From Saccharopolyspora gloriosae (GTDB lineage Bacteria > Actinomycetota > Actinomycetes > Mycobacteriales > Pseudonocardiaceae), in NCBI RefSeq assembly GCF_022828475.1, contig NZ_CP059557.1:3333470-3397469 (forward strand): a DNA stretch of 64,000 nucleotides, given 5' to 3'. The notes under the pieces were generated by a model. It saw only the letters and a list, made by a program, of their open reading frames with translations. It was not told where the DNA came from and ran no database searches. Of the stretch, positions 1-64,000 are shown one piece after another; the stretch's first letter is position 1, and every line of letters starts with the position of its first letter. A program made the translations under genes and the position numbers.

Positions 1-239
1 GTCTTGTTCTGCAGCACGGATTTCTGCTCGCCGGTGAAGTCGTCCAGGTCGACTCCGGAGCAGAACGCGTCCCCGGCTCCGGTGACCACCAGCACCCGCA
101 CGTCCGGGTCGGCGTGGGCTCGGCGGATCGCCTGCGCCCACTGATCGACCATCTCCAAGGTGAAGGCGTTCTTGCGCTCCGGCCGATTGAGCAGAATCGT
201 GCCCACTCCCTCGGAGACCCGGTACTCCAAATCCGCCAT
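1..239 (-). CDS. Enoyl-CoA hydratase/isomerase family protein, N-terminal part only
   Basis: Reading leftward from an ATG at 239, the product begins MADLEYRVSEGVGTILLNRP, the usual crotonase N-terminus (a beta strand, then an NRP turn followed by N-A-F). About 79 residues are present, through the first oxyanion-hole region (AFCSGVDL, the place of the usual A-F-C-A/S-G-x-D-L), before the gene leaves the window. Crotonase-fold enzymes hydrate or isomerise acyl-CoA thioesters. The exact substrate cannot be told from the fragment. The GntR regulator at 390-1091 lies just upstream on the same strand and may control it. Confidence 0.85.
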   Translation of the reverse strand, partial: MADLEYRVSEGVGTILLNRPERKNAFTLEMVDQWAQAIRRAHADPDVRVLVVTGAGDAFCSGVDLDDFTGEQKSVLQNK

Positions 240-389
240 GCCGTCGCCCTTCCCGTCGCCGCCACCGTGCGCAGACGGAGTGAACCACGTCACCGAACGA
301 GAAGTCCATGTAAAATTGAATACAATCCACCGCTCGGCTGATCGATCGGATCAGCCCCGGCGAGCAGTCCCGCACCTGGTTCGGACGGT

Positions 390-1091
390 TCAGGTGGGTG
401 GAGTGGGAGTGGGCGAGAGGGAGGGGGCGAGGTGATCGCGGGTGGCGTCGCGGTGAGCGTTCATGAGCTCCACGGCGCGGTCGGTGTCGCCGCGGCGCAG
501 GGCGGTGATCAGCCTGCGGTGTTCGCGGACGATGCGCCGCCGGGACGCCTCGTCGTAGAGGTACACCGTCCGGTACACCTCGGTGCGCTGCCACACCCGC
601 TCGATCTCGGCCACCACCAGGTTCAGTCCGGAATGGCGGAACACCGCGAAGTGGAACTCGTGATTGAGCTCCAGCATCACCGCCACGTCCGGTGTCGCGG
701 CCGCCTCCGCGATCCGCTCGTTGATGGCGGTGAGCTCGGCGAGCTGCTCGGAGGTGAGTCGCGGAACCTCCCGCAGCACCACCGTTTCCAGCGCGGCCCG
801 CATCAGGTACGCCTGTCGCAGTTCGTCCGCGGACAACCGGGCCACCGTGTACCCGACGTTCGGCCGGTGGTGCAGAACGCCTTCGCCCTCCAGCGCTTTC
901 AGCGCCTCCCGCACCGGAACCCGGCTCACGCCGAGCCGTTCGGCCAAGGCCTCCTGCCGCAGCGATTGCCCGGGGAGCAGTTCCTGGCTGCGCAGCATCC
1001 GCCGGATCTGGTCGATGGCACGGCGTACCGAACTGGGCCTGCCGCCCGCCGTGACGACCCCCGGAGTGTCGATGCGTCCCGATGTCCCCAT
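390..1091 (-). CDS. GntR-family regulator, FadR/FCD subfamily
   Basis: The 233-residue protein has an N-terminal winged helix (about residues 12-75; RLGVSRVPVREALKALEGEG is the classic GntR recognition region) and a C-terminal all-helical FCD domain (about 85-220). Metal-binding FCD residues are visible in the LELNHEFHFAVFRHSG stretch and near REHRRLITAL. An upstream ATG at 1421 would add 110 low-complexity residues that overlap the ferredoxin gene, so the start at 1091 is preferred. FCD regulators usually sense small organic acids or acyl groups. It sits between the ferredoxin gene and a crotonase gene on the same strand and is a plausible regulator of either. Confidence 0.88.
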   Translation of the reverse strand: MGTSGRIDTPGVVTAGGRPSSVRRAIDQIRRMLRSQELLPGQSLRQEALAERLGVSRVPVREALKALEGEGVLHHRPNVGYTVARLSADELRQAYLMRAALETVVLREVPRLTSEQLAELTAINERIAEAAATPDVAVMLELNHEFHFAVFRHSGLNLVVAEIERVWQRTEVYRTVYLYDEASRRRIVREHRRLITALRRGDTDRAVELMNAHRDATRDHLAPSLSPTPTPPT

Positions 1092-1230
1092 GCGCCCCGT
1101 CGTCCCCGGCTCGTCGTGCGGGCTCGTGCCCGCCCGGACACCACGGCACGCGGGCGATCCGGAGCTCCGCGCACCGGCGGAAGTATCGGCGCACCCGTCG
1201 TGCCGTGCTGATCCATCGTACGGGGGCGGC

Positions 1231-1551
1231 TCAGTCGGCCATCTTCGGCAGGTTCGTGATGGGCGGAACGTCGCGGTCGATCTTGCCCACCCCGGCGGCA
1301 CCGCCGGGGGAGCCGAGTTCGATGAAGAACTCGGCGTTCGCCTGGGTGTAGGCCTGGTATTCCTCGGGGACGTCGTCCTCGTAGTAGATCGCCTCCACCG
1401 GGCACACCGGTTCGCAGGCACCGCAGTCGATGCACTCGTCTGGATGGATGTAGAGCATCCGGCCGCCCTCGTAGATGCAGTCGACCGGGCACTCGTCGAT
1501 GCAGGACCGGTCGAGCACGTCCACGCACGGTTCGCTGATCACATAGGTCAC
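1231..1551 (-). CDS. fdxA: 7Fe ferredoxin (FdxA type)
   Basis: The 106-residue protein carries the cysteine pattern of a [3Fe-4S][4Fe-4S] ferredoxin: Cys9, Cys17 and Cys50 for one cluster and Cys21, Cys40, Cys43 and Cys46 for the other, with CIDCGACEPVCPVEAIYYED as the second motif. A C-terminal extension of about 40 residues is typical of actinobacterial FdxA. The start is a GTG at 1551 preceded by GGAG with a five-base spacer; no ATG fits. It is a soluble low-potential electron carrier. A flavin disulfide reductase gene ends 62 bases upstream on the same strand, but a redox partnership is only suggested. Confidence 0.93.
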   Translation of the reverse strand: MTYVISEPCVDVLDRSCIDECPVDCIYEGGRMLYIHPDECIDCGACEPVCPVEAIYYEDDVPEEYQAYTQANAEFFIELGSPGGAAGVGKIDRDVPPITNLPKMAD

Positions 1552-1613
1552 ATCGTCTCCTGCCGCGAAGCGGTTGCGTCCCTCGGCGTTCCCCACCCGC
1601 GAGCGGTTTGAAA

Positions 1614-2990
1614 CTAGACGTCGATCTCGTCCACCGCCGAGCTGATGGCGCGGTGGAACGTCGGGTAGGCGTAGATCATCCGCCGCAGCACGGAGATCGG
1701 TACCTCGGCGTGCACCGCCACCGCCAGCGCGCCCAGGACCTCCCCGCCGCCGGGGGCGACGGCGGTCGCGCCGACGAGCACGCCGCGATCGGCATCGGCC
1801 ACCACCTTGATCAGCCCGTCGTTGCCGGACTTGTGGATCCAGCCGCGCACCGCGGACCGAATCTCGGCGACGCCGGTGCGCACTCGCAGGCCGCGCGCGG
1901 TGGCGGCCTGCTCGGTGAGCCCCACCATGCCGACCTCGGGGTCGGTGAAGGTGACCGACGGAACCGCGCGGTAGTCGGCCGCAGCGCTGTCCCGGCCGAG
2001 GATGTCGGCGGCCGCGATGGGCGCCTGGTACACCGAGGTGTGGGTGAACGCGCCGTGCCCGGTGACGTCGCCTACCGCCCACACCCCGTCCGCGGCCCGC
2101 AACCGTTCGTCCACCGGGATCGTGCGCGCGCTCTCGTCGAGCCCGACGGCGCCCACTCCGAGCGCGGCGAGGTCGGTCCGCCTGCCGGTGGCCACCAGCA
2201 GGCGCTCCACCTCGACCGGCTCACCTCGTTCGAACTCGACGCGGAACCGGCCGTCGGCGTGCGTTACCCGCCGCACGCCCGCACCGGCGCGCACGTTCAC
2301 GCCATCGGCTCGCAGCACCCGATCCAACACCTCGGAGGCCTCCGGTTCGGCCGGACCGAGGATGCGGTCGCCGGTCTCGACGACCGTGACCGCGCTGCCG
2401 AAACGGGCGAAGATCTGGGTGAACTCCAGCCCCACCGGCCCCGCGCCGAGCACCAGCAGCGACTCCGGCGCCGTCCGCGCGGCCACCGCCTCCCGGTTGG
2501 TCCAGTACGGGGTGCCCGCAAGCCCGTCGATCGGCGGCACCTTGGGTTCCGTGCCGGGATTGAGCACGATCGCCTTGCGCGCGTGGAACGTTCGCGGCCC
2601 GGCGTCCGTGGTGACCGTGACCTCGCCGGGAGCGGTGATGCGACCGCGACCCCGGACGAACCGCCCGCCGGTGCCCTCGAACCGCTCCACGGCGGCGGTG
2701 TCGTCCCAATCGGTCGTGGCCTCGTCGCGAATCCGATCGGCGACCGGGGTGAAATCGGGCCGCACCGTGGCGGAACCGGCCAGTTCCGGCACCCGCCGGG
2801 CCTCGCCGAGCGCGTCCGCGGCACGCACCATCATCTTCGTCGGAATGCAGGCGTAGTAGGGGCATTCGCCGCCGACCAGCCGAGCCTCCACGCCCACCAC
2901 GTCCAGCCCGGCCGTGGCGAGCCGCCCGGCGACGTCCTCGCCGCCCGGTCCCAGACCGATCACGACCGCATCGACCTCTTCGGTTGCCAT
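1614..2990 (-). CDS. FAD/NAD(P)-dependent disulfide oxidoreductase, mercuric reductase/lipoamide dehydrogenase-like
   Basis: The 458-residue protein has an N-terminal FAD dinucleotide fold (IGLGPGGE from residue 11), a redox-active disulfide Cys43/Cys48 in GGECPYYACIPTK, a central NAD(P) fold (LGAGPVGLEFTQIFARFG) and the GD-x5-A FAD motif (VWAVGDVTGHGAFTH). The C-terminal dimerisation domain has AYPTFHRAISS where lipoamide dehydrogenases carry HPT and a Glu that activates the active-site His. The altered dyad argues against an ordinary E3 subunit. A ribosome site AGGAGCATCGG precedes ATG 2990. No pyruvate dehydrogenase or mercury genes are nearby, so the substrate is unknown. Confidence 0.88.
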   Translation of the reverse strand: MATEEVDAVVIGLGPGGEDVAGRLATAGLDVVGVEARLVGGECPYYACIPTKMMVRAADALGEARRVPELAGSATVRPDFTPVADRIRDEATTDWDDTAAVERFEGTGGRFVRGRGRITAPGEVTVTTDAGPRTFHARKAIVLNPGTEPKVPPIDGLAGTPYWTNREAVAARTAPESLLVLGAGPVGLEFTQIFARFGSAVTVVETGDRILGPAEPEASEVLDRVLRADGVNVRAGAGVRRVTHADGRFRVEFERGEPVEVERLLVATGRRTDLAALGVGAVGLDESARTIPVDERLRAADGVWAVGDVTGHGAFTHTSVYQAPIAAADILGRDSAAADYRAVPSVTFTDPEVGMVGLTEQAATARGLRVRTGVAEIRSAVRGWIHKSGNDGLIKVVADADRGVLVGATAVAPGGGEVLGALAVAVHAEVPISVLRRMIYAYPTFHRAISSAVDEIDV

Positions 2991-3137
2991 CCGATGCTCC
3001 TGTTCGCCATGTCCGTCCCCGGAACCGAACGGCCCCGAGGTACCTCTCTTGCCACCACCGCATCACTGCTCGGCCGCTGTCGCACCCGCATCGTCGCTGG
3101 CCTGCGACGAGGGGTGGGAGTGACTACAACGGAGGAC

Positions 3138-3374
3138 ATGGCCGATACCGATACGTCCGCATTGGCGCCAGGGCAGAGCGTGGCATGGGACAACGGCGAG
3201 CGGATGGGGCGATCCCGCGCGGGACACCTGGTGTTCCTGCGCCGCAGGCTGGCCGAGCACGGCTTCGCCGTCGCCGTCGACGCCCCACCGGGAACCGGGC
3301 AACCCGACGGCGTGCTCACCACGACATGGGGGCATGCGAACGAGGTCTTCGACCGTCTGATGCGGGTGGGCTGA
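3138..3374 (+). CDS. Small hypothetical protein (78 aa)
   Basis: An unrecognised 78-residue reading frame starts at ATG 3138, two bases after GGAGG; an in-frame GTG at 3120 with GGGTGGGA upstream is an alternative and would add six residues. The product is soluble and mixed in charge, with no membrane segment or known motif (TWGHANEVFDRLM near the end looks helical). GC-rich third positions favour real coding. It lies divergently from the disulfide reductase gene and about 160 bases before the CBS gene. No function can be assigned. Confidence 0.5.
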   Translation: MADTDTSALAPGQSVAWDNGERMGRSRAGHLVFLRRRLAEHGFAVAVDAPPGTGQPDGVLTTTWGHANEVFDRLMRVG

Positions 3375-3538
3375 GTCGTGGCGGGAGCAGCGCAGTCCCC
3401 CCGGCGCGGATTCGGATCCCGGCCCCGAGCCAGGAGAACGGCGGCCGGATACCGAGCTCGGTGGCTGGAGTCCATGGGACACGGCCGAGACCGGAGGGCG
3501 CGCGGCCGTGACCGGCCGGATCGGAAAGGAGAAAGCTC

Positions 3539-3955
3539 ATGATGGCGCGCGAAATCATGCACGCGGGAGCCCGCTGCGTAGGTGAGGACGAAAATGTGCA
3601 GGTCGCCGCGCGGATGATGCGCGATCTGGGAGTGGGATCGCTGCCCATCTGCGGCCGCGACGACCGCCTGCGCGGCATGATCACCGACCGGGACATCGTG
3701 CTGCACTGCTGCGCGGAGAACAGGGACCCGATGGAGGTGACCGCGGGCGAGCTCGCGGCGGGCACCCCGCACTGGGTCTCCGCCGACGCCGACACGGCAG
3801 AAGTGCTCGCGATGATGGAGACCCACCAGATCCGGCGGATCCCCGTGATCGACCGGCACCGGCTCGTCGGCATCATCAGCGAAGCCGACCTGGCCCGGAA
3901 CATCACCGACGATCAGCTCGCCCACTTCGTCGAAAGCGTCTACGCGCTGCGCTGA
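3539..3955 (+). CDS. CBS-domain pair protein
   Basis: The 138-residue protein consists of two CBS repeats (about residues 5-60 and 70-128), each ending in the usual G-x-h-T/S-x-x-D motif: LRGMITDRDIVLHC and LVGIISEADLARNI. Stand-alone CBS pairs bind adenosyl nucleotides (AMP, ATP, SAM) and act as energy or stress sensors. A strong ribosome site, AAAGGAG, lies eight bases before ATG 3539; ATG 3542 is also possible. Similar small CBS proteins are common in actinomycetes. The partner protein is not evident here. Confidence 0.9.
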   Translation: MMAREIMHAGARCVGEDENVQVAARMMRDLGVGSLPICGRDDRLRGMITDRDIVLHCCAENRDPMEVTAGELAAGTPHWVSADADTAEVLAMMETHQIRRIPVIDRHRLVGIISEADLARNITDDQLAHFVESVYALR

Positions 3956-3990
3956 GGGGCCGGCGCCATCAGCACGATCTTGTTGTCGTT

Positions 3991-4154
3991 GTCCTGTCAC
4001 GCGGCGAAGCCGCTGAGCAGCGACCGGCTTGAGCACGCCCACCGGCGGTTTCTCAGCGGCTTTCTCGCGAGGACGGTTTTTCCCTCCTGGCGGAGCCACT
4101 CGGGAACCAGATCCCGCAGCGAGAAAGCCGCAGAGTTTCCGCTGAGCGACCCGC
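3991..4154 (-). repeat. Dispersed intergenic repeat, copy 1 (inverted)
   Basis: Read on the minus strand this stretch matches 24526-24706 and 27577-27681. Shared blocks include GGGTCGCTCAGCGGAA, CCCGAGTGGCTCCGCCA, GTCCTCGCGAG, GCCGGTGG and the terminal mini-hairpin GCGGCTTCGCCGC. It begins about 35 bases after the CBS gene stop and holds no convincing gene of its own. Confidence 0.8.
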
Positions 4155-4300
4155 TACGCAGGCCGGAAAGTGCTCCAGCGACTCCTGCGAGCTGGGAGGA
4201 TGCGTTCCGTGACCTGACCGCAACCGGAGCGGAATACCCGGCGAGTGCACTGTCGTGTACGAACCTTCAACGGTTTCCCCTCTGTGGAGGCGGTGCAGCG

Positions 4301-4486
4301 ATGATGATCTGTGCGAGTTGCCGCGAACCGATCCCGTCCTCAAGCCCGTCCGACGACTTCTGCCGCGAGCAATGCCAGCTGTCCTGGCACGCCGGGCGGC
4401 TCACTCCCGGCCGCGGAGGTTCGACCGTGACGCCCGTATCGGAGTTCGCCCTGCGAGATCGTCGCCATTCCGCTCCGGGCGCATAA
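4301..4486 (+). CDS. Small zinc-ribbon-like protein (61 aa)
   Basis: A short frame from ATG 4301 (GGAGG ten bases upstream) encodes 61 residues with a CxxC (Cys4/Cys7) and a CxxxC (Cys21/Cys25) separated by 13 residues, followed by QLSWH. The spacing looks like a tiny zinc ribbon, similar in style to small actinobacterial proteins with FC-x-x-x-CQ-x-x-W motifs. The C-terminal half is probably disordered. It lies just upstream of the response-regulator gene; no function can be assigned. Confidence 0.55.
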
Positions 4487-4557
4487 CAACCATCGGTGTT
4501 TATGCTGGTCATTGCCCTGGTGTCCGTAGTGACCCGTGAGGGAGGCCGGCGAGCGAG

Positions 4558-5214
4558 ATGGCGATACGTGTGTTCGTGGTGGACGACCACGAGGTGATCC
4601 GGCGGGGCGTGGCGGCCCTGGTGAGATCCGACTCCGAACTGGAACTGATCGGTGAGGCGGCATCGGCGGCCGAAGCGCTGGCGCTGGTGCCGCGGCACCA
4701 GCCGGACGTGGCCGTGCTCGATGTGCGGCTGCCCGACGGCAACGGTGTCGAGCTGTGCCGGGAACTGCGCTCGCAGCACCCGGAGCTGCGGTGCCTGATG
4801 CTGACCTCGTTCGACGACCACGAGGCGCTGCTGGACGCGATCCTGGCCGGTGCCGCGGGTTTTGTGCTCAAGGGCGTGGTCAGCGAGGAGCTGCTCAACG
4901 CGCTGCGCACGATCGGTTCCGGTGGTTCGCTGCTGAGCCCGAAGAAGACCGAGGCGATGCTGTCCTGGTTGCGCCGCGAGCAGGAGCGCGCCGATCCGTT
5001 GCGGGAGCTGACCGCGCGGGAACGAGAAGTCCTGGAGCTCATCGGCGAGGGCTTGACGAACCGCGAGATCTCCAAGCGGATGTACCTCGCGGAGAAGACC
5101 ATCAAGAACTACGTGTCGCAGATGTTGGCGAAGCTGGCGATGCGCCACCGCAGTGAGGCCGCGGTGCTGGCGACCGAGCTGCGGCTCGACCGCGGCGCGC
5201 GAAGCAAGGAGTGA
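4558..5214 (+). CDS. NarL/LuxR-family response regulator
   Basis: This 218-residue protein has an N-terminal receiver domain (residues 4-120) with acidic residues in VVDDHEV, the phosphoacceptor Asp55 in [11 protein letters not shown], a conserved Thr in MLTSFDD and Lys in VLKGV. A LuxR-type helix-turn-helix follows (about 147-205; [20 protein letters not shown]). The stop is only four bases before the GTG of the multi-HAMP kinase, so the two form an operon and probably a cognate phosphorelay. The GGAGG preceding the ATG is unusually far upstream (about 13 bases). Confidence 0.93.
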
Positions 5215-5218
5215 CGCG

Positions 5219-8200
5219 GTGGCCGCCGATCCTGGGCGTGAGCGGCTGCTCGCCGGATTGCGGGACCTGCGGGACGGCAACTTCCGCCGCAGGCTGCCCG
5301 TCGCGGGACCGGACGCCGACCTGGCCGCGGTGTTCAACGAGCTGGCCGAACGCGAGCAGCACCTGATCGCCGAACTGCGCCGGGCCACCGAAACGGCCGT
5401 GCGCGGCGAGTGGCCGCAACCGCCGGTGGACTTCGGCGGCACCGGTGCCCGCCGCGACGCCGAGCAGGCCGTCAACGAGCTGCTGGAGGCGCTGCTGCGG
5501 CCGGCTAGCGACCTCCGCCGGGTGCTGGGCGCGGTCGCCGCGGGTGATCTGACGCAGCGCATGCCGCGGCGCGCGGACGACCGGCTGCCCGGTGGTTTCG
5601 GCGACGTGGCCTCGACGGTGAACGACCTGCTCGACCAGTTGTCGCTGTTCGCCGACGAGGTCATCAGGGTGTCCCGCGAAGTCGGCACCGAGGGCAAGCT
5701 CGGTGGCCAGGCGCGGGTGGCGGGCGTCGGGGGCACCTGGAAGGACCTCACCGCCAACGTCAACATCATGGCCGACAACCTCACCAACCAGGTGCGCAAC
5801 ATCGCCGCGGTGGCCGCCGCGGTGGCGGGCGGCGACCTGTCGAAGAAGATCACCGTTGAGGCCAAGGGCGAGGTGGCCGCGCTGGCGGCGACGATCAACG
5901 GCATGGTCGAGACGCTCGGGGCGTTCGCCGAGCAGGTCACGGTGGTCGCCCGCGAGGTCGGCACCGAGGGAATCCTCGGCGGGCAGGCGCGGGTTCCCGG
6001 GGTGGCGGGAACGTGGAAGGACCTCACCGACAACGTGAACCTGATGGCGCGCAACCTCACCAACCAGGTGCGCAACATCGCTCAGGTGACGACCGCGGTG
6101 GCCCAGGGAGACCTGTCCAAGAAGATCGACGTGGACGCCCAGGGCGAGATCCTGGAGCTCAAGACGACGATCAACACGATGGTCGGCCAGCTCTCCGCGT
6201 TCGCCGACGAGGTCACCAGGGTGTCCCGCGAGGTCGGCACCGAGGGCAGGCTCGGCGGGCAGGCCGAGGTCCGCGACGTCTCCGGGACGTGGCGGCGGTT
6301 GACCGAGAGCGTGAACCGGCTCGCGGGCAACCTCACCACCCAGGTCCGGGCCATCGCGGGCGTGGCGAACGCGGTGACCAGCGGAGACCTGACGCGGCAG
6401 ATCACCGTCGAGGCCAGCGGAGAGGTCGCCGAGCTCAAGGACGACATCAACGCGATGATCTCCAACCTCGCGGAGACGACCCGCACTAACGAGGAGCAGG
6501 ACTGGCTCAAGACGCATCTGACACGGTTGTCCGGGCTGATGCAGGGACGCGGGGACCTGTCCGCGCTCGCCTCGCTGATCATGACGGAGCTGGTGCCGCT
6601 GGTGTCCGCGCAGTACGGGGCGTTCTACCTGGCTCAGCTCGACGACGACGGCCCGGCGCTGGTCCGCACCGCGTCCTACGGCCTGCCGCAGAACGGTCCT
6701 CCGGAGCGGTTCGGACTGGGCGAGTCGCTGGTGGGGCAGGCCGCGGTGGACCGCGTGACGATCCTGGTGCGCGAGACGCCGCCGCGGTACCTGCGGATCA
6801 GTTCCGGGCTGGGCGCGGCGTCGCCGGTGGGCGTGGTGGTCGTGCCGGTGCTGTTCGAGGATCAGGTGCTGGCCGTGCTGGAACTGGCCTCGATGCACGA
6901 GTTCAGCGCGCTGCACCTGGACCTGCTGCAACGGTTGCAGGAGACGATCGGGGTGGAGGTGAACACGATCGTTTCGAACTCCCGGACCGAGGCGCTGCTG
7001 ACCGAGTCCCAGCACTTGGCGCGGGAGCTGCAGGCGCGTTCCGAACAGCTGGAGCAGCAGCAGAACGAATTGCAGCGCTCCAACTCGGAGCTCGCGGAGA
7101 AGGCCTCGCAGCTGGCCGCGCGCAACCGGGACATCGAGATCAAGAACAGCGAGATCGAGCAGGCCCGCCAGCAGCTGGAGGAACGCGCGAGCGAGCTTTC
7201 CCAGGCGTCCGCCTACAAAACGGAGTTCCTGGCGAACATGTCGCACGAGCTGCGCACGCCGCTGAACAGTTCGCTGCTGCTGGCGAAGCTGCTCGCCGAC
7301 AACGTCGACGGCAACCTCACCGAGCAGCAGGTGGACCTCGCCAGGACCATCCACGCCGCGGGCAGCGACCTGCTGGACCTGATCAACGACGTGCTGGACC
7401 TGTCCAAAGTGGAGGCAGGGCGGATGACGGTGCTGCCGGAGGACGTCGAGACGGGAGAGCTGGCCCGGCACCTGGAATCGCAGTACCGCCCGCTGGCGGC
7501 GGACAAGGGCCTCGATTTCGAGGCGGTGGTGGCGGATTCGGCACCCGCGACGCTGCACACGGATCAGAGCAGGCTGGAGCAGATCCTGCGCAACCTGCTG
7601 TCGAACGCGGTGAAGTTCACCGAGCGCGGGGCGGTGCGGTTGCGCATCGGGCGGGCCGACTCGTCGGCGGCCACCGATCCGGCGCTGCGGGCGCTGCCGG
7701 AACTCGTGGCGTTCTCGGTGCAGGACTCCGGAATCGGGGTGCCCGCCGGGAAGCTCAACCGCATCTTCGAGGCGTTCCAACAGGGCGACGGCACGATCGT
7801 GCGCGAGTTCGGCGGTACCGGGCTCGGCCTGTCCATCAGCCGGGAGCTGACGGCGTTGCTCGGCGGCGAGCTCATCGTGGACAGCGAACCGGGCCAAGGC
7901 AGCACCTTCACCCTCTACCTGCCGCCGGAGTTTCCCGCGTGGGAACAGGAGGAGTGGCCGAATCCGGAAGCGGGACCTGCGGCCGTGGCGGAGGTTCCGC
8001 CTGCGCCCGAGTCGCCGCCGATCAGCGCGGAGGTCAAGTTCGACGCCGCCGCGGAGGGCATCGATCCGCCGATGACGGAGGAATCGGAGATGCTCCTCAC
8101 CACCGAGAACGGGTCGGAGCCGCCGGATTCCGGTGGCTCGGGGCCGGGCTTGCCGCGTTTCGACGGGCAGAAGGTGCTCGTCGTCGACGACGACCCGCGC

Positions 8201-8566
8201 AGCGTCTACGCGCTGACCGCGCTGCTGGAACAGCACGGGCTGCGCGTCGTGTACGTGGACAACGGGATCGCCGGGCTCAGCGCATTGCAGGAGCACGAGG
8301 ACGTGACCGTGGTGCTGATGGACGTGATGATGCCCGAGTTGGACGGCAACTCCACCATCCGCACCATCCGGCGCATCCCGCGCCACCGGGATCTGCCGAT
8401 CATCGCGGTGACGGCGAAGGCGATGCGCGGCGACCGCGAGCGCAGCCTCGCCTCCGGTGCCACCGAATGCGTGACGAAGCCCGTGGACGCGGACTGCTTG
8501 CTGCGGCTCTTGGCCGAACAACTCGGCGTCGATCCGGGTCCGAAACCCGACCCCGCCACCGAGTGA
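5219..8566 (+). CDS. Soluble multi-HAMP hybrid sensor histidine kinase
   Basis: The 1,115-residue protein starts at GTG 5219 behind AAGGAG. It has no membrane segment. Residues about 75-415 form a chain of repeated HAMP-like units: the block [17 protein letters not shown] and close variants recurs three more times, alternating with GDLSKKI-type units. A GAF domain follows (about 440-580), then a long coiled coil (595-668), a HisKA domain with phospho-His676 in [11 protein letters not shown], an HATPase domain (about 780-902; DSGIGVP and [10 protein letters not shown]) and a C-terminal receiver with Asp1035 in VLMDVMMPE. The order resembles fungal group III osmosensing kinases. Phosphate probably passes His676 to Asp1035 and to the adjacent regulator. 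Confidence 0.93.
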
Positions 8567-8574
8567 ACCGGCGG

Positions 8575-8724
8575 TCAGCTCCGGTCGGGTTCCGGTGTGG
8601 TGGGGAGTTCGTCGAGCTGTTCGCGCAGTTGCTGGGACCAGCGGAGGTCGCGGGCGAAGGTCGCGTCGTAGTGGTCAACGCCGTGCGGGTGCCGCTGCTC
8701 GGGCGATCCTGAACCGGGTGCCAT
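8575..8724 (-). CDS. Possible small hypothetical protein (49 aa)
   Basis: A 49-residue frame starting at ATG 8724 ends eight bases after the convergent kinase gene. The product is hydrophilic (YDATFARDLRWSQQLREQLD looks helical) with GC-rich third positions, which favours coding, but its ribosome site is weak and no family is recognised. It may be a real small protein or a chance frame. Confidence 0.35.
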   Translation of the reverse strand: MAPGSGSPEQRHPHGVDHYDATFARDLRWSQQLREQLDELPTTPEPDRS

Positions 8725-9257
8725 GGGGTGAATCCTGTGATCGGGGTTCCGGCCCCGCTCGGGGACTGACGAGGCCGGAATCCGCCAGCTTACGAGCCCT
8801 CGGCGCGTGTTCCCAACGGATGTCGCCGGACTCACAGCTGTTCGCGGTTCAAGGGGCTTCGCGTCCGATGAGGTGGCCCCGCGCACGCCGACTCGGTGGC
8901 TTCCACCGCCGGGATGGTGCGGACCGCATGCAGCGTCTTGAGAATGCAGTGTTTCTACCCGGTTCGGTCCCGTTCTGTTGGAGCAGTCCGCGATCGGACG
9001 TGGGGGCACTCGCGCGGTGTGTTCGTCACCGGCGGCGTGTCGGCCTTCGGCGCAGGACGACCTTTTCGGGTCGTTGTGGAGGGCGGCTGTTCTGTCGGCG
9101 CGGCCGGTGAGCGCTGGACTCGCCGCGCGGTGGACGCGGCCACCGCGATCATGTTCGGCACGGTAACGACCCCGGTGCTCCCTCCGCGGAAATAGGGGGC
9201 GCCGGGGTCGTTGTTCGCCACGTCAGCGGAATCGTCGGACTTCCGGGTTCGCGCGGA
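8725..9257. other. Gene-poor stretch of about 530 bases
   Basis: Open frames here are short, have unremarkable third-position composition and lack ribosome sites. The only structure I can support is the hairpin at 9165-9212. Confidence 0.5.
9165..9212 (-). terminator. Stem-loop downstream of the secreted-protein gene
   Basis: Perfect 11-base arms AACGACCCCGG and CCGGGGTCGTT enclose a 26-base loop. It lies 46 bases past the stop of the leftward gene at 9258-9602 and has no U-run, as is common for actinobacterial terminators. Confidence 0.6.
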
Positions 9258-9602
9258 TCAGCACAGGCTGACCCGCTCCAGGTACGGGCTCACACCGCGG
9301 GACTTGTGGCTGCGGGTCTGTCCCGGCTCGATCGAGAAGCATCGGCTGTCCGCACCCCGAGCCATGATGAGTTTGACCCGGTAGATCTTCTTGCACTTGT
9401 TGGTGATCCACACCGTGGTGTAGACCTTGCCCTTCTTCTCCCGGTCAGTGAGGCAAGTCGGCGCCCTGGTCTCGCTCGGTGCGGCGACGGATTCGCCGCC
9501 GGAGGTGGTGGGCGCGGCGGCGTGCGCCGCGCCACCTGCGAACGAGCTGAGAGCGAAGGCGGCGATGAACGCCACCGACGCGGAACGAAGCGTGCGGGAC
9601 AT
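9258..9602 (-). CDS. Secreted four-cysteine protein resembling the tendamistat alpha-amylase-inhibitor fold
   Basis: The 114-residue precursor has a clear signal peptide (residues 1-29, ending AAHA-A) and a mature domain of about 70 residues with four cysteines (50, 70, 88, 114). The order APTC...NKC-x17-C-x4-PGQ...L-x-x-x-x-C parallels Streptomyces tendamistat (APSC...NGC-x17-C-x4-PGQ...C), with the middle 17-residue spacing identical. The tendamistat inhibitory Trp-Arg-Tyr triad is not present in the first loop, which is also four residues longer. Fold similarity is therefore plausible but amylase inhibition is not supported. GGGAGG precedes ATG 9602. An extracellular role is likely. Confidence 0.7.
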   Translation of the reverse strand: MSRTLRSASVAFIAAFALSSFAGGAAHAAAPTTSGGESVAAPSETRAPTCLTDREKKGKVYTTVWITNKCKKIYRVKLIMARGADSRCFSIEPGQTRSHKSRGVSPYLERVSLC

Positions 9603-10007
9603 GATTGTTCCTCCCAGTGAAGGTGTTGCTCCCGTGATCCCCAGATCCGCTGCCGTGCTCGAAGCCGGCGAGCGGTTCGGATCAGTTGTAGCGGCTGATC
9701 GTCTCCCGGTGGCAGTTGCCGGATCGCGAACAACACCGACGGGCGAACGAAGTAACCCGAATACTGCAGTGCCGTTGGTCCATTCTCGCGCTGCATTCCT
9801 AGAAGCGGTCAGTGTTGATCCCCTTTTTTGGCCGCAGGATTAAAGAATTCGCGCCTCATCCTGAAAATTCGCACGCCAGTTCTTCGGTCACTGCGGACCG
9901 GTCGCGTAAATCACGGTGTGTCCATTATGGAGGGAATAGGCCCATCGGCCGGATCGCCCCACGGGAACCGGACTCGCCCGCATCGGCGGGCATGCGACCG
10001 GAGACCG
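9603..10007. other. Gene-free intergenic stretch with an AT-rich patch
   Basis: About 400 bases upstream of the secreted-protein gene hold no convincing frame. The part around 9815-9875 (CCCCTTTTTTGG, GGATTAAAGAATTCG) is much richer in A/T than its surroundings and may hold promoter elements. Confidence 0.4.
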
Positions 10008-10238
10008 ATGCGGATGACCGGCTCGGTCGCGGCCGGAGGCGCGCAGGCGTGGTTTCCGGGGTGGGCGCTGATGATCGGTCTCGCGGTCGCCGTGCTCGAC
10101 GGGAACCTCGTCCGGATGCGACGGAATCCGGCTGCTCGCGCACCGGTCTTGTGGTGGATCGGGCAACCGGGAATCACCGTCGTGCTCGGTGAGACGTTCA
10201 CGCACGGCGGTTCCGGCGCCGAGTTCTTCGCCGAGTGA
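10008..10238 (+). CDS. Possible small membrane protein or gene remnant (76 aa)
   Basis: A frame from ATG 10008 encodes 76 residues with one hydrophobic segment (WFPGWALMIGLAVAVLDGNL) and a second weaker one (APVLWWIGQPGITVVLG). Directly after the stop, another frame could encode a further hydrophobic stretch (VVLLIVGTVLAFGAV, about 10270-10315), so this may be the remains of a larger membrane-protein gene. There is no clear ribosome site and no family is recognised. Confidence 0.3.
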   Translation: MRMTGSVAAGGAQAWFPGWALMIGLAVAVLDGNLVRMRRNPAARAPVLWWIGQPGITVVLGETFTHGGSGAEFFAE

Positions 10239-10407
10239 GCGGACTCCTGGTCGCGGTGCGTCGACCCGGTGGTGCTGCTCATCGTCGGAACCGTGCTCGC
10301 GTTCGGCGCCGTCCGCGCCGACGCCCCTCCGCGGCGATCGCCTCGTTCGGCCGAGAGGACCGGTCGAACGAGGCGGTCACCTGAAACGGGAAGCCGAGGT
10401 CCGGCGG

Positions 10408-11586
10408 TCAGGGGCGAGCGGTGAGCGGGCCTCCGGGGCCGAATGCGTGGCCGGCGAAGCGGGTGCCGATGCGTTCGTGCGTCGCGGCGTCCGGGTGCAG
10501 TTGGTCGGGCAGCGGCAGCTCGGCCGCGTCGGCTTCGCCGTAGAGCTCGCACCCGTCGAGGTAGTGCAGGTGCGGGTCGTCAGCCGCCCGCAGGCGCACG
10601 ACGCGGGCGAGCTCGTCCCGGATGACGCGCAGCGTCAGCTTCCCGCTCGCGACCTCGTCCGGGTCGCCGGTGGCGGTGAACCGGAGCTCCCCGGCTTTGA
10701 GCGCGTCGAGGTCGACACCGCCGGGACCGGGCGTGTCCTCGTGGATCGGGCAGTGGATGGGTGAGACGACCAGCAGCGGCGTCTCGGGATGCCCCTCGCG
10801 GATGGTGTCGAGGAAGCCGTGGACCGCCGGGGTGAACGCCCGCAGCCGCATCAGGTCGGCGTTGACCACGTTGATGCCGAGCTTCAGGCTGATCAGATCG
10901 GCCGGGGTGTCGCGCAGCGCGCGGGCGGTGAACGGGTCGAGCAGGGCGTTGCCGCTGAACCCGAGGTTGATCAGATCCACTCCGGCGCGCGCGGCGGCCA
11001 GCGCGGGCCAGATCGTGCTCGGGCTCGCGGCGTTGGAGCCGTGGCTGATCGAACTGCCGTGGTGCAGCCACACCGCGCGATCCTGCGCGTCCGGCTCGAC
11101 GGGGGCATCGGTGCGCAGGGCGACGAGTTCGGTGCTTTCGTTGTGCGGTAACCAGATCTCGACGAGCTTCTCCCGGGCGGGCAGGCCGGAGAAGCGGGCG
11201 GTGCCTGCCGGGCCGGGACGGACCTCGCCGGAGCCGGTCGCGAGGTCGGCGGTCATGACGTTCCCGCCCGCCACGCTGGTCCGGTCGGTCAGGTCGCCGT
11301 CGACGAGCAGGTCGTACACGCCGTCCGGGCGCGGCGGCGCTCCGGGCACGACCTTCTTGGTGGGCACGGTGTCGAGCTCAACGACGGTGGCGCGGGTGCG
11401 CAGGACCAGCCGCACACCGGAAGGTTCGGCCTGCGCGACCAGCATCCGCTCGTCGGTGCACTGCGCGCGGGCTCGCGCAGGCAGGCGCAGCGGTCGCAGC
11501 CCGCGTTCGGTGCGCTCCAGTTCTCGCGCACCGCGCAGCAGCTCGGCGGTGATGGGCGTGGTGATCCAGTGCTGTTCGCTGCTCAT
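10408..11586 (-). CDS. SGNH/GDSL-like esterase with N-terminal beta domain
   Basis: The 392-residue protein has an N-terminal beta-rich domain (about 1-165) and a C-terminal SGNH hydrolase domain (170-385). Motifs are block I as LHHGSSISHG (nucleophile Ser in a GSS variant of GDS), block II NLGFSGN, block III LKLGINVVN (Gly and Asn of the oxyanion hole) and block V DQLHPDAATHE (catalytic Asp and His). No signal peptide is seen, so it is probably cytoplasmic. This family deacylates carbohydrates or small esters. It lies 43 bases downstream of a TetR gene on the same strand, and both are probably under that regulator. Confidence 0.85.
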   Translation of the reverse strand: MSSEQHWITTPITAELLRGARELERTERGLRPLRLPARARAQCTDERMLVAQAEPSGVRLVLRTRATVVELDTVPTKKVVPGAPPRPDGVYDLLVDGDLTDRTSVAGGNVMTADLATGSGEVRPGPAGTARFSGLPAREKLVEIWLPHNESTELVALRTDAPVEPDAQDRAVWLHHGSSISHGSNAASPSTIWPALAAARAGVDLINLGFSGNALLDPFTARALRDTPADLISLKLGINVVNADLMRLRAFTPAVHGFLDTIREGHPETPLLVVSPIHCPIHEDTPGPGGVDLDALKAGELRFTATGDPDEVASGKLTLRVIRDELARVVRLRAADDPHLHYLDGCELYGEADAAELPLPDQLHPDAATHERIGTRFAGHAFGPGGPLTARP

Positions 11587-11629
11587 GATCTCAATCCGGG
11601 CGGGAGTTCTCGGGTTTCGTGTGGTGCCG

Positions 11630-12199
11630 TCAGGGAGCGGGCCAGTTGTGCAGCAGGGCGTCGAGTGCGTCGACGATGCGCGGCCAGGTTTCCTCGGAGT
11701 CGGGAGCGCTGTGGCTGAACCCGCCGGCCGCCTCCAGGCTCACGTAGCCGTGGACGACGCTGCCGAGCAGCCGGACCGCGTGCGTCTGGTCGTCGCCGGT
11801 CAGTTCGTAGCCGCGAAGGATCGCCCGGGTCAGCTGTGCGTGGCGGACTCCGGCGCTGGCGGCGGCCGTCTCCGGATCGAGCGGGAGGCGGGCGGCGGTG
11901 TAGCGGCCGGGGTGCTGCCGGGCGTAGTCGCGGTAGGCGTCGGCGAAGGCGGCCAACGCGTCCTTGCCCGCACGTCCGGCCAACGCGGCCGCGGCGCGAT
12001 CCGCGAGTTCTTCGAGAGCGAGCAGCGCGATCTTGGTCTTGAGGTCCTGGGAGTTCTTGACGTGCGAGTACAGGCTCGCGACCTTGACGTCGAACCGCCG
12101 GGCGAGCTCCGCGACGGTGACCTGCTCGAACCCGACCTCGTCGGCGAGCTCGGCTCCGGCGCGGGTCAGGCGCTGCGCGGTCAGTCCTACGCGTGCCAT
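11630..12199 (-). CDS. TetR-family regulator
   Basis: The 189-residue protein has an N-terminal helix-turn-helix (residues 8-55; VTVAELARRFDVKVASLYSH) and a C-terminal ligand-binding region of the TetR_C type (HGYVSLEAAGGF). The start at ATG 12199 is preceded by GGGGAGGACGTC; a longer frame to 12319 would run through the operator. It is first in a leftward unit with the SGNH esterase, and two overlapping palindromes sit 36-63 bases upstream, consistent with autoregulation. Confidence 0.92.
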   Translation of the reverse strand: MARVGLTAQRLTRAGAELADEVGFEQVTVAELARRFDVKVASLYSHVKNSQDLKTKIALLALEELADRAAAALAGRAGKDALAAFADAYRDYARQHPGRYTAARLPLDPETAAASAGVRHAQLTRAILRGYELTGDDQTHAVRLLGSVVHGYVSLEAAGGFSHSAPDSEETWPRIVDALDALLHNWPAP

Positions 12200-12234
12200 G
12201 ACGTCCTCCCCTCGGTTCGAGGCCATTATGCAAG

Positions 12235-12262
12235 TGCCTAATAGGTTTAGGCAACGGCCTAA
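12235..12262. promoter_or_regulatory. Overlapping palindromes, probable TetR operator
   Basis: TGCCTAA-TAGGT-TTAGGCA (12235-12253) is a perfect 7-base inverted repeat. It overlaps TTAGGC-AACG-GCCTAA (12247-12262), a perfect 6-base inverted repeat. They share the TTAGGC half-site. Their place just upstream of the tetR start fits an autoregulatory operator. Confidence 0.75.
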
Positions 12263-12311
12263 TTCGATAAGCAACGGGGTGACTGATCCTGCTAGGCCGA
12301 CCGAGTGAAAC

Positions 12312-12326
12312 GTGAACACTGTTCAC
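12312..12326. promoter_or_regulatory. Perfect 15-bp palindrome upstream of GH5 gene
   Basis: GTGAACACTGTTCAC is a perfect palindrome around a central C, 46 bases before the GH5 start. It differs in sequence from the TetR operator next to it, so a different regulator probably binds it. The GTG at its left end is also an in-frame start, which would add 20 residues before the signal peptide and is less likely. Confidence 0.55.
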
Positions 12327-12371
12327 GATCAGCTGTTGTCCGGCTTGTCGGCGGTTCGTAGCTTGTGGCTC

Positions 12372-14210
12372 ATGATCCGGCTGCTCGGCGCCGCTTGTGC
12401 GCTGTCCCTCATCGCGCTCCCGCTCGCCCCGGCTGCGGGAGCCGCGCCGACACGGCCCGTCGACGACCCCGCAAGCCGGACGCTGACCCTGGTGCCCTCC
12501 GAATCCGGAGTGTCCTATCGGGACGGTCACGGCCGGGAAGTGGTGCTGCGCGGCTACAACGTCTCCGGCGAGGTCAAGCTCAACGAGAACGGCAACCTGC
12601 CGTTCGCCGACGCCGCCGACGCCCGCGAATCAGCGGCGGCGCTGCGCGAGCGGACCGGCGCCAACTCGGTCCGGTTCCTGCTGTCCTGGGAACGCGTGCA
12701 GCCCGCGCCGGACCGGATCGACGAGGACTACCTGCGGCGCGTCACCGAACAGATCGCCGCGTTCGCCGACGAGGGATTCTGGGTGCTGCCGGACTACCAC
12801 CAGGACCTCTACTCCCGGCACCTGTTCCGCTCCGACAGCTGGTACACCGGCGACGGCGCCCCGAAATGGGTCATCGACGGCGGTGGCTACCCGCCCGAGA
12901 GCTGCGGCATCTGTGTCCACTGGGGACAGAACATGATGAACAACCAGGCGGTGAAGCAGGCCAAGACCGACTTCTGGCACAACCGCCGCATCCCGACCTC
13001 GGCCGGAGAAGTCGGTGTGCAGGACGCGTTCCTGGCTCAGGCGGAAACCACTCTCGATCATCTCGCCGCACATCTCACCGAAGCCCAGTTCCAGCGCGTC
13101 CTCGGTTTCGACCCGATGAACGAGCCGCACGCCGGAAATCTCGACGACGGCCAGGACGCCGCGGCCTGGGAACGCGACGTGCTGTGGCCGTTCTTCGAGA
13201 GGTTTCGCGCCGTCATGGATCGCACCGGGTGGCAGGACAAGCCAGCGTACGTGGAACCCACCGTGTTCTGGAACAACAACGTGTCCTTCGTGAAGGAACC
13301 GGGCGGCTTCGAGGAAATCGACGGGCTCGGCACCCGCTACGTGTTCAACGCGCACTTCTACCACGCCCTCGCCCAATCCGGCTTGTACGGCGAGGCGAAG
13401 GACGGGGAGAACAGCGCCGACTTCGCCGAGATCCGGGACCGCGCGGCGGACCTCGGCACCACCGGGTTCGTCTCCGAGTTCGGCCACCCGCTGGGCGGCA
13501 ACACCTCCGAGAAGTTCCCGACGGTGATGAAGGGCATCTACCAGGGCATGGACTCGCGGCTTTCCGGCGCGGACTGGTGGAACTCGCCCGCAGAGTCCGG
13601 CTCCGTGCTGTCCGGAACCCAATGGCAGTGGGACATCTACTACGGCCGCCACCACGAGGCCATGAACGGGAACCCGGACAAGATTCAGACCGAGGCGGAC
13701 GGATGGAACGGGGAGGACTTCTCCGTGGTGAGTCGCGACGACACCGGCACCCTCGGCCTGCGAGCCGATCCGCGGGTCCTCGACCGTCTGTACCCGCGGG
13801 CGGTGGACGGCACGACCGTCGGATTCACCTACGAGGACCGGTCCCGCGACGGTGAGCGGACGTTGACGTGGAACGAGATTCCCGCGGACATGCCCGCGCT
13901 GCGCGAGGTCGTCGGCGACGGCCAGTTCGGCGTCCTGGTGTGGCGGGACGGCCCCGGCACGGCGCCGACGGAACTGCACCTGCCGGAGAGCTTCGGGGAG
14001 CGCAACACCACGGTGCTCTCCGACCTCGACGACGCCGCTGAGGCCCCGATCGCCCGCGACGACGACCGCCTGCTGATCACGGCGCCCGAAGATCCGGGAG
14101 CCGCGCACTACGCCCTCATCGCCAACGGCGCGGAGAGCCCGGCACCGGACCGGCTCGCCGCGGCCCGCGCCGAACTGGCCCACTGGGCCACGACGAAACT
14201 CCACCCCTGA
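12372..14210 (+). CDS. Secreted GH5 glycosidase, endoglycoceramidase-like
   Basis: The 612-residue precursor begins with a signal peptide (MIRLLGAACALSLIALPLAP, cleavage near AAGA-AP). The GH5 barrel (about 40-460) has the acid/base Glu251 in FDPMNEPHAG and the nucleophile Glu369 in GFVSEFGHPLG. FRLSW-type and YHQDLYSRH-type motifs match endoglycosylceramidases rather than cellulases. A C-terminal beta domain (about 470-590) is usual for that family. Such enzymes cut the glycan from glycosphingolipids or related glycolipids, so the substrate is probably extracellular. No strong ribosome site is visible before ATG 12372. Confidence 0.88.
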   Translation: MIRLLGAACALSLIALPLAPAAGAAPTRPVDDPASRTLTLVPSESGVSYRDGHGREVVLRGYNVSGEVKLNENGNLPFADAADARESAAALRERTGANSVRFLLSWERVQPAPDRIDEDYLRRVTEQIAAFADEGFWVLPDYHQDLYSRHLFRSDSWYTGDGAPKWVIDGGGYPPESCGICVHWGQNMMNNQAVKQAKTDFWHNRRIPTSAGEVGVQDAFLAQAETTLDHLAAHLTEAQFQRVLGFDPMNEPHAGNLDDGQDAAAWERDVLWPFFERFRAVMDRTGWQDKPAYVEPTVFWNNNVSFVKEPGGFEEIDGLGTRYVFNAHFYHALAQSGLYGEAKDGENSADFAEIRDRAADLGTTGFVSEFGHPLGGNTSEKFPTVMKGIYQGMDSRLSGADWWNSPAESGSVLSGTQWQWDIYYGRHHEAMNGNPDKIQTEADGWNGEDFSVVSRDDTGTLGLRADPRVLDRLYPRAVDGTTVGFTYEDRSRDGERTLTWNEIPADMPALREVVGDGQFGVLVWRDGPGTAPTELHLPESFGERNTTVLSDLDDAAEAPIARDDDRLLITAPEDPGAAHYALIANGAESPAPDRLAAARAELAHWATTKLHP

Positions 14211-14238
14211 CCCGGCACCGCCGACGCCCACGACGCGA

Positions 14239-14434
14239 GTGAACGGACCGTTCGCCCAACGAGATGGGTCGAACGGTCCGTTGACTTGTCTCACGTCGAG
14301 CACGGCAGGGGGTGAGCGGGCCGTTTGTCCAATGGGATTGGTCGAACGGTCCGTTGACTTGTCTCACGTCGAGCACGGCAGGGGGTGAGCGGGCCGTTTG
14401 TCCAATGGGATTGGACGAACGGTCCGTTGACTCC
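14239..14434. repeat. Tandem hairpin repeats with a perfect 73-bp duplication
   Basis: The convergent gap after the GH5 gene holds three hairpins of the form GAACGGACCGTTCG(C)CCAA...TTGG(A/T)CGAACGGTCCGTT. The segment 14268-14340 is repeated base for base at 14341-14413. The stems could act as bidirectional terminators for the GH5 gene and the dehydrogenase gene. A single related hairpin lies at 60921-60967. Confidence 0.9.
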
Positions 14435-14456
14435 ATTCGCGAGGGCGGCGTGGGGG

Positions 14457-15521
14457 TCAGCCGGTGAGTTCGGCGGTGATGGCCTTGCCGAGGTCCTCGG
14501 TGCTGGCGGTTCCGCCGAGGTCCGGCGTGCGCACGGATCCCGCTGCCAGCACTGTTTCGATGGCGCGCAGCACGTCGGCGCCGGCTTCCGCCGCACCGAG
14601 GTGGTCGAGCATCATCGCGGCCGACCAGATCTGTCCGATCGGGTTGGCGATGCCGCGCCCGGCGATGTCCGGAGCGGAACCGTGCACCGGCTCGAACGTG
14701 GACGGGAAGCGCCGCTCGGGGTTGATGTTGGCCGACGGCGCCACTCCGATCGTGCCGGTCACTCCCGGGCCGAGGTCGGAGAGGATGTCGCCGAACAGGT
14801 TGCTGGCCACCACCACGTCGAACCGCTCCGGTGACATCACGAACCGCGCGCACAGGATGTCGATGTGGTCCTGGTCCACCGCCACGTCCGGATGTTCCGC
14901 CGCGATGGCCCGGAATCGTTCGTCCCAGTAGGGCATCGAGTGGTAGATGCCGTTGGACTTCGTCCCCGAGGTCACGTGCGGCTTCCCGATGCGCTCGGCG
15001 AACTCGAACGCGTAGCGCAGGATCCGGTCGGTTCCGTGCCGGGTGAACACCGCTGTCTGCAGCACCATCTCGGTCGGAGTGCCCTCGGCTTGGCGCCCGC
15101 CGAGCTGCGAGTACTCGCCCTCGGTGTTCTCCCGCACCACCCAGAAGTCGATGTCGCCCGGTTCCTTGTCCCGCACCGGCGGCGTCACTCCGGGCAGCAG
15201 CCGCACCGGCCGCAGGTTCACGTACTGGTCGAACTCACGGCGGATCGGCAGCAGCAGGCCCCACAACGAGACGTGATCGGGCACGCCGGGAAAACCGACC
15301 GCGCCGAGCAGGATCGAATCGTGGTCGCGGAGCCGATCGATGCCGTCTTCGGGCATCATCCGGCCGGTCGCCTGGTAGGTCTCGCAGCTCCAATCGAAGT
15401 GCCGGAAGGTGAACGTGGTGCCGTACTTGGCGCTCACCGCGTCGAGCACCCGCAGCGCCTCCGGCATCACCTCGTTGCCGATGCCGTCACCGGGCAGGAC
15501 CGCGATCTCGTAGCTGGACAT
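14457..15521 (-). CDS. Tartrate/D-malate dehydrogenase (isopropylmalate dehydrogenase superfamily)
   Basis: The 354-residue protein is full length for the TtuC/DmlA branch of beta-decarboxylating dehydrogenases. Visible are the N-terminal LPGDGIGNEVMPE, the substrate-binding LRPVRLLPG, VVRENTEGEYS, and the metal-binding NLFGDILSDLGPG followed by FEPVHGSAPDIAG. It oxidises D-malate, tartrate or a similar 2-hydroxy acid with NAD and Mn/Mg. ATG 15521 is preferred; an in-frame ATG four codons upstream is possible. A LysR gene ends 68 bases upstream on the same strand and probably controls it. Confidence 0.9.
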   Translation of the reverse strand: MSSYEIAVLPGDGIGNEVMPEALRVLDAVSAKYGTTFTFRHFDWSCETYQATGRMMPEDGIDRLRDHDSILLGAVGFPGVPDHVSLWGLLLPIRREFDQYVNLRPVRLLPGVTPPVRDKEPGDIDFWVVRENTEGEYSQLGGRQAEGTPTEMVLQTAVFTRHGTDRILRYAFEFAERIGKPHVTSGTKSNGIYHSMPYWDERFRAIAAEHPDVAVDQDHIDILCARFVMSPERFDVVVASNLFGDILSDLGPGVTGTIGVAPSANINPERRFPSTFEPVHGSAPDIAGRGIANPIGQIWSAAMMLDHLGAAEAGADVLRAIETVLAAGSVRTPDLGGTASTEDLGKAITAELTG

Positions 15522-15589
15522 GCGGCCATCCAACGCCGATCGCGCGGGCACGTCCAAGACCGGCTGCGCATCCGGCTGATAGGCGCCGC

Positions 15590-16468
15590 TTATCTCCGCA
15601 GTGCCGAGTCGAGGAAGCGCTGCGCTGCGGGACTGAGCGGCGCCGACCGGTGGATCAGCGAGATCCGCAGCTCGGCCGCCGGTTCGAGGTCGAACACCCG
15701 AGCTCCGCTCGCGCGGGCGAACTCCGCCCAGCCCTCGGTCAGCAGCGTCACGCCCGCACCGCTGAGCACCAATGGCAGGATCGCCTCCCGGTGCGCGGTT
15801 TCCACCACGATCCGCAGGTCCACGCCTAGCGCGATGATCTCGTCGACGACGTGGCGCATCCGGTTCCCGTGCGGTGAAGTGATCACGCGCTGACCGGCGA
15901 GATCCGTGCGCCCGAGCACCTTCCGATCCGGTTCCCACGGCCCGTCCGGGCCGGTGACGACGACGAACCGCTGTCGTTCCACCAGGTGCGCCCGCAGTCC
16001 GGGCAGCGCGAAGTCCTCCGCCGCGCCGATCAGCCCCAATTCGCTGCGTCCGCCGCGCACCATGTCGGCCGCCTCCGGCGCGGTGAACGCGGGCTGCACC
16101 GACACCAGCACCCCGGGGTCGGCCTCGTGGAACCGGCCGATCATCGCGGTGAGCGGTTCCACCGATTGCGACGGCAGCACCGCCACCTGCACCCGTCCGG
16201 TGCGCAGGCCCTTCACCGATTCGACGGCGGCGCGCGTGGTGTCGAGGTCGCGCAGCACCTGCCGGGCGGGTTCGAGCATCGCCCGGCCCGCCTCGGTGAG
16301 CACCGCGCGCCTGCCCAGCCGGTGGAACAGCGCGACTCCGACGTCCCGCTCCAAGGTGCGCACCGCCTGGGACAGGGAGGGCTGCGCGACGTGCAGGCGT
16401 TCGGCGGCACGGTGGAATCCGCCCTCGTCGACGATCGTGACGAAGTACTCCAGTTGCCGTGCGTCCAC
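15590..16468 (-). CDS. LysR-family regulator
   Basis: The 292-residue protein has a standard LysR helix-turn-helix (residues 3-62; GGFHRAAERLHVAQPSLSQA) and a periplasmic-binding-like effector domain (about 90-290). The start is GTG 16468 with GGGAGG four bases upstream. It is transcribed leftward just ahead of the malate/tartrate dehydrogenase gene, so an organic acid is a likely co-inducer. Confidence 0.92.
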   Translation of the reverse strand: MDARQLEYFVTIVDEGGFHRAAERLHVAQPSLSQAVRTLERDVGVALFHRLGRRAVLTEAGRAMLEPARQVLRDLDTTRAAVESVKGLRTGRVQVAVLPSQSVEPLTAMIGRFHEADPGVLVSVQPAFTAPEAADMVRGGRSELGLIGAAEDFALPGLRAHLVERQRFVVVTGPDGPWEPDRKVLGRTDLAGQRVITSPHGNRMRHVVDEIIALGVDLRIVVETAHREAILPLVLSGAGVTLLTEGWAEFARASGARVFDLEPAAELRISLIHRSAPLSPAAQRFLDSALRR

Positions 16469-16540
16469 CGTGCCTCCCGTGTTCCGAGCGCATTCTCCCG
16501 CCGGCGTGCGGTCAGGGCGAGGACCGGCTACCAACGAGGA

Positions 16541-17503
16541 ATGGACGCCGGTGCCGCGCTGCGGGAGATCGCATTCTGGCTGGAACGGGCGGACGAGCCG
16601 ACCTACCGGGTTCGCGCGTTCCGCCGTGCGGCCGAGGTCGTCGCCGCCCAGGACGACCTGCTCGCACGCGCGGAATCCGGCCGGTTGACCGCGCTCACCG
16701 GCATCGGCAAGACCACCGCCGCGGTGATCGAGCAGGCGGTGCGCGGGCAGACTCCGGACTACCTCGCCGGGCTGCGCGAGCAGGCTCCCGAGCAGCGGGA
16801 GGGCCGTGCGCTGCGGGCGGAGTTGCGCGGGGACTGCCACACCCACTCCGACTGGTCCGACGGGGGCAGTCCCGTCGAGGAGATGGCCCGCACCGCACGG
16901 GAATTGGGGCACGAGTGGATGGTGCTGACCGATCACTCGCCGCGGCTGACCGTGGCGCGCGGGTTGAGCGTCGAGCGGTTGCGGGCGCAGCTGGAGCTGG
17001 TCGCGGAGCTGAACACGGCGCTCGCTCCGTTCCGGATCCGGACCGGCATCGAGGTCGACATCCTCGACGACGGATCGCTGGACCAGGACCCGGGCGTGCT
17101 CGCCGAGCTGGACCTGGTGGTCGCGAGCGTGCACTCGAAGCTGCGGATGGGTTCGCGGAAGATGACCCGCCGGATGTGCGCGGCGGTCGCGAACCCGCAC
17201 GTCGACGTGCTCGGGCACTGCACCGGCAGGTTGCGTTCGCGGCGTCCGCCGTCGGAGTTCGACTCCGGCGAGGTGTTCCGGGCGTGCCGCGACCACGGCG
17301 TCGCGGTCGAGATCAACTCGCGGCCGGAGCGGCTGGACCCGCCGATGGCGCTGCTGGGGGAGGCTTTCGAGCTCGGCTGCCACTTCGCCATCGACTCGGA
17401 CGCGCACGCCCCCGGCCAGCTGGACTGGCAGATCCACGGCTGCGCCCGAGCCGAACGCTGCGGAATCCCCGCCTCCCGGATCATCAACTGCCAGGCCCCC
17501 TGA
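16541..17503 (+). CDS. PHP-domain phosphoesterase with helix-hairpin-helix N-terminus
   Basis: The 320-residue protein starts at ATG 16541 behind ACGAGGA. Residues 1-75 resemble the 8-kDa and HhH part of family X DNA polymerases (YRVRAFRRAAEVV and LTALTGIGKTTAAVIE). Residues about 95-315 form a PHP metal-dependent phosphoesterase with the metal ligands of GDCHTHSDWSDG, LTDHSPR, GIEVDIL, SVHSK, LGHCTGR and IDSDAHAP. It looks like a PolX C-terminal half joined to the HhH without the nucleotidyltransferase core. A role in DNA-end processing or general phosphoester hydrolysis is possible. Confidence 0.88.
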   Translation: MDAGAALREIAFWLERADEPTYRVRAFRRAAEVVAAQDDLLARAESGRLTALTGIGKTTAAVIEQAVRGQTPDYLAGLREQAPEQREGRALRAELRGDCHTHSDWSDGGSPVEEMARTARELGHEWMVLTDHSPRLTVARGLSVERLRAQLELVAELNTALAPFRIRTGIEVDILDDGSLDQDPGVLAELDLVVASVHSKLRMGSRKMTRRMCAAVANPHVDVLGHCTGRLRSRRPPSEFDSGEVFRACRDHGVAVEINSRPERLDPPMALLGEAFELGCHFAIDSDAHAPGQLDWQIHGCARAERCGIPASRIINCQAP

Positions 17504-17535
17504 ACGTGACGCCCGTCCCGCACACCACCTCCGGT

Positions 17536-17704
17536 CGACGCCTCCTTCGCCCGCTCCTACCGGTCATCTGCCTCCACGTCGGTGGTGAGGTCGATGCCTC
17601 CTTCACCCGCTATCGCCGGTCGAAGAGGCCGTTGCTTCCGCGTCGATGGTGAGGTGAATGGCGCCTTTGTCCGGTCGCGCCGGTCGAGTGGGCCGTGGGT
17701 CCGT
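17536..17704 (+). repeat. Degenerate tandem repeat, three units of about 50-64 bp
   Basis: Units begin at 17536, 17592 and 17656. Each has the form CGATGCCTCCTTCACCCG followed by a CCGGTC block; the first two end in GTGGTGAGG or GATGGTGAGG. The third is more diverged (GAATGGCGCCTTTGTCCGG). The repeat fills the convergent gap between the PHP and dioxygenase genes. Confidence 0.6.
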
Positions 17705-17712
17705 GAGCGCTG

Positions 17713-18504
17713 TCAGGCGACTTGGAAGGAGCGCTTCGCCAAGCCCATCCAGTAGCCGTCGATGACCTGGTCCGGTGGGGTGTCCGGGCTGGTGGCGGCG
17801 CCGAGGGTGACGAACATCGGCGCGAAGTGCTCGGACGTCGGATGCGCGTAGGGCATGCCGGGGGCGCGATCGGCGTAGGCCGCCAGCTCGTCCACGGCAC
17901 CGCGGGACAAGGCCTCCCCGGCCCACAGGTCGAACTCCTGCGACCAACCCGGCGGCGCCGCGTTCGGCTGCCAGTCGATGAGCCACGGCAGACCGTGGGT
18001 GGTGAAACCGGAGCCGATGATCAGCACGCCCTCGTCGCGCAGCGGCTTGAGCCGCCTGCCCAGTTCGAGCAGGGCGGCCGGCGCCAAGGTGGGCAGCGAC
18101 ATCTGCAGCACCGGAACATCCGCATCCGGGTACATCACCGTGAGCGGGACGTACGCGCCGTGATCCAGTCCGCGGTTCGGCTGGTGCGCGACGGGTTCGG
18201 TGTCCGGCATCAGCGCGGCGACCTTCGCGGCCAGCTCCGGCGCCCCGGGGCTGCGGTACCGCGTGCGGAAGTAGCGCTCGGCGAACCCGCCGAAGTCGTA
18301 GGTCAGCGGCACGCCGGTGTCGGTGGCGCCGAGCATCAGCGGCGCGGACTCCCAATGCGCCGAGACCATCAGGATCGCTCGCGGACGTGGCAGGTCACCG
18401 GCCCAGGCCGCGAGCTGCGAGGTCCACAGCTCGTCGTCGACGAGCGGCGGTGCGCCGTGGCTGAGGTAGAGGGCGGGCATCGGCCCGGAGTGCGTGGTGG
18501 TCAT
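17713..18504 (-). CDS. LigB-family extradiol dioxygenase (4,5-DOPA dioxygenase type)
   Basis: The 263-residue protein matches the YgiD/DODA family: metal-ligand histidines appear in LYLSHGAPPLV, SAHWES, LDHGAYVPL and SGFTTHG, with MPYAHPTSEHFAPM near the C-terminus. These enzymes open catechol-type rings with a mononuclear metal. Length is normal. A MarR gene is divergently transcribed across an 81-base spacer containing a palindrome. Catechol or quinone stress is the likely signal. Confidence 0.9.
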   Translation of the reverse strand: MTTTHSGPMPALYLSHGAPPLVDDELWTSQLAAWAGDLPRPRAILMVSAHWESAPLMLGATDTGVPLTYDFGGFAERYFRTRYRSPGAPELAAKVAALMPDTEPVAHQPNRGLDHGAYVPLTVMYPDADVPVLQMSLPTLAPAALLELGRRLKPLRDEGVLIIGSGFTTHGLPWLIDWQPNAAPPGWSQEFDLWAGEALSRGAVDELAAYADRAPGMPYAHPTSEHFAPMFVTLGAATSPDTPPDQVIDGYWMGLAKRSFQVA

Positions 18505-18517
18505 CTCACCCCATTTA

Positions 18518-18585
18518 TTGAATCTTCAAGTAACAGCCTAGGGAAAGGCGCCGGGCACTTCAAGCGGTCCGGTTAGACTGGTCGG
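18518..18585. promoter_or_regulatory. Divergent promoter region with MarR-type palindrome
   Basis: TTGAA-TC-TTCAA (18518-18529) is a perfect inverted repeat close to the dioxygenase start. A -10-like TAGACT lies at 18574-18579, six bases before the GTG of the MarR gene, which suggests a leaderless marR transcript. Confidence 0.6.
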
Positions 18586-19074
18586 GTGGACGAGCCGAGG
18601 TGGTTGACCGAGGACGAGCAGAAGTCATGGCGCCAGCTCGCGATGCTCATGACGCTGCTGCCGCCCGCTCTCGACGCCCAGCTCCAGCGCGACTCCGATC
18701 TGACGCACTTCGGCTACTGGGTGATGGCGATGCTCTCGGAGCGGCCGGAACGCTCGTTGCGGATGAGCGACCTCGCCGCCCGCGCAGGCGCCTCGCCCTC
18801 GCGGGTCTCGCACGTGGTGGCACGGCTGGAGAAGAACGGCTGGGTGCACCGCGCCCGCTCCGACCGCGACGGTCGCAGCAACCTCGCCGAACTCACCGAC
18901 GCCGGATACCGCAAGGTCGAACAAGCCGCACCGGGCCACGTCGAACGAGTACGCGACCTCGTCCTGGACGCGCTCACGAGCACTCAGATCCAGCAGATGG
19001 GCGAGATCTGCGGCGCCATGCTCCGCCGCATCGACCCGGACGGCCGCATGGGAACCCGCCCGCTCACGGACTAG
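18586..19074 (+). CDS. MarR-family regulator
   Basis: The 162-residue protein has a winged helix (about 45-110) with the signature SDLAARAGASPSRVSHVVAR and the wing LEKNGWVHRARSDRDGRSN. It starts at GTG 18586 with no ribosome site, in line with leaderless translation from the -10 just upstream. The divergent LigB dioxygenase gene is its likely target. Confidence 0.92.
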   Translation: MDEPRWLTEDEQKSWRQLAMLMTLLPPALDAQLQRDSDLTHFGYWVMAMLSERPERSLRMSDLAARAGASPSRVSHVVARLEKNGWVHRARSDRDGRSNLAELTDAGYRKVEQAAPGHVERVRDLVLDALTSTQIQQMGEICGAMLRRIDPDGRMGTRPLTD

Positions 19075-19095
19075 CCCCATTCCCGCTTTCGAGAT

Positions 19096-19138
19096 GAACG
19101 CGTCCCCCGCCCAACGGGAACGGGCGAGGGACGCGTTC
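19096..19138. terminator. Strong bidirectional terminator hairpin
   Basis: GAACGCGTCCC-C-CGCCC pairs with GGGCG-A-GGGACGCGTTC around the loop AACGGGAAC. It lies between the stops of the convergent MarR and ABC-exporter genes. Confidence 0.85.
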
Positions 19139-19149
19139 GACTCGGAGCA

Positions 19150-21075
19150 TCAGCTCGCCGGTGTCGTGGCGCGCTGGCCGTTTCCGTTGGTGGGTGCGGT
19201 GTCGGTCTGCTGGGCGAACTGGGTCCGGTAGAGCTCCGAGTAGAGGCCGCCGCGGGCGAGCAGGTCCTGGTGCGTGCCCTGCTCGGCGATGGTGCCACCG
19301 GAGATCACCAGGATGCGGTCGGCTTCGCGGATCGTGGAGAGGCGGTGCGCGATGACCAGAGCGGTGCGGCCCGCCAACGCCGTGGACAGCGCCTGTTGCA
19401 CCGCTGCCTCCGACTCGGAGTCGAGGTGCGCGGTGGCCTCGTCCAGCACCACCACCGGCGGAGCCTTCAGCAGCAGCCGGGCGATCGCCAGGCGCTGCTT
19501 CTCCCCGCCGGAGAGCCGGTAGCCGCGGTCGCCGACCACCGTGTCCAAGCCGTCCGGCAGCTCGTCGACCAGATCCTGAAGCTGCGCGGTGCGCAACGCC
19601 GCGAACAGGTCCTCGTCGGACAGGCCGGGACGCGCGTAGGACAGGTTCGCGCGGATCGTGTCGTGGAACAGGTGCGGGTCCTGGGTGACCACGCCGACCG
19701 TGGAGTACAGCGAGCGCAGCGTCACGTCCCGCACGTCGTGCCCGGCGATGCGGATGCCGCCCTCGTCCACGTCGTAGAGCCGGCCGGCGAGGTTCGTGAT
19801 GGTCGTCTTGCCCGCGCCGGAATGCCCGACCAGCGCGATGGTCTGCCCCGGCTCGGCGCGGAAGGTGATGTCGTGCAGCACGTCGTGCGCAGGCGCGTTC
19901 TCCGGGCGGGCCACGGATTCCAGCGAGGCCAGCGAAACCTCGCTGGACGCGGGGTAGCGGAACGAGACGCCGGTGAACTCGACGGCGGCAGGCTCGGAAC
20001 GGGCGTCGAGCTCCACCGCGTCCGGCTTCTCCTCGATCATCGGCCGCAGGTCCAGCACCTCGAAGACGCGGTCGAAGCTCACCAGTGCCGTCATCACGTC
20101 CACGTGCACGTTGGACAGCGCCGTCAACGGGCCGTAGAGCCTGCTCAGCAGCGTCGCCAGCGCGACGAGCGTCCCGAGTTCGAACGCCCCCGACACCACG
20201 AGGCCACCGCCGAGCCCGTACACGACCGCCGTGGCCAGCGAGGCCAGCAGCGTCAACGCCACGAAGAAGACCCGGCTGTACATCGCGGACACGACGCCCA
20301 GGTCGCGGACCCGCGCGGCGCGCGAGGAGAACAGCCCGGCCTCCTCGTCGGTGCGGCCGTAGAGCTTCGCGAGCATCGCTCCGCCCACCCCGAACCGCTC
20401 GGTCATCAGCGAGCTCATCTCGGCGTCGGTCTTCATCTGCTCGCGGGTGATGCGCTGCAGCTTCCGGCCGACCCAGCGCACCGGCAGCAGGAACGCGGGC
20501 AGCAGCGCCAACGCGATCAGCGTGATCTGCCAGGACAGCGTGAACATCGTGGCCAGCACCAGCACGAGACTCAGCACGTTCGACACGACCGAGGACAACG
20601 TGCTGGTCAGGGCACGCTGCGCGCCGATGACGTCGGTGTTGAGCCTGCTCACCAGCGACCCTGTCTGGGCTCGCACGAAGAACGCGACCGGCATCCGCTG
20701 CACGTGGTCGAAGACCTCGGAGCGCAGGTCGTAGATCAGGCCTTCGCCGAGCCGCGCCGAATACCAGCGCTGCAGCAGGGACAGCGCCGCTTCGAGCACG
20801 GCCACCAGGGCGACGACGAGCGACAGCCACACCACCACGCCCATGTCGCGGGGCAGGATGCCGTTGTCGATGATCGCTTTGAACAGCAGCGGAGTCACGA
20901 TGCCGAGCACGGCGGCCAAGGCGACCAGCACCAGGAACGGGACGATGTCCCGCAGGTAGGGCCGGGCGTAGCGCATGATCCGCCGGGTGAGTCCGCGTGC
21001 GAGGCGCTGGCGGGTCACCGACTCGTCGCTGGCGAAGGAGCGCATCGTCTCCCAGCTGACGCCGGTGGGGGTCAT
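19150..21075 (-). CDS. ABC exporter with fused membrane and ATPase domains
   Basis: The 641-residue protein has six membrane helices in the N-terminal half (about 40-330) and a C-terminal ABC ATPase with Walker A GHSGAGKTT, Q-loop VVTQDPHLFHD, signature LSGGEKQRLAIAR, Walker B VVVLDEATAHLD and H-loop IAHRLST. This is the half-transporter layout of lipid or multidrug exporters, working as a homodimer or with another half. The ATPase domain has an unusual insert (about 25 residues, SLASLESVARPENAP) between the first beta strands. No adjacent partner gene is present. A palindrome lies 119 bases upstream. Confidence 0.93.
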   Translation of the reverse strand: MTPTGVSWETMRSFASDESVTRQRLARGLTRRIMRYARPYLRDIVPFLVLVALAAVLGIVTPLLFKAIIDNGILPRDMGVVVWLSLVVALVAVLEAALSLLQRWYSARLGEGLIYDLRSEVFDHVQRMPVAFFVRAQTGSLVSRLNTDVIGAQRALTSTLSSVVSNVLSLVLVLATMFTLSWQITLIALALLPAFLLPVRWVGRKLQRITREQMKTDAEMSSLMTERFGVGGAMLAKLYGRTDEEAGLFSSRAARVRDLGVVSAMYSRVFFVALTLLASLATAVVYGLGGGLVVSGAFELGTLVALATLLSRLYGPLTALSNVHVDVMTALVSFDRVFEVLDLRPMIEEKPDAVELDARSEPAAVEFTGVSFRYPASSEVSLASLESVARPENAPAHDVLHDITFRAEPGQTIALVGHSGAGKTTITNLAGRLYDVDEGGIRIAGHDVRDVTLRSLYSTVGVVTQDPHLFHDTIRANLSYARPGLSDEDLFAALRTAQLQDLVDELPDGLDTVVGDRGYRLSGGEKQRLAIARLLLKAPPVVVLDEATAHLDSESEAAVQQALSTALAGRTALVIAHRLSTIREADRILVISGGTIAEQGTHQDLLARGGLYSELYRTQFAQQTDTAPTNGNGQRATTPAS

Positions 21076-21545
21076 GTGGTGGTTCCTCTCGGTGAGCGGC
21101 CCGGTTCGGGGCGGGCCGGTGCGGCGGCCGGTTCGGGACGGCGTGCCACGTGGTCGCCGGGTCCGGTGGTGCGGTGTCCGGCGTTGATCCTGCGACTTCG
21201 TGTTAACTCGAAGTCAAACACGGAGCCGTCACCAGGTGTTCCCCGCGGAAGTCGGTCGATCTGGACGGCGGTGGCGGGAGGTTCGACGCGCCCGGGCTCG
21301 CGGTCCGGGCATCTCGGCTTCCGCGAACCCCGAAAACCCTTGCGCGTCAAGTGGTTTCAGGTGGTGCACCCGGATGACCACTCGTTCGAGCGAAGTGCGG
21401 TCTGCTTGATCACAGAAAACTTCGCGCTTCTGGAGGATCTTGCTCCGGACCGGGAAGCATTACTCTGTGTCGCAGGTTGGAAGCGCAGCGCGATTGGTCG
21501 CGAAGTCGCCGGCGTTTCCGGGGGAACCGAGTCACTGGGGTGTTC
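21076..21545. other. Divergent intergenic region of about 470 bases
   Basis: Apart from the inverted repeat at 21194-21215 I see no gene. Frames here lack ribosome sites and family resemblance. Confidence 0.5.
21194..21215. promoter_or_regulatory. Perfect inverted repeat upstream of ABC exporter gene
   Basis: GACTTCG-TGTTAACT-CGAAGTC has perfect 7-base arms with an 8-base spacer. On the minus strand it includes TTGACT, a possible -35 toward the exporter gene. No regulator gene is adjacent. Confidence 0.5.
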
Positions 21546-22370
21546 ATGTCGATCCACGAAGGGGCGGTGAACGGCCGCCGGGGCCGCCGCCTGCCCCGAA
21601 CCAACCTGATCACGACCGAGGACGTACCCGGCCGTCCGGATCCTCCCGTGCCACCGAGCAGGCAGGTGGCGCGGGAGCGGCCGACCCGCACCGGCCGCAT
21701 CCCGCTTCGGCTGGCCGACCGCTACTTCCTGGCCGCGCACTCGGGCGCGGACCGGCTCACCGCGCGAGTCGATCCGGTGCTGGTGTCGCTGGGTTGTGCG
21801 GGCGGCCTGCTGGTGGAACTGCTGCTGGAGGAGGAGATCAGCGTCGCGCCGACGGTGCGGCCCGCGGGCAAGGGGATGCCGCCGGACTTCCTGTCCTGGT
21901 CGGTGCTGCGCGAGGTCCGCAACGAACCGGACCACGAGGTGCGCACCTGGATCCGCCACCTCGCGCGCACCGCGACGGAGAAGGTGCGAGCGCGGCTCAC
22001 CATCACCGACGTGCTGCGGGAGGTTCCGGTCTCCGGCGGCTGGCGCGGCGGTCCGGCGGTCGCCTGGCGAGCCGGTTCGCTGGATCACCGGACTCCGGCG
22101 GAGGAACTCACGGACCTGTTCACGCACGCCGAATCGGCGGCCACCCGTTCCGGGATGATCACCGTCCCGGACGCGAAAGCGGAGGTGACCCTGGCGCTGC
22201 TGACCACCGGAACCGGCGTCACCGGACGGCTCGGGCTGCCCCGGCCGGTCCTGCGCCAGGCCGAACGTCGTTGCGAGCAATGGCTGCCGCGGCTGCCCGG
22301 CGGACTGCGCACGGTCGTGGCCGAGGTGAGCGCGGCCCGCGAGCAGTGGGCGATGACCCCGCGTCGCTGA
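21546..22370 (+). CDS. GPP34 (GOLPH3-like) domain protein
   Basis: The 274-residue protein fits the bacterial GPP34 family: after a disordered N-terminus (1-40) come RIPLRLADRYFLAAHS, GCAGGLLVELLLEEEI and the helical body typical of GOLPH3/Vps74 homologues. In eukaryotes this fold binds phosphatidylinositol-4-phosphate; in actinobacteria its role is not settled. ATG 21546 is chosen because a longer frame has no ribosome site. It lies 41 bases ahead of a permease gene on the same strand, so the three-gene unit 21546-24488 is probably one transcript. Confidence 0.8.
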   Translation: MSIHEGAVNGRRGRRLPRTNLITTEDVPGRPDPPVPPSRQVARERPTRTGRIPLRLADRYFLAAHSGADRLTARVDPVLVSLGCAGGLLVELLLEEEISVAPTVRPAGKGMPPDFLSWSVLREVRNEPDHEVRTWIRHLARTATEKVRARLTITDVLREVPVSGGWRGGPAVAWRAGSLDHRTPAEELTDLFTHAESAATRSGMITVPDAKAEVTLALLTTGTGVTGRLGLPRPVLRQAERRCEQWLPRLPGGLRTVVAEVSAAREQWAMTPRR

Positions 22371-22411
22371 CCGGCGCCCGGAGAACACCGCACGACAAGG
22401 AGAGATCGAAC

Positions 22412-23929
22412 GTGCCCACGTCCAAGACCGTGAGACCGGTGCAGGCTTCGCCCCGCCCCGGCCCGGTGTCGAACTCGCTCGCCGCCTCCCGCCTCGGGAT
22501 GTGGTCGATCATCTTCTTCACCGTCGCCGCCGCGGCGCCCGAGACCGTGGTGGGCGGGGGAGCGGTGAGCGGGTTCGCGGTCTCCGGCGTGAACGGCATC
22601 CCGGTGGGCTACCTGGCGGTCGCCGTGGTCCTCGGCCTGTTCGCCGTCGGGTACGTGACGATGGCCCGGCACGTGGAGAACGCGGGCGCCTTCTACGCCT
22701 ACATCGCCAAGGGGCTCGGCCGGACTCCCGGTACGGCCGCGGGCGGGGTGGCGGTGCTCGCTTACACCATGGTGCAGATCAGCCTCGTCGGCGGATTCGG
22801 AGTGGGCGCGGCGGACTTCCTGCGGCAGGTGGGCGGACCTGGCCTGCCGTGGTGGCTGTTCGCCGGTGTCGGGCTGGGACTGGTCGGCCTGCTGGGCATG
22901 CTCCGCATCGACGTCAACGGACGGGTGCTGGGAGTCCTGCTGCTCGCCGAGATCGCCGTGATCCTGTTCTACGACTTGGCGTTCATCACCGACCCCGCGG
23001 AACCGGGAGTCTCGCTGACGACGCTGAATCCGGCGCAGCTGGGGACGGGTGCGGCCGGCGTGATCTTGGTGATCGCCTTCACCGGGTTCATCGGCTTCGA
23101 GAATTCCACCGTGCTGGCCGAGGAAGCGCGAGATTCCCGCACGGTCAGCCGGGCGACGTACCTGTCGCTGTTCGTGATCGGCGGGCTCTACGGCCTCTCG
23201 ACCTGGGCGTTGACGGTGGCCACCGGGCCGGATCAGATCGTGGCGAAGGCCGGGGAGCACTCCACTCAGCTGATGTTCGCGCTCGCCGCGGACCGGTTGC
23301 CCGCCGGGCTGGTGACGGTCGGATCCGCGCTGTACGTGACGAGCCTGTTCGCGGGAATGCTCTCGTTCCACCACGTGTGCGCCCGCTACTTCTTCGCGCT
23401 CGGCCGCGAAGGCATCGGTCCGCGCGCCCTGGCGATCACCAGCAGCCGCACCTCGGCGCCGATCGCGGGTTCGGCGGCGCAGAGCGTGCTCACGGTGCTG
23501 GTGGTCGGCTTGTTCGCGATGACGGGCTGGGACCCGGTCACCTACCTGTTCTTCTGGGGCGCGTCGGCCGGTGCGCTGGGAGTGCTGATCCTGGTCACGG
23601 CCACTTCGCTGGCGGTCGTGGGCTACTTCCTGCGGATTCCCGCGCCAGGGCACGGAATATGGCGCACGCTGCTGGCGCCGTCGATGGCCGCACTGGTGCT
23701 CGGCGGGATTCTGGTCCTGACGGTGCGTTCGTTCGGCACGGTGCTGGGCGTGGCGCCCGGCGATCCGGCGGCCTGGATGCTGCCCGGTGCCTACCTGGTG
23801 GTGGTTCTGGGCGGACTCACCTGGGGTTCGGTACTGCGCGCCCGATACCCGGAGTCGTACGAGCGGATCGGCATGGGGGCGCGATCGGTCACGATCGCAC
23901 GTTCGGAGGAGCGGATGGATGGGGAATGA
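22412..23929 (+). CDS. APC-family amino acid/polyamine permease
   Basis: The 505-residue protein has about 12 membrane segments and the APC signature near the first helix (FFTVAAAAPETVVGGGAVSG). The glutamate-rich loop GFENSTVLAEEARDSRTVSR in the middle is common to the family. It starts at GTG 22412 behind AAGGAG. It probably imports an amino acid or amine. Its last 11 bases overlap the GNAT gene, which suggests that the transported compound is acetylated after uptake, but this is inference. Confidence 0.9.
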   Translation: MPTSKTVRPVQASPRPGPVSNSLAASRLGMWSIIFFTVAAAAPETVVGGGAVSGFAVSGVNGIPVGYLAVAVVLGLFAVGYVTMARHVENAGAFYAYIAKGLGRTPGTAAGGVAVLAYTMVQISLVGGFGVGAADFLRQVGGPGLPWWLFAGVGLGLVGLLGMLRIDVNGRVLGVLLLAEIAVILFYDLAFITDPAEPGVSLTTLNPAQLGTGAAGVILVIAFTGFIGFENSTVLAEEARDSRTVSRATYLSLFVIGGLYGLSTWALTVATGPDQIVAKAGEHSTQLMFALAADRLPAGLVTVGSALYVTSLFAGMLSFHHVCARYFFALGREGIGPRALAITSSRTSAPIAGSAAQSVLTVLVVGLFAMTGWDPVTYLFFWGASAGALGVLILVTATSLAVVGYFLRIPAPGHGIWRTLLAPSMAALVLGGILVLTVRSFGTVLGVAPGDPAAWMLPGAYLVVVLGGLTWGSVLRARYPESYERIGMGARSVTIARSEERMDGE

Positions 23930-24488
23930 GCCTGATGTGCGGACCAGGACGCTGGTCAGCGCGTTCGTCGACGACGCGGTGTCCTGCTGGCTGGTTCCGG
24001 ACGCGCAGCGGCGCGATCAGGTGTACCTGGAGTGGTTCGGCATGGTCGTCGAGCACGCCGATCGCGTCGGCGCGGTGCGGTCCACCGAATCGGTCGTGGA
24101 GGTGTGGTTTCCCGGCACAGCGGCGGAACCGCCCCGGATGCTGGACGCGGCGGGCGAGCAGCGGCTGGGCGAGGTGGTCGGCCCGTTCACCGATCGCTTC
24201 AGCATGCTCGGCGAGCTCACCGGAGCTCGGCATCCGCTGGCCGAGCACTGGTACCTGTCGCTGATCGGCGTCGCACCGAGTCACCAGCGCACCGGGGTGG
24301 GCACGGCGGCGCTCACGGCGAGCCTCCGGGAGTACGACCGCACCGGCCTGCCGACGTACCTGGAGGCGAGCAGCCTCGGGAGCCGCGCGCTGTACCTCCG
24401 GCTCGGCTTCACCGACGTCGACGAGCCGATCCAACTCCCCGACGGTCCGAAGCTCTACCCGATGTGGCGCCCGGTCGGAGGCGAATGA
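23919..24488 (+). CDS. GNAT-family N-acetyltransferase
   Basis: The 189-residue protein shows the GNAT core: WYLSLIGVAPSHQRTGVGTA (motif A, with the acetyl-CoA pyrophosphate loop Q-R-T-G-V-G) and LEASSLGSRALYLRLGF (motif B). It starts at ATG 23919 inside the permease gene, with GGAGGAG upstream. Small-molecule acetylation is likely; the acceptor is unknown. Confidence 0.9.
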   Translation: MGNEPDVRTRTLVSAFVDDAVSCWLVPDAQRRDQVYLEWFGMVVEHADRVGAVRSTESVVEVWFPGTAAEPPRMLDAAGEQRLGEVVGPFTDRFSMLGELTGARHPLAEHWYLSLIGVAPSHQRTGVGTAALTASLREYDRTGLPTYLEASSLGSRALYLRLGFTDVDEPIQLPDGPKLYPMWRPVGGE

Positions 24489-24525
24489 GCGGTGTGGTGG
24501 TGGCTTCAGCCGTCTTTCCGGATGA

Positions 24526-24706
24526 GGGGTCGCTCAGCGGAACCTCAGCGGCGTGCTCGCCGCGCCCCTGGCCGGTGCAACAGGCTTTTCCCGAGTGGCT
24601 CCGCCACGGAGGAAAGTGCTGTCCTCGCGAGGAAGTCGTTGAGCACCCGCCGATGGTCGTCTTGCTCACGCTGTTCACTGCTCATCGGCTTCGCCGCGGA
24701 CAGGAC
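24526..24706 (+). repeat. Dispersed intergenic repeat, copy 2
   Basis: This is the longest copy of the element also found inverted at 3991-4154 and shortened at 27577-27681. It begins 38 bases after the GNAT stop. Its right end carries a GC hairpin with a TTC loop, weakened here to ATCGGCTTCGCCGCG. Confidence 0.8.
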
Positions 24707-24712
24707 AACTGC

Positions 24713-24943
24713 TCAGCGCTGGGATTCGGCTCCCACGTAGTCGAAATCCCAGGTGCCCACGGTGTGCGAGCCGGAGCGTTCGTAGATCAGCAGCGGTGGC
24801 GGCCCGGCGGCGCAGTGCGAGGGCGACGGTGGGCGGACGGGCACCGTGATGCGCGGAACGGGGTGGCCGGTCGGGTCCGCCGGGACCCTGACCTCGCGGC
24901 CATCCTCAGGCCCGCCGCGCAGCCGGGCTCGGACGTGATCCAC
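24713..24943 (-). CDS. Small hypothetical protein (76 aa)
   Basis: The 76-residue product has the patterns RGGPEDGREVRVPADPTG and GTWDFDYVG, a style seen in small uncharacterised actinobacterial proteins. GTG 24943 is chosen because AGGGAG lies eight bases upstream; an ATG at 24976 would add 11 residues and leave that ribosome site inside the gene. It is soluble and proline-rich. No function is known to me. Confidence 0.6.
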   Translation of the reverse strand: MDHVRARLRGGPEDGREVRVPADPTGHPVPRITVPVRPPSPSHCAAGPPPLLIYERSGSHTVGTWDFDYVGAESQR

Positions 24944-25307
24944 TGCGGTGTCTCCCTTCGCCGACTTCTGCGGCAACCGGTTCTGACTCGAGATCGTGCC
25001 GTCCGGTTCCCGGCCTCACTAGATCGAGTGATCATCCGGGGCGCCCGGGAGATCTGCGGGACTTTCGCACCCTGCTACCCGATGCGCTGCGTGAGGTGGA
25101 AGGCCGAGACGATCCGTCATCACCGATGTGGTCACCGAGCGTACTACCGTCCGGTCGCTGGATGGTGTCCCTGTGGCGGCTGGTGGGCGTACCGCCGCGG
25201 TGAACGCTGCCGTGATTCGCCGCTGTCCTACCGAAAACGGCCGCAAAGACACGTACAGCGACGAGAACGGATCAAAACCCGCGTTGCTGCGGAGCGTGAC
25301 TCGCCGT
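24944..25307. other. Intergenic stretch without a supported gene
   Basis: Frames crossing these 360 bases have no ribosome site or recognisable domain. I see no strong hairpin. Confidence 0.45.
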
Positions 25308-26063
25308 TCAGGTGTAGAGCGGGGCGAGCAGCGCGGCGGTGTCCACGAGGCGAGCGGAGTGCTCCAGCAGGGATTCCTTCGGCGTCTGGAAGGTGATCGT
25401 GGAGATGCTCACGCCGCCGACGGGACGTCCTTCGCGATCCAGCAGCGGCGCGGCCATGCAGCGAATCGTCCGCTCGTTCTCCTCGTCGTCGAGCGCGTAG
25501 CCGTCGGCGCGAACCCGGGAGAGTTCTCGTTCCAGGTCGGCCGGTTCGGTGAGGGTTCGTTCGGTGCGCGCGGTCAGGTTCCGCAGCAGTGCGGTGCGCT
25601 CCCCATCGGGCAGATGCGCCAGGATCGCCTTCCCGATCGCGGTGCAGTGCAGCGGAAGTACGCCACCGATCCGGGACGCCATCCGGTACGGGCCTGCGCT
25701 GTCCACCTTGCGCACGTAGATCGCGTGGTCGCCGCTGCGCAGCGCGACGTGCACGGTCTGGTCGACCTCGGCCTGCAAGCGCCGCAGCACGGCGTCCCCG
25801 CCGGTGTCCTCGCCGGAGGCGATGGTGGCCGACAGCGCGTAGGCGCGGGAGCCGAGGCCGTAGGCGCCGTCGCCGTCACCGACGACGTATCCGGCACCGG
25901 TGAGGCCGCTGAGGATGCGGTGCGTGCTCGGCTTGTTGATGCCGGTCGCGGCGGCGATCTCCCCGAGGCGGTGCGGGCCGCCGGGCTGAGCCACCGCTTC
26001 GAGCACGCGCAGCGTCCGCAGTGCGCTGCCTTCAGTGGCGCCGGAGGTCATGGGTTGCTGCAC
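25308..26063 (-). CDS. IclR-family regulator of the adjacent sugar-acid cassette
   Basis: The 251-residue protein has a winged helix (about 15-75; AAATGINKPSTHRILSGLTG) and an IclR effector domain (HCTAIGKAILAHLP, and RCMAAPLLDREGRPVGGVSI). The start is GTG 26063, with ATG 26051 as the alternative. It diverges from the MFS transporter gene over 169 bases containing two palindromes. By analogy with KdgR-type IclR proteins it probably represses uptake and breakdown of hexonates until an intermediate such as 2-keto-3-deoxygluconate binds. Confidence 0.9.
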   Translation of the reverse strand: MQQPMTSGATEGSALRTLRVLEAVAQPGGPHRLGEIAAATGINKPSTHRILSGLTGAGYVVGDGDGAYGLGSRAYALSATIASGEDTGGDAVLRRLQAEVDQTVHVALRSGDHAIYVRKVDSAGPYRMASRIGGVLPLHCTAIGKAILAHLPDGERTALLRNLTARTERTLTEPADLERELSRVRADGYALDDEENERTIRCMAAPLLDREGRPVGGVSISTITFQTPKESLLEHSARLVDTAALLAPLYT

Positions 26064-26141
26064 CGCCTTCGGGTAAGGAGTCCTCGCCGGGGATCTGCGT
26101 CGAGGCCGGGCGTTGATTTCCCGGTGATCGTCCCCTTACGC

Positions 26142-26181
26142 TACCGTTCACGAAAATAGAACGGTATTCCGTATTTCGGAA
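26142..26181. promoter_or_regulatory. Paired palindromes, probable IclR operators
   Basis: TACCGTTC-N9-GAACGGTA (26142-26166) is a perfect 8-base inverted repeat. It is followed at once by TTCCG-TATTT-CGGAA (26167-26181). The pair lies between the divergent IclR and MFS genes. Confidence 0.75.
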
Positions 26182-26232
26182 CGGTCCTCGGTTCGGGGAA
26201 GCGCCGGAAGCGGGTCGGCTCAAGGAGGAGCA

Positions 26233-27570
26233 ATGGCCGTGCGACCCGAGGTCGCGGACGGGGCATCCCGCCCGAGAGGCCGCGCGAACAACCTGCGATG
26301 GGGCATGGCCCTGCTGTGCTTCGTCGGCCTGTCGGTGAACTACATCGACCGTTCGGCGCTGAGCGTGGCGTTGCCCTCGATGAACCACGACCTCGGATTC
26401 GACCCGAGCGTGCAAGGGTTGATCCTCGGCACGTTCTTCCTGGCCTACGCCGGTTTCCAGCTTCCCGCCGGGGTGCTCATCGACCGGATCGGCGCGAAGC
26501 GCTCGTTCGCGCTGGGCGCGCTCGTGTGGGGCGTGGCCACGATGCTGACCGGCCTGGTCACCGGCCTGATGGCGCTGTTGGTCTTCCGGTTCCTGCTCGG
26601 CATCGGCGAGTCCACCGGGTACCCGGGTTCGGCGAAGGTCGTGTCCCGGTGGTTCCCGCGCCAGGAGCGGGCGTTCGCGAACAGCATCTGGGACAACGGG
26701 GCGCGGGCGGGCACCGCGATCGCGCTTCCCGTGGTGGCCGCGATCATCGCCTGGGAGGGCTGGCGTGCGGCGTTCGTCGTCGTCGGCGTGCTCGCGCTGC
26801 TCTGGGCGCTGTGGTGGTGGCGGGCCTACCACGAGCCGGAGGACCACCCGCGCGTCACGGACGAGGAACTCGCCTACATCAGGGCGGGCGGTGCCCGCGA
26901 AGAGTCCACTTCGGACACCGGGCCGAAGGTCCGCTGGCGGGACCTGTTCCGCTACCGCACGGTGTGGGCGATGATGCTGGGCTTCTTCTGCCTGAACTAC
27001 ATCATCTTCTTCTTCATCACCTGGTTCCCGAGCTACCTGGTGCAGGCGCGCGGTTTCGACCTGCTGGAGCTGGGCACGGTCGGCGCCATCCCCGGCATCG
27101 TGGCGATCGGCGGCAGCCTGCTCGGCGGCTGGGTGTCGGATTCCCTGGTGCGACGCGGCTGGAGCCTCACGAAGGCGCGCAAGACCTGCCTCATTCCCGG
27201 CATGCTGCTGAGTTCGGTGATCGCGCTGGCGGTCGTGGTGCCGAACGCGGCGACGGCGGTGGTGCTGCTGTCGATCTCGTACGCGAGCCTCGCGTTCAGC
27301 GCCGCGTCGGTGGCTTCGCTGCCCGCCGACGTCGCGCCGCAACCGGGCCAGGTGTCCTCGCTGGCGGGCATCCAGAACTGCGCGTCGAACATCGCCGGGT
27401 TCATCGGCCCGATCGTCACCGGCGTACTGCAGACCGCGACCGGCGGGTCGTTCGTGGCCCCGCTGGTGCTGTCCGGGGCACTAGGCCTGATCGGCGCATT
27501 CTCCTACGGAGTACTGATCCGCAAGGTCGAACCGCTGCCGATCCGCGTGGTTGCGGAACGGCCTGCGTAG
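26233..27570 (+). CDS. MFS transporter, anion:cation symporter type (hexonate/hexuronate uptake)
   Basis: The 445-residue protein has 12 membrane segments. The first carries NYIDRSALSVALPSMNHDLG, the signature of the ACS family that includes glucarate, galactonate and hexuronate permeases; the loop DRIGAKRSFALG is the MFS motif A. GGAGGAG precedes ATG 26233. The following genes degrade mannonate and KDG, so the substrate is probably a hexonate or hexuronate. Confidence 0.9.
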   Translation: MAVRPEVADGASRPRGRANNLRWGMALLCFVGLSVNYIDRSALSVALPSMNHDLGFDPSVQGLILGTFFLAYAGFQLPAGVLIDRIGAKRSFALGALVWGVATMLTGLVTGLMALLVFRFLLGIGESTGYPGSAKVVSRWFPRQERAFANSIWDNGARAGTAIALPVVAAIIAWEGWRAAFVVVGVLALLWALWWWRAYHEPEDHPRVTDEELAYIRAGGAREESTSDTGPKVRWRDLFRYRTVWAMMLGFFCLNYIIFFFITWFPSYLVQARGFDLLELGTVGAIPGIVAIGGSLLGGWVSDSLVRRGWSLTKARKTCLIPGMLLSSVIALAVVVPNAATAVVLLSISYASLAFSAASVASLPADVAPQPGQVSSLAGIQNCASNIAGFIGPIVTGVLQTATGGSFVAPLVLSGALGLIGAFSYGVLIRKVEPLPIRVVAERPA

Positions 27571-27576
27571 GTGTCC

Positions 27577-27681
27577 GGGTGGCGGAACCTCAACGGTCTT
27601 CTCGCGAGGACAGCTGAGAACCCGCCGGTGGTCGGCTTGCTCTAGCCGGTCGCTGCTCGGCGGCTTCGCCGCTGACATGAC
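27577..27681 (+). repeat. Dispersed intergenic repeat, copy 3 (internally deleted)
   Basis: It keeps the left end (GGCGGAACCTCA) and right end (CTTCTCGCGAGGACAGCTGAG to GGCGGCTTCGCCGC) of the element but lacks about 70 middle bases present in copies 1 and 2. It lies between the MFS and dehydrogenase genes of one cassette. Confidence 0.75.
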
Positions 27682-27745
27682 ACCGATCAGAAGATCAGGA
27701 CTGCCCAGTCGTTGTGGTGCACGGGAATTGAGAAGGGAACAGTCG

Positions 27746-28768
27746 GTGAGCGAACGAGCTGCCGTCCTGCACGGGGCGCGCGATCTGCGGATCGAAGAGG
27801 TGGGGCCGGAGCCGTTGCGGCCTGGTGCCGTGCGGGTCGCCGTGCGCGCGACCGGGTTGTGCGGCAGCGACCTGCACTACTACGCCGAGGGCCGCAACGG
27901 GTCCAACGTGCTGCGGAGTCCGACCGTGCTCGGGCACGAGGCGTCCGGAGTGGTCACCGAGCTCGGTGACGGCGCCGACCCGGAGCTGCTCGGCAGGACC
28001 GTCGCCGTCGAACCGGCCCGGCCGTGCCGCCGCTGCGCGACCTGTGCGGCGGGCCGGTACAACCTGTGCCCGTCCGGGCGGTGCTTCGGTTCGCCGCCGG
28101 TGCACGGCACGATCCGCGGCACCTTGGTGGTGGACGCGGAACTGGTGCACCCGGTGCCCTCCGAGATCGACCCCGCGGTGTCCGCGCTGGTGGAGCCGCT
28201 GGCGGTGGCGTGCTGGGCGGTGCGCCGTGCCGACGTGTTCAGCGGGGCGTCGGTGCTGATCACCGGGGCCGGACCCATCGGACAGCTGGCGGTGGCGGCG
28301 GCGCGAGCGGCCGGGGCGAGCCGCATCGCGCTCACCGACGTGGACGCGCGACGGCTCGCGTCGGCCGACGGCGCCGGTGCCGACGAAGTCCTCGACACCA
28401 CCGCCGACCGGCCCGCGGCGGCGAGCTTCGACCGGCAGCTGGAGTGCTCCGGGGCACCGGAAGCGGTGAACCTCGAGGCGCTGGTGCCGGGCGGCGCGGT
28501 CGCGCTCATGGGCATTCCCGCCGCCCGCCCGGCCGCGGCCGAGCTGCTCGCGGCCGCGCAGCGCTGGGAGATCGACGTGCGCGGCTGCTTCCGCTACGGC
28601 CCCGGAGCGTTCCGGACCGCCGTGTCGCTGCTGCGCTCGGGCCGGGTCGACCTGGCCCGGATGGTGACCGCGCGGTTCCCGCTGGAGCAGGCCGACCGGG
28701 CGCTCAGCACCGCACTCACCGAACGTGACCACCTGAAGATCGCAGTCCTGTCCGAGGAGTCAGCATGA
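27746..28768 (+). CDS. Zinc-dependent medium-chain dehydrogenase, RspB/L-idonate (L-gulonate) 5-dehydrogenase-like
   Basis: The 340-residue protein has the zinc-MDR layout: catalytic Cys in [22 protein letters not shown], four structural cysteines in [16 protein letters not shown], and the NAD fold [20 protein letters not shown]. Start GTG 27746 follows AAGGG. In other bacteria an RspB-type enzyme next to an RspA/ManD gene oxidises L-gulonate or L-idonate at C5. Its last base pairs overlap the ManD start (ATGA), so the two are translationally coupled. The exact polyol acid is inference. Confidence 0.85.
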
Positions 28769-29979
28769 GGATCACCGCCGCCGAGGTCATCGTGACCTGT
28801 CCGGGCCGCAACTACGTCACCTTGAAGGTCACCACCGAGGACGGGGTGACCGGGCTCGGCGACGCCACGCTCAACGGCCGTGAGCTCGCGGTCGCCTCGT
28901 ACTTGCGCGACCACGTGTGCCCGCTGCTGATCGGCCGGGATTCGGGGCGCATCAACGACATCTGGCAATACCTGTACCGCGGCGCGTACTGGCGGCGCGG
29001 TCCCGTCACGATGACCGCGATCGCCGCCGTGGACTGCGCGCTGTGGGACATCCTCGGCAAGGAGGCCGGCCTGCCGGTGCACCGGCTGCTCGGCGGCGCC
29101 GCCCGCGACGGGGTGATGATCTACGGGCACGCCAGCGGTCAAACCGTGGACGAGCTGCTCGACGACGTCGCCGGCTACCGGGAGCGCGGTTACCGGGCGA
29201 TCCGCGTGCAGGCCGCGATCCCCGGGCTGGAGAGCACCTACGGGCTGCACCACCCCGGCACCGGCGCCACCTACGAACCGGCCGACGCCGCGATGCCCTC
29301 GGACAACATCTGGCACACCCCGGCCTACCTGGAGTTCGCGCCGGAGCTGATGCGGGCCGTGCGGGAGCGCTTCGGCTACGACTTCCACCTGCTGCACGAC
29401 GTGCACCACCGGTTGACCCCGCTGGAGGCGGCGCAGCTGGGCAAGTCGCTGGAGCCCTACCGGATGTTCTGGATCGAGGACCCCACCCCGGCGGAGGACC
29501 AGGAGGCGTTCCGCACGATCCGGCAGCACACCACCACGCCCGTCGCGGTCGGCGAGGTGTTCAACTCCATCTGGGACTGCCAGCACCTGATCAGCGAGCG
29601 TCTGATCGACTACATCCGCACCTCCGTGTCGCACACCGGCGGGATCACCCACCTGCGCAAGGTGTTCGACCTCGCCGCGTTGCACGGCGTGCGGACCGGT
29701 TCGCACGGCGCGGGGGACCTGTCACCGATCTCGTTCGCCGCGGCGCTGCAGCTGGACATCACGGTGCCGAACTTCGGAATCCAGGAGTACATGGGGCATT
29801 TGGAACCGGCGAGCGAGGTGTTCAAGACGAACTACACCTTCCAGGACGGCTACATGCACCCGGGCGACGCGCCGGGGCTCGGTGTGGAGCTCGACGAGGA
29901 GGCCGCCGCGCGCTACCCGTACGAGCCGAAGTACCTGCCGGTGAACCGCCTGCGGGACGGCTCGATGCACGACTGGTGA
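28765..29979 (+). CDS. manD: D-mannonate dehydratase (enolase superfamily, ManD/RspA)
   Basis: The 404-residue protein is full length for the ManD family. Metal ligands fit Asp212 (in [11 protein letters not shown], with His214), Glu238 (in [10 protein letters not shown]) and Glu264 (in VAVGEVFNS). Their two-residue offset from the characterised ManD (Asp210, Glu236, Glu262) is constant. YGHASG and [12 protein letters not shown] are also typical, and the protein ends in the family tail SMHDW. It dehydrates D-mannonate to 2-keto-3-deoxy-D-gluconate. The low-activity RspA branch shares these ligands, so kinetic competence is not certain. Confidence 0.93.
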
Positions 29980-30050
29980 GCCGCGGGGCGAGGATCGGGT
30001 TGACCGCCCCGGCGGCCGCCGGGGCGGGAGTACGACAGGGAGGACCGGGC

Positions 30051-30971
30051 GTGATCCGGGTATTGGCGATCGGCGAGTGCATGATCGAGCTCACCCATCG
30101 GGGAGCGGACGAGCTGTCCCTGGGATGCGCGGGGGACACGTTCAACACCGCGACCTACCTGTCGAGGGTCACCACGCCGGAGCAGGTCCAGGTGGACTAC
30201 TTGACGCTGCTCGGTGACGATCACTACAGCGACCGGATCCTGACCGCGATGCGGGCGGAGGGCCTCGGCACCGACCGGATCCGGCGCGTCCCCGCCGCAC
30301 AGCCCGGTCTGTACCTGGTGCGCACCGATGAGCACGGGGAGCGGTCGTTCACCTACTACCGCTCGCAGTCCGCGGCGCGCGGCCTGTTCGACGAGGATTC
30401 CGGCGAGGATCCCGATTTCGGCGGCTACGACGTGGTGTACCTGTCGGCGATCAGCCTGCAGATCCTCACTGCTCGTGCGCGAAAGCGGTTGGGGGCGGCG
30501 CTGGTGCGGTTCCGCGACGGCGGTGGCCGGGTGGCGTTCGACAGCAACTACCGTCCCGCGGGCTGGCGCGACGCGGCGGAGGCCGCCGAGCACGTGCGGG
30601 AGCTGTGGGAGCTGGCCGCGATCGGACTGCCCACGTTCTCCGACGAGCAGGCGCTGTTCGCCGACCCCGACCCCGAGCCCACTGTGGATCGACTGCGCGG
30701 GGCGGGGGTGGCCGATGTGGCGGTGAAGGACGGGGCGCAGGGCTGCGTGGTGTTCGACGGCACCCGGGTCGTGCGGCTGCCCGCGGTGCCGGTGGAGGCC
30801 GTCGTGGACTCCACCGCCGCCGGTGACGCGTTCGACGCCGCGTACTTGGCGGGCAGGCTCACCGGTGCGGAACCGGTCGCGGCCGCCCGGCAGGCACAGG
30901 ACCTCGCGGCCACGGTGATCCGGCACCCGGGCGCCATCGTCGACGACTCGATCCTGCCCAAGCGAGGGTGA
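30051..30971 (+). CDS. kdgK: 2-keto-3-deoxygluconate kinase (PfkB family)
   Basis: The 306-residue protein shows the PfkB motifs GCAGDTFNTATYLSR (substrate side) and VVDSTAAGDAFDAAYLAG, with the catalytic Asp in GDAFDA. RSQSAARGLF is a KdgK feature. It starts at GTG 30051 behind AGGGAGGA, 71 bases after manD. It phosphorylates KDG to KDPG for Entner-Doudoroff cleavage, completing the local path from mannonate. Confidence 0.92.
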   Translation: MIRVLAIGECMIELTHRGADELSLGCAGDTFNTATYLSRVTTPEQVQVDYLTLLGDDHYSDRILTAMRAEGLGTDRIRRVPAAQPGLYLVRTDEHGERSFTYYRSQSAARGLFDEDSGEDPDFGGYDVVYLSAISLQILTARARKRLGAALVRFRDGGGRVAFDSNYRPAGWRDAAEAAEHVRELWELAAIGLPTFSDEQALFADPDPEPTVDRLRGAGVADVAVKDGAQGCVVFDGTRVVRLPAVPVEAVVDSTAAGDAFDAAYLAGRLTGAEPVAAARQAQDLAATVIRHPGAIVDDSILPKRG

Positions 30972-31181
30972 TCGGCCGCCTCGATGCTCCCGAGGTGGTG
31001 CGCGGCGAGCAACTGGTCCGCGGAGGCGATGTGCTCTTTCAACGAAGGTGACGGTCACGCCGAGGGAATCGCCGTCCTCCTGACGGCGACGTCCTCGTCG
31101 TCGACGACAGCCCGGCCCCTTCGCCCCGGAAGGGGAACGGTCCTGGCCGATGTCCTGCGGCTGGACTGACCTGCGGTCGGC

Positions 31182-31535
31182 TCAGGGGTTGAGAGCGGCG
31201 CACACTTCGCGGGCTCGGTAGTGCCAGTCGCGGAGTTCCGCCGCCGTCGGCGACAGGTCGTAGTCGTGGTGGTGCGCGACCCGGCTCAGCGCATACCAGA
31301 GCTCCGCGGTCGCACGTGCCGTGTCCATCCCGGTGAACATCTGCAACGCCAGCAACTGTGCGCGCCTGGAACAGGCGCTCAGTTCGGGACGTCGCTGCCC
31401 CCACAACTCGCGCAGCGCGTTCTCCAGGGCCAGCCGCAACAACCACGCGCAACAACGCGGCCACACGCCGCTGACCTCGAGCCGTCCGTTGAGCAGCCGT
31501 TCGGCGTGCCGGAGCCGCACCGCACTGGCGCTCAT
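31182..31535 (-). CDS. Small HEPN-like helical protein paired with the RloC-like ATPase
   Basis: The 117-residue all-helical protein starts at ATG 31535, overlapping the ATPase stop (ATGA). It carries an R-x3-E pair (Arg34/Glu38 in LLRLALENALRELW) and an R-x4-H motif (Arg85 to His90 in LSRVAHHHDYD), the HEPN ribonuclease signature (R-x4-6-H). The C-terminal LSPTAAELRDW is distinctive. Overlap with the ATPase gene argues for a complex at fixed ratio. It could be a second nuclease, an antitoxin or an assembly partner; the HEPN call rests on motif and helix pattern only. Confidence 0.6.
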   Translation of the reverse strand: MSASAVRLRHAERLLNGRLEVSGVWPRCCAWLLRLALENALRELWGQRRPELSACSRRAQLLALQMFTGMDTARATAELWYALSRVAHHHDYDLSPTAAELRDWHYRAREVCAALNP

Positions 31536-33973
31536 CTCCCCACCACCCACCGAGCGAGCTTTTCGGTCTCGCGCACGAGCGCCCGCAGGTCGAGATTCGG
31601 CGGCAGGTGCGCGCCTTGCTTGCATGCCTGGACGGTGTCGATCGCTCTCGGCCCGGCAGGACGCAGCCTGCCGAACAGCTCACTGGTGCGGTTCGGGTCG
31701 TCGAGCACCGCGAGCGTGAGTCGCTTGTGCGTCGTCTCGGCGGCGGCGAGCAGCGCCTCGACGCTGTCGTGGCTCTCACCCCGCGCCAGCCGTCGCGCGC
31801 GCACCGCGGCGTGACTCGCCGCTTCCAGCGCGGATCGGCACAACGTGGCCACGAGTTCACCCCGTACGTCCACGGGCATGTCGACGGTCTTGACCAGGGC
31901 GTCCGCATCGGAAAGGTAACGGGCGACGGGATCGGCGACTTCGCGCAAGCTCACCTCGGACCGTTCCCTGCGGCACACTTCGAGCACCGTCGCGGGCAGT
32001 TGCAACCGGCGCAGCGATTCGGTGAGCCGATCGTCGTGGGTGAACACCACGACTTGCCGGTGCTCGGAGGTTTCCGCCAGCACCCTGGCCAGACCGTCCA
32101 CTTTGGCAGGATCCATGGCTTGCACCGGATCGTCGATGACGAGGAACCGGAACGGGCTCTGCGGCGCGGTCGCGCGGGGCAGGAACAGCGACAGGCCGAG
32201 CGCGTGCAGCTCGCCCTGGCTCATCACGCTGAGCGCGGCGCTGTCGGCCCCGTCGACGCTGACGTTGACCTGCACGCGACGTGTGGTCTTGCTGCCCGCC
32301 AAGGTCAATCCGTCGAGCTCGACGCTGCTCTGCTGGCGAAGGAGGGACCAGATTCTCCGGGATTCCCGGGCGAACGGTTGCAGTCGCTTGTTCCGCAGGT
32401 CATCGCCCGCTTTCGTGAGCCACTTCTTCGCCGCCTGCAGGGACGTCAGCTGCGCGCTGTGGGGTCGTGCGGCCAGGGCTTGGTCGTGCCAGTGCGCGAC
32501 CTTGCGCGCGAGTGGCGCCCAAATCTCATTGCGCCGGGCCAATTCCTGCTCCGCGAGGAGTCGCAGGGCGTCGAGACGTTTCGCGAGTTCGCGGTGCCGG
32601 ACGAGCAGTTCGGCCGCGAAGTCGGCGTGATCGTTGATGTCGCGCACCGACCACCATCGTTGCCAAGCCTCGTGGACGTCTTGGGTGGGCAGCACCGAGT
32701 CGTCGGAGCCGAGGGCAGCGGGGACCGGCGTCACGAGATCTCGCGCCGCCTGCTGCGCTTCCCGCAGCTCGGATTCTGCTGTCGCCAGTCGTTGGGAACT
32801 GCGCTCGAATTCCGCCGCGGCACTGGCGGCCTCCTCCCGCCAGCTCGCGTCGAGCCGCCCCTGACGGCATACCGGGCACGGGGCGTCGCCGACGGCGTCG
32901 TGGAAAGCGATGCCGTGCCGCAGCAGTTCGGCCGCGGACTTCGCCGTCGTCGTCTCGTCGGTTCTGGCGTTGTCGGCTCGGGCACTCGCGGTCCCGAGTC
33001 CATCAGCGGCCTCGCGCATCTGCTGTTCGGTCGGAAGCACGAGTGCGGTGAGGCCGCGCAGCACGCCGATCGTGTGCTCGTCGGTGTCGTCGCCGAGCGC
33101 GAGTTCCGAGAGTGCCTGCAGATCCGGGCGGGTCGCGGCCAGCAGCTCGGCAGCCCGCCGCGCGCGGTCGTCGGCCGCTGCCGCGCAGTCCGCGCGCAGG
33201 CGCTTGCGGTCATCCGTGAGCCGCGCCTGTTCGTCCCGCCGAGTCTTCTCCCGATCCGCGATGCGGCGCATGGTGTGGCTGAACGAGTCCAGCCCGAGCA
33301 GTGAGTACAGCGCGTCGTGCAGTTCGCTCGGCTTACCGGTGATGAGTTTGCCGAGTTCGCTGTACGGGAGAAAGGGACGGTACGTCGTGAGCAGGTCGGA
33401 CCACACGCCCACGTCGTAGGCGCCGCGTTTCGCTCCGTGCCGTTGGAGGAATGCGACGGAGCCATCGAGTTCGGCGCCTTCCGGCCATTGTCGCTGCACC
33501 GCGATGGGTTTGTCGCTTCCCTCGCGGAGAAGTTCGACACCGACTCGGACCGGGCCGTTGTGATGGACGTTCCGAAAACCTCTCGACCACCCGGTCGTCT
33601 TGTTGCGCCACCGCTCGTTTTCGCCGGTGAGGGTGATCTCGGCGGCTTCGGCGAAGCTGGATTTGCCCGACCCGTTCCGTCCGGTGACGACGGTGAGTCC
33701 GGCACCGGGTTTCAAGTCGAGCCGTTGTTCTCCAGCTATGCCGCGGAATCCTTCGACGGTGATGCTGCGCAGGAATGTCCCGGGCACGGTCCTGTCCGAT
33801 GCGTCCGCGGGCTGCGTCGGCCGTGGTGGGCTCGTGCCGTCGAGTGCCGCCGATAGCGCATCGTCGCCGTCGAAGGCGGCGAGGATCAGTTCTTTCGCCG
33901 GGTCGGCCAGCCGGTCATCGGCGCTCAATTGTTCGAACAGCAATTCGTGCAGGCTTTGCGCAGCCGGATCCAC
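31532..33973 (-). CDS. RloC/PrrC-like ABC ATPase with C-terminal HEPN-type ribonuclease motif
   Basis: The 813-residue protein starts at GTG 33973 (AAGGGG upstream). The split ABC ATPase has Walker A GRNGSGKSS (98-106), the signature SQGE (585-588) and Walker B FLVIDD (610-615). Between them lies a helical/coiled region with CPVC (Cys366/Cys369), like a zinc hook. After the ATPase, Arg713, Glu717 and His749 give the spacing R-x3-E-x31-H of the PrrC anticodon-nuclease triad (Arg320-Glu324-His356). RloC proteins combine the same three parts at similar length. I infer an RNA-cutting suicide enzyme controlled by its ATPase. A plain SMC/RecN-like repair ATPase is the alternative. Confidence 0.65.
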   Translation of the reverse strand: MDPAAQSLHELLFEQLSADDRLADPAKELILAAFDGDDALSAALDGTSPPRPTQPADASDRTVPGTFLRSITVEGFRGIAGEQRLDLKPGAGLTVVTGRNGSGKSSFAEAAEITLTGENERWRNKTTGWSRGFRNVHHNGPVRVGVELLREGSDKPIAVQRQWPEGAELDGSVAFLQRHGAKRGAYDVGVWSDLLTTYRPFLPYSELGKLITGKPSELHDALYSLLGLDSFSHTMRRIADREKTRRDEQARLTDDRKRLRADCAAAADDRARRAAELLAATRPDLQALSELALGDDTDEHTIGVLRGLTALVLPTEQQMREAADGLGTASARADNARTDETTTAKSAAELLRHGIAFHDAVGDAPCPVCRQGRLDASWREEAASAAAEFERSSQRLATAESELREAQQAARDLVTPVPAALGSDDSVLPTQDVHEAWQRWWSVRDINDHADFAAELLVRHRELAKRLDALRLLAEQELARRNEIWAPLARKVAHWHDQALAARPHSAQLTSLQAAKKWLTKAGDDLRNKRLQPFARESRRIWSLLRQQSSVELDGLTLAGSKTTRRVQVNVSVDGADSAALSVMSQGELHALGLSLFLPRATAPQSPFRFLVIDDPVQAMDPAKVDGLARVLAETSEHRQVVVFTHDDRLTESLRRLQLPATVLEVCRRERSEVSLREVADPVARYLSDADALVKTVDMPVDVRGELVATLCRSALEAASHAAVRARRLARGESHDSVEALLAAAETTHKRLTLAVLDDPNRTSELFGRLRPAGPRAIDTVQACKQGAHLPPNLDLRALVRETEKLARWVVGR

Positions 33974-34080
33974 GCGTACCCCTTCCGCTTCGTGAGCGGA
34001 TCAGCCTGGTGCGATTGCGGCGTTCGGTCAAGCGGTTTCGCCCGATTGCTGGAACCGATTTTGGTTCCCGATGTGCGGTG

Positions 34081-34137
34081 CCCGATTCATCCGTGCATAT
34101 CCACGCCACGATCGCGGAATATGCCGAATGAATCGGG
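34081..34137 (-). terminator. Long stem-loop after the luciferase-like gene
   Basis: Outer arms CCCGATTCAT (34081-34090) and ATGAATCGGG (34128-34137) are perfect, and inner arms GCATAT (34095-34100) and ATATGC (34119-34124) stack inside. It lies between the stop of the leftward oxidoreductase gene and the ATPase gene start. Confidence 0.65.
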
Positions 34138-34219
34138 CTGGAGTGACCAGCTGATGACTGCCGGAATGTGGAATATCCCAAGAAATGTCATTCGGTTCGG
34201 CAGGCGGGCAGGGCGTGGG

Positions 34220-35224
34220 TCAGAACCACGCTCCCGCGAGCAGCTTCAAGGAGCGCAGCCGGTCCGCCGGGTCGTGGCAGTAGGTGACGGTGATGAGTTC
34301 GTCGGCGCCGGTGCGGTCGACCAGCGCCTCCAGCTCGCGCACCGCGGTCTCGGGGGAGCCGATCGCGTTGATGCTCAGCATCGAGTCGGCGAACCGGCGT
34401 TCGTGCTCGCCGCCGACTTCCCCGGGTTCCGTCGGCGGTTGCAGTCCCCGGCGGTTTCCGCTGCGCACGTCCAAGAACATGCGTTGAGCGGTGGTCCACA
34501 GCCGGACGGCCTCCTCGTCGGTGGGGGCGACGACGACGTTGACGCCGACCATCACGCGCGGCTCGGTGAGCTGCGCGGTGGGGGCTTCAGTGGAGAACGA
34601 CGAGCGGTACACCTCGAGGATCTGGTCGAGGTCGGCGGGCGCGAAGTGCGAGGCCACCGCGAACGGCAGGCCCAGTTGCCCGGCGATGGACGCGCCGTTG
34701 ACCGTCGAGCCGAGCACCCACAGCGGGACGTGCGTGCCCGTCGCCGGTCCGGCCGTGACCGGCGCGCTGTGCGCCCGGCCCTCGTCGCCGAACCAACCGG
34801 TGAGGTCGTAGAGGGAGTTCGCGAAGCTCTGCGCGTCGGAACCGGACCGGCTCAGCAGCTGCGCGGTGAGCTGATCGGTTCCCGGCGCGCGGCCCAGTCC
34901 GAGGTCGATGCGGCCGGGGTGCAGCTGGGCGAGGGTGCCGAAGGACTCCGCGACCTGCAGCGGCGCGTGGTTGGGCAGCATGATGCCGCCGGAGCCGACG
35001 CGGATCCGCTCGGTCCGGCCGGCGGCCTGGGCGATGAGCAGCGCGGTGGCGGTGGCGCCGAGGTTCTGCGTGTTGTGGTGCTCGGCGTACCAGACCCGCG
35101 CGTAGCCGAGTTCGTCGGCGAGTTCGGCCGCGGCCATGGACGAGGCGATCGCGTCGGCCATGGTGGATCCCTCGCTGACGGACACGAGGTCGAGGACGTT
35201 GAGCGGGACGTGCGGTGTGGTCAC
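34220..35224 (-). CDS. Luciferase-like (LLM class) flavin-dependent oxidoreductase
   Basis: The 334-residue protein matches the bacterial-luciferase-like family without bioluminescence: VWYAEHHNTQNLGATATALL, VGSGGIMLPNHAPLQVAESF and HPGRIDLGLGRAPGTD are family-typical. GTG 35224 is preceded by GGAGGGG and overlaps the stop of the MarR gene (GTGA). It probably uses FMNH2 supplied by a reductase encoded elsewhere. Co-transcription with MarR suggests a role in handling a small toxic compound. Confidence 0.9.
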   Translation of the reverse strand: MTTPHVPLNVLDLVSVSEGSTMADAIASSMAAAELADELGYARVWYAEHHNTQNLGATATALLIAQAAGRTERIRVGSGGIMLPNHAPLQVAESFGTLAQLHPGRIDLGLGRAPGTDQLTAQLLSRSGSDAQSFANSLYDLTGWFGDEGRAHSAPVTAGPATGTHVPLWVLGSTVNGASIAGQLGLPFAVASHFAPADLDQILEVYRSSFSTEAPTAQLTEPRVMVGVNVVVAPTDEEAVRLWTTAQRMFLDVRSGNRRGLQPPTEPGEVGGEHERRFADSMLSINAIGSPETAVRELEALVDRTGADELITVTYCHDPADRLRSLKLLAGAWF

Positions 35225-35709
35225 GAAGCCCCTCCGGGCGGGTCGGTGTCGAGGAATTCGCCGGTGATGGCCTGGTTGTAGCGGGTGACCATGTCGGACA
35301 GTGTCCGCAGATCCTGTTCGCTCCAGTCGGCGAGCATGGCCGCGGTGCCCGCTCTGCGGCGGGCGTGCACGGCGTTGACGGCGTTGATGCCTTGCTCGGT
35401 GACGTGCACGACCGACCGGCGGCGGTCGGTGCCGCCGGGAGCGCGGGTCACGCAACCGGCTCGCTGCGCCGCCAGCACCTGCCTGCCGGTGGTCGACGGG
35501 TCGAGCCCGAGCGCGGACGCGAGGCAGGTGATGTCCGACGGGCCGCGTGCGATCAGGGTCCGCAGCAGCAGGTACCCGGCTCGGTCGACCTCCTGGTAGA
35601 GGTCCCCGCGACGGCACAGCATCTCCAGGTTCCGCACGAGCACCGCGGTCTGGAACTCGATCGCGTCCAACGGGTCGCAGTCGTCGCGGGAAACGGGCTG
35701 TTCACCCAA
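35221..35709 (-). CDS. MarR-family regulator
   Basis: The 162-residue protein has a winged helix (about 50-115; ASALGLDPSTTGRQVLAAQ and a GGTDRRRSVVHVTEQG wing). I chose TTG 35709 because GGGAGGG lies five bases upstream; the longer frame to 35841 would cross the promoter and encode an unlike N-terminus. It is first in a two-gene unit with the luciferase-like oxidoreductase, and a palindromic stretch lies 32-54 bases upstream. Confidence 0.82.
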   Translation of the reverse strand: MGEQPVSRDDCDPLDAIEFQTAVLVRNLEMLCRRGDLYQEVDRAGYLLLRTLIARGPSDITCLASALGLDPSTTGRQVLAAQRAGCVTRAPGGTDRRRSVVHVTEQGINAVNAVHARRRAGTAAMLADWSEQDLRTLSDMVTRYNQAITGEFLDTDPPGGAS

Positions 35710-35740
35710 GGCGTCCCTCCCGTCGCTCCGGCCGCAAGCT

Positions 35741-35763
35741 GATATCGGTATCGTACCGGTATC
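35741..35763. promoter_or_regulatory. Palindromic promoter element upstream of marR-like gene
   Basis: GATATC and TACCGGTA palindromes and a GGTA-TCG-TACC inverted repeat overlap within 23 bases. The position suggests an operator for the adjacent MarR protein. Confidence 0.45.
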
Positions 35764-35927
35764 TCGGATGCGGGAAGCGCGGGTGCACCGAACGCGCACT
35801 TCGGGCGCTTGGCCGGCGTGGAAGAACAGAGGTGAGGACACGGGGTGTCCCGGAAACGGGGGCCTTTGACCCCAGGTCGCAGCAGCGGTGCGAACCGCCG
35901 ACGTTCCGGAGCCTCAGCGGCTCGTGA

Positions 35928-36725
35928 TCACTGCGTGGCCGATGTCGTGCCCGGGGTGACCCGCAGATCGGCGTGGATCGACTCGGCCGTTTCCAGCAGC
36001 GGGGGCAGCAGGTTCTCCCGGGCCTGCTCGCCGGTGGTGCGGCTGGCGTGCGAAGAGATGTTCGCCGCCGCCACCACCTGATCGGACCGGTCTCGGATCG
36101 GGGCGGCGATGGAACGCAGGCCCGCCTCCAACTCCTGGTCGACCAGCGCCCAGCCCTGCTCGCGGATGCGGGCGAGTTCGACGCGCAACTCCTCGGGGTT
36201 GCCGAGGGTGTGCGGGCCGAGCGGGTCGAGCCGCACCCGCGCCAGGAACTCGTCGAGGTGGTCGGCGGGCAGGTGGGCCAGCAGCACCCGCCCCATCGAG
36301 GTGGCGTAGGCGGGGAAGCGGGTGCCGATGTTGATCGAGACGGTCATGATGCGGCTGGTGGGCACGCGGGCGATGTAGACGATGTCGTCGCCGTCGAGCA
36401 CCGAGACCGACGCCGACTCGTGCACCCGCGAGACCAGCCGCTCCAGGTGCGGTTGTGCGATCTCCGGCAGCGACATGCTCGACAGGTACGCGAAGCCGAG
36501 CTCCAGCACTCGCGGCGTCAGCGCGAACACCCGGCCGTCGGTCCACACGTAACCCAGCTGCACCAGGGTGTGCAGGAACCGGCGGGCCGCGGCGCGGGAC
36601 AGGTCGGTGGCGCGGGCGACGTCGCTGAGCGTCATCTCCGGGCGGGACTCGTCGAAGGCGCGGATGACCGCGAGACCGCGCGCAAGCGACTGCACGTAGC
36701 CGCCGGATTCCGAAGCCGGTTCCAT
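35928..36725 (-). CDS. pcaR: IclR-family regulator of the beta-ketoadipate pathway (PcaR/PcaU type)
   Basis: The 265-residue protein has the IclR winged helix (about 12-75; ARATDLSRAAARRFLHTLVQ) and an effector domain (about 90-255) with YATSMGRVLLAHLP and GLRSIAAPIRDR. LSRAAARRFLHTL is typical of the PcaR/PcaU/PobR branch. It lies 136 bases downstream of pcaC on the same strand, with its own gap holding an imperfect palindrome (ACCGTTCC-ATATC-GGACGGT at 36774-36793). It probably activates or represses pcaI with beta-ketoadipate or protocatechuate as effector. Confidence 0.88.
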   Translation of the reverse strand: MEPASESGGYVQSLARGLAVIRAFDESRPEMTLSDVARATDLSRAAARRFLHTLVQLGYVWTDGRVFALTPRVLELGFAYLSSMSLPEIAQPHLERLVSRVHESASVSVLDGDDIVYIARVPTSRIMTVSINIGTRFPAYATSMGRVLLAHLPADHLDEFLARVRLDPLGPHTLGNPEELRVELARIREQGWALVDQELEAGLRSIAAPIRDRSDQVVAAANISSHASRTTGEQARENLLPPLLETAESIHADLRVTPGTTSATQ

Positions 36726-36861
36726 CGCTCTCCTCGTTCAACGGGCGTGCCGGGGCGTTCCCGTGCCGCCACCACCGTTCCATATCGGACGGTTCGCCTC
36801 GGGGTCAGTCCCGGCCCTCGGGTGTCTCCGCTGAGCTCCCGCTGCACCGAGGCCGTGCAAC

Positions 36862-37248
36862 TCAGCCGGATTCCTCGGCGGCCAACACGTCGCGGGCGAG
36901 TGCGAAGGCGCGGTTCGCCTTCGGTACTCCGGCGTAGATGGCCACGTGCATGAGGACTTCGCGGATCTCGTCGGTCGACACGCCGTTGCCGCGGGCGGCG
37001 CGCACGTGCATCGCGAACTCCTCCTCGCAGCCGGTCGCCGCGAGGATCGCCAGCGTCAGGCAGCTGCGGGTCGGGCGCGGCACGCCGTCCCCGGACCACA
37101 GCTCGCCCCACGCGTAGCGGGTGATGAAGTCCTGGAACCCGGCGGTGAACTCCGTCGTGGCGGCCACGGCGCGGTCCACGTGCGCGTCGCCGAGCACGTC
37201 CCGGCGCGTCGCCATGCCCTGTTCGCGGCGGGTTGCGTCGTCGGTCAT
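36862..37248 (-). CDS. pcaC: 4-Carboxymuconolactone decarboxylase
   Basis: The 128-residue protein is a stand-alone CMD family member (AhpD-like fold) with TRSCLTLAILAATGCEEEFA and the C-terminal EVLMHVAIYAGVPKANRAFA. It converts 4-carboxymuconolactone to beta-ketoadipate enol-lactone. Its start touches the pcaD stop. Many actinomycetes fuse this activity with the lactonase as PcaL; here it is separate. Confidence 0.95.
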   Translation of the reverse strand: MTDDATRREQGMATRRDVLGDAHVDRAVAATTEFTAGFQDFITRYAWGELWSGDGVPRPTRSCLTLAILAATGCEEEFAMHVRAARGNGVSTDEIREVLMHVAIYAGVPKANRAFALARDVLAAEESG

Positions 37249-38010
37249 CTACAGGCTCCTCGTGAAGTGGTGCAGCAGCAGGCGGTTCACGGACTCGGCG
37301 CGTTCGACGTTGGCCAGGTGGGAGGCATCGGGGATGATCTCCACCCGGGCACCGGGCACGCCCGCGCCGATGCGTTCCGCGTGCGGCGGGGGCGTCGCCG
37401 GGTCGTCGCGACCGGCGATGACCAGCGTCGGGGCGGTGATCCGCGGCAGGCCGTCGACCAGGTCCATGTCGGCGATGGCCTCCGCGCAACTCGCGTAGCC
37501 CTCGTCGTCGCAGGCTCTGAGCGCGTCGCCGAACTTGGCCACGACGTCCGCGCGGGACGCCAGGGCGGGAGTGAACCAGCGGGTCAGCGAACCGTCCACC
37601 ATGGACTTCGTACCGTCTCGTCGGGCCAGCGCGGCGCGCTCGCGCCATGCCTCGCGCGGGGTGAGTTCGGCGGAGGTGCAGAGCAGCGCGAGCCGGTCGA
37701 GGCGGTCCGGGGCGTTCTCGGCCAGCCACATCCCCGTCATGCCGCCCAGCGACACCCCGGCGAAGTGCGCCCGCTCGACGTCGAGGTGGTCGAGCAGTTC
37801 GAGCACGTCGCCACCGAGGTCGGCCAGCGCGTACGGACCGGGAGTGCCCGGAGTGCGGCCGTGCCCGCGCTGGTCGTAGCGCAGCACCCGGAAGCGCTCG
37901 GACAACGCGGACAGCTGCGCGTCCCACAGGCCGAGGTCGGTGCCGAGCGAATTCGACAGCACGACCACCTCCGCGCCCTCCGGGCCGGTGAATTCGTAGT
38001 GCGGGATCAT
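37249..38010 (-). CDS. pcaD: 3-Oxoadipate enol-lactonase
   Basis: The 253-residue alpha/beta hydrolase has the nucleophile Ser in FAGVSLGGMTG, the acid in IAGRDDPATP and the His in DASHLANVE. LSNSLGTDLGLWD at the N-terminus is characteristic of PcaD. It hydrolyses the enol-lactone to beta-ketoadipate. Its ATG overlaps the pcaB stop (ATGA). Confidence 0.95.
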   Translation of the reverse strand: MIPHYEFTGPEGAEVVVLSNSLGTDLGLWDAQLSALSERFRVLRYDQRGHGRTPGTPGPYALADLGGDVLELLDHLDVERAHFAGVSLGGMTGMWLAENAPDRLDRLALLCTSAELTPREAWRERAALARRDGTKSMVDGSLTRWFTPALASRADVVAKFGDALRACDDEGYASCAEAIADMDLVDGLPRITAPTLVIAGRDDPATPPPHAERIGAGVPGARVEIIPDASHLANVERAESVNRLLLHHFTRSL

Positions 38011-39335
38011 TGCGGATTCCCTCCCGATTCGTGCAGTGCCAGCGCGCGAGCGATGAACGCGCCCGCCGAGCCCAGGTGGTCGGCGGGCTCGGTCGCCTCG
38101 ATGATCTCGTTCTCGGACAGTGCGGCGCGCACCCGTTCGTCGGCGAGCAGCGCTTCGCGCAGCGTGCCGCCGCGTTCGGCGACCCGCTCGCAGAGCTCCT
38201 TCACGAGGCGTTGTGCCTCGGTGCGGCTCAGTTCCGCTTGCAGCGTCGCGGATGCGCTCTCGGCCATCACCAGACCGCCGGTGAGGTCCACATTGGACGA
38301 CATTCGTGCCGTGTTCACCCGCAGGCCCGCCAGCAGCCGCTCGGTGCCCGCGGCGGCCGCGGCGACCAGCCGCAGCAGCTCCGTCAGCGGTTCCCACTCC
38401 GCCTGCCACGCCCCGGCCGCGCGCTCGTGCGCCTGCGGCATCGCGGCGAGCAACGTGGCCACCAGGCCCGGAACCCGATGGGTCGCGGCGGAGATCAGCA
38501 CCGAACCGGCCGGATTCTGCTTGTGCGGCATGGCCGAGGAACCCCCGGAGCTGCCCTCGGTGAGTTCGCCGACCTCGGTCTGCGCGTGCAGCTCCACGTC
38601 CAGCGCGATCTTGCCGAGCGCGCCCGCGACGGTGCCCAGCGTCCCCGCCAGCTCGCCGATGCGGGTGCGGTCGGTGTGCCACGGCAGCACCGGCTCGGCG
38701 AGGCCGAGTTCCGCGGCGAGGTGTTCGAGGACCGCCACGCCCTGATCGCCCAGCGACCCCAACGTTCCGGCGGGGCCGCCGAACTGCACCGCGAGCCGCC
38801 GCGCCACGACCCGCTCCAGTGCGGTCGTGGACTCGGTGAGCGCGGTCAGCCAGGTGGCGCAGCGGCGCCCGAACGTCGTCGGCAACGCCTGCTGCAGCAG
38901 TGATCGCCCGATCATCAGCGTGCCCCGGTGCTCCTCGGCCAGCCGGGCGCACCGGTCCGCCGCGCCGTGCAGATCACCGAGCACTCCCCGCAAGGTGCGG
39001 CGGGTGAGCAGCATCGCGGCCGTGTCCAGCACGTCCTGGCTGGTCGCCCCGAGGTGCACGTAGGGACGTGCGGCGGGGTCGAGCAGTTCGGTGAGATCGC
39101 CGACCAGCGCGATGACCGGTGTGGCCGAGGAGACCGCGCGGTGCGAGATCGAGTCCACGTCGAACTCGTCCGCCCTGCAGTGCGCTGCGATCTCGTTCGC
39201 GGCGGACTCCGGGATCACTCCGGCCCGTGCCTGCGCCCGGGCCAGCGCGGCCTCGAAGTCGAGCATCGCCTGCACCCAGGCCGCGCGGCCGGTGCGCCGC
39301 TCGGCGTCCGGGGTGGTGAACATCGGGGTGAACAA
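38007..39335 (-). CDS. pcaB: 3-Carboxy-cis,cis-muconate cycloisomerase
   Basis: The 442-residue protein belongs to the fumarase/aspartase superfamily, with the signature GGSSAMPHKQNPAGS, HLGATSQDVLDTA and LPTTFGRRCATWL. It cyclises carboxymuconate to 4-carboxymuconolactone. No ATG fits the family N-terminus at the expected place: TTG 39335 (LFTPMF, with GAGG upstream) is preferred and ATG 39323 is the alternative. The gene begins within ten bases of the pcaG stop. Confidence 0.93.
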   Translation of the reverse strand: MFTPMFTTPDAERRTGRAAWVQAMLDFEAALARAQARAGVIPESAANEIAAHCRADEFDVDSISHRAVSSATPVIALVGDLTELLDPAARPYVHLGATSQDVLDTAAMLLTRRTLRGVLGDLHGAADRCARLAEEHRGTLMIGRSLLQQALPTTFGRRCATWLTALTESTTALERVVARRLAVQFGGPAGTLGSLGDQGVAVLEHLAAELGLAEPVLPWHTDRTRIGELAGTLGTVAGALGKIALDVELHAQTEVGELTEGSSGGSSAMPHKQNPAGSVLISAATHRVPGLVATLLAAMPQAHERAAGAWQAEWEPLTELLRLVAAAAAGTERLLAGLRVNTARMSSNVDLTGGLVMAESASATLQAELSRTEAQRLVKELCERVAERGGTLREALLADERVRAALSENEIIEATEPADHLGSAGAFIARALALHESGGNPQ

Positions 39336-39342
39336 GCCGGCC

Positions 39343-39912
39343 TCAGAGCTCGAAGAAGACGGTCTCGGCATCGCCCTGCAACCTGATGTCGAAGCGCACC
39401 CCATCCGGTTCGGCCCGCGCCACCAACGTTCCTCGGCGATCCAAGTCCACACTGGACAGAACCGGGTCGGCATCGTTCGCGTCGGCCTCATCGGGGAAGT
39501 ACACGCGGGTGACCAGGCGGTTGAGCATCCCGCGGGCCAGCACGGTGACGTTCAGGTGCGGCGCCTCGGTGCGCCCGTCCGGCGTCGGCAGCGGACCCGG
39601 TTTGACGGTGCGGAACCAGAACCCGCCCTCCGGATCGGTGCCGCAGCGCCCGAATCCCTCAAACGCGGCGGACTCGCCGCGCGGATCCGCGGGGTGCGAG
39701 AACCGGCCCCGTTCGTCGGCGTGCCAGATCTCGATCACCGCGTCCGGCACCGGGTCGCCGTTGCCGTCGAACACCGTGCCGCGCACCGTCAACGCCCCCG
39801 GCGTGCCCGCCGCGACGACCTCCGGGCCGTCCGTCCACAACAGACCGTCGGGCAACGCGTAGAAGGGGCCGACCGTCTGCGACGGCGTGGTGAGCTCAGC
39901 GGATTCCGCCAT
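39343..39912 (-). CDS. pcaG: Protocatechuate 3,4-dioxygenase alpha subunit
   Basis: The 189-residue protein has the intradiol-dioxygenase core (TPSQTVGPFYALP, AVIEIWHADERGRFSHP, APHLNVTVLARGMLN). The alpha subunit lacks the full iron-ligand set and forms the active site with PcaH. Its ATG overlaps the pcaH stop. Confidence 0.96.
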   Translation of the reverse strand: MAESAELTTPSQTVGPFYALPDGLLWTDGPEVVAAGTPGALTVRGTVFDGNGDPVPDAVIEIWHADERGRFSHPADPRGESAAFEGFGRCGTDPEGGFWFRTVKPGPLPTPDGRTEAPHLNVTVLARGMLNRLVTRVYFPDEADANDADPVLSSVDLDRRGTLVARAEPDGVRFDIRLQGDAETVFFEL

Positions 39913-40661
39913 CAGTCGTCGTCCTCCTCTTCGTCCTCGAACGGAGTGGCCGCGGCGCCGCGCAGCACGATGTCGAACTTGTAGCTCAACGCCCACTCGG
40001 GCACCGTGCTGTCCAGGTCGAAGCGGCTGATCATGCGCTCGCGGGCCTGCGGATCGCGCACCGAGTTGAAGATCGGGTCCTGGTGGAACAGCGGGTCTCC
40101 GGGGAAGTACATCTGAGTGATCAGCCGCTGCGTGAACGCCTGGCCGAACAGCGAGAAGTGCAGATGCGCGGGCCGCCACGCGTTGTCGTGGTTGCGCCAC
40201 GGGTACGCGCCGGGCTTGATCGTGACGAACCGGTACTCGCCCTGATCGTCGCTCATGGCCCGCCCGACACCGGTGAAGTTCGGGTCCAGCGGAGCCGGGT
40301 GCCGGTCTCCCGCATGCCGGTAGCGGCCCGCGGAATTCGCCTGCCACAGCTCGATCAGCGTGTTCGGAACAGGCTTGCCGTCCGAATCGAGCACCCGGCC
40401 GCTGACGATGATCCGCTCGCCGAGCGGTTCGCCGTCGTGGCCGACGGTCAGGTCGTGGTCGGTCTCGGAGACCCGGTCGTTGCCGAGCAGCGGCCCGGTG
40501 ACCTCGGTGAGGTACTGCGGCAGCAGGTGCAGCGGCCGCTTCGGGTGGCGCAACGCCGACGAGCGGTACCCGGACGAGTCCAGCGGCGGGTGCGAAGCGT
40601 CGTCGCGCCGGTAGTGCGGCAGCAGCAGGCCGGATCGCTGCGGGGTGGTCTCGGTGGTCAT
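39912..40661 (-). CDS. pcaH: Protocatechuate 3,4-dioxygenase beta subunit
   Basis: The 249-residue protein carries the non-haem Fe(III) ligands: Tyr in NSAGRYRHAGD, Tyr in KPGAYPWRN and two His in WRPAHLHFSLFG. The N-terminal YRRDDASHPPLDSSGYRSS region is typical of PcaH. It opens protocatechuate to 3-carboxymuconate with O2. The end is strongly acidic (EDEEEDDD). AAGGAGGAG precedes ATG 40661. Confidence 0.96.
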   Translation of the reverse strand: MTTETTPQRSGLLLPHYRRDDASHPPLDSSGYRSSALRHPKRPLHLLPQYLTEVTGPLLGNDRVSETDHDLTVGHDGEPLGERIIVSGRVLDSDGKPVPNTLIELWQANSAGRYRHAGDRHPAPLDPNFTGVGRAMSDDQGEYRFVTIKPGAYPWRNHDNAWRPAHLHFSLFGQAFTQRLITQMYFPGDPLFHQDPIFNSVRDPQARERMISRFDLDSTVPEWALSYKFDIVLRGAAATPFEDEEEDDD

Positions 40662-40675
40662 CGTCGACTCCTCCT

Positions 40676-41857
40676 TCAGGCGTGCAGGACCACGGCCAGG
40701 CCCTGCCCGACGCCGATGCAGATGGCGGCCAGACCCCAGCCGCCACCGGCTCGGCGCAGCTGGTGCGCCAGGGACCCCAGGATGCGCGCCCCGGACGCTC
40801 CGAGCGGGTGGCCGATGGCGATGGCACCGCCCTGGACGTTCACGATCTCCGGGTCCAGGTCCGGCCATTCGGCTAGGCAGGCCAGCGACTGCGCGGCGAA
40901 CGCCTCGTTGAGTTCCACCGCCGTCAGATCGCCCCAGCCGATGCCGGCCCGGCGCAGCGCGGTGTTCGCGGCCTCCACCGGCCCGATGCCGAACACGTCC
41001 GGATCCACTCCGGCCACGCCGCGCCCCGCGATGCGGGCCAGCGGGGTCACGCCCAGCTCACCGGCCACCGCCTCCGACCCGATGAGCAGCGCGGCGGCGC
41101 CGTCGTTGAGCGGGGACGAGTTGCCCGCGGTGACGGTGCCGTCGCCGCGAAACGCGGGCTTGAGCTTCGACAGCGCCTGCACGGAGCTGTCCGGCCGGAT
41201 GCCCTCGTCGCGGGTCAGCTCGGTTCCGGGAACGGGGGAGACCTCGCGGTCGAACAGGCCCGCTTCCCACGCCTCGGCCGCGCGGCGGTGGCTGCGCACC
41301 GCGAACTCGTCCTGCTCGTCGCGGGTGAGCTCGTAGCGGTCGGCGAGCTGTTCGGCGGAGGCGCCCAGCGCGATCGTCCAGCGCTCCGGCATCTCCGGGT
41401 TGGTCATCCGCCAGCCCAGGGTCGTCGAGTGCAGCGTTTCGTGCCCGCGCGGGAACCCGCCCTCCGGCTTCTGCAGCACCCACGGGGCGCGGCTCATCGA
41501 CTCCACGCCACCGGCGATGGTCAGCTGCTGGTCACCGGTCTCCACGGCCCGGCTCGCGCCGATCACCGCCTCCAGCCCGGAACCGCACAGGCGGTTGACC
41601 GTGGCGCCCGCGACGCTCGTCGGCAGTCCCGCCAGCAGCGCGGCCATCCGCGCGACATTGCGGTTCTCCTCGCCGGCACCGTTGGCGTTGCCGAACGCGA
41701 TGTCCTCGACGCGGGCGGGATCCAGCTCGGGCGTGCGCTCCACGAGGGTGCGCACGACGTGCGCGGCGAGGTCATCGGGACGCACCGGCGCGAGGCCCTT
41801 GCCGTAGCGGCCGATGGGGGTGCGCACCGAATCGAGGACGTAAGCGCCGTTGCTCAT
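40676..41857 (-). CDS. pcaF: Beta-ketoadipyl-CoA thiolase
   Basis: The 393-residue thiolase has the acylated Cys in NRLCGSGLEAVIGA, the His in AIGHPLGASGARI and the second Cys in AAICIGVGQG. It cleaves beta-ketoadipyl-CoA to succinyl-CoA and acetyl-CoA, the last step of the pathway. Its start overlaps the pcaJ stop (ATGA). Confidence 0.95.
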   Translation of the reverse strand: MSNGAYVLDSVRTPIGRYGKGLAPVRPDDLAAHVVRTLVERTPELDPARVEDIAFGNANGAGEENRNVARMAALLAGLPTSVAGATVNRLCGSGLEAVIGASRAVETGDQQLTIAGGVESMSRAPWVLQKPEGGFPRGHETLHSTTLGWRMTNPEMPERWTIALGASAEQLADRYELTRDEQDEFAVRSHRRAAEAWEAGLFDREVSPVPGTELTRDEGIRPDSSVQALSKLKPAFRGDGTVTAGNSSPLNDGAAALLIGSEAVAGELGVTPLARIAGRGVAGVDPDVFGIGPVEAANTALRRAGIGWGDLTAVELNEAFAAQSLACLAEWPDLDPEIVNVQGGAIAIGHPLGASGARILGSLAHQLRRAGGGWGLAAICIGVGQGLAVVLHA

Positions 41858-42624
41858 GCCTTGTCTCCTTCGATCGTCGCCTTCAACTCCCGCAGCACGC
41901 GCAGCTCGGTGTCGCTCGGAGCCTCCTGCACCGCGGGCTCGGCGACCACCTTGAGGTCCCAGCCGGTCGCGGCGCGCACCTGCTCGACGTCCGCGCCGGG
42001 GCTGAGGTGGGTCAGCGTCAGCTCGCAGGTCTCCGGGTCCGGTTCCATGATGCCCAGGTCGGTGATCACCTTCACCGGGCCGCGCCCGCGCAGCCCGAGG
42101 CGCTCCCGGTCGCCCTTGCCCGCCCCGTAGCCGACTGAACTGACGAAGTCGACCGATTCGACGAAGCTGCGAGTGCTCTGGCGCATCACCACCAGCACTT
42201 CGCGACAGGACGCGGCGATCTCCGGGGCACCGCCCGCGCCGGGCAGCCGCACCTTCGGATCCGCGTAGTCCCCGCCGATGACGGTGGAGTTGATGTTGCC
42301 GAACTTGTCGATCTGCGCGCCGCCGAGGAAGCCGAAGTCGATGCGTCCGGGCTGCAGCCAGTAGTTGAAGATCTCCGGCACGCTCACGACGGAGTCCGCG
42401 GTGTCGGCCAGGACGCCGTCACCGATGGACAGCGGCAGCCGGTCCGGTTTGGCGCCGAGCGTGCCCGACTCGTAGATCAGTACCAGCTCGGGGGCATGGG
42501 TGCGCCGCGCGAGGTTCGCGGCGGTGCTGGGCAGCCCGATGCCGACGAAGCAGGCGGAGCCGTTGGTCAGCGAGCGCGCGGCGGCGACGCTCATCATCTC
42601 GTCGGCGGTGAACGTCTCGGTCAT
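41854..42624 (-). CDS. pcaJ: 3-Oxoadipate CoA-transferase subunit B
   Basis: The 256-residue protein is a CoA-transferase beta subunit with FVGIGLPSTAANLARR and the glutamate-containing LIYESGTLG, followed by FLGGAQIDKFGNINST. The Glu forms the acyl-CoA intermediate. It pairs with PcaI to move CoA from succinyl-CoA to beta-ketoadipate. The gene overlaps both neighbours. Confidence 0.94.
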   Translation of the reverse strand: MTETFTADEMMSVAAARSLTNGSACFVGIGLPSTAANLARRTHAPELVLIYESGTLGAKPDRLPLSIGDGVLADTADSVVSVPEIFNYWLQPGRIDFGFLGGAQIDKFGNINSTVIGGDYADPKVRLPGAGGAPEIAASCREVLVVMRQSTRSFVESVDFVSSVGYGAGKGDRERLGLRGRGPVKVITDLGIMEPDPETCELTLTHLSPGADVEQVRAATGWDLKVVAEPAVQEAPSDTELRVLRELKATIEGDKA

Positions 42625-43439
42625 CGCGCGCTCCTCTCGGCCAGTCCTTCGCCGTCCAGCCAGGACTCGAACTCCGCGCGGTCCCGCGAGATGGCGTCCC
42701 ACTTCTGGTAGTAGGCGTTGTCCCGTTCCGAATAGCCCTGCGCGTACGAGGGGTGCGCGCCGCCGGGGACCTCGGCGACGGCGGTGACGGCCCAGTTGGG
42801 CAGCACGACCGATCCAGGCCGGGGCGTGAGCTCGTCGACGATCTCCTCGACGGTCACCAGCGATCGCTTCGAGGCGAGCACCGTCTCCTTCTGCACGCCG
42901 GTGATGCCCCACATCTGCACGTTGCCTTCGCGGTCGGCCTGCTGGGCGTGCACGATGCCGACGTCCGGGTTCAGCGCGGGCACCGCCGCCAGCTCCTCGC
43001 CGGTGAACGGGCAGGTCACCGTCTTGATGGAGTCCGTCTGCGCGGGCAGGTCGGTGCCGGTGTAGCCGCGCAGGATCGCGAACGGCAGCCCGGAGGCGCC
43101 GGCGGCGTAGCGGTTGGCCATGCCCGCGTGGCTGTGCTCCTCGATCTCCAGCGGGCGCGGCCAGGAGTGCTGCACCGCGTCGCGGAACCGGTGCAACGAG
43201 CCGACGCCGGGGTTGCCGCCCCAGGAGAAGACCAGCTTGCGGGCGCAGCCGGCGCCGATGAGCTGGTCGTAAACGATGTCCGGGGTCATCCGGCACAGCG
43301 TGAGCTCCCGCTTGCCCTGGCGGATGATCTCGCGTCCGGCCGCGACCGGGATGAGGTGTGTGAAGCCTTCGAGTGCGATCGCGTCGCCGTCGGCGACCAA
43401 CTCGGCGATCGCCTCGCTCAGCGTCAGGATGCGTGCCAC
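42621..43439 (-). CDS. pcaI: 3-Oxoadipate CoA-transferase subunit A
   Basis: The 272-residue alpha subunit has the CoA-transferase motifs LEGFTHLIPVAAGREIIRQG and LVFSWGGNPGVGSLHRFRD. It is first in the eight-gene leftward pca operon. GTG 43439 is chosen because GGAG lies seven bases upstream and the family N-terminus (ILTLSEAIAELV) follows at once; an ATG at 43694 would cross the promoter. Confidence 0.94.
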   Translation of the reverse strand: MARILTLSEAIAELVADGDAIALEGFTHLIPVAAGREIIRQGKRELTLCRMTPDIVYDQLIGAGCARKLVFSWGGNPGVGSLHRFRDAVQHSWPRPLEIEEHSHAGMANRYAAGASGLPFAILRGYTGTDLPAQTDSIKTVTCPFTGEELAAVPALNPDVGIVHAQQADREGNVQMWGITGVQKETVLASKRSLVTVEEIVDELTPRPGSVVLPNWAVTAVAEVPGGAHPSYAQGYSERDNAYYQKWDAISRDRAEFESWLDGEGLAERSAR

Positions 43440-43454
43440 CGATCCGCTCCGATC

Positions 43455-43516
43455 GTGCGCATAGTGAACAGGTGTGCTGAGAGCGAACGCTAGTGCCCTG
43501 GGGGTCCGCCGGTCAA
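43455..43516 (-). promoter_or_regulatory. pcaI promoter with two PcaR-type sites
   Basis: On the minus strand TTGACC (43511-43516) and TAGCGT (43487-43492) are spaced 18 bases. Downstream lie GTTCGCTCTCAGCAC (43474-43488) and GTTCACTATGCGCAC (43455-43469), two 15-base direct repeats 19 bases apart. They resemble the GTTC-N7-GCAC pattern of PcaR/PcaU operators. Confidence 0.65.
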
Positions 43517-43913
43517 GCGAACGACCGCGTGAGCTGGGCGCGGACCTCGCCCCGGTCGACCGGATGCGGCCGGGTACCGCCCGGTGTGACGTCCCATCGC
43601 TCATGGCTTTTGCGCCGCATCGGCGTCGGTCGTCACGGCGACCCATTTCGGCCGGCGCAGTCGCTTCACGCTGTCGAATCACCGGATCGCGCACTGGGGC
43701 GGATCAGTTTCGGCCGGCGGCGCGAGGCGAATCTCGATCGGCACTCCAGGTTGCGGGACCTGCGTCAAAGCGCCACCACGATGAACGCGAAGAGCTACAC
43801 TCATGTCCGTCTGTTCGTGAAGTTGATCCTGGGGGATGAATGAAACGAGTACGTCGCCGTGGCGACTTCAAGTGTTCGCGGACCTTCAGCGGCTCGCAGC
43901 GGGGTGGTCGGTG
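43517..43913. other. Intergenic stretch between the pca operon and lysE-like gene
   Basis: These 400 bases hold no frame with a ribosome site and family match. Part may encode a 26-residue extension of the LysE protein if ATG 43836 is used. Confidence 0.45.
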
Positions 43914-44552
43914 ATGACCAGCGCGGCGCTGTCCGGTTTTGTGCTGGTGGCGATTCTGGGAGTTATCACGCCGGGGTTGGACACGATGCTCGTCCTCAGA
44001 CAGGCACTCCTCGGGGGGCGTTGGAACGGTTTGGCTTCGGCCGTCGGGATTACCTTGGGATGCCTGGTTTGGGGTTCGGCGAGCGTCGTCGGCCTGACCG
44101 CCTTGATTACGGCATCCGAAGTCGCCTACAACGTGGTGCGCATCGCCGGTGCCGTGTACCTGATTTGGTTGGGCGGGTCCGCGCTCTGGAAGTCGTTGCT
44201 GCGCAATAGGGCGGGAAATGGCTCGGAGCAGGATTGGTCAGCTGGAAACGACGCGATCACCCGCCGCTCGGCGCTGCGTTCGGGCCTCGTCACGAACTTG
44301 CTCAATCCCAAAGTGGGCGTGTTCTACATGAGCCTGTTGCCGCAGTTCATCCCCATGAACTCGAACTCCGCTCTGTGGGGCGGACTGCTCGTGGCGATCC
44401 ACCTGTCCATCTACCTGATTTGGCTGCCGAGCCTGGTGTGGGTGGCCGACCATGCGCGATCCGTTCTCATTCGACCGAAGGTGCGTCGCTGGATGGACCG
44501 GGCGACGGCCGGCGTCCTGCTGGGGCTGGGTCTCAAGATGGCGATCGAGTAG
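43914..44552 (+). CDS. LysE/RhtB-family exporter
   Basis: The 212-residue protein has six predicted membrane segments and the family motif VITPGLDTMLVLRQALLGGR, followed by GITLGCLVWG and NLLNPKVGVFYMSLLPQF. The family exports amino acids and analogues. ATG 43914 puts the first helix at the N-terminus as usual; ATG 43836 would add 26 residues. Its codon use is less GC-rich than that of its neighbours. A role in exporting a product of the nearby cluster is possible but unsupported. Confidence 0.87.
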   Translation: MTSAALSGFVLVAILGVITPGLDTMLVLRQALLGGRWNGLASAVGITLGCLVWGSASVVGLTALITASEVAYNVVRIAGAVYLIWLGGSALWKSLLRNRAGNGSEQDWSAGNDAITRRSALRSGLVTNLLNPKVGVFYMSLLPQFIPMNSNSALWGGLLVAIHLSIYLIWLPSLVWVADHARSVLIRPKVRRWMDRATAGVLLGLGLKMAIE

Positions 44553-44755
44553 AGCGGCTGCGCACCGGCCCGCCGAGAACCCGGCGGGCCGACCGGTCGT
44601 GCCGTGCGCGTGCGAGGCGTCCGCGTGGGACGACCGCCGCGCAGGACGACGGCCGTGCGTGGAGCACGGGTCGCGCTCGCCGATCTTCTCCCGTCACCGG
44701 TCGTCGGGAGAACGCGATGGCCGGGCGTGCGGGTTTCGCGAGTTCTGAGGGGAGA

Positions 44756-45466
44756 TCAGGTCAAGACCGCGCGGGAGTCGTCCGAGTCGAGCACCTGCGG
44801 GAATGACGCAGGTCCGAAGAACTTCTCCAAGCCGGAGTGCAGCTCGGTGATGAACGACTTCGTGGCGGTCTCATCGACCTGGTCGAGGAGTTCGACGACG
44901 ATGATGGCATTGGTGGTTTCCCGCCGAATGAGCGCTTGCGCGGCTTGCCGCCAGACGAAGTGGCGGGTGAGGATTTGGTTTCGCCACGCGTAGGCGACCT
45001 CATTCGGTTCGACGGGAACCGCTTCCGGGGCATCAAGAGGCTGGAACAGGTCGTCTTCCCGGGTGCGGCGAAGTTCGAGCTCACCTCCGCCGATGTCATC
45101 GGCGTCGAAGGCGCCGAGCGGGACGACGTGCCGCAACGACAGGGAATGAATGAAGTCGGTCAGCGGGTTCAGGCGGAGCGGCTCGGGGCTCTTGAAGGCG
45201 CGGCGCACCATGGATTCGATGGCGCAGGGGTACTTCTTTCCGTTGATTCCCAGATTGCGCAGCGCATCCCGCCACGGGGCCACGAACGGATGCTGCTGGG
45301 CGGATCCGACCGAATTCAGCTGGGCGCCCATGTCTTGCCAGCTCGCGGCCAGCAATGCGTCGATTTCGGGATTGTCGGTGGTGTTATCGATCCCGCGGAC
45401 CGCGGTGGCGACGATGCGCATGCCTGGGTTGGGCGAGAGGACATCGGCTTTGACGTCGAGAATCAC
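44756..45466 (-). CDS. B3/B4-domain protein (PheRS beta-subunit editing-domain fold)
   Basis: The 236-residue protein matches stand-alone B3/B4 domains: HPFVAPWRDALRNLGINGKK, YPCAIESMVRRAF, LNPLTDFIHSLSLRHVVPLG and a late RHFVWRQAAQALI. The same fold in phenylalanyl-tRNA synthetase clears mischarged tyrosine from tRNA(Phe); free versions are poorly characterised. GTG 45466 has no ribosome site but TAACTT lies six bases upstream, so the mRNA may be leaderless. It follows the LOG gene on the same strand by 103 bases. Confidence 0.82.
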   Translation of the reverse strand: MILDVKADVLSPNPGMRIVATAVRGIDNTTDNPEIDALLAASWQDMGAQLNSVGSAQQHPFVAPWRDALRNLGINGKKYPCAIESMVRRAFKSPEPLRLNPLTDFIHSLSLRHVVPLGAFDADDIGGGELELRRTREDDLFQPLDAPEAVPVEPNEVAYAWRNQILTRHFVWRQAAQALIRRETTNAIIVVELLDQVDETATKSFITELHSGLEKFFGPASFPQVLDSDDSRAVLT

Positions 45467-45569
45467 GTGATCAAGTTAGCAGACCCCGCCGATGCCGCCG
45501 GGGAGAATCGCGTGCGGCATGTCCGCCGCGCCGTCGGCGAACCTCGGCGAATGCGGCGCGATGCCCGAG

Positions 45570-46124
45570 TCAGGTCGTCACCGGGGCTTCGGCCTCGCAC
45601 ATGTCCAGCGCCTCGGCCACGGTGGTGGCGACCCGCAGCGCGCTGCGCCATTCGTGGCTGATGAACCCGGTTCGGTGCATCCGATCCGTCCAGGACACGA
45701 GTTCCCCGAAGTGCCCCTCGTGATCGAGCAGCACAAGCGGTTTCGAGTGCGGGACGAGCATTCGCGTCGTCCACGACTCGAAGATCTCATCGCAGGTGCC
45801 CACGCCTCCGGGAAGAGCGAGCAACGCGTCCGACCGCGTGATCATCGTGGCTTTCCGCTGACTCACCGACGGCAGCACCACCAGTTCCCCGGCGTCACGA
45901 TCGGCCTCGTGCAGCAATGCTTCCGGCACGACACCGACCGTGCGGCCCCCTGCCGCACGCGCCGCGTCGGCGACAGCGCCCATCATGGAAACGGCTTCGC
46001 CACCGGTCACGAGCGTCCAACCGCGTTCCGCGATGCCCCGCCCCGTCTCGGCCGCGAGGTCTTGGTAGGTGCGGGGGATGCTGGTGGACGCACTGCAGAA
46101 GACACACACGGATAAGGGATGCAC
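45570..46124 (-). CDS. LOG-family nucleoside 5'-monophosphate phosphoribohydrolase
   Basis: The 184-residue protein has the Rossmann-like LOG fold with VCVFCSAS, QRKATMITRSDALLALPGG and the catalytic PGGVGTCDEIFE. LOG enzymes split a base from ribose 5-phosphate. The usual GGG-x-x-G-L-M-G loop reads TGGEAVSMMG, so the base pocket may differ. GTG 46124 has AGAGGA upstream. An in-frame GTG at 46328 overlaps the adenylating-enzyme stop (GTGA) and would add a 68-residue low-complexity leader; this suggests coupling. I infer it may release nicotinate from nicotinate mononucleotide made by the adjacent nad genes. Confidence 0.85.
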   Translation of the reverse strand: MHPLSVCVFCSASTSIPRTYQDLAAETGRGIAERGWTLVTGGEAVSMMGAVADAARAAGGRTVGVVPEALLHEADRDAGELVVLPSVSQRKATMITRSDALLALPGGVGTCDEIFESWTTRMLVPHSKPLVLLDHEGHFGELVSWTDRMHRTGFISHEWRSALRVATTVAEALDMCEAEAPVTT

Positions 46125-46324
46125 GTCAGGTCCTCTCGATGGCGGCGGTGCGTCGGCGACTCCGTGCCGGTACCCGCCGCCGTGCTGTCCGGCGTAGGGC
46201 GTACCGTCTGGGGATCCAGGCTCGTTCGTCGCGCGTTTCGCCGGTGGGTGCGAGTCCGAGATCGCCACATCACCACGGGGATGCCCGCTCGGCTCGGCGG
46301 ATCGCAGCGGGTACGGATGCGGTT

Positions 46325-47989
46325 TCACGGGGAAGGGGTGGTTTGCCGCTTGGGGGAAAGCTCTTCTTGCGCAAGCCGGTCCGCGATGTCGGCTCGCAGG
46401 GCCACCTTGTCCACCTTTCCGACGCCCGTGAGCGGAAGCGCGTCGATCTCGACGAGCCGTTCCGGCAGCTTGAACCGCGCCAGGCCGTGCTGCTCCAGGA
46501 ACATGCGCAAGGCACGCAGATCGACGCCGCCGTCATCGGTCGCGGATACGGCGTAGAGGCACACCGCCTCGCCGAGCACGGCGTGCGGCATGGCGACCGC
46601 GGCGGCGGAACGGATGCTCGGGTGCCGGACTACCAGCGCTTCGAGCTCGTCGGCCGGGATCTTCTCGCCACCGCGGTTGATGACGTCTTTGACGCGGCCC
46701 ATCACGATGAAGTTGCCCGCTGGATCCATCTTCACCAGGTCTCCCGTGCGGTAGAAACCATCAGCGGTGAAGGACGCCGCAGACGCGCCCGCGTGGTATC
46801 CGGCGATCACCCCCGGGCCGCGTGCGAGCAGTTCGCCCGTTTCACCGGTCGGCACCGATTCGCCGCGCTCGTCCACGACCAGCGTTTCGTCGGCGGGTGA
46901 GGAAGGCCTGCCCTGCGTGCCGACGATCATCTCTGCGGGGTCGTCGAGCCGGGTGAAGTTCAACAGGCCCTCGCTCATCCCGTAGACCTGCTGCACTCGG
47001 CCGCCCAGGAGTGCGTGCGCGCGCTCGGCGGTGGTTTCGGACAAGCGCGACCCGCCGACCTGGAGGACGCGAAGGCTCGAGGTGTCGTACTCATCGCGTT
47101 CCGCGGCCTGCAGCCAGCGCAGCAGCACCGCGGGGGCCAGGGCGCAGTGCGTCACCCCCTCGGTCGCCACGAGCCGCAGAGCCGCCGCGGGATCGTCGGG
47201 GCCGGCGAGGACCACCCGGCCTCCGCTCGCGAGCGTGCCGAGCACCCCGGGATGCCCGAAGGCGAAGCTGTGGGTGGCGGGAAGCGCTGCCAGGTACACG
47301 GAGCTCTCGTCCAAACAGGACACTTCAGCGGCGTGTCGGATCACGTGGCCGAACGCCTCGTGCGTTCGTGGAATGGGCTTGGGCGCACCGGTCGTGCCGC
47401 TGGAGAGCAGATGCAGCGCCACATCCGAGGGTGAGCGACGCCGGGTGGCGGGGGACCGGGCAGGCTCGGCCCAGAGGGCTTCGAGGTCCACTTCGTCCGG
47501 CAGGTCGCCACCGCCCGAGACCACCAGGTTGCGCACGCAGGCGTGTCGTTGCCGAAGCCCGCGCGCCATGGCCAGGTGATCGAACCGGCGTTGCCGACGC
47601 GGCACCGCCATGATCGTGGGTCGCAACGCCGCCAGCACCGGGTCGAGTTCGTGCTCGCGCAGCGCTGGCAATGTCAGCACCGGCAGGGCGCCGACCCGCA
47701 GCAGTCCCAGCACCAGCACCAGCATCCCGATTTCGTTGGGCAGCTGGACGATCGCCGTGTCGCCGGCGCCGACGCCGAGGCGCCGCAGCCCCGACGCACA
47801 AGCCGTCGCGGTGTCGGCGAGCTCGCCTCGTGAGACCGAGCGCGATCCCTCCGTGAGCGCGGGCGCGGACCGCTGGTGTCCGCTCAAGACGAGGTCGTCC
47901 AGCAGCTCTGGTCGCCACCACCCCGCGGCGCGGTAAGCGGCCTTCCGGGAAATGGGCACGTCGTTCGTGGCGTTTCCATCGTGCGACAA
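46325..47989 (-). CDS. Aryl-acid AMP ligase (DhbE/EntE family)
   Basis: The 554-residue enzyme is full length. It has the P-loop LLSSGTTGAPKPIPRTH (196-204 core), YGMSEGLLNFTRLDD, FYRTGDLVKM, GRVKDVINRGGEKIPADE and the catalytic Lys525 in LTGVGKVDK. The body is closest in style to 2,3-dihydroxybenzoate-AMP ligases. The substrate loop reads LPATHSFAFGHPG where DhbE has LPMAHNYPLSSPG, so DhbE Asn235 and Ser240 become Ser241 and His246. A 2-hydroxybenzoate substrate is thus unlikely. It would activate an aromatic acid and load the carrier encoded 24 bases upstream. Confidence 0.9.
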   Translation of the reverse strand: MSHDGNATNDVPISRKAAYRAAGWWRPELLDDLVLSGHQRSAPALTEGSRSVSRGELADTATACASGLRRLGVGAGDTAIVQLPNEIGMLVLVLGLLRVGALPVLTLPALREHELDPVLAALRPTIMAVPRRQRRFDHLAMARGLRQRHACVRNLVVSGGGDLPDEVDLEALWAEPARSPATRRRSPSDVALHLLSSGTTGAPKPIPRTHEAFGHVIRHAAEVSCLDESSVYLAALPATHSFAFGHPGVLGTLASGGRVVLAGPDDPAAALRLVATEGVTHCALAPAVLLRWLQAAERDEYDTSSLRVLQVGGSRLSETTAERAHALLGGRVQQVYGMSEGLLNFTRLDDPAEMIVGTQGRPSSPADETLVVDERGESVPTGETGELLARGPGVIAGYHAGASAASFTADGFYRTGDLVKMDPAGNFIVMGRVKDVINRGGEKIPADELEALVVRHPSIRSAAAVAMPHAVLGEAVCLYAVSATDDGGVDLRALRMFLEQHGLARFKLPERLVEIDALPLTGVGKVDKVALRADIADRLAQEELSPKRQTTPSP

Positions 47990-48013
47990 CGGATCTCCCG
48001 TGGCGTCGGGGCC

Positions 48014-48250
48014 TCAGTGGTCGGGCAGCGAGTCGGCCAGCTCGGCGACCGTGTAGTCGTGGGAGTCCCACAAGTCCACGTTGAACACCGAGCGTTCGCG
48101 GAGTTCGATCTCCAGCTGTGCGGTTTCGGTGGAGTCGAGCCCCAGGTCGGCGCGTAGTCGGGTCTCGTGTTGTACGGCCCCGGGATCCACCCCTATAGCG
48201 GATAGAATTTCACGCGCGACAGATATTTTATCGAATGGTTCAGCTGTCAC
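48014..48250 (-). CDS. Stand-alone aryl/acyl carrier protein
   Basis: The 78-residue protein is a four-helix carrier with the phosphopantetheine Ser40 in ADLGLDSTETAQLEIEL. It is first in the leftward arm of the cluster, ahead of the aryl-acid ligase gene, and is the ligase's likely partner. It needs a phosphopantetheinyl transferase encoded elsewhere. Confidence 0.88.
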   Translation of the reverse strand: MTAEPFDKISVAREILSAIGVDPGAVQHETRLRADLGLDSTETAQLEIELRERSVFNVDLWDSHDYTVAELADSLPDH

Positions 48251-48650
48251 GAGTATTCACGATAGACACGTTGTGCGCGGCCGCGCAATCGTTCGTAGAG
48301 CGCGTGTTCCGAGCGAGAAATAGTGGATCTCCGGCGGAACTGGGCGGGTTCACCGATTTGGAGGAGTTGGCGGTCAGCGAGCCGGTGGTACGGTACGAGC
48401 GTCTTCATTCGGGGAGCGATCCTCCCTGGGGGGACTGGGGCTTTCTGGGGTTCTTCTGCAGGCCGAGCTCGGGTTGTGACCCGACGTGTCGGCATGCTCG
48501 GTGTGCCTGAACGGTTGTCAATCGGAGTGCGAGCGCATGGCGTCCCGGCAATGGGGGCGGTGAGTTCTGCGCGCTGAACCGCCGTTGGCTCATTACTGAA
48601 GTTCACCGTGTGGTAATGGCCTGTTCGCGCCTGCAGGAAGGTGTCTGAGG
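48251..48650. promoter_or_regulatory. Divergent control region of the biosynthetic cluster
   Basis: This 400-base gap separates the leftward carrier/ligase arm from the rightward nad/PKS arm. Its left part (48195-48270 into the carrier start) is notably A/T-rich (GACAGATATTTTATCGAATGG). GAAGG and TGAGG precede the nadA ATG. No gene is supported and no local regulator gene is present in the cluster. Confidence 0.55.
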
Positions 48651-49664
48651 ATGAAAATCTCCGAACCCGTCGATGCGCTGACGCCGTATTCCGGCGTGGA
48701 GCCTGACGCTTCCTGGCGCGACGAGGTGCACGAGCTGGCGGAGCAGCGTGACGCGATCATCCTGGCGCACAATTACCAGGTTCCGGCAATTCAAGACGTC
48801 GCCCATCACACGGGTGACTCCTTGGCTTTGAGTCGGATCGCGGCGACGTGCGACGCGTCAACGATTATTTTCTGCGGTGTCCACTTCATGGCAGAGACCG
48901 CAAAAATTCTCGCGCCCGAGAAGACCGTTCTCATTCCGGACGCCAGAGCGGGCTGCTCGTTGGCCGACTCGATTACGGGAGCGGATCTGCGCGAGTGGAA
49001 GAGTCTGCATCCCGGCGCGGTCGTCGTATCTTATGTGAACACCACGGCCGAGGTCAAAGCAGAGACCGATGTCTGCTGCACGTCCTCCAATGCGGTCGAC
49101 GTGGTGAACTCCATCCCGCCCGGCCGCGGCGTGCTGTTCTGCCCGGACCAGTTCCTCGGCGCCCACGTCAAACGGCGGACGGGCAGGGATGATCTGTACA
49201 TCTGGGCGGGCGAATGCCATGTGCACGCCGGGATCAATGGTCCGGAATTGGCCGGCCGAGCAGCGGAGAACCCCGACGCCGACCTGTTCATCCACCCGGA
49301 GTGCGGTTGCGCGACGTCGGCCCTTTACCTCGCGGGTGAGGGGATCGTGCCGAGCGAGAAGGTCAAGATCCTCTCGACCGGCGACATGGTCGACCAGGCC
49401 CGGACGACCAACGCCAAGCGGGTGCTGGTCGCCACCGAGGTCGGCATGCTGCACCAGCTGCGGAAGGCGGCGCCGGAGATCGAGTTCGCCGCGGTGAACG
49501 AACGGGCGTCGTGCCGGTACATGAAGATGATCACCCCGGCGGCGTTGTTGCGCGGACTGCGCGAGGGCGAAGACGAGGTGCTCCTCGACCTGGAGGTCGC
49601 GAAGCGGGCGAGGGGCGCCGTCCAGCGGATGATCGAGATCGGCCGGCCGGGAGGCGGCGAATGA
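48651..49664 (+). CDS. nadA: Quinolinate synthase A
   Basis: The 337-residue protein has [20 protein letters not shown], the cluster-ligand cysteine regions [23 protein letters not shown], and [17 protein letters not shown] with STGDM. It condenses iminoaspartate with dihydroxyacetone phosphate to quinolinate with a [4Fe-4S] cluster. Its stop overlaps nadB (ATGA). The first third is less GC-rich than the rest. Confidence 0.95.
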
Positions 49665-51265
49665 CCTGGTCCTGGGAGACCGGCGTCGACCTGGTGATCG
49701 TGGGCAGCGGAGTCGCCGGGCTCACCGCGGCTGAGCGCGCGGTGCGCCTGGGTTTGAGCGTCGCCGTCCTCACCAAGAGCGCCGTCGACGACTGCAACAC
49801 GCAATGGGCGCAGGGGGGAGTCGCGGCGGTGTTGCCCGACCAGCGTGACCCCGGGGACTCCGTCGCCGCGCACGTGGCAGACACGTTGCTGGCCGGAGCC
49901 GGCCTGTGCGAGCCGGAGTCGGTCGGTTCGATCCTGGCCGCCGGACCAGCCGCGCTCACCCGGCTGCGCGCGCGAGGTGCGCGGTTCGACTTGACGGAAC
50001 GCAACGTCTTGGCCCGCACCCGCGAGGGCGGCCACCGCGCGGCGAGGATCGTGCGTGCAGGTGGAGATGCGACCGGCGCCGAACTGGAGCGCGCCTTGTT
50101 CGCGGCCGCTGTCGACGCCGGGCCTGCGGTGCTCGAAGGGCACCTGGTCACCGAGATCGCGCTGGCCGGTGACCGGTCCGTCGCCGGAGTGCGCCTGCTC
50201 GACCAGGAAGGGCGTCCCGCGCTGCTGCGCGCCCCGGCCGTGTTGCTGGCTACCGGGGGTCTCGGCCAGGCGTACCGGGCGACGTCGAACCCCGCGGTGG
50301 CGACCGGCGACGGATTGGCGCTGGCGCTGCGGGCGGGAGCGACCGCCTCCGACCTCGAGTTCGTCCAGTTCCACCCGACGGTCCTCTACACCGGACCGCA
50401 CGCCAGCGGCCGTTGTCCGTTGATCACCGAGGCCGTGCGTGGTGAGGGCGCCGTGCTGATCGACGCCGGCGGAGCCGAGGTGATGGACGGGGTGCACGAG
50501 CTCGGTGACCTCGCACCTCGCGACGTCGTGTCCGCGGCGATCACTCGACATGTGCGCACGGCCCCCGGCGGGGTGGACGATCACGTCTTCCTCGACGCCA
50601 CCGGGATCGCCGGTTTCGCCGAGAGGTTTCCGACCGTGCACGCGGCATGCCGCACCGCCGGGTTGGATCCGGTGCGCGATCCCATCCCGGTCGCGCCCGC
50701 CGCGCACTACCACTGCGGCGGCGTTGTCACCGATGCCATGGGGCGCACGGACGTGCCAGGTCTTTACGCGGCCGGTGAAGTGGCTCGCACCGGGCTCCAC
50801 GGAGCGAATCGGCTGGCGTCGAACAGTCTGCTGGAAGGGCTGGTCGCAGGGGAGCGGGTGGCTGCCGCCGTCGCCGCGGCGCGGCGACCGGTGCTCGAAC
50901 CGGGTGGCCCGGCCGCCGAGCTGATGGTCGCCGTGGACGACCTCGCTCGATTGCGCCGTCTGATGAGCACCGAGGTGATGATCGACCGCAGCGAAGCGGG
51001 CCTGCGTGCCGTCGAGTCCTATTTGGACGGTTCGGCGACCCCGCTGATCCCGGCAACGCGGGCGGATTGGGAACGGGCCGCGCTCACGTTGGCCGCACGT
51101 GCGGTGGTCGCCGCGGCCCTACATCGCACAGAGTCGCGCGGCTGTCATACGCGGGTGGATTTTCCCCGGACCGACCGACGCTGGCGCCGCAGCGTCGCGG
51201 TCCGCCTCGACGACACCGGCCGCCTGCTCACCGATGCCCGAGCCCTGGTTGGAGACGCCAGATGA
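49661..51265 (+). CDS. nadB: L-Aspartate oxidase
   Basis: The 534-residue flavoprotein starts [19 protein letters not shown] (FAD fold) and has [37 protein letters not shown] and [17 protein letters not shown]. It oxidises aspartate to iminoaspartate for NadA. Its genes overlap nadA and nadC by four bases each. Confidence 0.95.
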
Positions 51266-52212
51266 TCGATTCGTCCACGATGCTCCGCCTCAACGCGCTC
51301 TCCGCGGCAACGGAGTCAGCTCTGGCGGACGTACGACTGCCGGTCGACGAGGTACGGCGCGTAGTTGAGACGGCTCTGGCCGAAGACCTCGCCCACGGTC
51401 CGGACGTCACCACTGAAGCGATCATTCCTGGCGACGCCACGGCTTACGCCGCCATATCGGCCCGCGAACCCGGCGTGGTCGCAGGTGTCCCCATCGCATT
51501 GGCCGTGTTCGACGCCGTGCTCGGCGCCGGCGAGTACCGGCTGGTCGACAGGGCGCAGGACGGCGCCGAAGTCGATGCCGGGGCGGACGTGCTGGTGCTG
51601 CGCGGCCCCGTCCGACGCTTGCTGACCGCGGAACGAACAGCGCTCAACCTGCTGTGCCACCTGTCCGGCATCGCCACCGCCACGGCTCGCTGGGTCGACG
51701 AGCTCGCGGGCACCGGCACTCAGGTGCGGGACTCGCGCAAGACGCTGCCAGGGCTGCGGGTGCTCGCCAAGTACGCGGTGCGCCAGGGCGGCGGCACCAA
51801 CCATCGGATGGCGTTGGGCGATGCGGTGCTGATCAAGGACAACCACGTGGCGGCGGCGGGCTCGGTCAGCGCGGCGATCACGGCCGTTCGCGAGCACGCC
51901 CCGCACTTGCCTTGGCAGGTCGAGGTCGACACCCTCGCTCAGCTCGACGAGGCGCTCGCCGCCGGGGCGCCCGAAATCATGCTGGACAACTTCACGACAG
52001 CCGACTGCGGCCGGGCCGTGGCTCGGGTCAGGGCGACCGGAAGACGGGTGCGGTTGGAGGCTTCCGGCGGAATCGGTCTTGACGTCGCTCGAACCTACGC
52101 CGAGACCGGTGTTGATTTTCTCGCCGTCGGCGGACTGACCCACTCAGTGCCCGCACTCGACCTCGGGCTCGACCTTCGAACCGGGAACGGGGGCACCTCG
52201 CATGGATGCTGA
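51262..52212 (+). CDS. nadC: Nicotinate-nucleotide pyrophosphorylase (quinolinate phosphoribosyltransferase)
   Basis: The 316-residue protein has GTQVRDSRKTLPGLRVLAKY, QGGGTNHRMALGDAVLIKDN, EVDTLAQLDEAL, IMLDNF and LEASGGIGLDVARTYAETG, the full set of QPRTase motifs. It makes nicotinate mononucleotide from quinolinate and PRPP, releasing CO2. The last 11 bases overlap the PKS gene, which ties NAD-precursor synthesis to the cluster. Confidence 0.95.
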   Translation: MIDSSTMLRLNALSAATESALADVRLPVDEVRRVVETALAEDLAHGPDVTTEAIIPGDATAYAAISAREPGVVAGVPIALAVFDAVLGAGEYRLVDRAQDGAEVDAGADVLVLRGPVRRLLTAERTALNLLCHLSGIATATARWVDELAGTGTQVRDSRKTLPGLRVLAKYAVRQGGGTNHRMALGDAVLIKDNHVAAAGSVSAAITAVREHAPHLPWQVEVDTLAQLDEALAAGAPEIMLDNFTTADCGRAVARVRATGRRVRLEASGGIGLDVARTYAETGVDFLAVGGLTHSVPALDLGLDLRTGNGGTSHGC

Positions 52213-55200
52213 CGACGCCGCACACCTCGCAGGGCACATCGCCGTGGTCGGGATCGCGTGCCGGTTCCCAGGCGCTTCCACACCGGACGAGTTCTGGGAC
52301 GTGATCCGGGGAGGTCGCGAGCCCGTCACCTTCTTCACCGAGGCGGAGCTGAGGTCCGCGGGCACCCCGGAACGGATGCTGACCGATCCGGATTACGTGC
52401 CCGCGCAAGGCACCATCGACGACGAGGATCAGTTCGACGCCGAGTTCTTCGGCATCAACCCGGTTGAGGCCGGGATGATGGATCCGCAACACCGGCTCCT
52501 GCTGGAATCAGCCTGGACGGCGCTGGAGAACGCGGGTCATGATCCGCACCGCGTCCCGGGGCCGGTCGGTGTGTTCGCCGGTGCGTACCGCAACGACCAC
52601 CTGGGCCTGGTCGACACACCGGACGAGGCGACGGCGTTCGCCCGCAACATCGCCAACGAGACCGACTACCTCGCAACGCGGGTGTCCTACAAGCTCAACC
52701 TGCACGGCCCCGCGGTCACCGTGCAGACCGCCTGCTCCACCTCACTGGTCGCCGTGCACCTGGCGTGCCAATCGTTGCGCACCGGGGAATCGCGCACGGC
52801 GCTGGCCGGCGGAGTCACCCTGCGTTCCGGACAGCCGAGGGGCTATCTGTACCAGCGCGGCGGCATCTTGTCGCCGGACGGTCACTGCAGGCCGTTCGAC
52901 GCCGATGCCGAAGGCACGGTCATCGGCGACGGCGTCGGAATGGTCGTGCTCAAGCGGCTCTCCGACGCGATCGCCGACGGCGATACCGTGCACGCGCTGG
53001 TGCTCGGGTCCGCCGCGGGCAACGACGGCGCCGAGCGGGTGGGCTTCACCGCGCCCGGTGTCGCAGGGCAGGCGAGAGTGATCGGTGCGGCCTTGCGCGC
53101 GGCGCGAGTGCAGCCGTCGTCACTGGGCTACGTCGAGACCCACGGCAGCGGTACGGCGCTCGGTGATCGCATCGAAGTGGACGCACTGACCAGGGCCTTC
53201 AAGGAGCGGGGCTGGACCAGCGGAACCTGCCGGATCGGCTCGGTCAAATCCAACATCGGACACACCCACGCCGCGTCGGGCATCGCCGGTTTCATCAAGA
53301 CCGTGCTGTCGCTGCGGCACCGCACCATTGCGCCGACCCTGCACTTCCGCGACCCGAACCCGCGCATCGATTGGGCGTCCACGCCGTTTCGGGTCGCTGT
53401 TGAGGAGAGCCGGTGGGATCAAGGTGCCGCCCCGCTGCGCGCCGGAGTCAGTTCGTTCGGACTGGGCGGTACCGGTGTGCACGTCGTCCTCCAGGAAGCA
53501 CCCCTGCCTCGGCCCACTGACGACACCGGCACCCCGCAGGTGTTGCCGTTGTCCGCACGTTCTCCGGAGGCGTTGCACAGCGCGCGCTCCCGACTCGCCG
53601 AGCACTTCGGGGAAGATCGCGGGCAGCGGCTCGCCGACGTCGCCTACACGTTGCAGGAAGGACGGACCCCGTTCGAACACCGGCTCGCCGTCGTCGGCCC
53701 CGATCCGGTGCGCGCGTTGCGGGACGACGACCCGGCGAAGGTGCTGCACGGCACGATCAGCGGCAAATCCCCCTCGGTCACCTTCCTGTTCCCCGGCCTC
53801 GGCGACCAGTATCCCGGCATGGGGCGTGGCCTGTTCGAGACCGAACCGGTGTTCGCCGCCGCGCTCCAGGAATGCGACCGGCTCATGCGCAGGCACAACA
53901 GATCACTGCTGGCGTCGCTCTACCCCGCTGACACCGCCACGCCCGCGACGTCGAGAACGGGCCTGATGCGGATGCTCGGGCGCGGAACGGACGGGCCTGA
54001 GCTGCGTGAGACCGGGCTCGCCCAGCCGACCGTGTTCGCCGTCGAATACGCGCTCGCGAAATTGTGGTCGAGCCGCGGGGTGCGGCCCGATGCTCTGATC
54101 GGCTACAGCCTCGGCGAGTACGTGGCCGCCTGCGTCGCGGGAGTGCTGGACCTGGACGACGCGATCGCGCTGGTGTGCGCCCGGGCGGACCTGATCGCAG
54201 GGTTGCCGCCCGGCGCGATGCTCGCCGTGCCGTTGCCGTCGACGGCAATCGCAGAGCATCTCGGTGATGATCTTTCGCTGGCGGCGGTCAACGGTCCCGA
54301 GCTGTGCGTCGTGGCCGGTCCGACGGCTGCGGTGGAGGACTTGGCCGCGCGGCTGGCGGAACAGGAGGTCGCCACTCGGCCGCTGCTGACCTCGCACGCG
54401 TTCCACTCGCACATGATGGAGCCCATCGTCGAGCAATTCACCGAACTGGCCGGCTCGATCACCTTCCACGCGCCGAAGATTCCCTATGCCTCGAACGTCA
54501 CCGGTGACCGGATCACCGACGTCGACGCCACGGACCCGTCGTATTACGCCCGTCACCTGCGGCAACCGGTGCGGTTCATCGAAGGTCTGCACGCCGTGCG
54601 CGGCGAAGTGCTCCTGGAAGTCGGACCTGGCCGGGCATTGGGCGGTCTGGCCATGCAGAACCGGGATCCGGAGCAGAACGTGCGAGCGTTCGCCAGCCTC
54701 CCCGCCGGCTTTGATGCTCGACCGGCCGCGGAGGTGCTCGCCACCGCCACCGCGGAGCTGTGGCTGGCAGGAGTCCCCATCGACTGGTCGGCCACGCACC
54801 ACCACCGACGTCGCCGAGTGCCCGTGCCGGCTTACCCGTTCCAAGGCAGGCGGTACGGCGTCTCCGCGCCTGCCCCACGCCGTTCGCCCGCCGATTCGGT
54901 ACCCGAGCTCGGCCGCAAACCGGACCTGGCTGACTGGGTATCGGTGCCCGTGTGGCAGCCCGCCGTCCTCGGCGAAGTCGTTGCGCGGGAACCGAAGAAG
55001 GTCCTGCTGTTCGCCGGTGACTCGGCACTGTCCGGCGAGCTGGCTGCGGGCCTGGCCCAGTACGGCGACGACGTCGTGGTCGTACCTCCGGGCACCGACG
55101 ACTTCCGGTCGCTGATCGAGCCACAGTGGACGCCCGAGCTGCTGGTGCACGCGCGACTCGTGACCGCAGAACCCGTTTCCCCTGACGAGGCGCAGCGTCT

Positions 55201-57460
55201 CGGCTTGCACGGTCTGATCGCGGTGGCGAAGTCCCTGACCGTCCATGATGGACTGGACGTCGCGGTTCTGACCAGCAATGCGCACCCCGTCGGCCACGGG
55301 GCCGCCCAGCCCGTCAAGGCCACCGCGCTCGGCCCGTGCTTGGTGTGGCCGCTGGAGGTGCCAGGCGTGCGCTGCCGGGCGATCGACGTCGGCCCGCACG
55401 ACCGCGTCGCGTTGCTCGCCGAGCTCACCGCGCAATGGCCGGACGATGAGCAGGTCGCGCTGCGTGGCGGGCGCCGGTGGCGACGGGAACGGCAGCCGCT
55501 CAAGCTCACCGCGGGCAATGCCTCCCTGCTGCGGCGCGGCGGGGTGTACCTGATCACCGGCGGTACCGGCGGGATCGGACGCACCTTGGCCAGGTACCTG
55601 ATCGATGAGTGGAAAGCGACGGTGGTGCTCGCCAGTCGTTCAGGGACTTCCCCTGAGGTGCCGGAAGGAGCCGAGACGCATCAGGTCGACGTGACCGACG
55701 GAGCGCAGGTGCGGGAACTGGTGCGCGACGTAGTCGCCCGGCACGGGGCGTTGCACGGTGTAGTGCACGCTGCGGGCGTGCCCGGCGGTGGGCTGATGGC
55801 CTTGAAGGACCCGGACGCCGCCGACGTCGTGCTGGCGCCGAAGGTGGCAGGAACGCTCGCGTTGCAAGCGGCATGTGCCGACGTCGGCCTGGACTTCCTC
55901 GTGCTGTGCTCGTCGCTCATCGCGGTCACCGGCGGAGCCGGGCAAGTCGATTACAGCGCGGCGAACGCGTTTCTCGAGGCAGCGGCGGAGGAAGCCGCAG
56001 CGACCGGAGGCCCGCTCACCCTCACCGTCGACTGGGATGCCTGGCGCGAGGTCGGAATGTCGGTCGACGCCGTGGGGCCGCGACCGCACCCGACAGGGCA
56101 TCCCTTGTTGACCCACCGGATCTCGGACTCCATGTATTCCGGTCGGTTCAGCGCCCGGAGCAGCTGGCTGGTCGACGAGCACCGCATGCTCGACATGCCG
56201 GTCGTGCCCGGTGCGGGGCATCTGGAGCTGGTACGGGCCGCCGTGGCCGATTCCCACGGCCAGGACCCGGTCGGGTACGGCGACATCACGTTCTACACGC
56301 CGGTCGTGGCCGGTGAGCAGGAATCGACAGAGGTGCGGGTCGTGCTCGGAGAACTCGACGAGACGACCGGCGAGGTCCCGTTCGACGTGGTCAGCGCCTA
56401 CACCGACGCAGCGGGCGCGTCCTGCTGGCAGCGCAACTCGGCGGGCACGGCTCACCTGGGTGAGCCGGCACCTGCTCCGGTCCACGACCTGGACGCCCTC
56501 GTCCACGGCGCCTCCCTCGTGGTGCCCGACGACCTCGGTGCGGTCGGCCCGATGAGCTTCGGCCCTCGCTCCCGGTGCCTGGTGTCCATGCGCGGTGGCG
56601 ATCGGGAATTCGCCGCGCTGCTCCGGCTCCCGGACGAGTTCGCGCACGAGACCCACGAGCTGCCGCTGCACCCGTCGCTGCTGGACATCGCCACCGCGTT
56701 CGTGGGGCTGTTCACCGCGGAGGAATTCCGGATACCGCTTTCCTACGGCCGGGTGAAGGTGTCGGGACCCTTGCGCGGTGAGGTCCTCAGCCACCAGCTG
56801 CATCGAGTGCGGGACGACGGCGAACGGCAGACGGTGAGCGCCGACCTGACCGTCATGGCGACCGACGGTACGGAGCTGCTGCGCATCGAGAACTTCGTGC
56901 TGAAGAAGGCGGGTGATCTGCGCCGGCGTCTCGTCGGCGCTCGCGACGGTGTGCCGCAGGAGGTCGTGCCGTACGCACTGCCGCGGACGGGCGGTCCTGC
57001 GGTGGGTTTCCTGAGCCAGCAGCTCGCCGAAGGCATCGAACCAGCCGAGGGCGTCGAGGTGTTCGAGCGATTGCTCGCCCATCGCGTCTCGCCGGTCGCC
57101 ACGGTGTGCACCCAGGACCTGGCGGCGGTGCTGGCCCAGGCCAGGCGGACGGTGCAGGTCCCGGAAGTGAGCACGACGGCACTCACTGCTCGGCACCCGA
57201 GGCCCCGGCTGGGAACGCCGTACGTCGAGCCGAGCGACGACCTGTGCCGCTCCCTGGCCGAGTTGTGGCAGGACCTGCTGGGCATGGAATCGGTCGGCAT
57301 GCACGACGACTTCTTCGACCTCGGAGGGCACTCGTTGCTGGGCATCCAGCTCGCCGCCCGGTTGCGCAACGAATTCGGGCTCGACGTGCCGCTGGACTCT
57401 CTGTTCGAAGGGCTCACCGTCGCGCGGTTACGGGATCGGGTGGGCGCTTCGTCCACGTGA
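52202..57460 (+). CDS. One-module type I polyketide synthase (KS-AT-KR-DH-ACP)
   Basis: The 1,752-residue protein has a ketosynthase (about 10-430; Cys178 in TACSTSL, His314, His354), an acyltransferase (about 510-830; Ser636 in GYSLGE, HAFH at 732-735), a ketoreductase with its structural half (about 900-1290; ITGGTGGIG from 1118, Ser1238, Tyr1251, Asn1255), a dehydratase-like domain (about 1300-1560; His1327, Asp1495) and an ACP (Ser1711 in DLGGHSLLG). KR before DH is not the usual modular order. The DH motif reads H-x3-D-x4-P where H-x3-G-x4-P is expected. There is no thioesterase. It starts inside nadC. Confidence 0.92.
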   Translation: MDADDAAHLAGHIAVVGIACRFPGASTPDEFWDVIRGGREPVTFFTEAELRSAGTPERMLTDPDYVPAQGTIDDEDQFDAEFFGINPVEAGMMDPQHRLLLESAWTALENAGHDPHRVPGPVGVFAGAYRNDHLGLVDTPDEATAFARNIANETDYLATRVSYKLNLHGPAVTVQTACSTSLVAVHLACQSLRTGESRTALAGGVTLRSGQPRGYLYQRGGILSPDGHCRPFDADAEGTVIGDGVGMVVLKRLSDAIADGDTVHALVLGSAAGNDGAERVGFTAPGVAGQARVIGAALRAARVQPSSLGYVETHGSGTALGDRIEVDALTRAFKERGWTSGTCRIGSVKSNIGHTHAASGIAGFIKTVLSLRHRTIAPTLHFRDPNPRIDWASTPFRVAVEESRWDQGAAPLRAGVSSFGLGGTGVHVVLQEAPLPRPTDDTGTPQVLPLSARSPEALHSARSRLAEHFGEDRGQRLADVAYTLQEGRTPFEHRLAVVGPDPVRALRDDDPAKVLHGTISGKSPSVTFLFPGLGDQYPGMGRGLFETEPVFAAALQECDRLMRRHNRSLLASLYPADTATPATSRTGLMRMLGRGTDGPELRETGLAQPTVFAVEYALAKLWSSRGVRPDALIGYSLGEYVAACVAGVLDLDDAIALVCARADLIAGLPPGAMLAVPLPSTAIAEHLGDDLSLAAVNGPELCVVAGPTAAVEDLAARLAEQEVATRPLLTSHAFHSHMMEPIVEQFTELAGSITFHAPKIPYASNVTGDRITDVDATDPSYYARHLRQPVRFIEGLHAVRGEVLLEVGPGRALGGLAMQNRDPEQNVRAFASLPAGFDARPAAEVLATATAELWLAGVPIDWSATHHHRRRRVPVPAYPFQGRRYGVSAPAPRRSPADSVPELGRKPDLADWVSVPVWQPAVLGEVVAREPKKVLLFAGDSALSGELAAGLAQYGDDVVVVPPGTDDFRSLIEPQWTPELLVHARLVTAEPVSPDEAQRLGLHGLIAVAKSLTVHDGLDVAVLTSNAHPVGHGAAQPVKATALGPCLVWPLEVPGVRCRAIDVGPHDRVALLAELTAQWPDDEQVALRGGRRWRRERQPLKLTAGNASLLRRGGVYLITGGTGGIGRTLARYLIDEWKATVVLASRSGTSPEVPEGAETHQVDVTDGAQVRELVRDVVARHGALHGVVHAAGVPGGGLMALKDPDAADVVLAPKVAGTLALQAACADVGLDFLVLCSSLIAVTGGAGQVDYSAANAFLEAAAEEAAATGGPLTLTVDWDAWREVGMSVDAVGPRPHPTGHPLLTHRISDSMYSGRFSARSSWLVDEHRMLDMPVVPGAGHLELVRAAVADSHGQDPVGYGDITFYTPVVAGEQESTEVRVVLGELDETTGEVPFDVVSAYTDAAGASCWQRNSAGTAHLGEPAPAPVHDLDALVHGASLVVPDDLGAVGPMSFGPRSRCLVSMRGGDREFAALLRLPDEFAHETHELPLHPSLLDIATAFVGLFTAEEFRIPLSYGRVKVSGPLRGEVLSHQLHRVRDDGERQTVSADLTVMATDGTELLRIENFVLKKAGDLRRRLVGARDGVPQEVVPYALPRTGGPAVGFLSQQLAEGIEPAEGVEVFERLLAHRVSPVATVCTQDLAAVLAQARRTVQVPEVSTTALTARHPRPRLGTPYVEPSDDLCRSLAELWQDLLGMESVGMHDDFFDLGGHSLLGIQLAARLRNEFGLDVPLDSLFEGLTVARLRDRVGASST

Positions 57461-57496
57461 AACCGGCCGCCATAGTTCGTCCACTGTGGAGGTGCA

Positions 57497-58381
57497 ATGT
57501 CCGGCTTTTCCCAGATCGGCGTCGCCGGGGCTGGTGTCATGGGCGCCGAGGTCGCTCAGGTCGCGGCCACGGCCGGCCACGAGGTCGTGCTGCTCGACCT
57601 CTCCGACGAGGTGCTGAACAGGGCGCGATCCGGCATCCGATCCAATCTGCGGTTTCAGCGGATGTTCGCCGAGGGCGCTCCCGCCGTGAACGCGGAGGAA
57701 GTTCTCGGGCGGATCACCTTCACCACCTCGGCAGCGGATTTCGCCGAGGTCGAGATCGTCATCGAGAACATCACCGAAAAATGGGATGCGAAGGAGGATC
57801 TCTACCGACGTCTCGACCGGATTTGCGCCGATTCGACCGTGTTCGCGGTGAACACCTCGGTTATTCCGATCACCAAGGTCGGTGCGGTGACCGGCCGGAT
57901 GGACCGGGTCATCGGAACGCACTTCATGAACCCGGTGTCACGCAAGCCCACCGTCGAGGTCATTCGTGGACACCACACCAGCGACGAAACCGTTTCCGTG
58001 ACGCTGGGCATGCTGGAGTCGCTCGGCAAACGCGGCATCGTGGTGCAGGACTCGCCCGGATTCGTCTCCAACCGAGTGCTGATGCTCACCGTCAACGAGG
58101 CGATCTTCCTGCTGCATGAAGGAGTAGCCACCGCCGAGCAGGTCGATGACATCTTCGTCACCTGCTTCGGGCACGCGATGGGGCCGCTGGCGACCGCCGA
58201 CCTGATCGGGCTGGACACGATCCTGTACTCGATCGAGGGGCTCTACGAGCACTTCAACGACTCGAAGTACCGGCCATGCCCGCTGTTGCGGCGGATGGTC
58301 GATGCCGGACTGCACGGATGCAAGAACGGCGCCGGGTTCTTTCAATACGCCAACAGCGGCTCTCGGAAGGGAATCTCGTGA
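57497..58381 (+). CDS. 3-Hydroxyacyl-CoA dehydrogenase-like enzyme (FkbK type)
   Basis: The 294-residue protein has the NAD fold GVAGAGVMGAEVAQVAATAG and the catalytic His region GTHFMNPVSRKPTVEVIRG, then QDSPGFVSNRVLMLTVNEAI. Next to an ACP, an acyl-CoA dehydrogenase and an FkbH homologue it fits the FkbK role: oxidation of glyceryl-ACP toward the malonyl oxidation level. GGAGG precedes ATG 57497. The stop overlaps the ACP gene. Confidence 0.88.
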   Translation: MSGFSQIGVAGAGVMGAEVAQVAATAGHEVVLLDLSDEVLNRARSGIRSNLRFQRMFAEGAPAVNAEEVLGRITFTTSAADFAEVEIVIENITEKWDAKEDLYRRLDRICADSTVFAVNTSVIPITKVGAVTGRMDRVIGTHFMNPVSRKPTVEVIRGHHTSDETVSVTLGMLESLGKRGIVVQDSPGFVSNRVLMLTVNEAIFLLHEGVATAEQVDDIFVTCFGHAMGPLATADLIGLDTILYSIEGLYEHFNDSKYRPCPLLRRMVDAGLHGCKNGAGFFQYANSGSRKGIS

Positions 58382-58629
58382 CGGAGACCAAGGCGAAGGT
58401 GCGTGAGTTCCTCGGTCGCTACCTCCCCGATCAGGAGATAGCCGATGACGAGGACATGTTCAGCAGAGGTTACGCGAACTCGATGTTCGTCGTGCAGCTG
58501 GTGCTCTTCGTCGAGCAGGAGCTGGCCACTCCGGTCGACGACGATGACCTGGATTTCGACAACTTCCGCAGTGTTGATGCCATCGCGGGCTTCGTTCACG
58601 CCAAGGCGGGCCGTCCGCAACACGCCTGA
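58378..58629 (+). CDS. Dedicated acyl carrier protein (FkbJ type)
   Basis: The 83-residue carrier has the phosphopantetheine Ser in RGYANSMFVVQLVLF; an Asn-Ser-Met site with a leading Ala replaces the usual D-S-L, as in methoxymalonyl/hydroxymalonyl carriers. It is expected to hold the glyceryl-derived C3 unit while FkbK/FkbI-type enzymes oxidise it. GTG 58378 overlaps the previous stop. Confidence 0.88.
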   Translation: MTETKAKVREFLGRYLPDQEIADDEDMFSRGYANSMFVVQLVLFVEQELATPVDDDDLDFDNFRSVDAIAGFVHAKAGRPQHA

Positions 58630-58641
58630 GTTGGAGGAAAA

Positions 58642-59766
58642 ATGCCGCTCAGCGCTATCCGCGAGCAGCAGCAGACGGCCTTTCGCGAATTCGCTCGTGA
58701 AGAGGTCGAACCGCATGCCGAGGCCTGGGATCGCGACGAGACCATTCCGCTCCGGTCGATCGATGCGTTCGCCGGGAAGGGGTGGTTCGGGACGCTCATC
58801 CCGGCCGAACACGGCGGGCTGGGCCAGGACGCGGTGGCATTCGGCCTGCTCAACGAGGAGATCGGCGGTGCCTGTTCGTCGTTGCGCAGCGTCCTGACGG
58901 TGCACAGCATGGTCTCGTACGCGGTGTGCCGGTGGGGGAGCGACACGTTGCGACGGCAGTGGCTGCCGCGGCTGGCCACCGGCGAGGTGATCGGTGCGTT
59001 CTGCCTGAGTGAGGAGACCTCCGGCAACGATGCGGGTGCACTCGCCACCACCGCGGTCCACGACGGCGAGACCTTCCGGCTGACGGGGACCAAGAAGTGG
59101 ATCACCTACGGGCAGCGGTCGGACGTGTACTTGGTATTCGCCGCGTGCGACGGAAAACCGGCGGCGTTCTTGGTCGAGCGAAACCTGCCCGGAGTGGAGG
59201 TGGTGCCGGTGCGTGGCATGAGCGGCACCAGAGCCTCCATGGTCGCGGAGCTGCACCTGCACGATGTGGCGGTGCCTGCGAGTTCGCTGGTCGGGCGGGT
59301 GGGATTCGGGATCGCCGCAGTGGCCACGAGCGCGTTGGACATCGGCCGGTACAGCGTCGCCTGGGGGTGCGTCGGCATCCTCGCCGCCGCGCTGCGCACT
59401 TCCTTGCAACACGCCCACGACCGCACCAGTTTCGGCGTGCGCATCGGCGAGCACCAACTGGTGCAGCGCATGGTCGCCGACATGGCCACCGCGCACTCCG
59501 CCGCGCGCCTGTTGTGCGTCGAAGCGGGTGAACTCAAGGACGCCGGAGATCCGCGCACCGTCCACGCCACCTGGACCGCCAAGTATTTCGCCTCCTGTCA
59601 GGCCTTCCGCGCCGCTGCGGACGCCGTTCAGATTCTCGGTGCCCGAGGTTGCCTCGAGGGGCACACCGCGAATCGGCTGCTCCGTGATTCGAAGGTCATG
59701 GAGATCATCGAAGGCAGTACCCAGCTTCAGCAGATCTACCTCGCCCAGGCCGCGAGCACGTCCTGA
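58642..59766 (+). CDS. Acyl-CoA dehydrogenase-like flavoenzyme (FkbI type)
   Basis: The 374-residue protein has the acyl-CoA dehydrogenase features AFCLSEETSGNDAGALATTA, GTKKWITYGQRSDVYLVFA and a C-terminal IIEGSTQLQQIYLAQAAS. In extender-unit clusters this family oxidises the alpha position of the carrier-bound C3 chain. TTGGAGGAAAA precedes ATG 58642. Confidence 0.88.
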   Translation: MPLSAIREQQQTAFREFAREEVEPHAEAWDRDETIPLRSIDAFAGKGWFGTLIPAEHGGLGQDAVAFGLLNEEIGGACSSLRSVLTVHSMVSYAVCRWGSDTLRRQWLPRLATGEVIGAFCLSEETSGNDAGALATTAVHDGETFRLTGTKKWITYGQRSDVYLVFAACDGKPAAFLVERNLPGVEVVPVRGMSGTRASMVAELHLHDVAVPASSLVGRVGFGIAAVATSALDIGRYSVAWGCVGILAAALRTSLQHAHDRTSFGVRIGEHQLVQRMVADMATAHSAARLLCVEAGELKDAGDPRTVHATWTAKYFASCQAFRAAADAVQILGARGCLEGHTANRLLRDSKVMEIIEGSTQLQQIYLAQAASTS

Positions 59767-59790
59767 TGCCGAGCAGGAGGAGGAAGCGAG

Positions 59791-60834
59791 ATGACCGAAC
59801 AGGTCACCGACGTCAAGTCCGTCAAATGCGTGGTGTGGGACCTCGATCAGACGATCTGGGACGGGGTGCTCCTGGAAGACGGCGATGTGCGGTTGCGGCC
59901 CGGTGTTCGTCAGGTGCTCGAGGTTCTCGACGAGCGCGGGATCTTGCACTCGCTCGCCAGCCGCAACGATCCGGAAGCGGTACGAGCGAAGCTCGAGGAA
60001 TTCGGAATCGATCATTATTTCCTCCACCCGCAGATCGGATGGCACGTCAAATCGGAATCCGTGGGCAGGATCGCCGAGGCTCTCAACATCGGCACCGATG
60101 CCATCGCTTTCGTCGATGACCAGCCGTTCGAACGGGACGAAGTCGTCCATGAGCACCCGGACGTGCTGTGCGTGGACGCGGCGGAGCTGACGGATCTGCT
60201 GGTCCGGCCGGAGTTCATCCCGAGGTTCGTGACGGAGGACTCGAAGAGGCGTCGCGAGATGTACCGCGAAGACGCCCGACGCAAGATCGACGAAAAATCC
60301 TTCGCCGGCCCGCAGGAGACGTTTCTGGCGGGGCTGGACATGCGGTTCGAGATCGCCGAAGCCGGTGAAGGCGATCTGCAGCGTGCGGAGGAGCTCACCG
60401 TGCGCACGAACCAGCTGAACACCACGGGACGCACATTTTCGTACGATGAGCTGGACGCCTTTCGCCGGTCTGATGACCACCTGCTGTTGGTCGCCAGGCT
60501 GACCGACAGGTACGGGCCTTACGGCAACATCGGTCTGGCCCTGATGGACACCAGCGGACCGGGTTGGACGATTCGATTGCTGCTCATGTCGTGCCGCGTG
60601 ATGTCACGTGGGGTGGGCACGGTATTGATCAACCACATCAAGCGCCGCGCGGCGTCGGCCGGAGTGCAGCTGTCGGCGGACTTCATCTCGACCGGGCGCA
60701 ACCGGCCGATGTTGGTGTCGTTCAAGTTCAACGGATTCAGCGAGGTCGCTCGCGATGGTGCTTACGTCACCTTCAGGGCGGACTTGACCGCGATCCCGCC
60801 GGACCCCGATTACATCAAGATCCTCGTGAGCTGA
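59791..60834 (+). CDS. FkbH-type HAD-superfamily glyceryl transferase
   Basis: The 347-residue protein begins with the HAD motif KCVVWDLDQTIWDGVLLEDG (Asp17, Asp19), has AFVDDQPFERDEV, and ends with a GNAT-like domain (about 190-340; LLLMSCRVMSRGVGTVLINH). FkbH proteins take 1,3-bisphosphoglycerate, dephosphorylate it and load glyceryl on the dedicated carrier. The FkbG O-methyltransferase that would make methoxymalonyl-ACP is absent, so hydroxymalonyl-ACP is the expected extender. It is the last gene of the rightward arm. Confidence 0.92.
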   Translation: MTEQVTDVKSVKCVVWDLDQTIWDGVLLEDGDVRLRPGVRQVLEVLDERGILHSLASRNDPEAVRAKLEEFGIDHYFLHPQIGWHVKSESVGRIAEALNIGTDAIAFVDDQPFERDEVVHEHPDVLCVDAAELTDLLVRPEFIPRFVTEDSKRRREMYREDARRKIDEKSFAGPQETFLAGLDMRFEIAEAGEGDLQRAEELTVRTNQLNTTGRTFSYDELDAFRRSDDHLLLVARLTDRYGPYGNIGLALMDTSGPGWTIRLLLMSCRVMSRGVGTVLINHIKRRAASAGVQLSADFISTGRNRPMLVSFKFNGFSEVARDGAYVTFRADLTAIPPDPDYIKILVS

Positions 60835-60920
60835 TTCAGGTTCGGCCAGTGCCGCTCAGAACCAGCCGCCGTCCGACAGACCGTGACCGGCCAAGCGACC
60901 CACCGCCCACTCCGACCGGA

Positions 60921-60967
60921 GTGAACGGACCGTTCGTCCAGTCTTGTTGGACGAACGGTCCGCTCAC
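60921..60967 (+). terminator. Hairpin ending the cluster; relative of the 14239 repeats
   Basis: Nearly perfect 20-base arms GTGAACGGACCGTTCGTCCA and TGGACGAACGGTCCGCTCAC enclose GTCTTGT. It lies 86 bases after the FkbH-type gene stop and shares its stem with the repeats at 14239-14434. Confidence 0.8.
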
Positions 60968-60983
60968 TCGTTCCCGAGGGTGG

Positions 60984-61373
60984 ATGTCGCTGGTCGGTAC
61001 GGCGGTGGGGTGGAGTGCCGTCGACCGGTATCTCCGCGATGATCCGGCGGCGGCGACGGCGTTCGACGGTGGGGACGCTCCCGATGAGCTCGCCACCGGC
61101 CTCGTCGGCGGAGGGTGTCGACGCGGCGCCGCAGCCCGAAGATCTCGGACTCGACTGCCCGTGCCGAGAGGCCCGAAGGCCCTGCGTGCACCTGCTGGCC
61201 GCCTATTACGCGGTCGTCCAGCGCATCGACGAGGAACCGGCGCCGGCACTCGCCGTGCGCGGGTTCGCGCGGTCCGCGCGGGGCCGGAGCAGGTCGGCGG
61301 GAGCTCGATTCCGATCGACGCGCTCGCCCCGCAGGACTTCTTCACCGCGCGCACGAATCCCGCCCGGAGCTGA
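60984..61373 (+). pseudogene. Frameshifted remnant of a SWIM zinc-finger protein
   Basis: The SWIM motif is clear in one frame: LDCPCREARRPCVHLLAAYY (C-x-C-x7-C-x-H). The sequence that should precede it (AFDGGDAPDELATGLVGG, about 61055-61105) and follow it (SSIPIDALAPQDFF, about 61300-61345) is in another frame. At least two frameshifts and the short length show a decayed gene. No intact partner is nearby. Confidence 0.65.
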
Positions 61374-61584
61374 GGACCGTCCGGGGACGTTCATCACCGG
61401 TCTTCGACGTGTCCTGCGTGGGTCGCGGATCGAGGGATTCGGCGCAAGCATCGCCGCAGCGCCACCGTGGAAGCGGTGTTCGGCGCGCGGTTCAACCGCC
61501 TCGATGATCTTCGGTGGTCGTTTTCCGTTGGCGGACAACGAAAAATGGCCCCGTCTCGGACCGTCCAAGTTCAACGACAGCTCC

Positions 61585-62543
61585 TCAGGGGCGGCCCTCC
61601 GAGTGGCCGAGCGCGTCGGTGGACGCGTTCGCGGACGTGGGGATCAGGTTCTCCGCGGTGGCGCCGATCGTCGTCAGGCATGCCGAGGTCACCGGATGAT
61701 CCCGGCCGCCGAGCCGGGTCGCGGCGAGGATGCGGCGCGCCGGCGCGGGTTCCCCGTGCAGCGGGATGCGCACCACCGGCCAGTCGCCGTGGAGCCGGGC
61801 GAGCCGGGGCACCAGGATGATGCCGAAGTTGTGAGCGACGAGCGCGGTTCCGGTGTCCCACTCGTCGGCGTGATGCGCGATGTTGGGGCTGAAGCCCGCC
61901 GTCATGCACGCGGTGCGCACCAGATCGTGGTAAGTAGTTCCAGGTCTGCCGACGATCCAGGGTTCGTCGGCGGCATCGGCGAGTGTGACGGTGGCCTGCC
62001 CGGCCAGCCGGTGATCGCTGGGAACCACCAGGTCGAGCGGATCGTCGAGCAGCGGGTGCTGCTCGAAGCGGTGGTCGCCCATGGGCGGCGTCTCCGCGGT
62101 GTTGATCACCAACGCCAGATCGGCATCCCCCGCGAGCAGCAGGTCGAAGCAGGGCGCCGGTTCCGCTTCGATGACCCGGACGCGCACTCGGGGAAACCGC
62201 CTGCGCAGATCCGCGGCCGCGGCGGGCAGCAGGTGGGTCGCGGCGGTGGAGAAGCCGCACAAGGTGAACGGCCCGGAGGGTTCGTCCACGGCCGCGGCGA
62301 GTTCCGCGTAAGCGCGCTCCGCCTGCGCGTGCAGGGCCTCCGCGTGGTGCAGCACGGTCCTGGCCGCGGCGGTGAGGCGGATGCCGCGACCGGCCTGGGC
62401 CACCAGCTCCACGCCGAGCTCATCGGCCAGCTGACGCAGCTGGTACGACACCGTCGAGGGGTGTAGTGCAGCGCGGCCGCGGCAGCGGTGACCGTGCCGT
62501 AGTGGGCGACCATCTGCAGGACTTTCAGTTTCGGATCGACCAT
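61585..62543 (-). pseudogene. LysR-family regulator with a frameshift in the DNA-binding domain
   Basis: ATG 62543 starts VDPKLKVLQMVAHYGTVTAA, the first helices of a LysR winged helix, to ALHYTP. The continuation expected in the family, SYQLRQLADELGVELVAQAG, is in the next frame from about 62455. One missing base in the run GGGG at 62458-62461 explains the break. The effector domain (to 61585) is intact. Either the gene is newly dead or the homopolymer was miscalled. It diverges from the MFS gene. Confidence 0.8.
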
Positions 62544-62615
62544 GCGACTATTTTGCACGGTTCGCTCGAGGAACGTTTGATTCCCTTCACGGTTCATGGC
62601 CAGCAAGCTGTCGGC

Positions 62616-64000
62616 GTGCTGCCCACGAAACGATCGCGCCGCGATCCCCGAACCCCTCCCGAGTACGACCGCGGCGACCGCGCAGGTGCGGTGCGCACGG
62701 GCATCTACCTGTTGGTCGTGCTCACCGCCGGGGCGTACCTGCCGAGCCCGCTGTATCCGGGTTACCAGCGGGCGTTCGAGATCAGCGATCTGACCATGAC
62801 GCTGCTCTACGCAACGTTCGCCCTGGTGAGCGCGCCCGCCCTGCTGCTGTTCGGGTCCGCGTCGGACGCGCTGGGAGCTCGATCGGTGCTGCGGGCGGGG
62901 GTGGTGCTGTCCGCCGCCGGTTCGCTGTGCTTCGCGTTCGCCGCGAACCCCGGGTGGCTGATGGCCGGTCGTGCCGCGCAGGGACTCGCGCTGGGTGCGG
63001 TCACCACGGCCGCCACCGCTTTGATCAACGGCAACGCGCCCGATTCGAGCAGGCATCGGGCCGCTGTCCTGGCGAGCACCGCGTTCCTGCTCGGCACGGC
63101 GGCCGGTCCGGTCGCGGCCGGTGTGCTGGCCCAGCACGTGTGGGCGCCGTTGTTCTCGCCGTACCTGCTGCACCTTGTCCTGCTGGGCTTCGGGTGGAGT
63201 CGCGTCTCGGCGCTCCCGGCGTCCGCTGGGCCGCCGTTGCGGCGGTGGAGACCCGAGCGGCCGCACATCCCGCGCGGCACGCGGCGGTCGTTCGCCACGG
63301 CCGCGGCCACCGGGTTCCTCGCCTGGACCGTGGTCGGGATTTTCCTCGCGGTCGTCCCGGTTCTGCTGGACCGGGCGGGTCACGCCGACCTGGCGGTCAT
63401 CGGATGCGTGCTGGGCGCGGTGCTGGTCTGCTCCGCGTCGGCGCAACCGTTGGTGCTCCGCTTCGGCGCCCGGCCCGCGCAGTTGGCCGGGCTCGGCGGA
63501 CTGTTCGTGAGTCTCGTGCTGCTGGCGCTGACCGGCGGCGGCTCCTTGCCGATCACGTTGGGCGCGGCCGTGGTGGCGGGTGTCGGTCACGGGTTCGCCT
63601 ACGGCGGCGCGGCCGGCACCATCGAGGACGTCGCGCCGCCCGAGGAACGCGGTGCCGTCGTCGGCGCGCTCTACGTGGCGTTCTACCTAGGCGCCGGTTG
63701 CCCCGCGATCGCCGTCGGACTGGTGACGCTGGGAAGTTCGTTGGAGACCGCGACCTCCTGGGTGACCGCGGTGGCCGGCGCGTTCGTGCCGGTGGTCGCC
63801 GTGGCGGTCGCGACGGTCGGCCATCCGCGCGATGCCCTGCCGGTCGCACCGGCACGGGCGGCGCGGTTGCGCGATCCACGCAGTCCGCTGCGGCTGATCC
63901 GCCGAAGTGAACCCCTCAGAGGTAACCGCTTTCCGGAAGGCCGTTGTGCGGCAGGCCGAGCAGGCCGATGGCGGCGGTCGCGGCGGCCGCGGCCTGCTGG
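62616..64000 (+). CDS. MFS transporter, running to the window edge
   Basis: A frame from GTG 62616 (alternative GTG 62691) stays open to base 64000. It encodes about 11-12 membrane segments, with GIYLLVVLTAGAYLPSPLYP, the motif GSASDALGARSVLRAG and GRAAQGLALGAVTTAATALI. This looks like a drug or metabolite exporter. The last 30-40 codons lose the GC-rich third-position pattern and overlap a possible opposite-strand gene, so the true end may differ. The divergent frameshifted LysR would be its regulator. Confidence 0.75.
   Translation, partial: MLPTKRSRRDPRTPPEYDRGDRAGAVRTGIYLLVVLTAGAYLPSPLYPGYQRAFEISDLTMTLLYATFALVSAPALLLFGSASDALGARSVLRAGVVLSAAGSLCFAFAANPGWLMAGRAAQGLALGAVTTAATALINGNAPDSSRHRAAVLASTAFLLGTAAGPVAAGVLAQHVWAPLFSPYLLHLVLLGFGWSRVSALPASAGPPLRRWRPERPHIPRGTRRSFATAAATGFLAWTVVGIFLAVVPVLLDRAGHADLAVIGCVLGAVLVCSASAQPLVLRFGARPAQLAGLGGLFVSLVLLALTGGGSLPITLGAAVVAGVGHGFAYGGAAGTIEDVAPPEERGAVVGALYVAFYLGAGCPAIAVGLVTLGSSLETATSWVTAVAGAFVPVVAVAVATVGHPRDALPVAPARAARLRDPRSPLRLIRRSEPLRGNRFPEGRCAAGRAGRWRRSRRPRPA
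63917..64000 (-). CDS. C-terminal end of an unidentified gene entering from the right
   Basis: On the minus strand, a frame open at the window edge ends in AAIGLLGLPHNGLPESGYL and a TGA at 63917-63919. Its third positions are almost all G or C, unlike the opposing MFS frame here. Only 27 codons are visible and no family can be named. Confidence 0.4.

Follow-up and report, generated by a model that had tools for sequence, protein, structure and literature searches.

A genomic island of Saccharopolyspora gloriosae with a candidate nicotinate-primed polyketide route to 3-(3-pyridyl)alanine

Results

Gene content and extent of the island

A window of 64,000 nucleotides from Saccharopolyspora gloriosae (the whole stretch of DNA that was analysed) contains an island of ~17.4 kb with the following features.

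43520..60918, no strand: island; left edge at 43478-43519, where synteny is lost; right edge put at the hairpin at 60919
60970-61633: stretch at the right edge of the island, uncertain
43836-44552, plus: LysE/RhtB-family amino-acid exporter, presumed role in the cluster (PF01810, E 6.2e-33); island side of the break
44756-45466, minus: stand-alone B3/4 editing-domain protein (PF03483, E 9.5e-16; CtdA 9f7e, E 5.6e-8)
45570-46328, minus: LOG phosphoribohydrolase (TIGR00730 above cut-off)
46325-47989, minus: DhbE-type AMP ligase (TIGR02275, 488 bits, below the equivalog cut-off of 723.55)
48014-48250, minus: small acyl carrier protein (ACP), putatively for the starter (weak ACP match, E 1.8e-4; no Pfam match; LGLDS site)
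48651-49664, plus: NadA, quinolinate synthase (NF006878 and TIGR00550 above cut-off)
49661-51265, plus: NadB, L-aspartate oxidase (NF005867 and TIGR00551 above cut-off)
51262-52212, plus: NadC, quinolinate phosphoribosyltransferase (TIGR00078 above cut-off)
52202-57460, plus: one-module type I PKS (Pfam domains KS-AT-KR-DH-ACP)
57497-58381, plus: FkbK-type 3-hydroxyacyl dehydrogenase (PF02737 and PF00725)
58378-58629, plus: FkbJ-type ACP (PF00550 just above cut-off; orthologs)
58642-59766, plus: FkbI-type acyl-CoA dehydrogenase (family matches)
59791-60834, plus: FkbH, glyceryl-ACP-forming HAD-family enzyme (TIGR01686 above cut-off)

The genes for LOG, the aryl-acid ligase and the small ACP on the minus strand lie divergently from nadA-nadB-nadC-PKS-fkbK-J-I-H on the plus strand. 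A preliminary description of this DNA had reported this arrangement as well as overlaps of 4 bases between nadA and nadB, 4 bases between nadB and nadC and 11 bases between nadC and the PKS gene, all of which were confirmed by ORFs and family matches. The LysE and B3/4 genes are located outside the region described at the time (45570..60834) yet inside the synteny break, and the system seems to extend to both of them.

Alignment revealed that the island is missing from the same site in all of the other same-genus genomes that were compared (5/5). Its G+C content is 67.8%, as compared to 70.7% in the left and 71.7% in the right flank. Among the genes of the island, the ORF list and profile matches detected none for a thioesterase, an aminotransferase or an NRPS, and no match to an O-methyltransferase. 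NRPS genes and stand-alone thioesterases are encoded elsewhere in the genome; the nearest NRPS condensation domain is ~135 kb away, i.e. no pyridomycin-type NRPS-PKS assembly line adjoins the island. Membership of the LysR-MFS genes at 61.6-64 kb is not favoured: one genome (G137) has both at the same site without the cluster, and there is a 74% match elsewhere in another (G079).

The nad genes are an extra copy

A second nadABC operon, the existence of which the preliminary description had proposed to check, was found 1.8 Mb from the island, and thus the island nadABC represents an extra copy. Duplication of the host's own operon is disfavoured as the source of the island genes (AU test, p 0.018 when they are grouped with household sequences of the genus). 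For the nad genes of the pyridomycin-type clusters, derivation by copying of household genes from Streptomyces was rejected (p 4.8e-42). A single clade comprising all four cluster copies is not rejected (p 0.089), yet it is not the best tree, which places the copy of the window apart from those of the pyridomycin clusters.

Starter side

LOG phosphoribohydrolases are characterized by the motif PGGxGTxxE, and the island protein carries the fitting sequence PGGVGTCDE. It scores below the cut-off of the cytokinin equivalog NF058542 (186 of 300), and we propose that it could release nicotinate from nicotinate mononucleotide. The annotated frame comprises 252 aa, of which an N-terminal stretch remains unaligned to the Dactylosporangium fulvum ortholog; a GTG start at residue 69 or 74 (near 46124 or 46109) appears likelier.

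In the ligase, Ser240 is found where N235 of DhbE aligns, which we take to be the Asn binding the 2-hydroxyl group. This pocket would argue against 2-hydroxy-aryl acids and be compatible with nicotinate, and the enzyme is proposed to act as a nicotinate:ACP ligase. The pocket motif is not strict, as a 63% identical ligase (L123) has HAF..SAPG.

Extension side

In the PKS, the DH domain is placed after the KR domain and no thioesterase match was obtained. The active-site motifs of KS, AT, KR, DH and ACP are retained in 4/4 PKS orthologs, including Ser and Arg of the AT domain. As in the known FkbH-K pathway to hydroxymalonyl-ACP, homologs of FkbH, J, I and K are encoded together. Since the island has no O-methyltransferase match, a hydroxymalonyl rather than a methoxymalonyl unit is expected. 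In contrast to the FkbH-K pathway elsewhere, this unit would end as C-alpha of an amino acid.

The same 11 genes occur in pyridomycin-type clusters

The complete set of 11 genes, LOG through FkbH, was detected in three other genomes, with order and orientation kept and protein identities of about 51-80%, by a scan that relied on a pattern spanning the ligase pocket. The gene-set definition (LOG-ligase-ACP divergent from nadABC-PKS-fkbKJIH) was derived from these three genomes, and the window holds 11/11. Conservation of the order in three other genomes indicates that the arrangement is not due to chance. All three full clusters (3/3), including that of D. fulvum and each with LOG and small ACP orthologs, are of the pyridomycin type. 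The nadABC-PKS linkage recurs in these three genomes and, like the second nadABC operon, is an outcome in favour of the preliminary interpretation. The earlier statement that no cluster with such a gene set had been described does not hold, because the set sits in the pyridomycin region of D. fulvum.

According to the available text of PMC10683483, D. fulvum is a proven pyridomycin producer and pyrA is required for pyridomycin. The antibiotic contains 3-(3-pyridyl)-L-alanine and a single propionate extension (PMC12862043, as far as its text was available), in line with the pyridylalanine-type compound predicted in the preliminary description, and aspartate is reported as source of the pyridyl part in the accessible part of PMC5059770. 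The carbon skeleton of 3-(3-pyridyl)-L-alanine is that of a nicotinoyl group extended by one hydroxymalonyl unit after reduction and dehydration. As a separate PKS in these clusters serves the propionate extension, the nad-linked PKS and the fkb genes remain available for pyridylalanine. Occurrence of the 11-gene set in pyridomycin-type clusters thus strongly supports the proposal of a nicotinate starter and one hydroxymalonyl extension.

The pyridomycin cluster of D. fulvum NRRL B-16292 (CP073720; L048, L062-L065) shares the 11 orthologs and the PKS domain order with the window. Unlike this cluster, the window is without an NRPS/PKS assembly line, an SDR gene following fkbH, a thioesterase gene adjoining LOG and a DegT aminotransferase gene, the pyridomycin clusters having a thioesterase and an aminotransferase; in turn, the LysE and B3/4 genes are added in the window. 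What is new here is a stand-alone version of the gene set, present as an island without the pyridomycin NRPS alongside.

A full pyridomycin cluster in the same genome was rejected, as there is neither a PyrA-type ligase (for 3-hydroxypicolinate) nor an adjoining assembly line. Using the PyrA-like ligase of D. fulvum as query (83/83 candidates scored), a second close ligase was found ~290 kb away, with 57 and 62% identity in two frames and a reading frame split in two. Its pocket reads HNFPMSSPG (dihydroxybenzoate type) rather than FNFTWGCPG and DhbA and DhbC genes adjoin, indicating that it is a dihydroxybenzoate ligase and not of the PyrA type.

Proposed pathway

The sequence itself shows which genes are present, that their motifs are intact, that the genome has a further NAD operon and that pyridomycin-type clusters contain the 11-gene set. 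On this basis, we regard it as likely that the island specifies a pathway devoted to 3-(3-pyridyl)alanine or the corresponding keto acid. The inserted block of genes appears to make nicotinic acid (vitamin B3) on purpose and to lengthen it by two carbons into 3-pyridylalanine, a rare amino acid. We infer every substrate, as well as release and transamination, in the following scheme. NadB and NadA would convert aspartate and a C3 unit to quinolinate, from which NadC would form nicotinate mononucleotide. LOG would then remove ribose 5-phosphate, and the DhbE-type ligase would load the resulting nicotinate onto the small ACP. Hydroxymalonyl-ACP is predicted to come from FkbH, J, I and K. The one-module PKS would join this unit once to the nicotinoyl unit, and its KR and DH domains would leave 3-(3-pyridyl)pyruvoyl-ACP in the enol form. 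Enzymes from outside the island would finally release the acid by hydrolysis and transaminate it to 3-(3-pyridyl)alanine. Counter to this scheme are the absence of thioesterase and aminotransferase genes from the island, the best tree of the NAD genes and the variable pocket motif of the ligase, the pocket also being the basis of the pattern that detected the three full clusters.

Discussion

The literature covered by our search offers no explanation of how bacteria form the 3-(3-pyridyl)alanine moiety of pyridomycin, an antibiotic active against tuberculosis. The comparison yields an 11-gene candidate pathway, which would represent an amino-acid-building PKS that has recruited NAD-biosynthesis genes and LOG for its starter. 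No nad-PKS route to pyridylalanine was recognised in the text searched; the primary pyridomycin papers (Huang 2011 and 2022) may contain such a proposal. In the pyridinopyrone (pyi) pathway of Streptomyces sulphureus, nicotinate is likewise proposed as PKS starter; however, several malonyl extensions lead to a polyene pyrone and the starter is assigned to an NRPS adenylation domain, and the available text of PMC10268602 does not mention nad genes.

The island may be self-contained and produce free 3-pyridylalanine as an antimetabolite mimicking phenylalanine, a possibility we put forward tentatively. LysE would export the compound and the B3/4 protein would clear mischarged tRNA-Phe, i.e. we propose trans-editing as self-protection. 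If so, the island would illustrate how a producer can withstand the amino-acid mimic that it makes. In favour of this reading, the synteny break leaves both genes within the island, 103 bases separate the B3/4 gene from LOG on the same strand, and the nearest condensation domain is distant. PF03483 covers most of the 236-aa B3/4 protein, with no synthetase attached, and its match to CtdA (9f7e) spans residues 51-198. CtdA is a stand-alone deacylase for tRNA charged with an amino-acid mimic, canavanine, and adjoins a canavanine-use operon (accessible part of PMC10018355), whereas the island protein sits in a biosynthetic island. On the other hand, the LysE gene is on the opposite strand, homologs of both genes are absent from the compared stretches of the three pyridomycin-type clusters, and NRPSs elsewhere in the genome could use pyridylalanine. 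Moreover, the B3/4 protein is divergent (26-32% identity to 13 relatives), and among 200 genomes in the family 14 others encode such a protein; five other same-genus genomes gave no match at 1e-15. In L124, a B3/4 gene located close to a related ligase was left uncounted, with other genes between and around.

Equally tentative is another pyridyl-C3 product (3-pyridylpyruvate, 3-pyridyllactate or a conjugate), or supply of an enzyme elsewhere, with starter and extension unchanged. This would fit an island devoid of aminotransferase, thioesterase and NRPS genes in a genome with NRPS genes elsewhere, but the pyridomycin clusters link the gene set to the amino acid, and household aminotransferases could serve.

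An alternative in which a benzoate-type acid is the substrate of the ligase and nadABC just boosts the NAD supply is considered improbable. The nearest solved relatives of the ligase are indeed salicylate and dihydroxybenzoate ligases, and six family genomes have related ligase-ACP-PKS loci without nad genes. However, the pocket lacks the Asn of these ligases, nadC overlaps the PKS gene, nadABC is retained with the PKS in four genomes, and LOG would cleave nicotinate mononucleotide rather than raise NAD.

That the B3/4 protein is a hydrolase releasing pyridylpyruvate from the ACP instead of an editing factor is very unlikely: B3/4-LOG-ligase-ACP here does parallel the order thioesterase-LOG-ligase-ACP of the pyridomycin-type clusters (for D. 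fulvum alone, the domain was named), but the named relatives have aminoacyl-tRNA as substrate and the genome encodes stand-alone thioesterases elsewhere.

An extra nadABC set joined to a one-module PKS gene

ORFs and family matches bore out every gene named in the preliminary description, and the overlaps claimed there for nadA-nadB-nadC-PKS (4, 4 and 11 bases) were measured as stated. Two further genes lie to the left of these, so that the order is:

43836–44552, plus strand: LysE-family exporter
44756–45466, minus strand: stand-alone B3/4 domain protein
45570–48250, minus strand: LOG, ligase and small ACP
48651–60834, plus strand: nadA, nadB, nadC, PKS, fkbK, fkbJ, fkbI, fkbH

Pfam domains place the PKS in the order KS-AT-KR-DH-ACP, with DH behind KR, and this search gave no match for a thioesterase domain. 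The genome (6.88 Mb, single contig; window at G000:C1:3333470-3397469) was also searched for a second nadABC set, as had been proposed. Indeed, one is present near 1.597–1.600 Mb, its proteins being 79, 60 and 61% identical to the window copies, and therefore the nad genes of the island are an extra copy.

The gene set recurs in pyridomycin-type clusters

To find related loci, an alignment of the window ligase and its two best family relatives was turned into two short peptide patterns, one of them across the substrate pocket, and run against genome_contigs (84,980 species by the database description); clusters may thus be missed, and that pocket is favoured. Twelve loci were obtained, including one remote match (L052, 30%). 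A LOG gene is present in the stretch fetched for six of the remaining eleven (L041, L045, L046, L047, L048, L049). The nadABC-PKS linkage, whose absence from all relatives would have counted against the preliminary description, adjoins the ligase in three: Streptomyces sp. CB02923 (L045), S. novaecaesareae NRRL B-1267 (L046) and Dactylosporangium fulvum NRRL B-16292 (L048). When frames within 60–70 kb around each were compared, all three carried orthologs of 11/11 genes in unchanged order and orientation.

Protein identity (%) between the window and the three full sets
NadA: 78–80
FkbH: 67–69
FkbK: 61–63
FkbI: 60–63
Ligase: 56–60
NadB: 58–60
NadC: 55–59
FkbJ: 55–61
Small ACP: 51–58
LOG: 52–57
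PKS: 51–52

Protein searches with the window ligase in 200 family and 394 class genomes revealed no further nad cluster among the candidates scored. Besides the window, the top two ligases of the family genomes (at most 7 candidates scored per genome) belong to G143 (66%) and G192 (59%), which have ligase and LOG, but no match to nad genes in the stretches fetched around them. Apart from the window ligase, only those of G325 and G478 pass 1e-165 in the class genomes (3 candidates scored per row listed), again with no nad match nearby.

In Saccharothrix yanglingensis (L041) and Lentzea sp. NBRC 105346 (L047), related ligase and LOG genes adjoin larger modular PKS genes, and the fetched stretches hold no nad genes; possibly, these loci make nicotinate-primed polyketides with nicotinate mononucleotide drawn from the household pathway. 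Six family genomes (L030–L034, L040) share an ACP-ligase pair near a KS-AT-ACP PKS, whose KS-AT is 46–49% identical to that of the window; the ligase pocket there reads HGF..CPG. Loci L042, L043, L044 and L124 (L123 in part) encode ligases 60–63% identical to the window ligase, an ACP, a conserved protein of ~420–460 aa without Pfam match and an alpha/beta hydrolase, with no nad or LOG match.

Each of the three full clusters contains a second aryl ligase 19–31 kb from the first, with the pocket FNFTWGCPG in 3/3, which we infer to be PyrA. Behind it, D. fulvum encodes a carrier, a luciferase-like oxygenase, an amine oxidase and an NRPS with two domains each of the C, A and carrier types; orthologs likewise follow in both Streptomyces. 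Another NRPS of D. fulvum has a thioesterase at its end and includes a KR domain; in the abstract of Huang et al. 2011, an NRPS-embedded KR is reportedly given as a mark of the pyridomycin cluster. At 3.236 Mb, D. fulvum has a third ligase, whose pocket is of the DHB type, as expected for the siderophore half of the joined cluster. D. fulvum is a pyridomycin producer; its pyr genes are joined to a chlorodactyloferrin cluster, and deletion of pyrA abolishes pyridomycin (PMC10683483). The two Streptomyces probably make pyridomycin as well.

The island itself is not a pyridomycin cluster, because no NRPS lies near it (the closest condensation domain in the genome is ~135 kb off) and the genome's other ligase closely related to the PyrA-like one, ~290 kb away (G000:C1:3672086-3673677; matches split over two frames), has the DHB-type pocket HNFPMSSPG and adjoins DhbA and DhbC genes, both above cut-offs.

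A proposed route to pyridylalanine

Pyridomycin is described (PMC12862043) as containing 3-hydroxypicolinate, threonine, 3-(3-pyridyl)-L-alanine, propionate and a 2-hydroxy-3-methylpentenoate unit. One PKS extension is required for the backbone, and we assigned this step to a separate PKS next to the NRPS in the pyridomycin-type clusters. This leaves the nad-linked PKS and fkb genes unaccounted for, and the residue that fits them is pyridylalanine. An origin of the pyridyl part from aspartate, as given by a review citing Huang 2011 (PMC5059770), agrees with NadB and NadA. Nicotinate has been proposed as a bacterial PKS starter for the pyridinopyrones (PMC10268602). The literature searched, which comprised few subscription journals and neither primary pyridomycin paper, yielded no report of a nad-PKS route to pyridylalanine.

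In the proposed route, LOG would cleave nicotinate mononucleotide and the ligase would put nicotinate onto the small ACP. One hydroxymalonyl extension, followed by ketoreduction and dehydration, would give the enol of 3-pyridylpyruvoyl-ACP, the nicotinoyl carbonyl carbon becoming C-beta and the two remaining hydroxymalonyl carbons C-alpha and carboxyl. The KS, AT, KR, DH and ACP motifs are intact in the PKSs of the window and the three full clusters (4/4), and the FkbH-I-J-K set is present in the island, family profile searches giving no match for an accompanying methyltransferase. The island has no gene for release or transamination, whereas in the pyridomycin-type clusters a thioesterase gene adjoins LOG and a DegT-family aminotransferase is also encoded (domain assignments from D. 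fulvum). The island's own genome encodes thioesterases at other places, one in a 269-aa frame.

The ligase pocket

In the alignment, H239-S240-F241 and H245 of the window ligase correspond to H234-N235-Y236 and S240 in the substrate pocket of DhbE. Ser and His occupy the N235 and S240 places in all nad-cluster ligases (4/4), Asn and Cys in the PyrA-like ligases (3/3), and mostly Asn with Ser or Cys in salicylate/DHB-like rows (one row Ala). HSF..GHPG is likewise the reading in the ligases of G143 and G192, which came from searches that did not use the pattern. As a suggestion only, His at the place that would bind the 3-hydroxyl could point towards nicotinate's meta ring nitrogen. The L123 ligase, 63% identical to the window's, reads HAF..SAPG with no nad match nearby, which argues against a strict code.

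The B3/4 protein and the exporter

PDB matches of the B3/4 protein were a B3/4 protein (9mkl, E 1.6e-10) and CtdA (9f7e, E 5.6e-8), with PheRS beta chains at 0.09–0.28. CtdA is described as a stand-alone B3/4 protein deacylating canavanyl-tRNA-Arg (PMC10018355). Since pyridylalanine resembles phenylalanine, an editing factor of the island's own and an exporter of amino acids would make sense if free pyridylalanine were the product, a reading that we regard as somewhat less likely than not. Against it count the lack of B3/4 or LysE homologs in the compared stretches of the three pyridomycin-type clusters and the B3/4 matches in 14 other genomes of the 200 in the family.

History of the nad genes and borders of the island

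In a NadB+NadC tree (15 rows, AU test), the nad copies of the pyridomycin-type clusters fall among Pseudonocardiaceae rows; placement with Streptomyces household rows was rejected (p 4.8e-42). For the window copy, the test disfavours (p 0.018) a grouping with the household genes of its own genus. The nadABC genes may have been recruited once or more than once: the test does not reject a common clade for the four cluster copies (p 0.089), yet the best tree places the window copy, on a long branch, beside household genes of G143/G192 (support 80/93).

Compared with 5/5 other same-genus genomes available, homology on the left ends at 43478–43519 and, short hairpin repeats aside, resumes on the right at 61633 (G137), 63564 (G101) or 63911–63913 (G120, G079, G046); 1.7 kb lie between the flanks in G137. 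The beta-ketoadipate (pca) genes left of the island (38010–43296) are syntenic in the other same-genus genomes and do not belong to the cluster. A hairpin repeat, GAGTGAACGGACCGTTCGTCCA, lies at the right edge (60919–60969) and also at 14241–14429. Its core pattern, allowing at most 1 mismatch, is found 6 times in the window, where 0.42 occurrences would be expected, and G120 has 3 copies of a 54-base form at the same site; possibly, it is an intergenic repeat family marking a variable site. The LysR regulator (61585–62451) and MFS transporter (62466–64000) form a separate variable cassette, which G137 has at this site as well (82%) and which has a 74% match elsewhere in G079.
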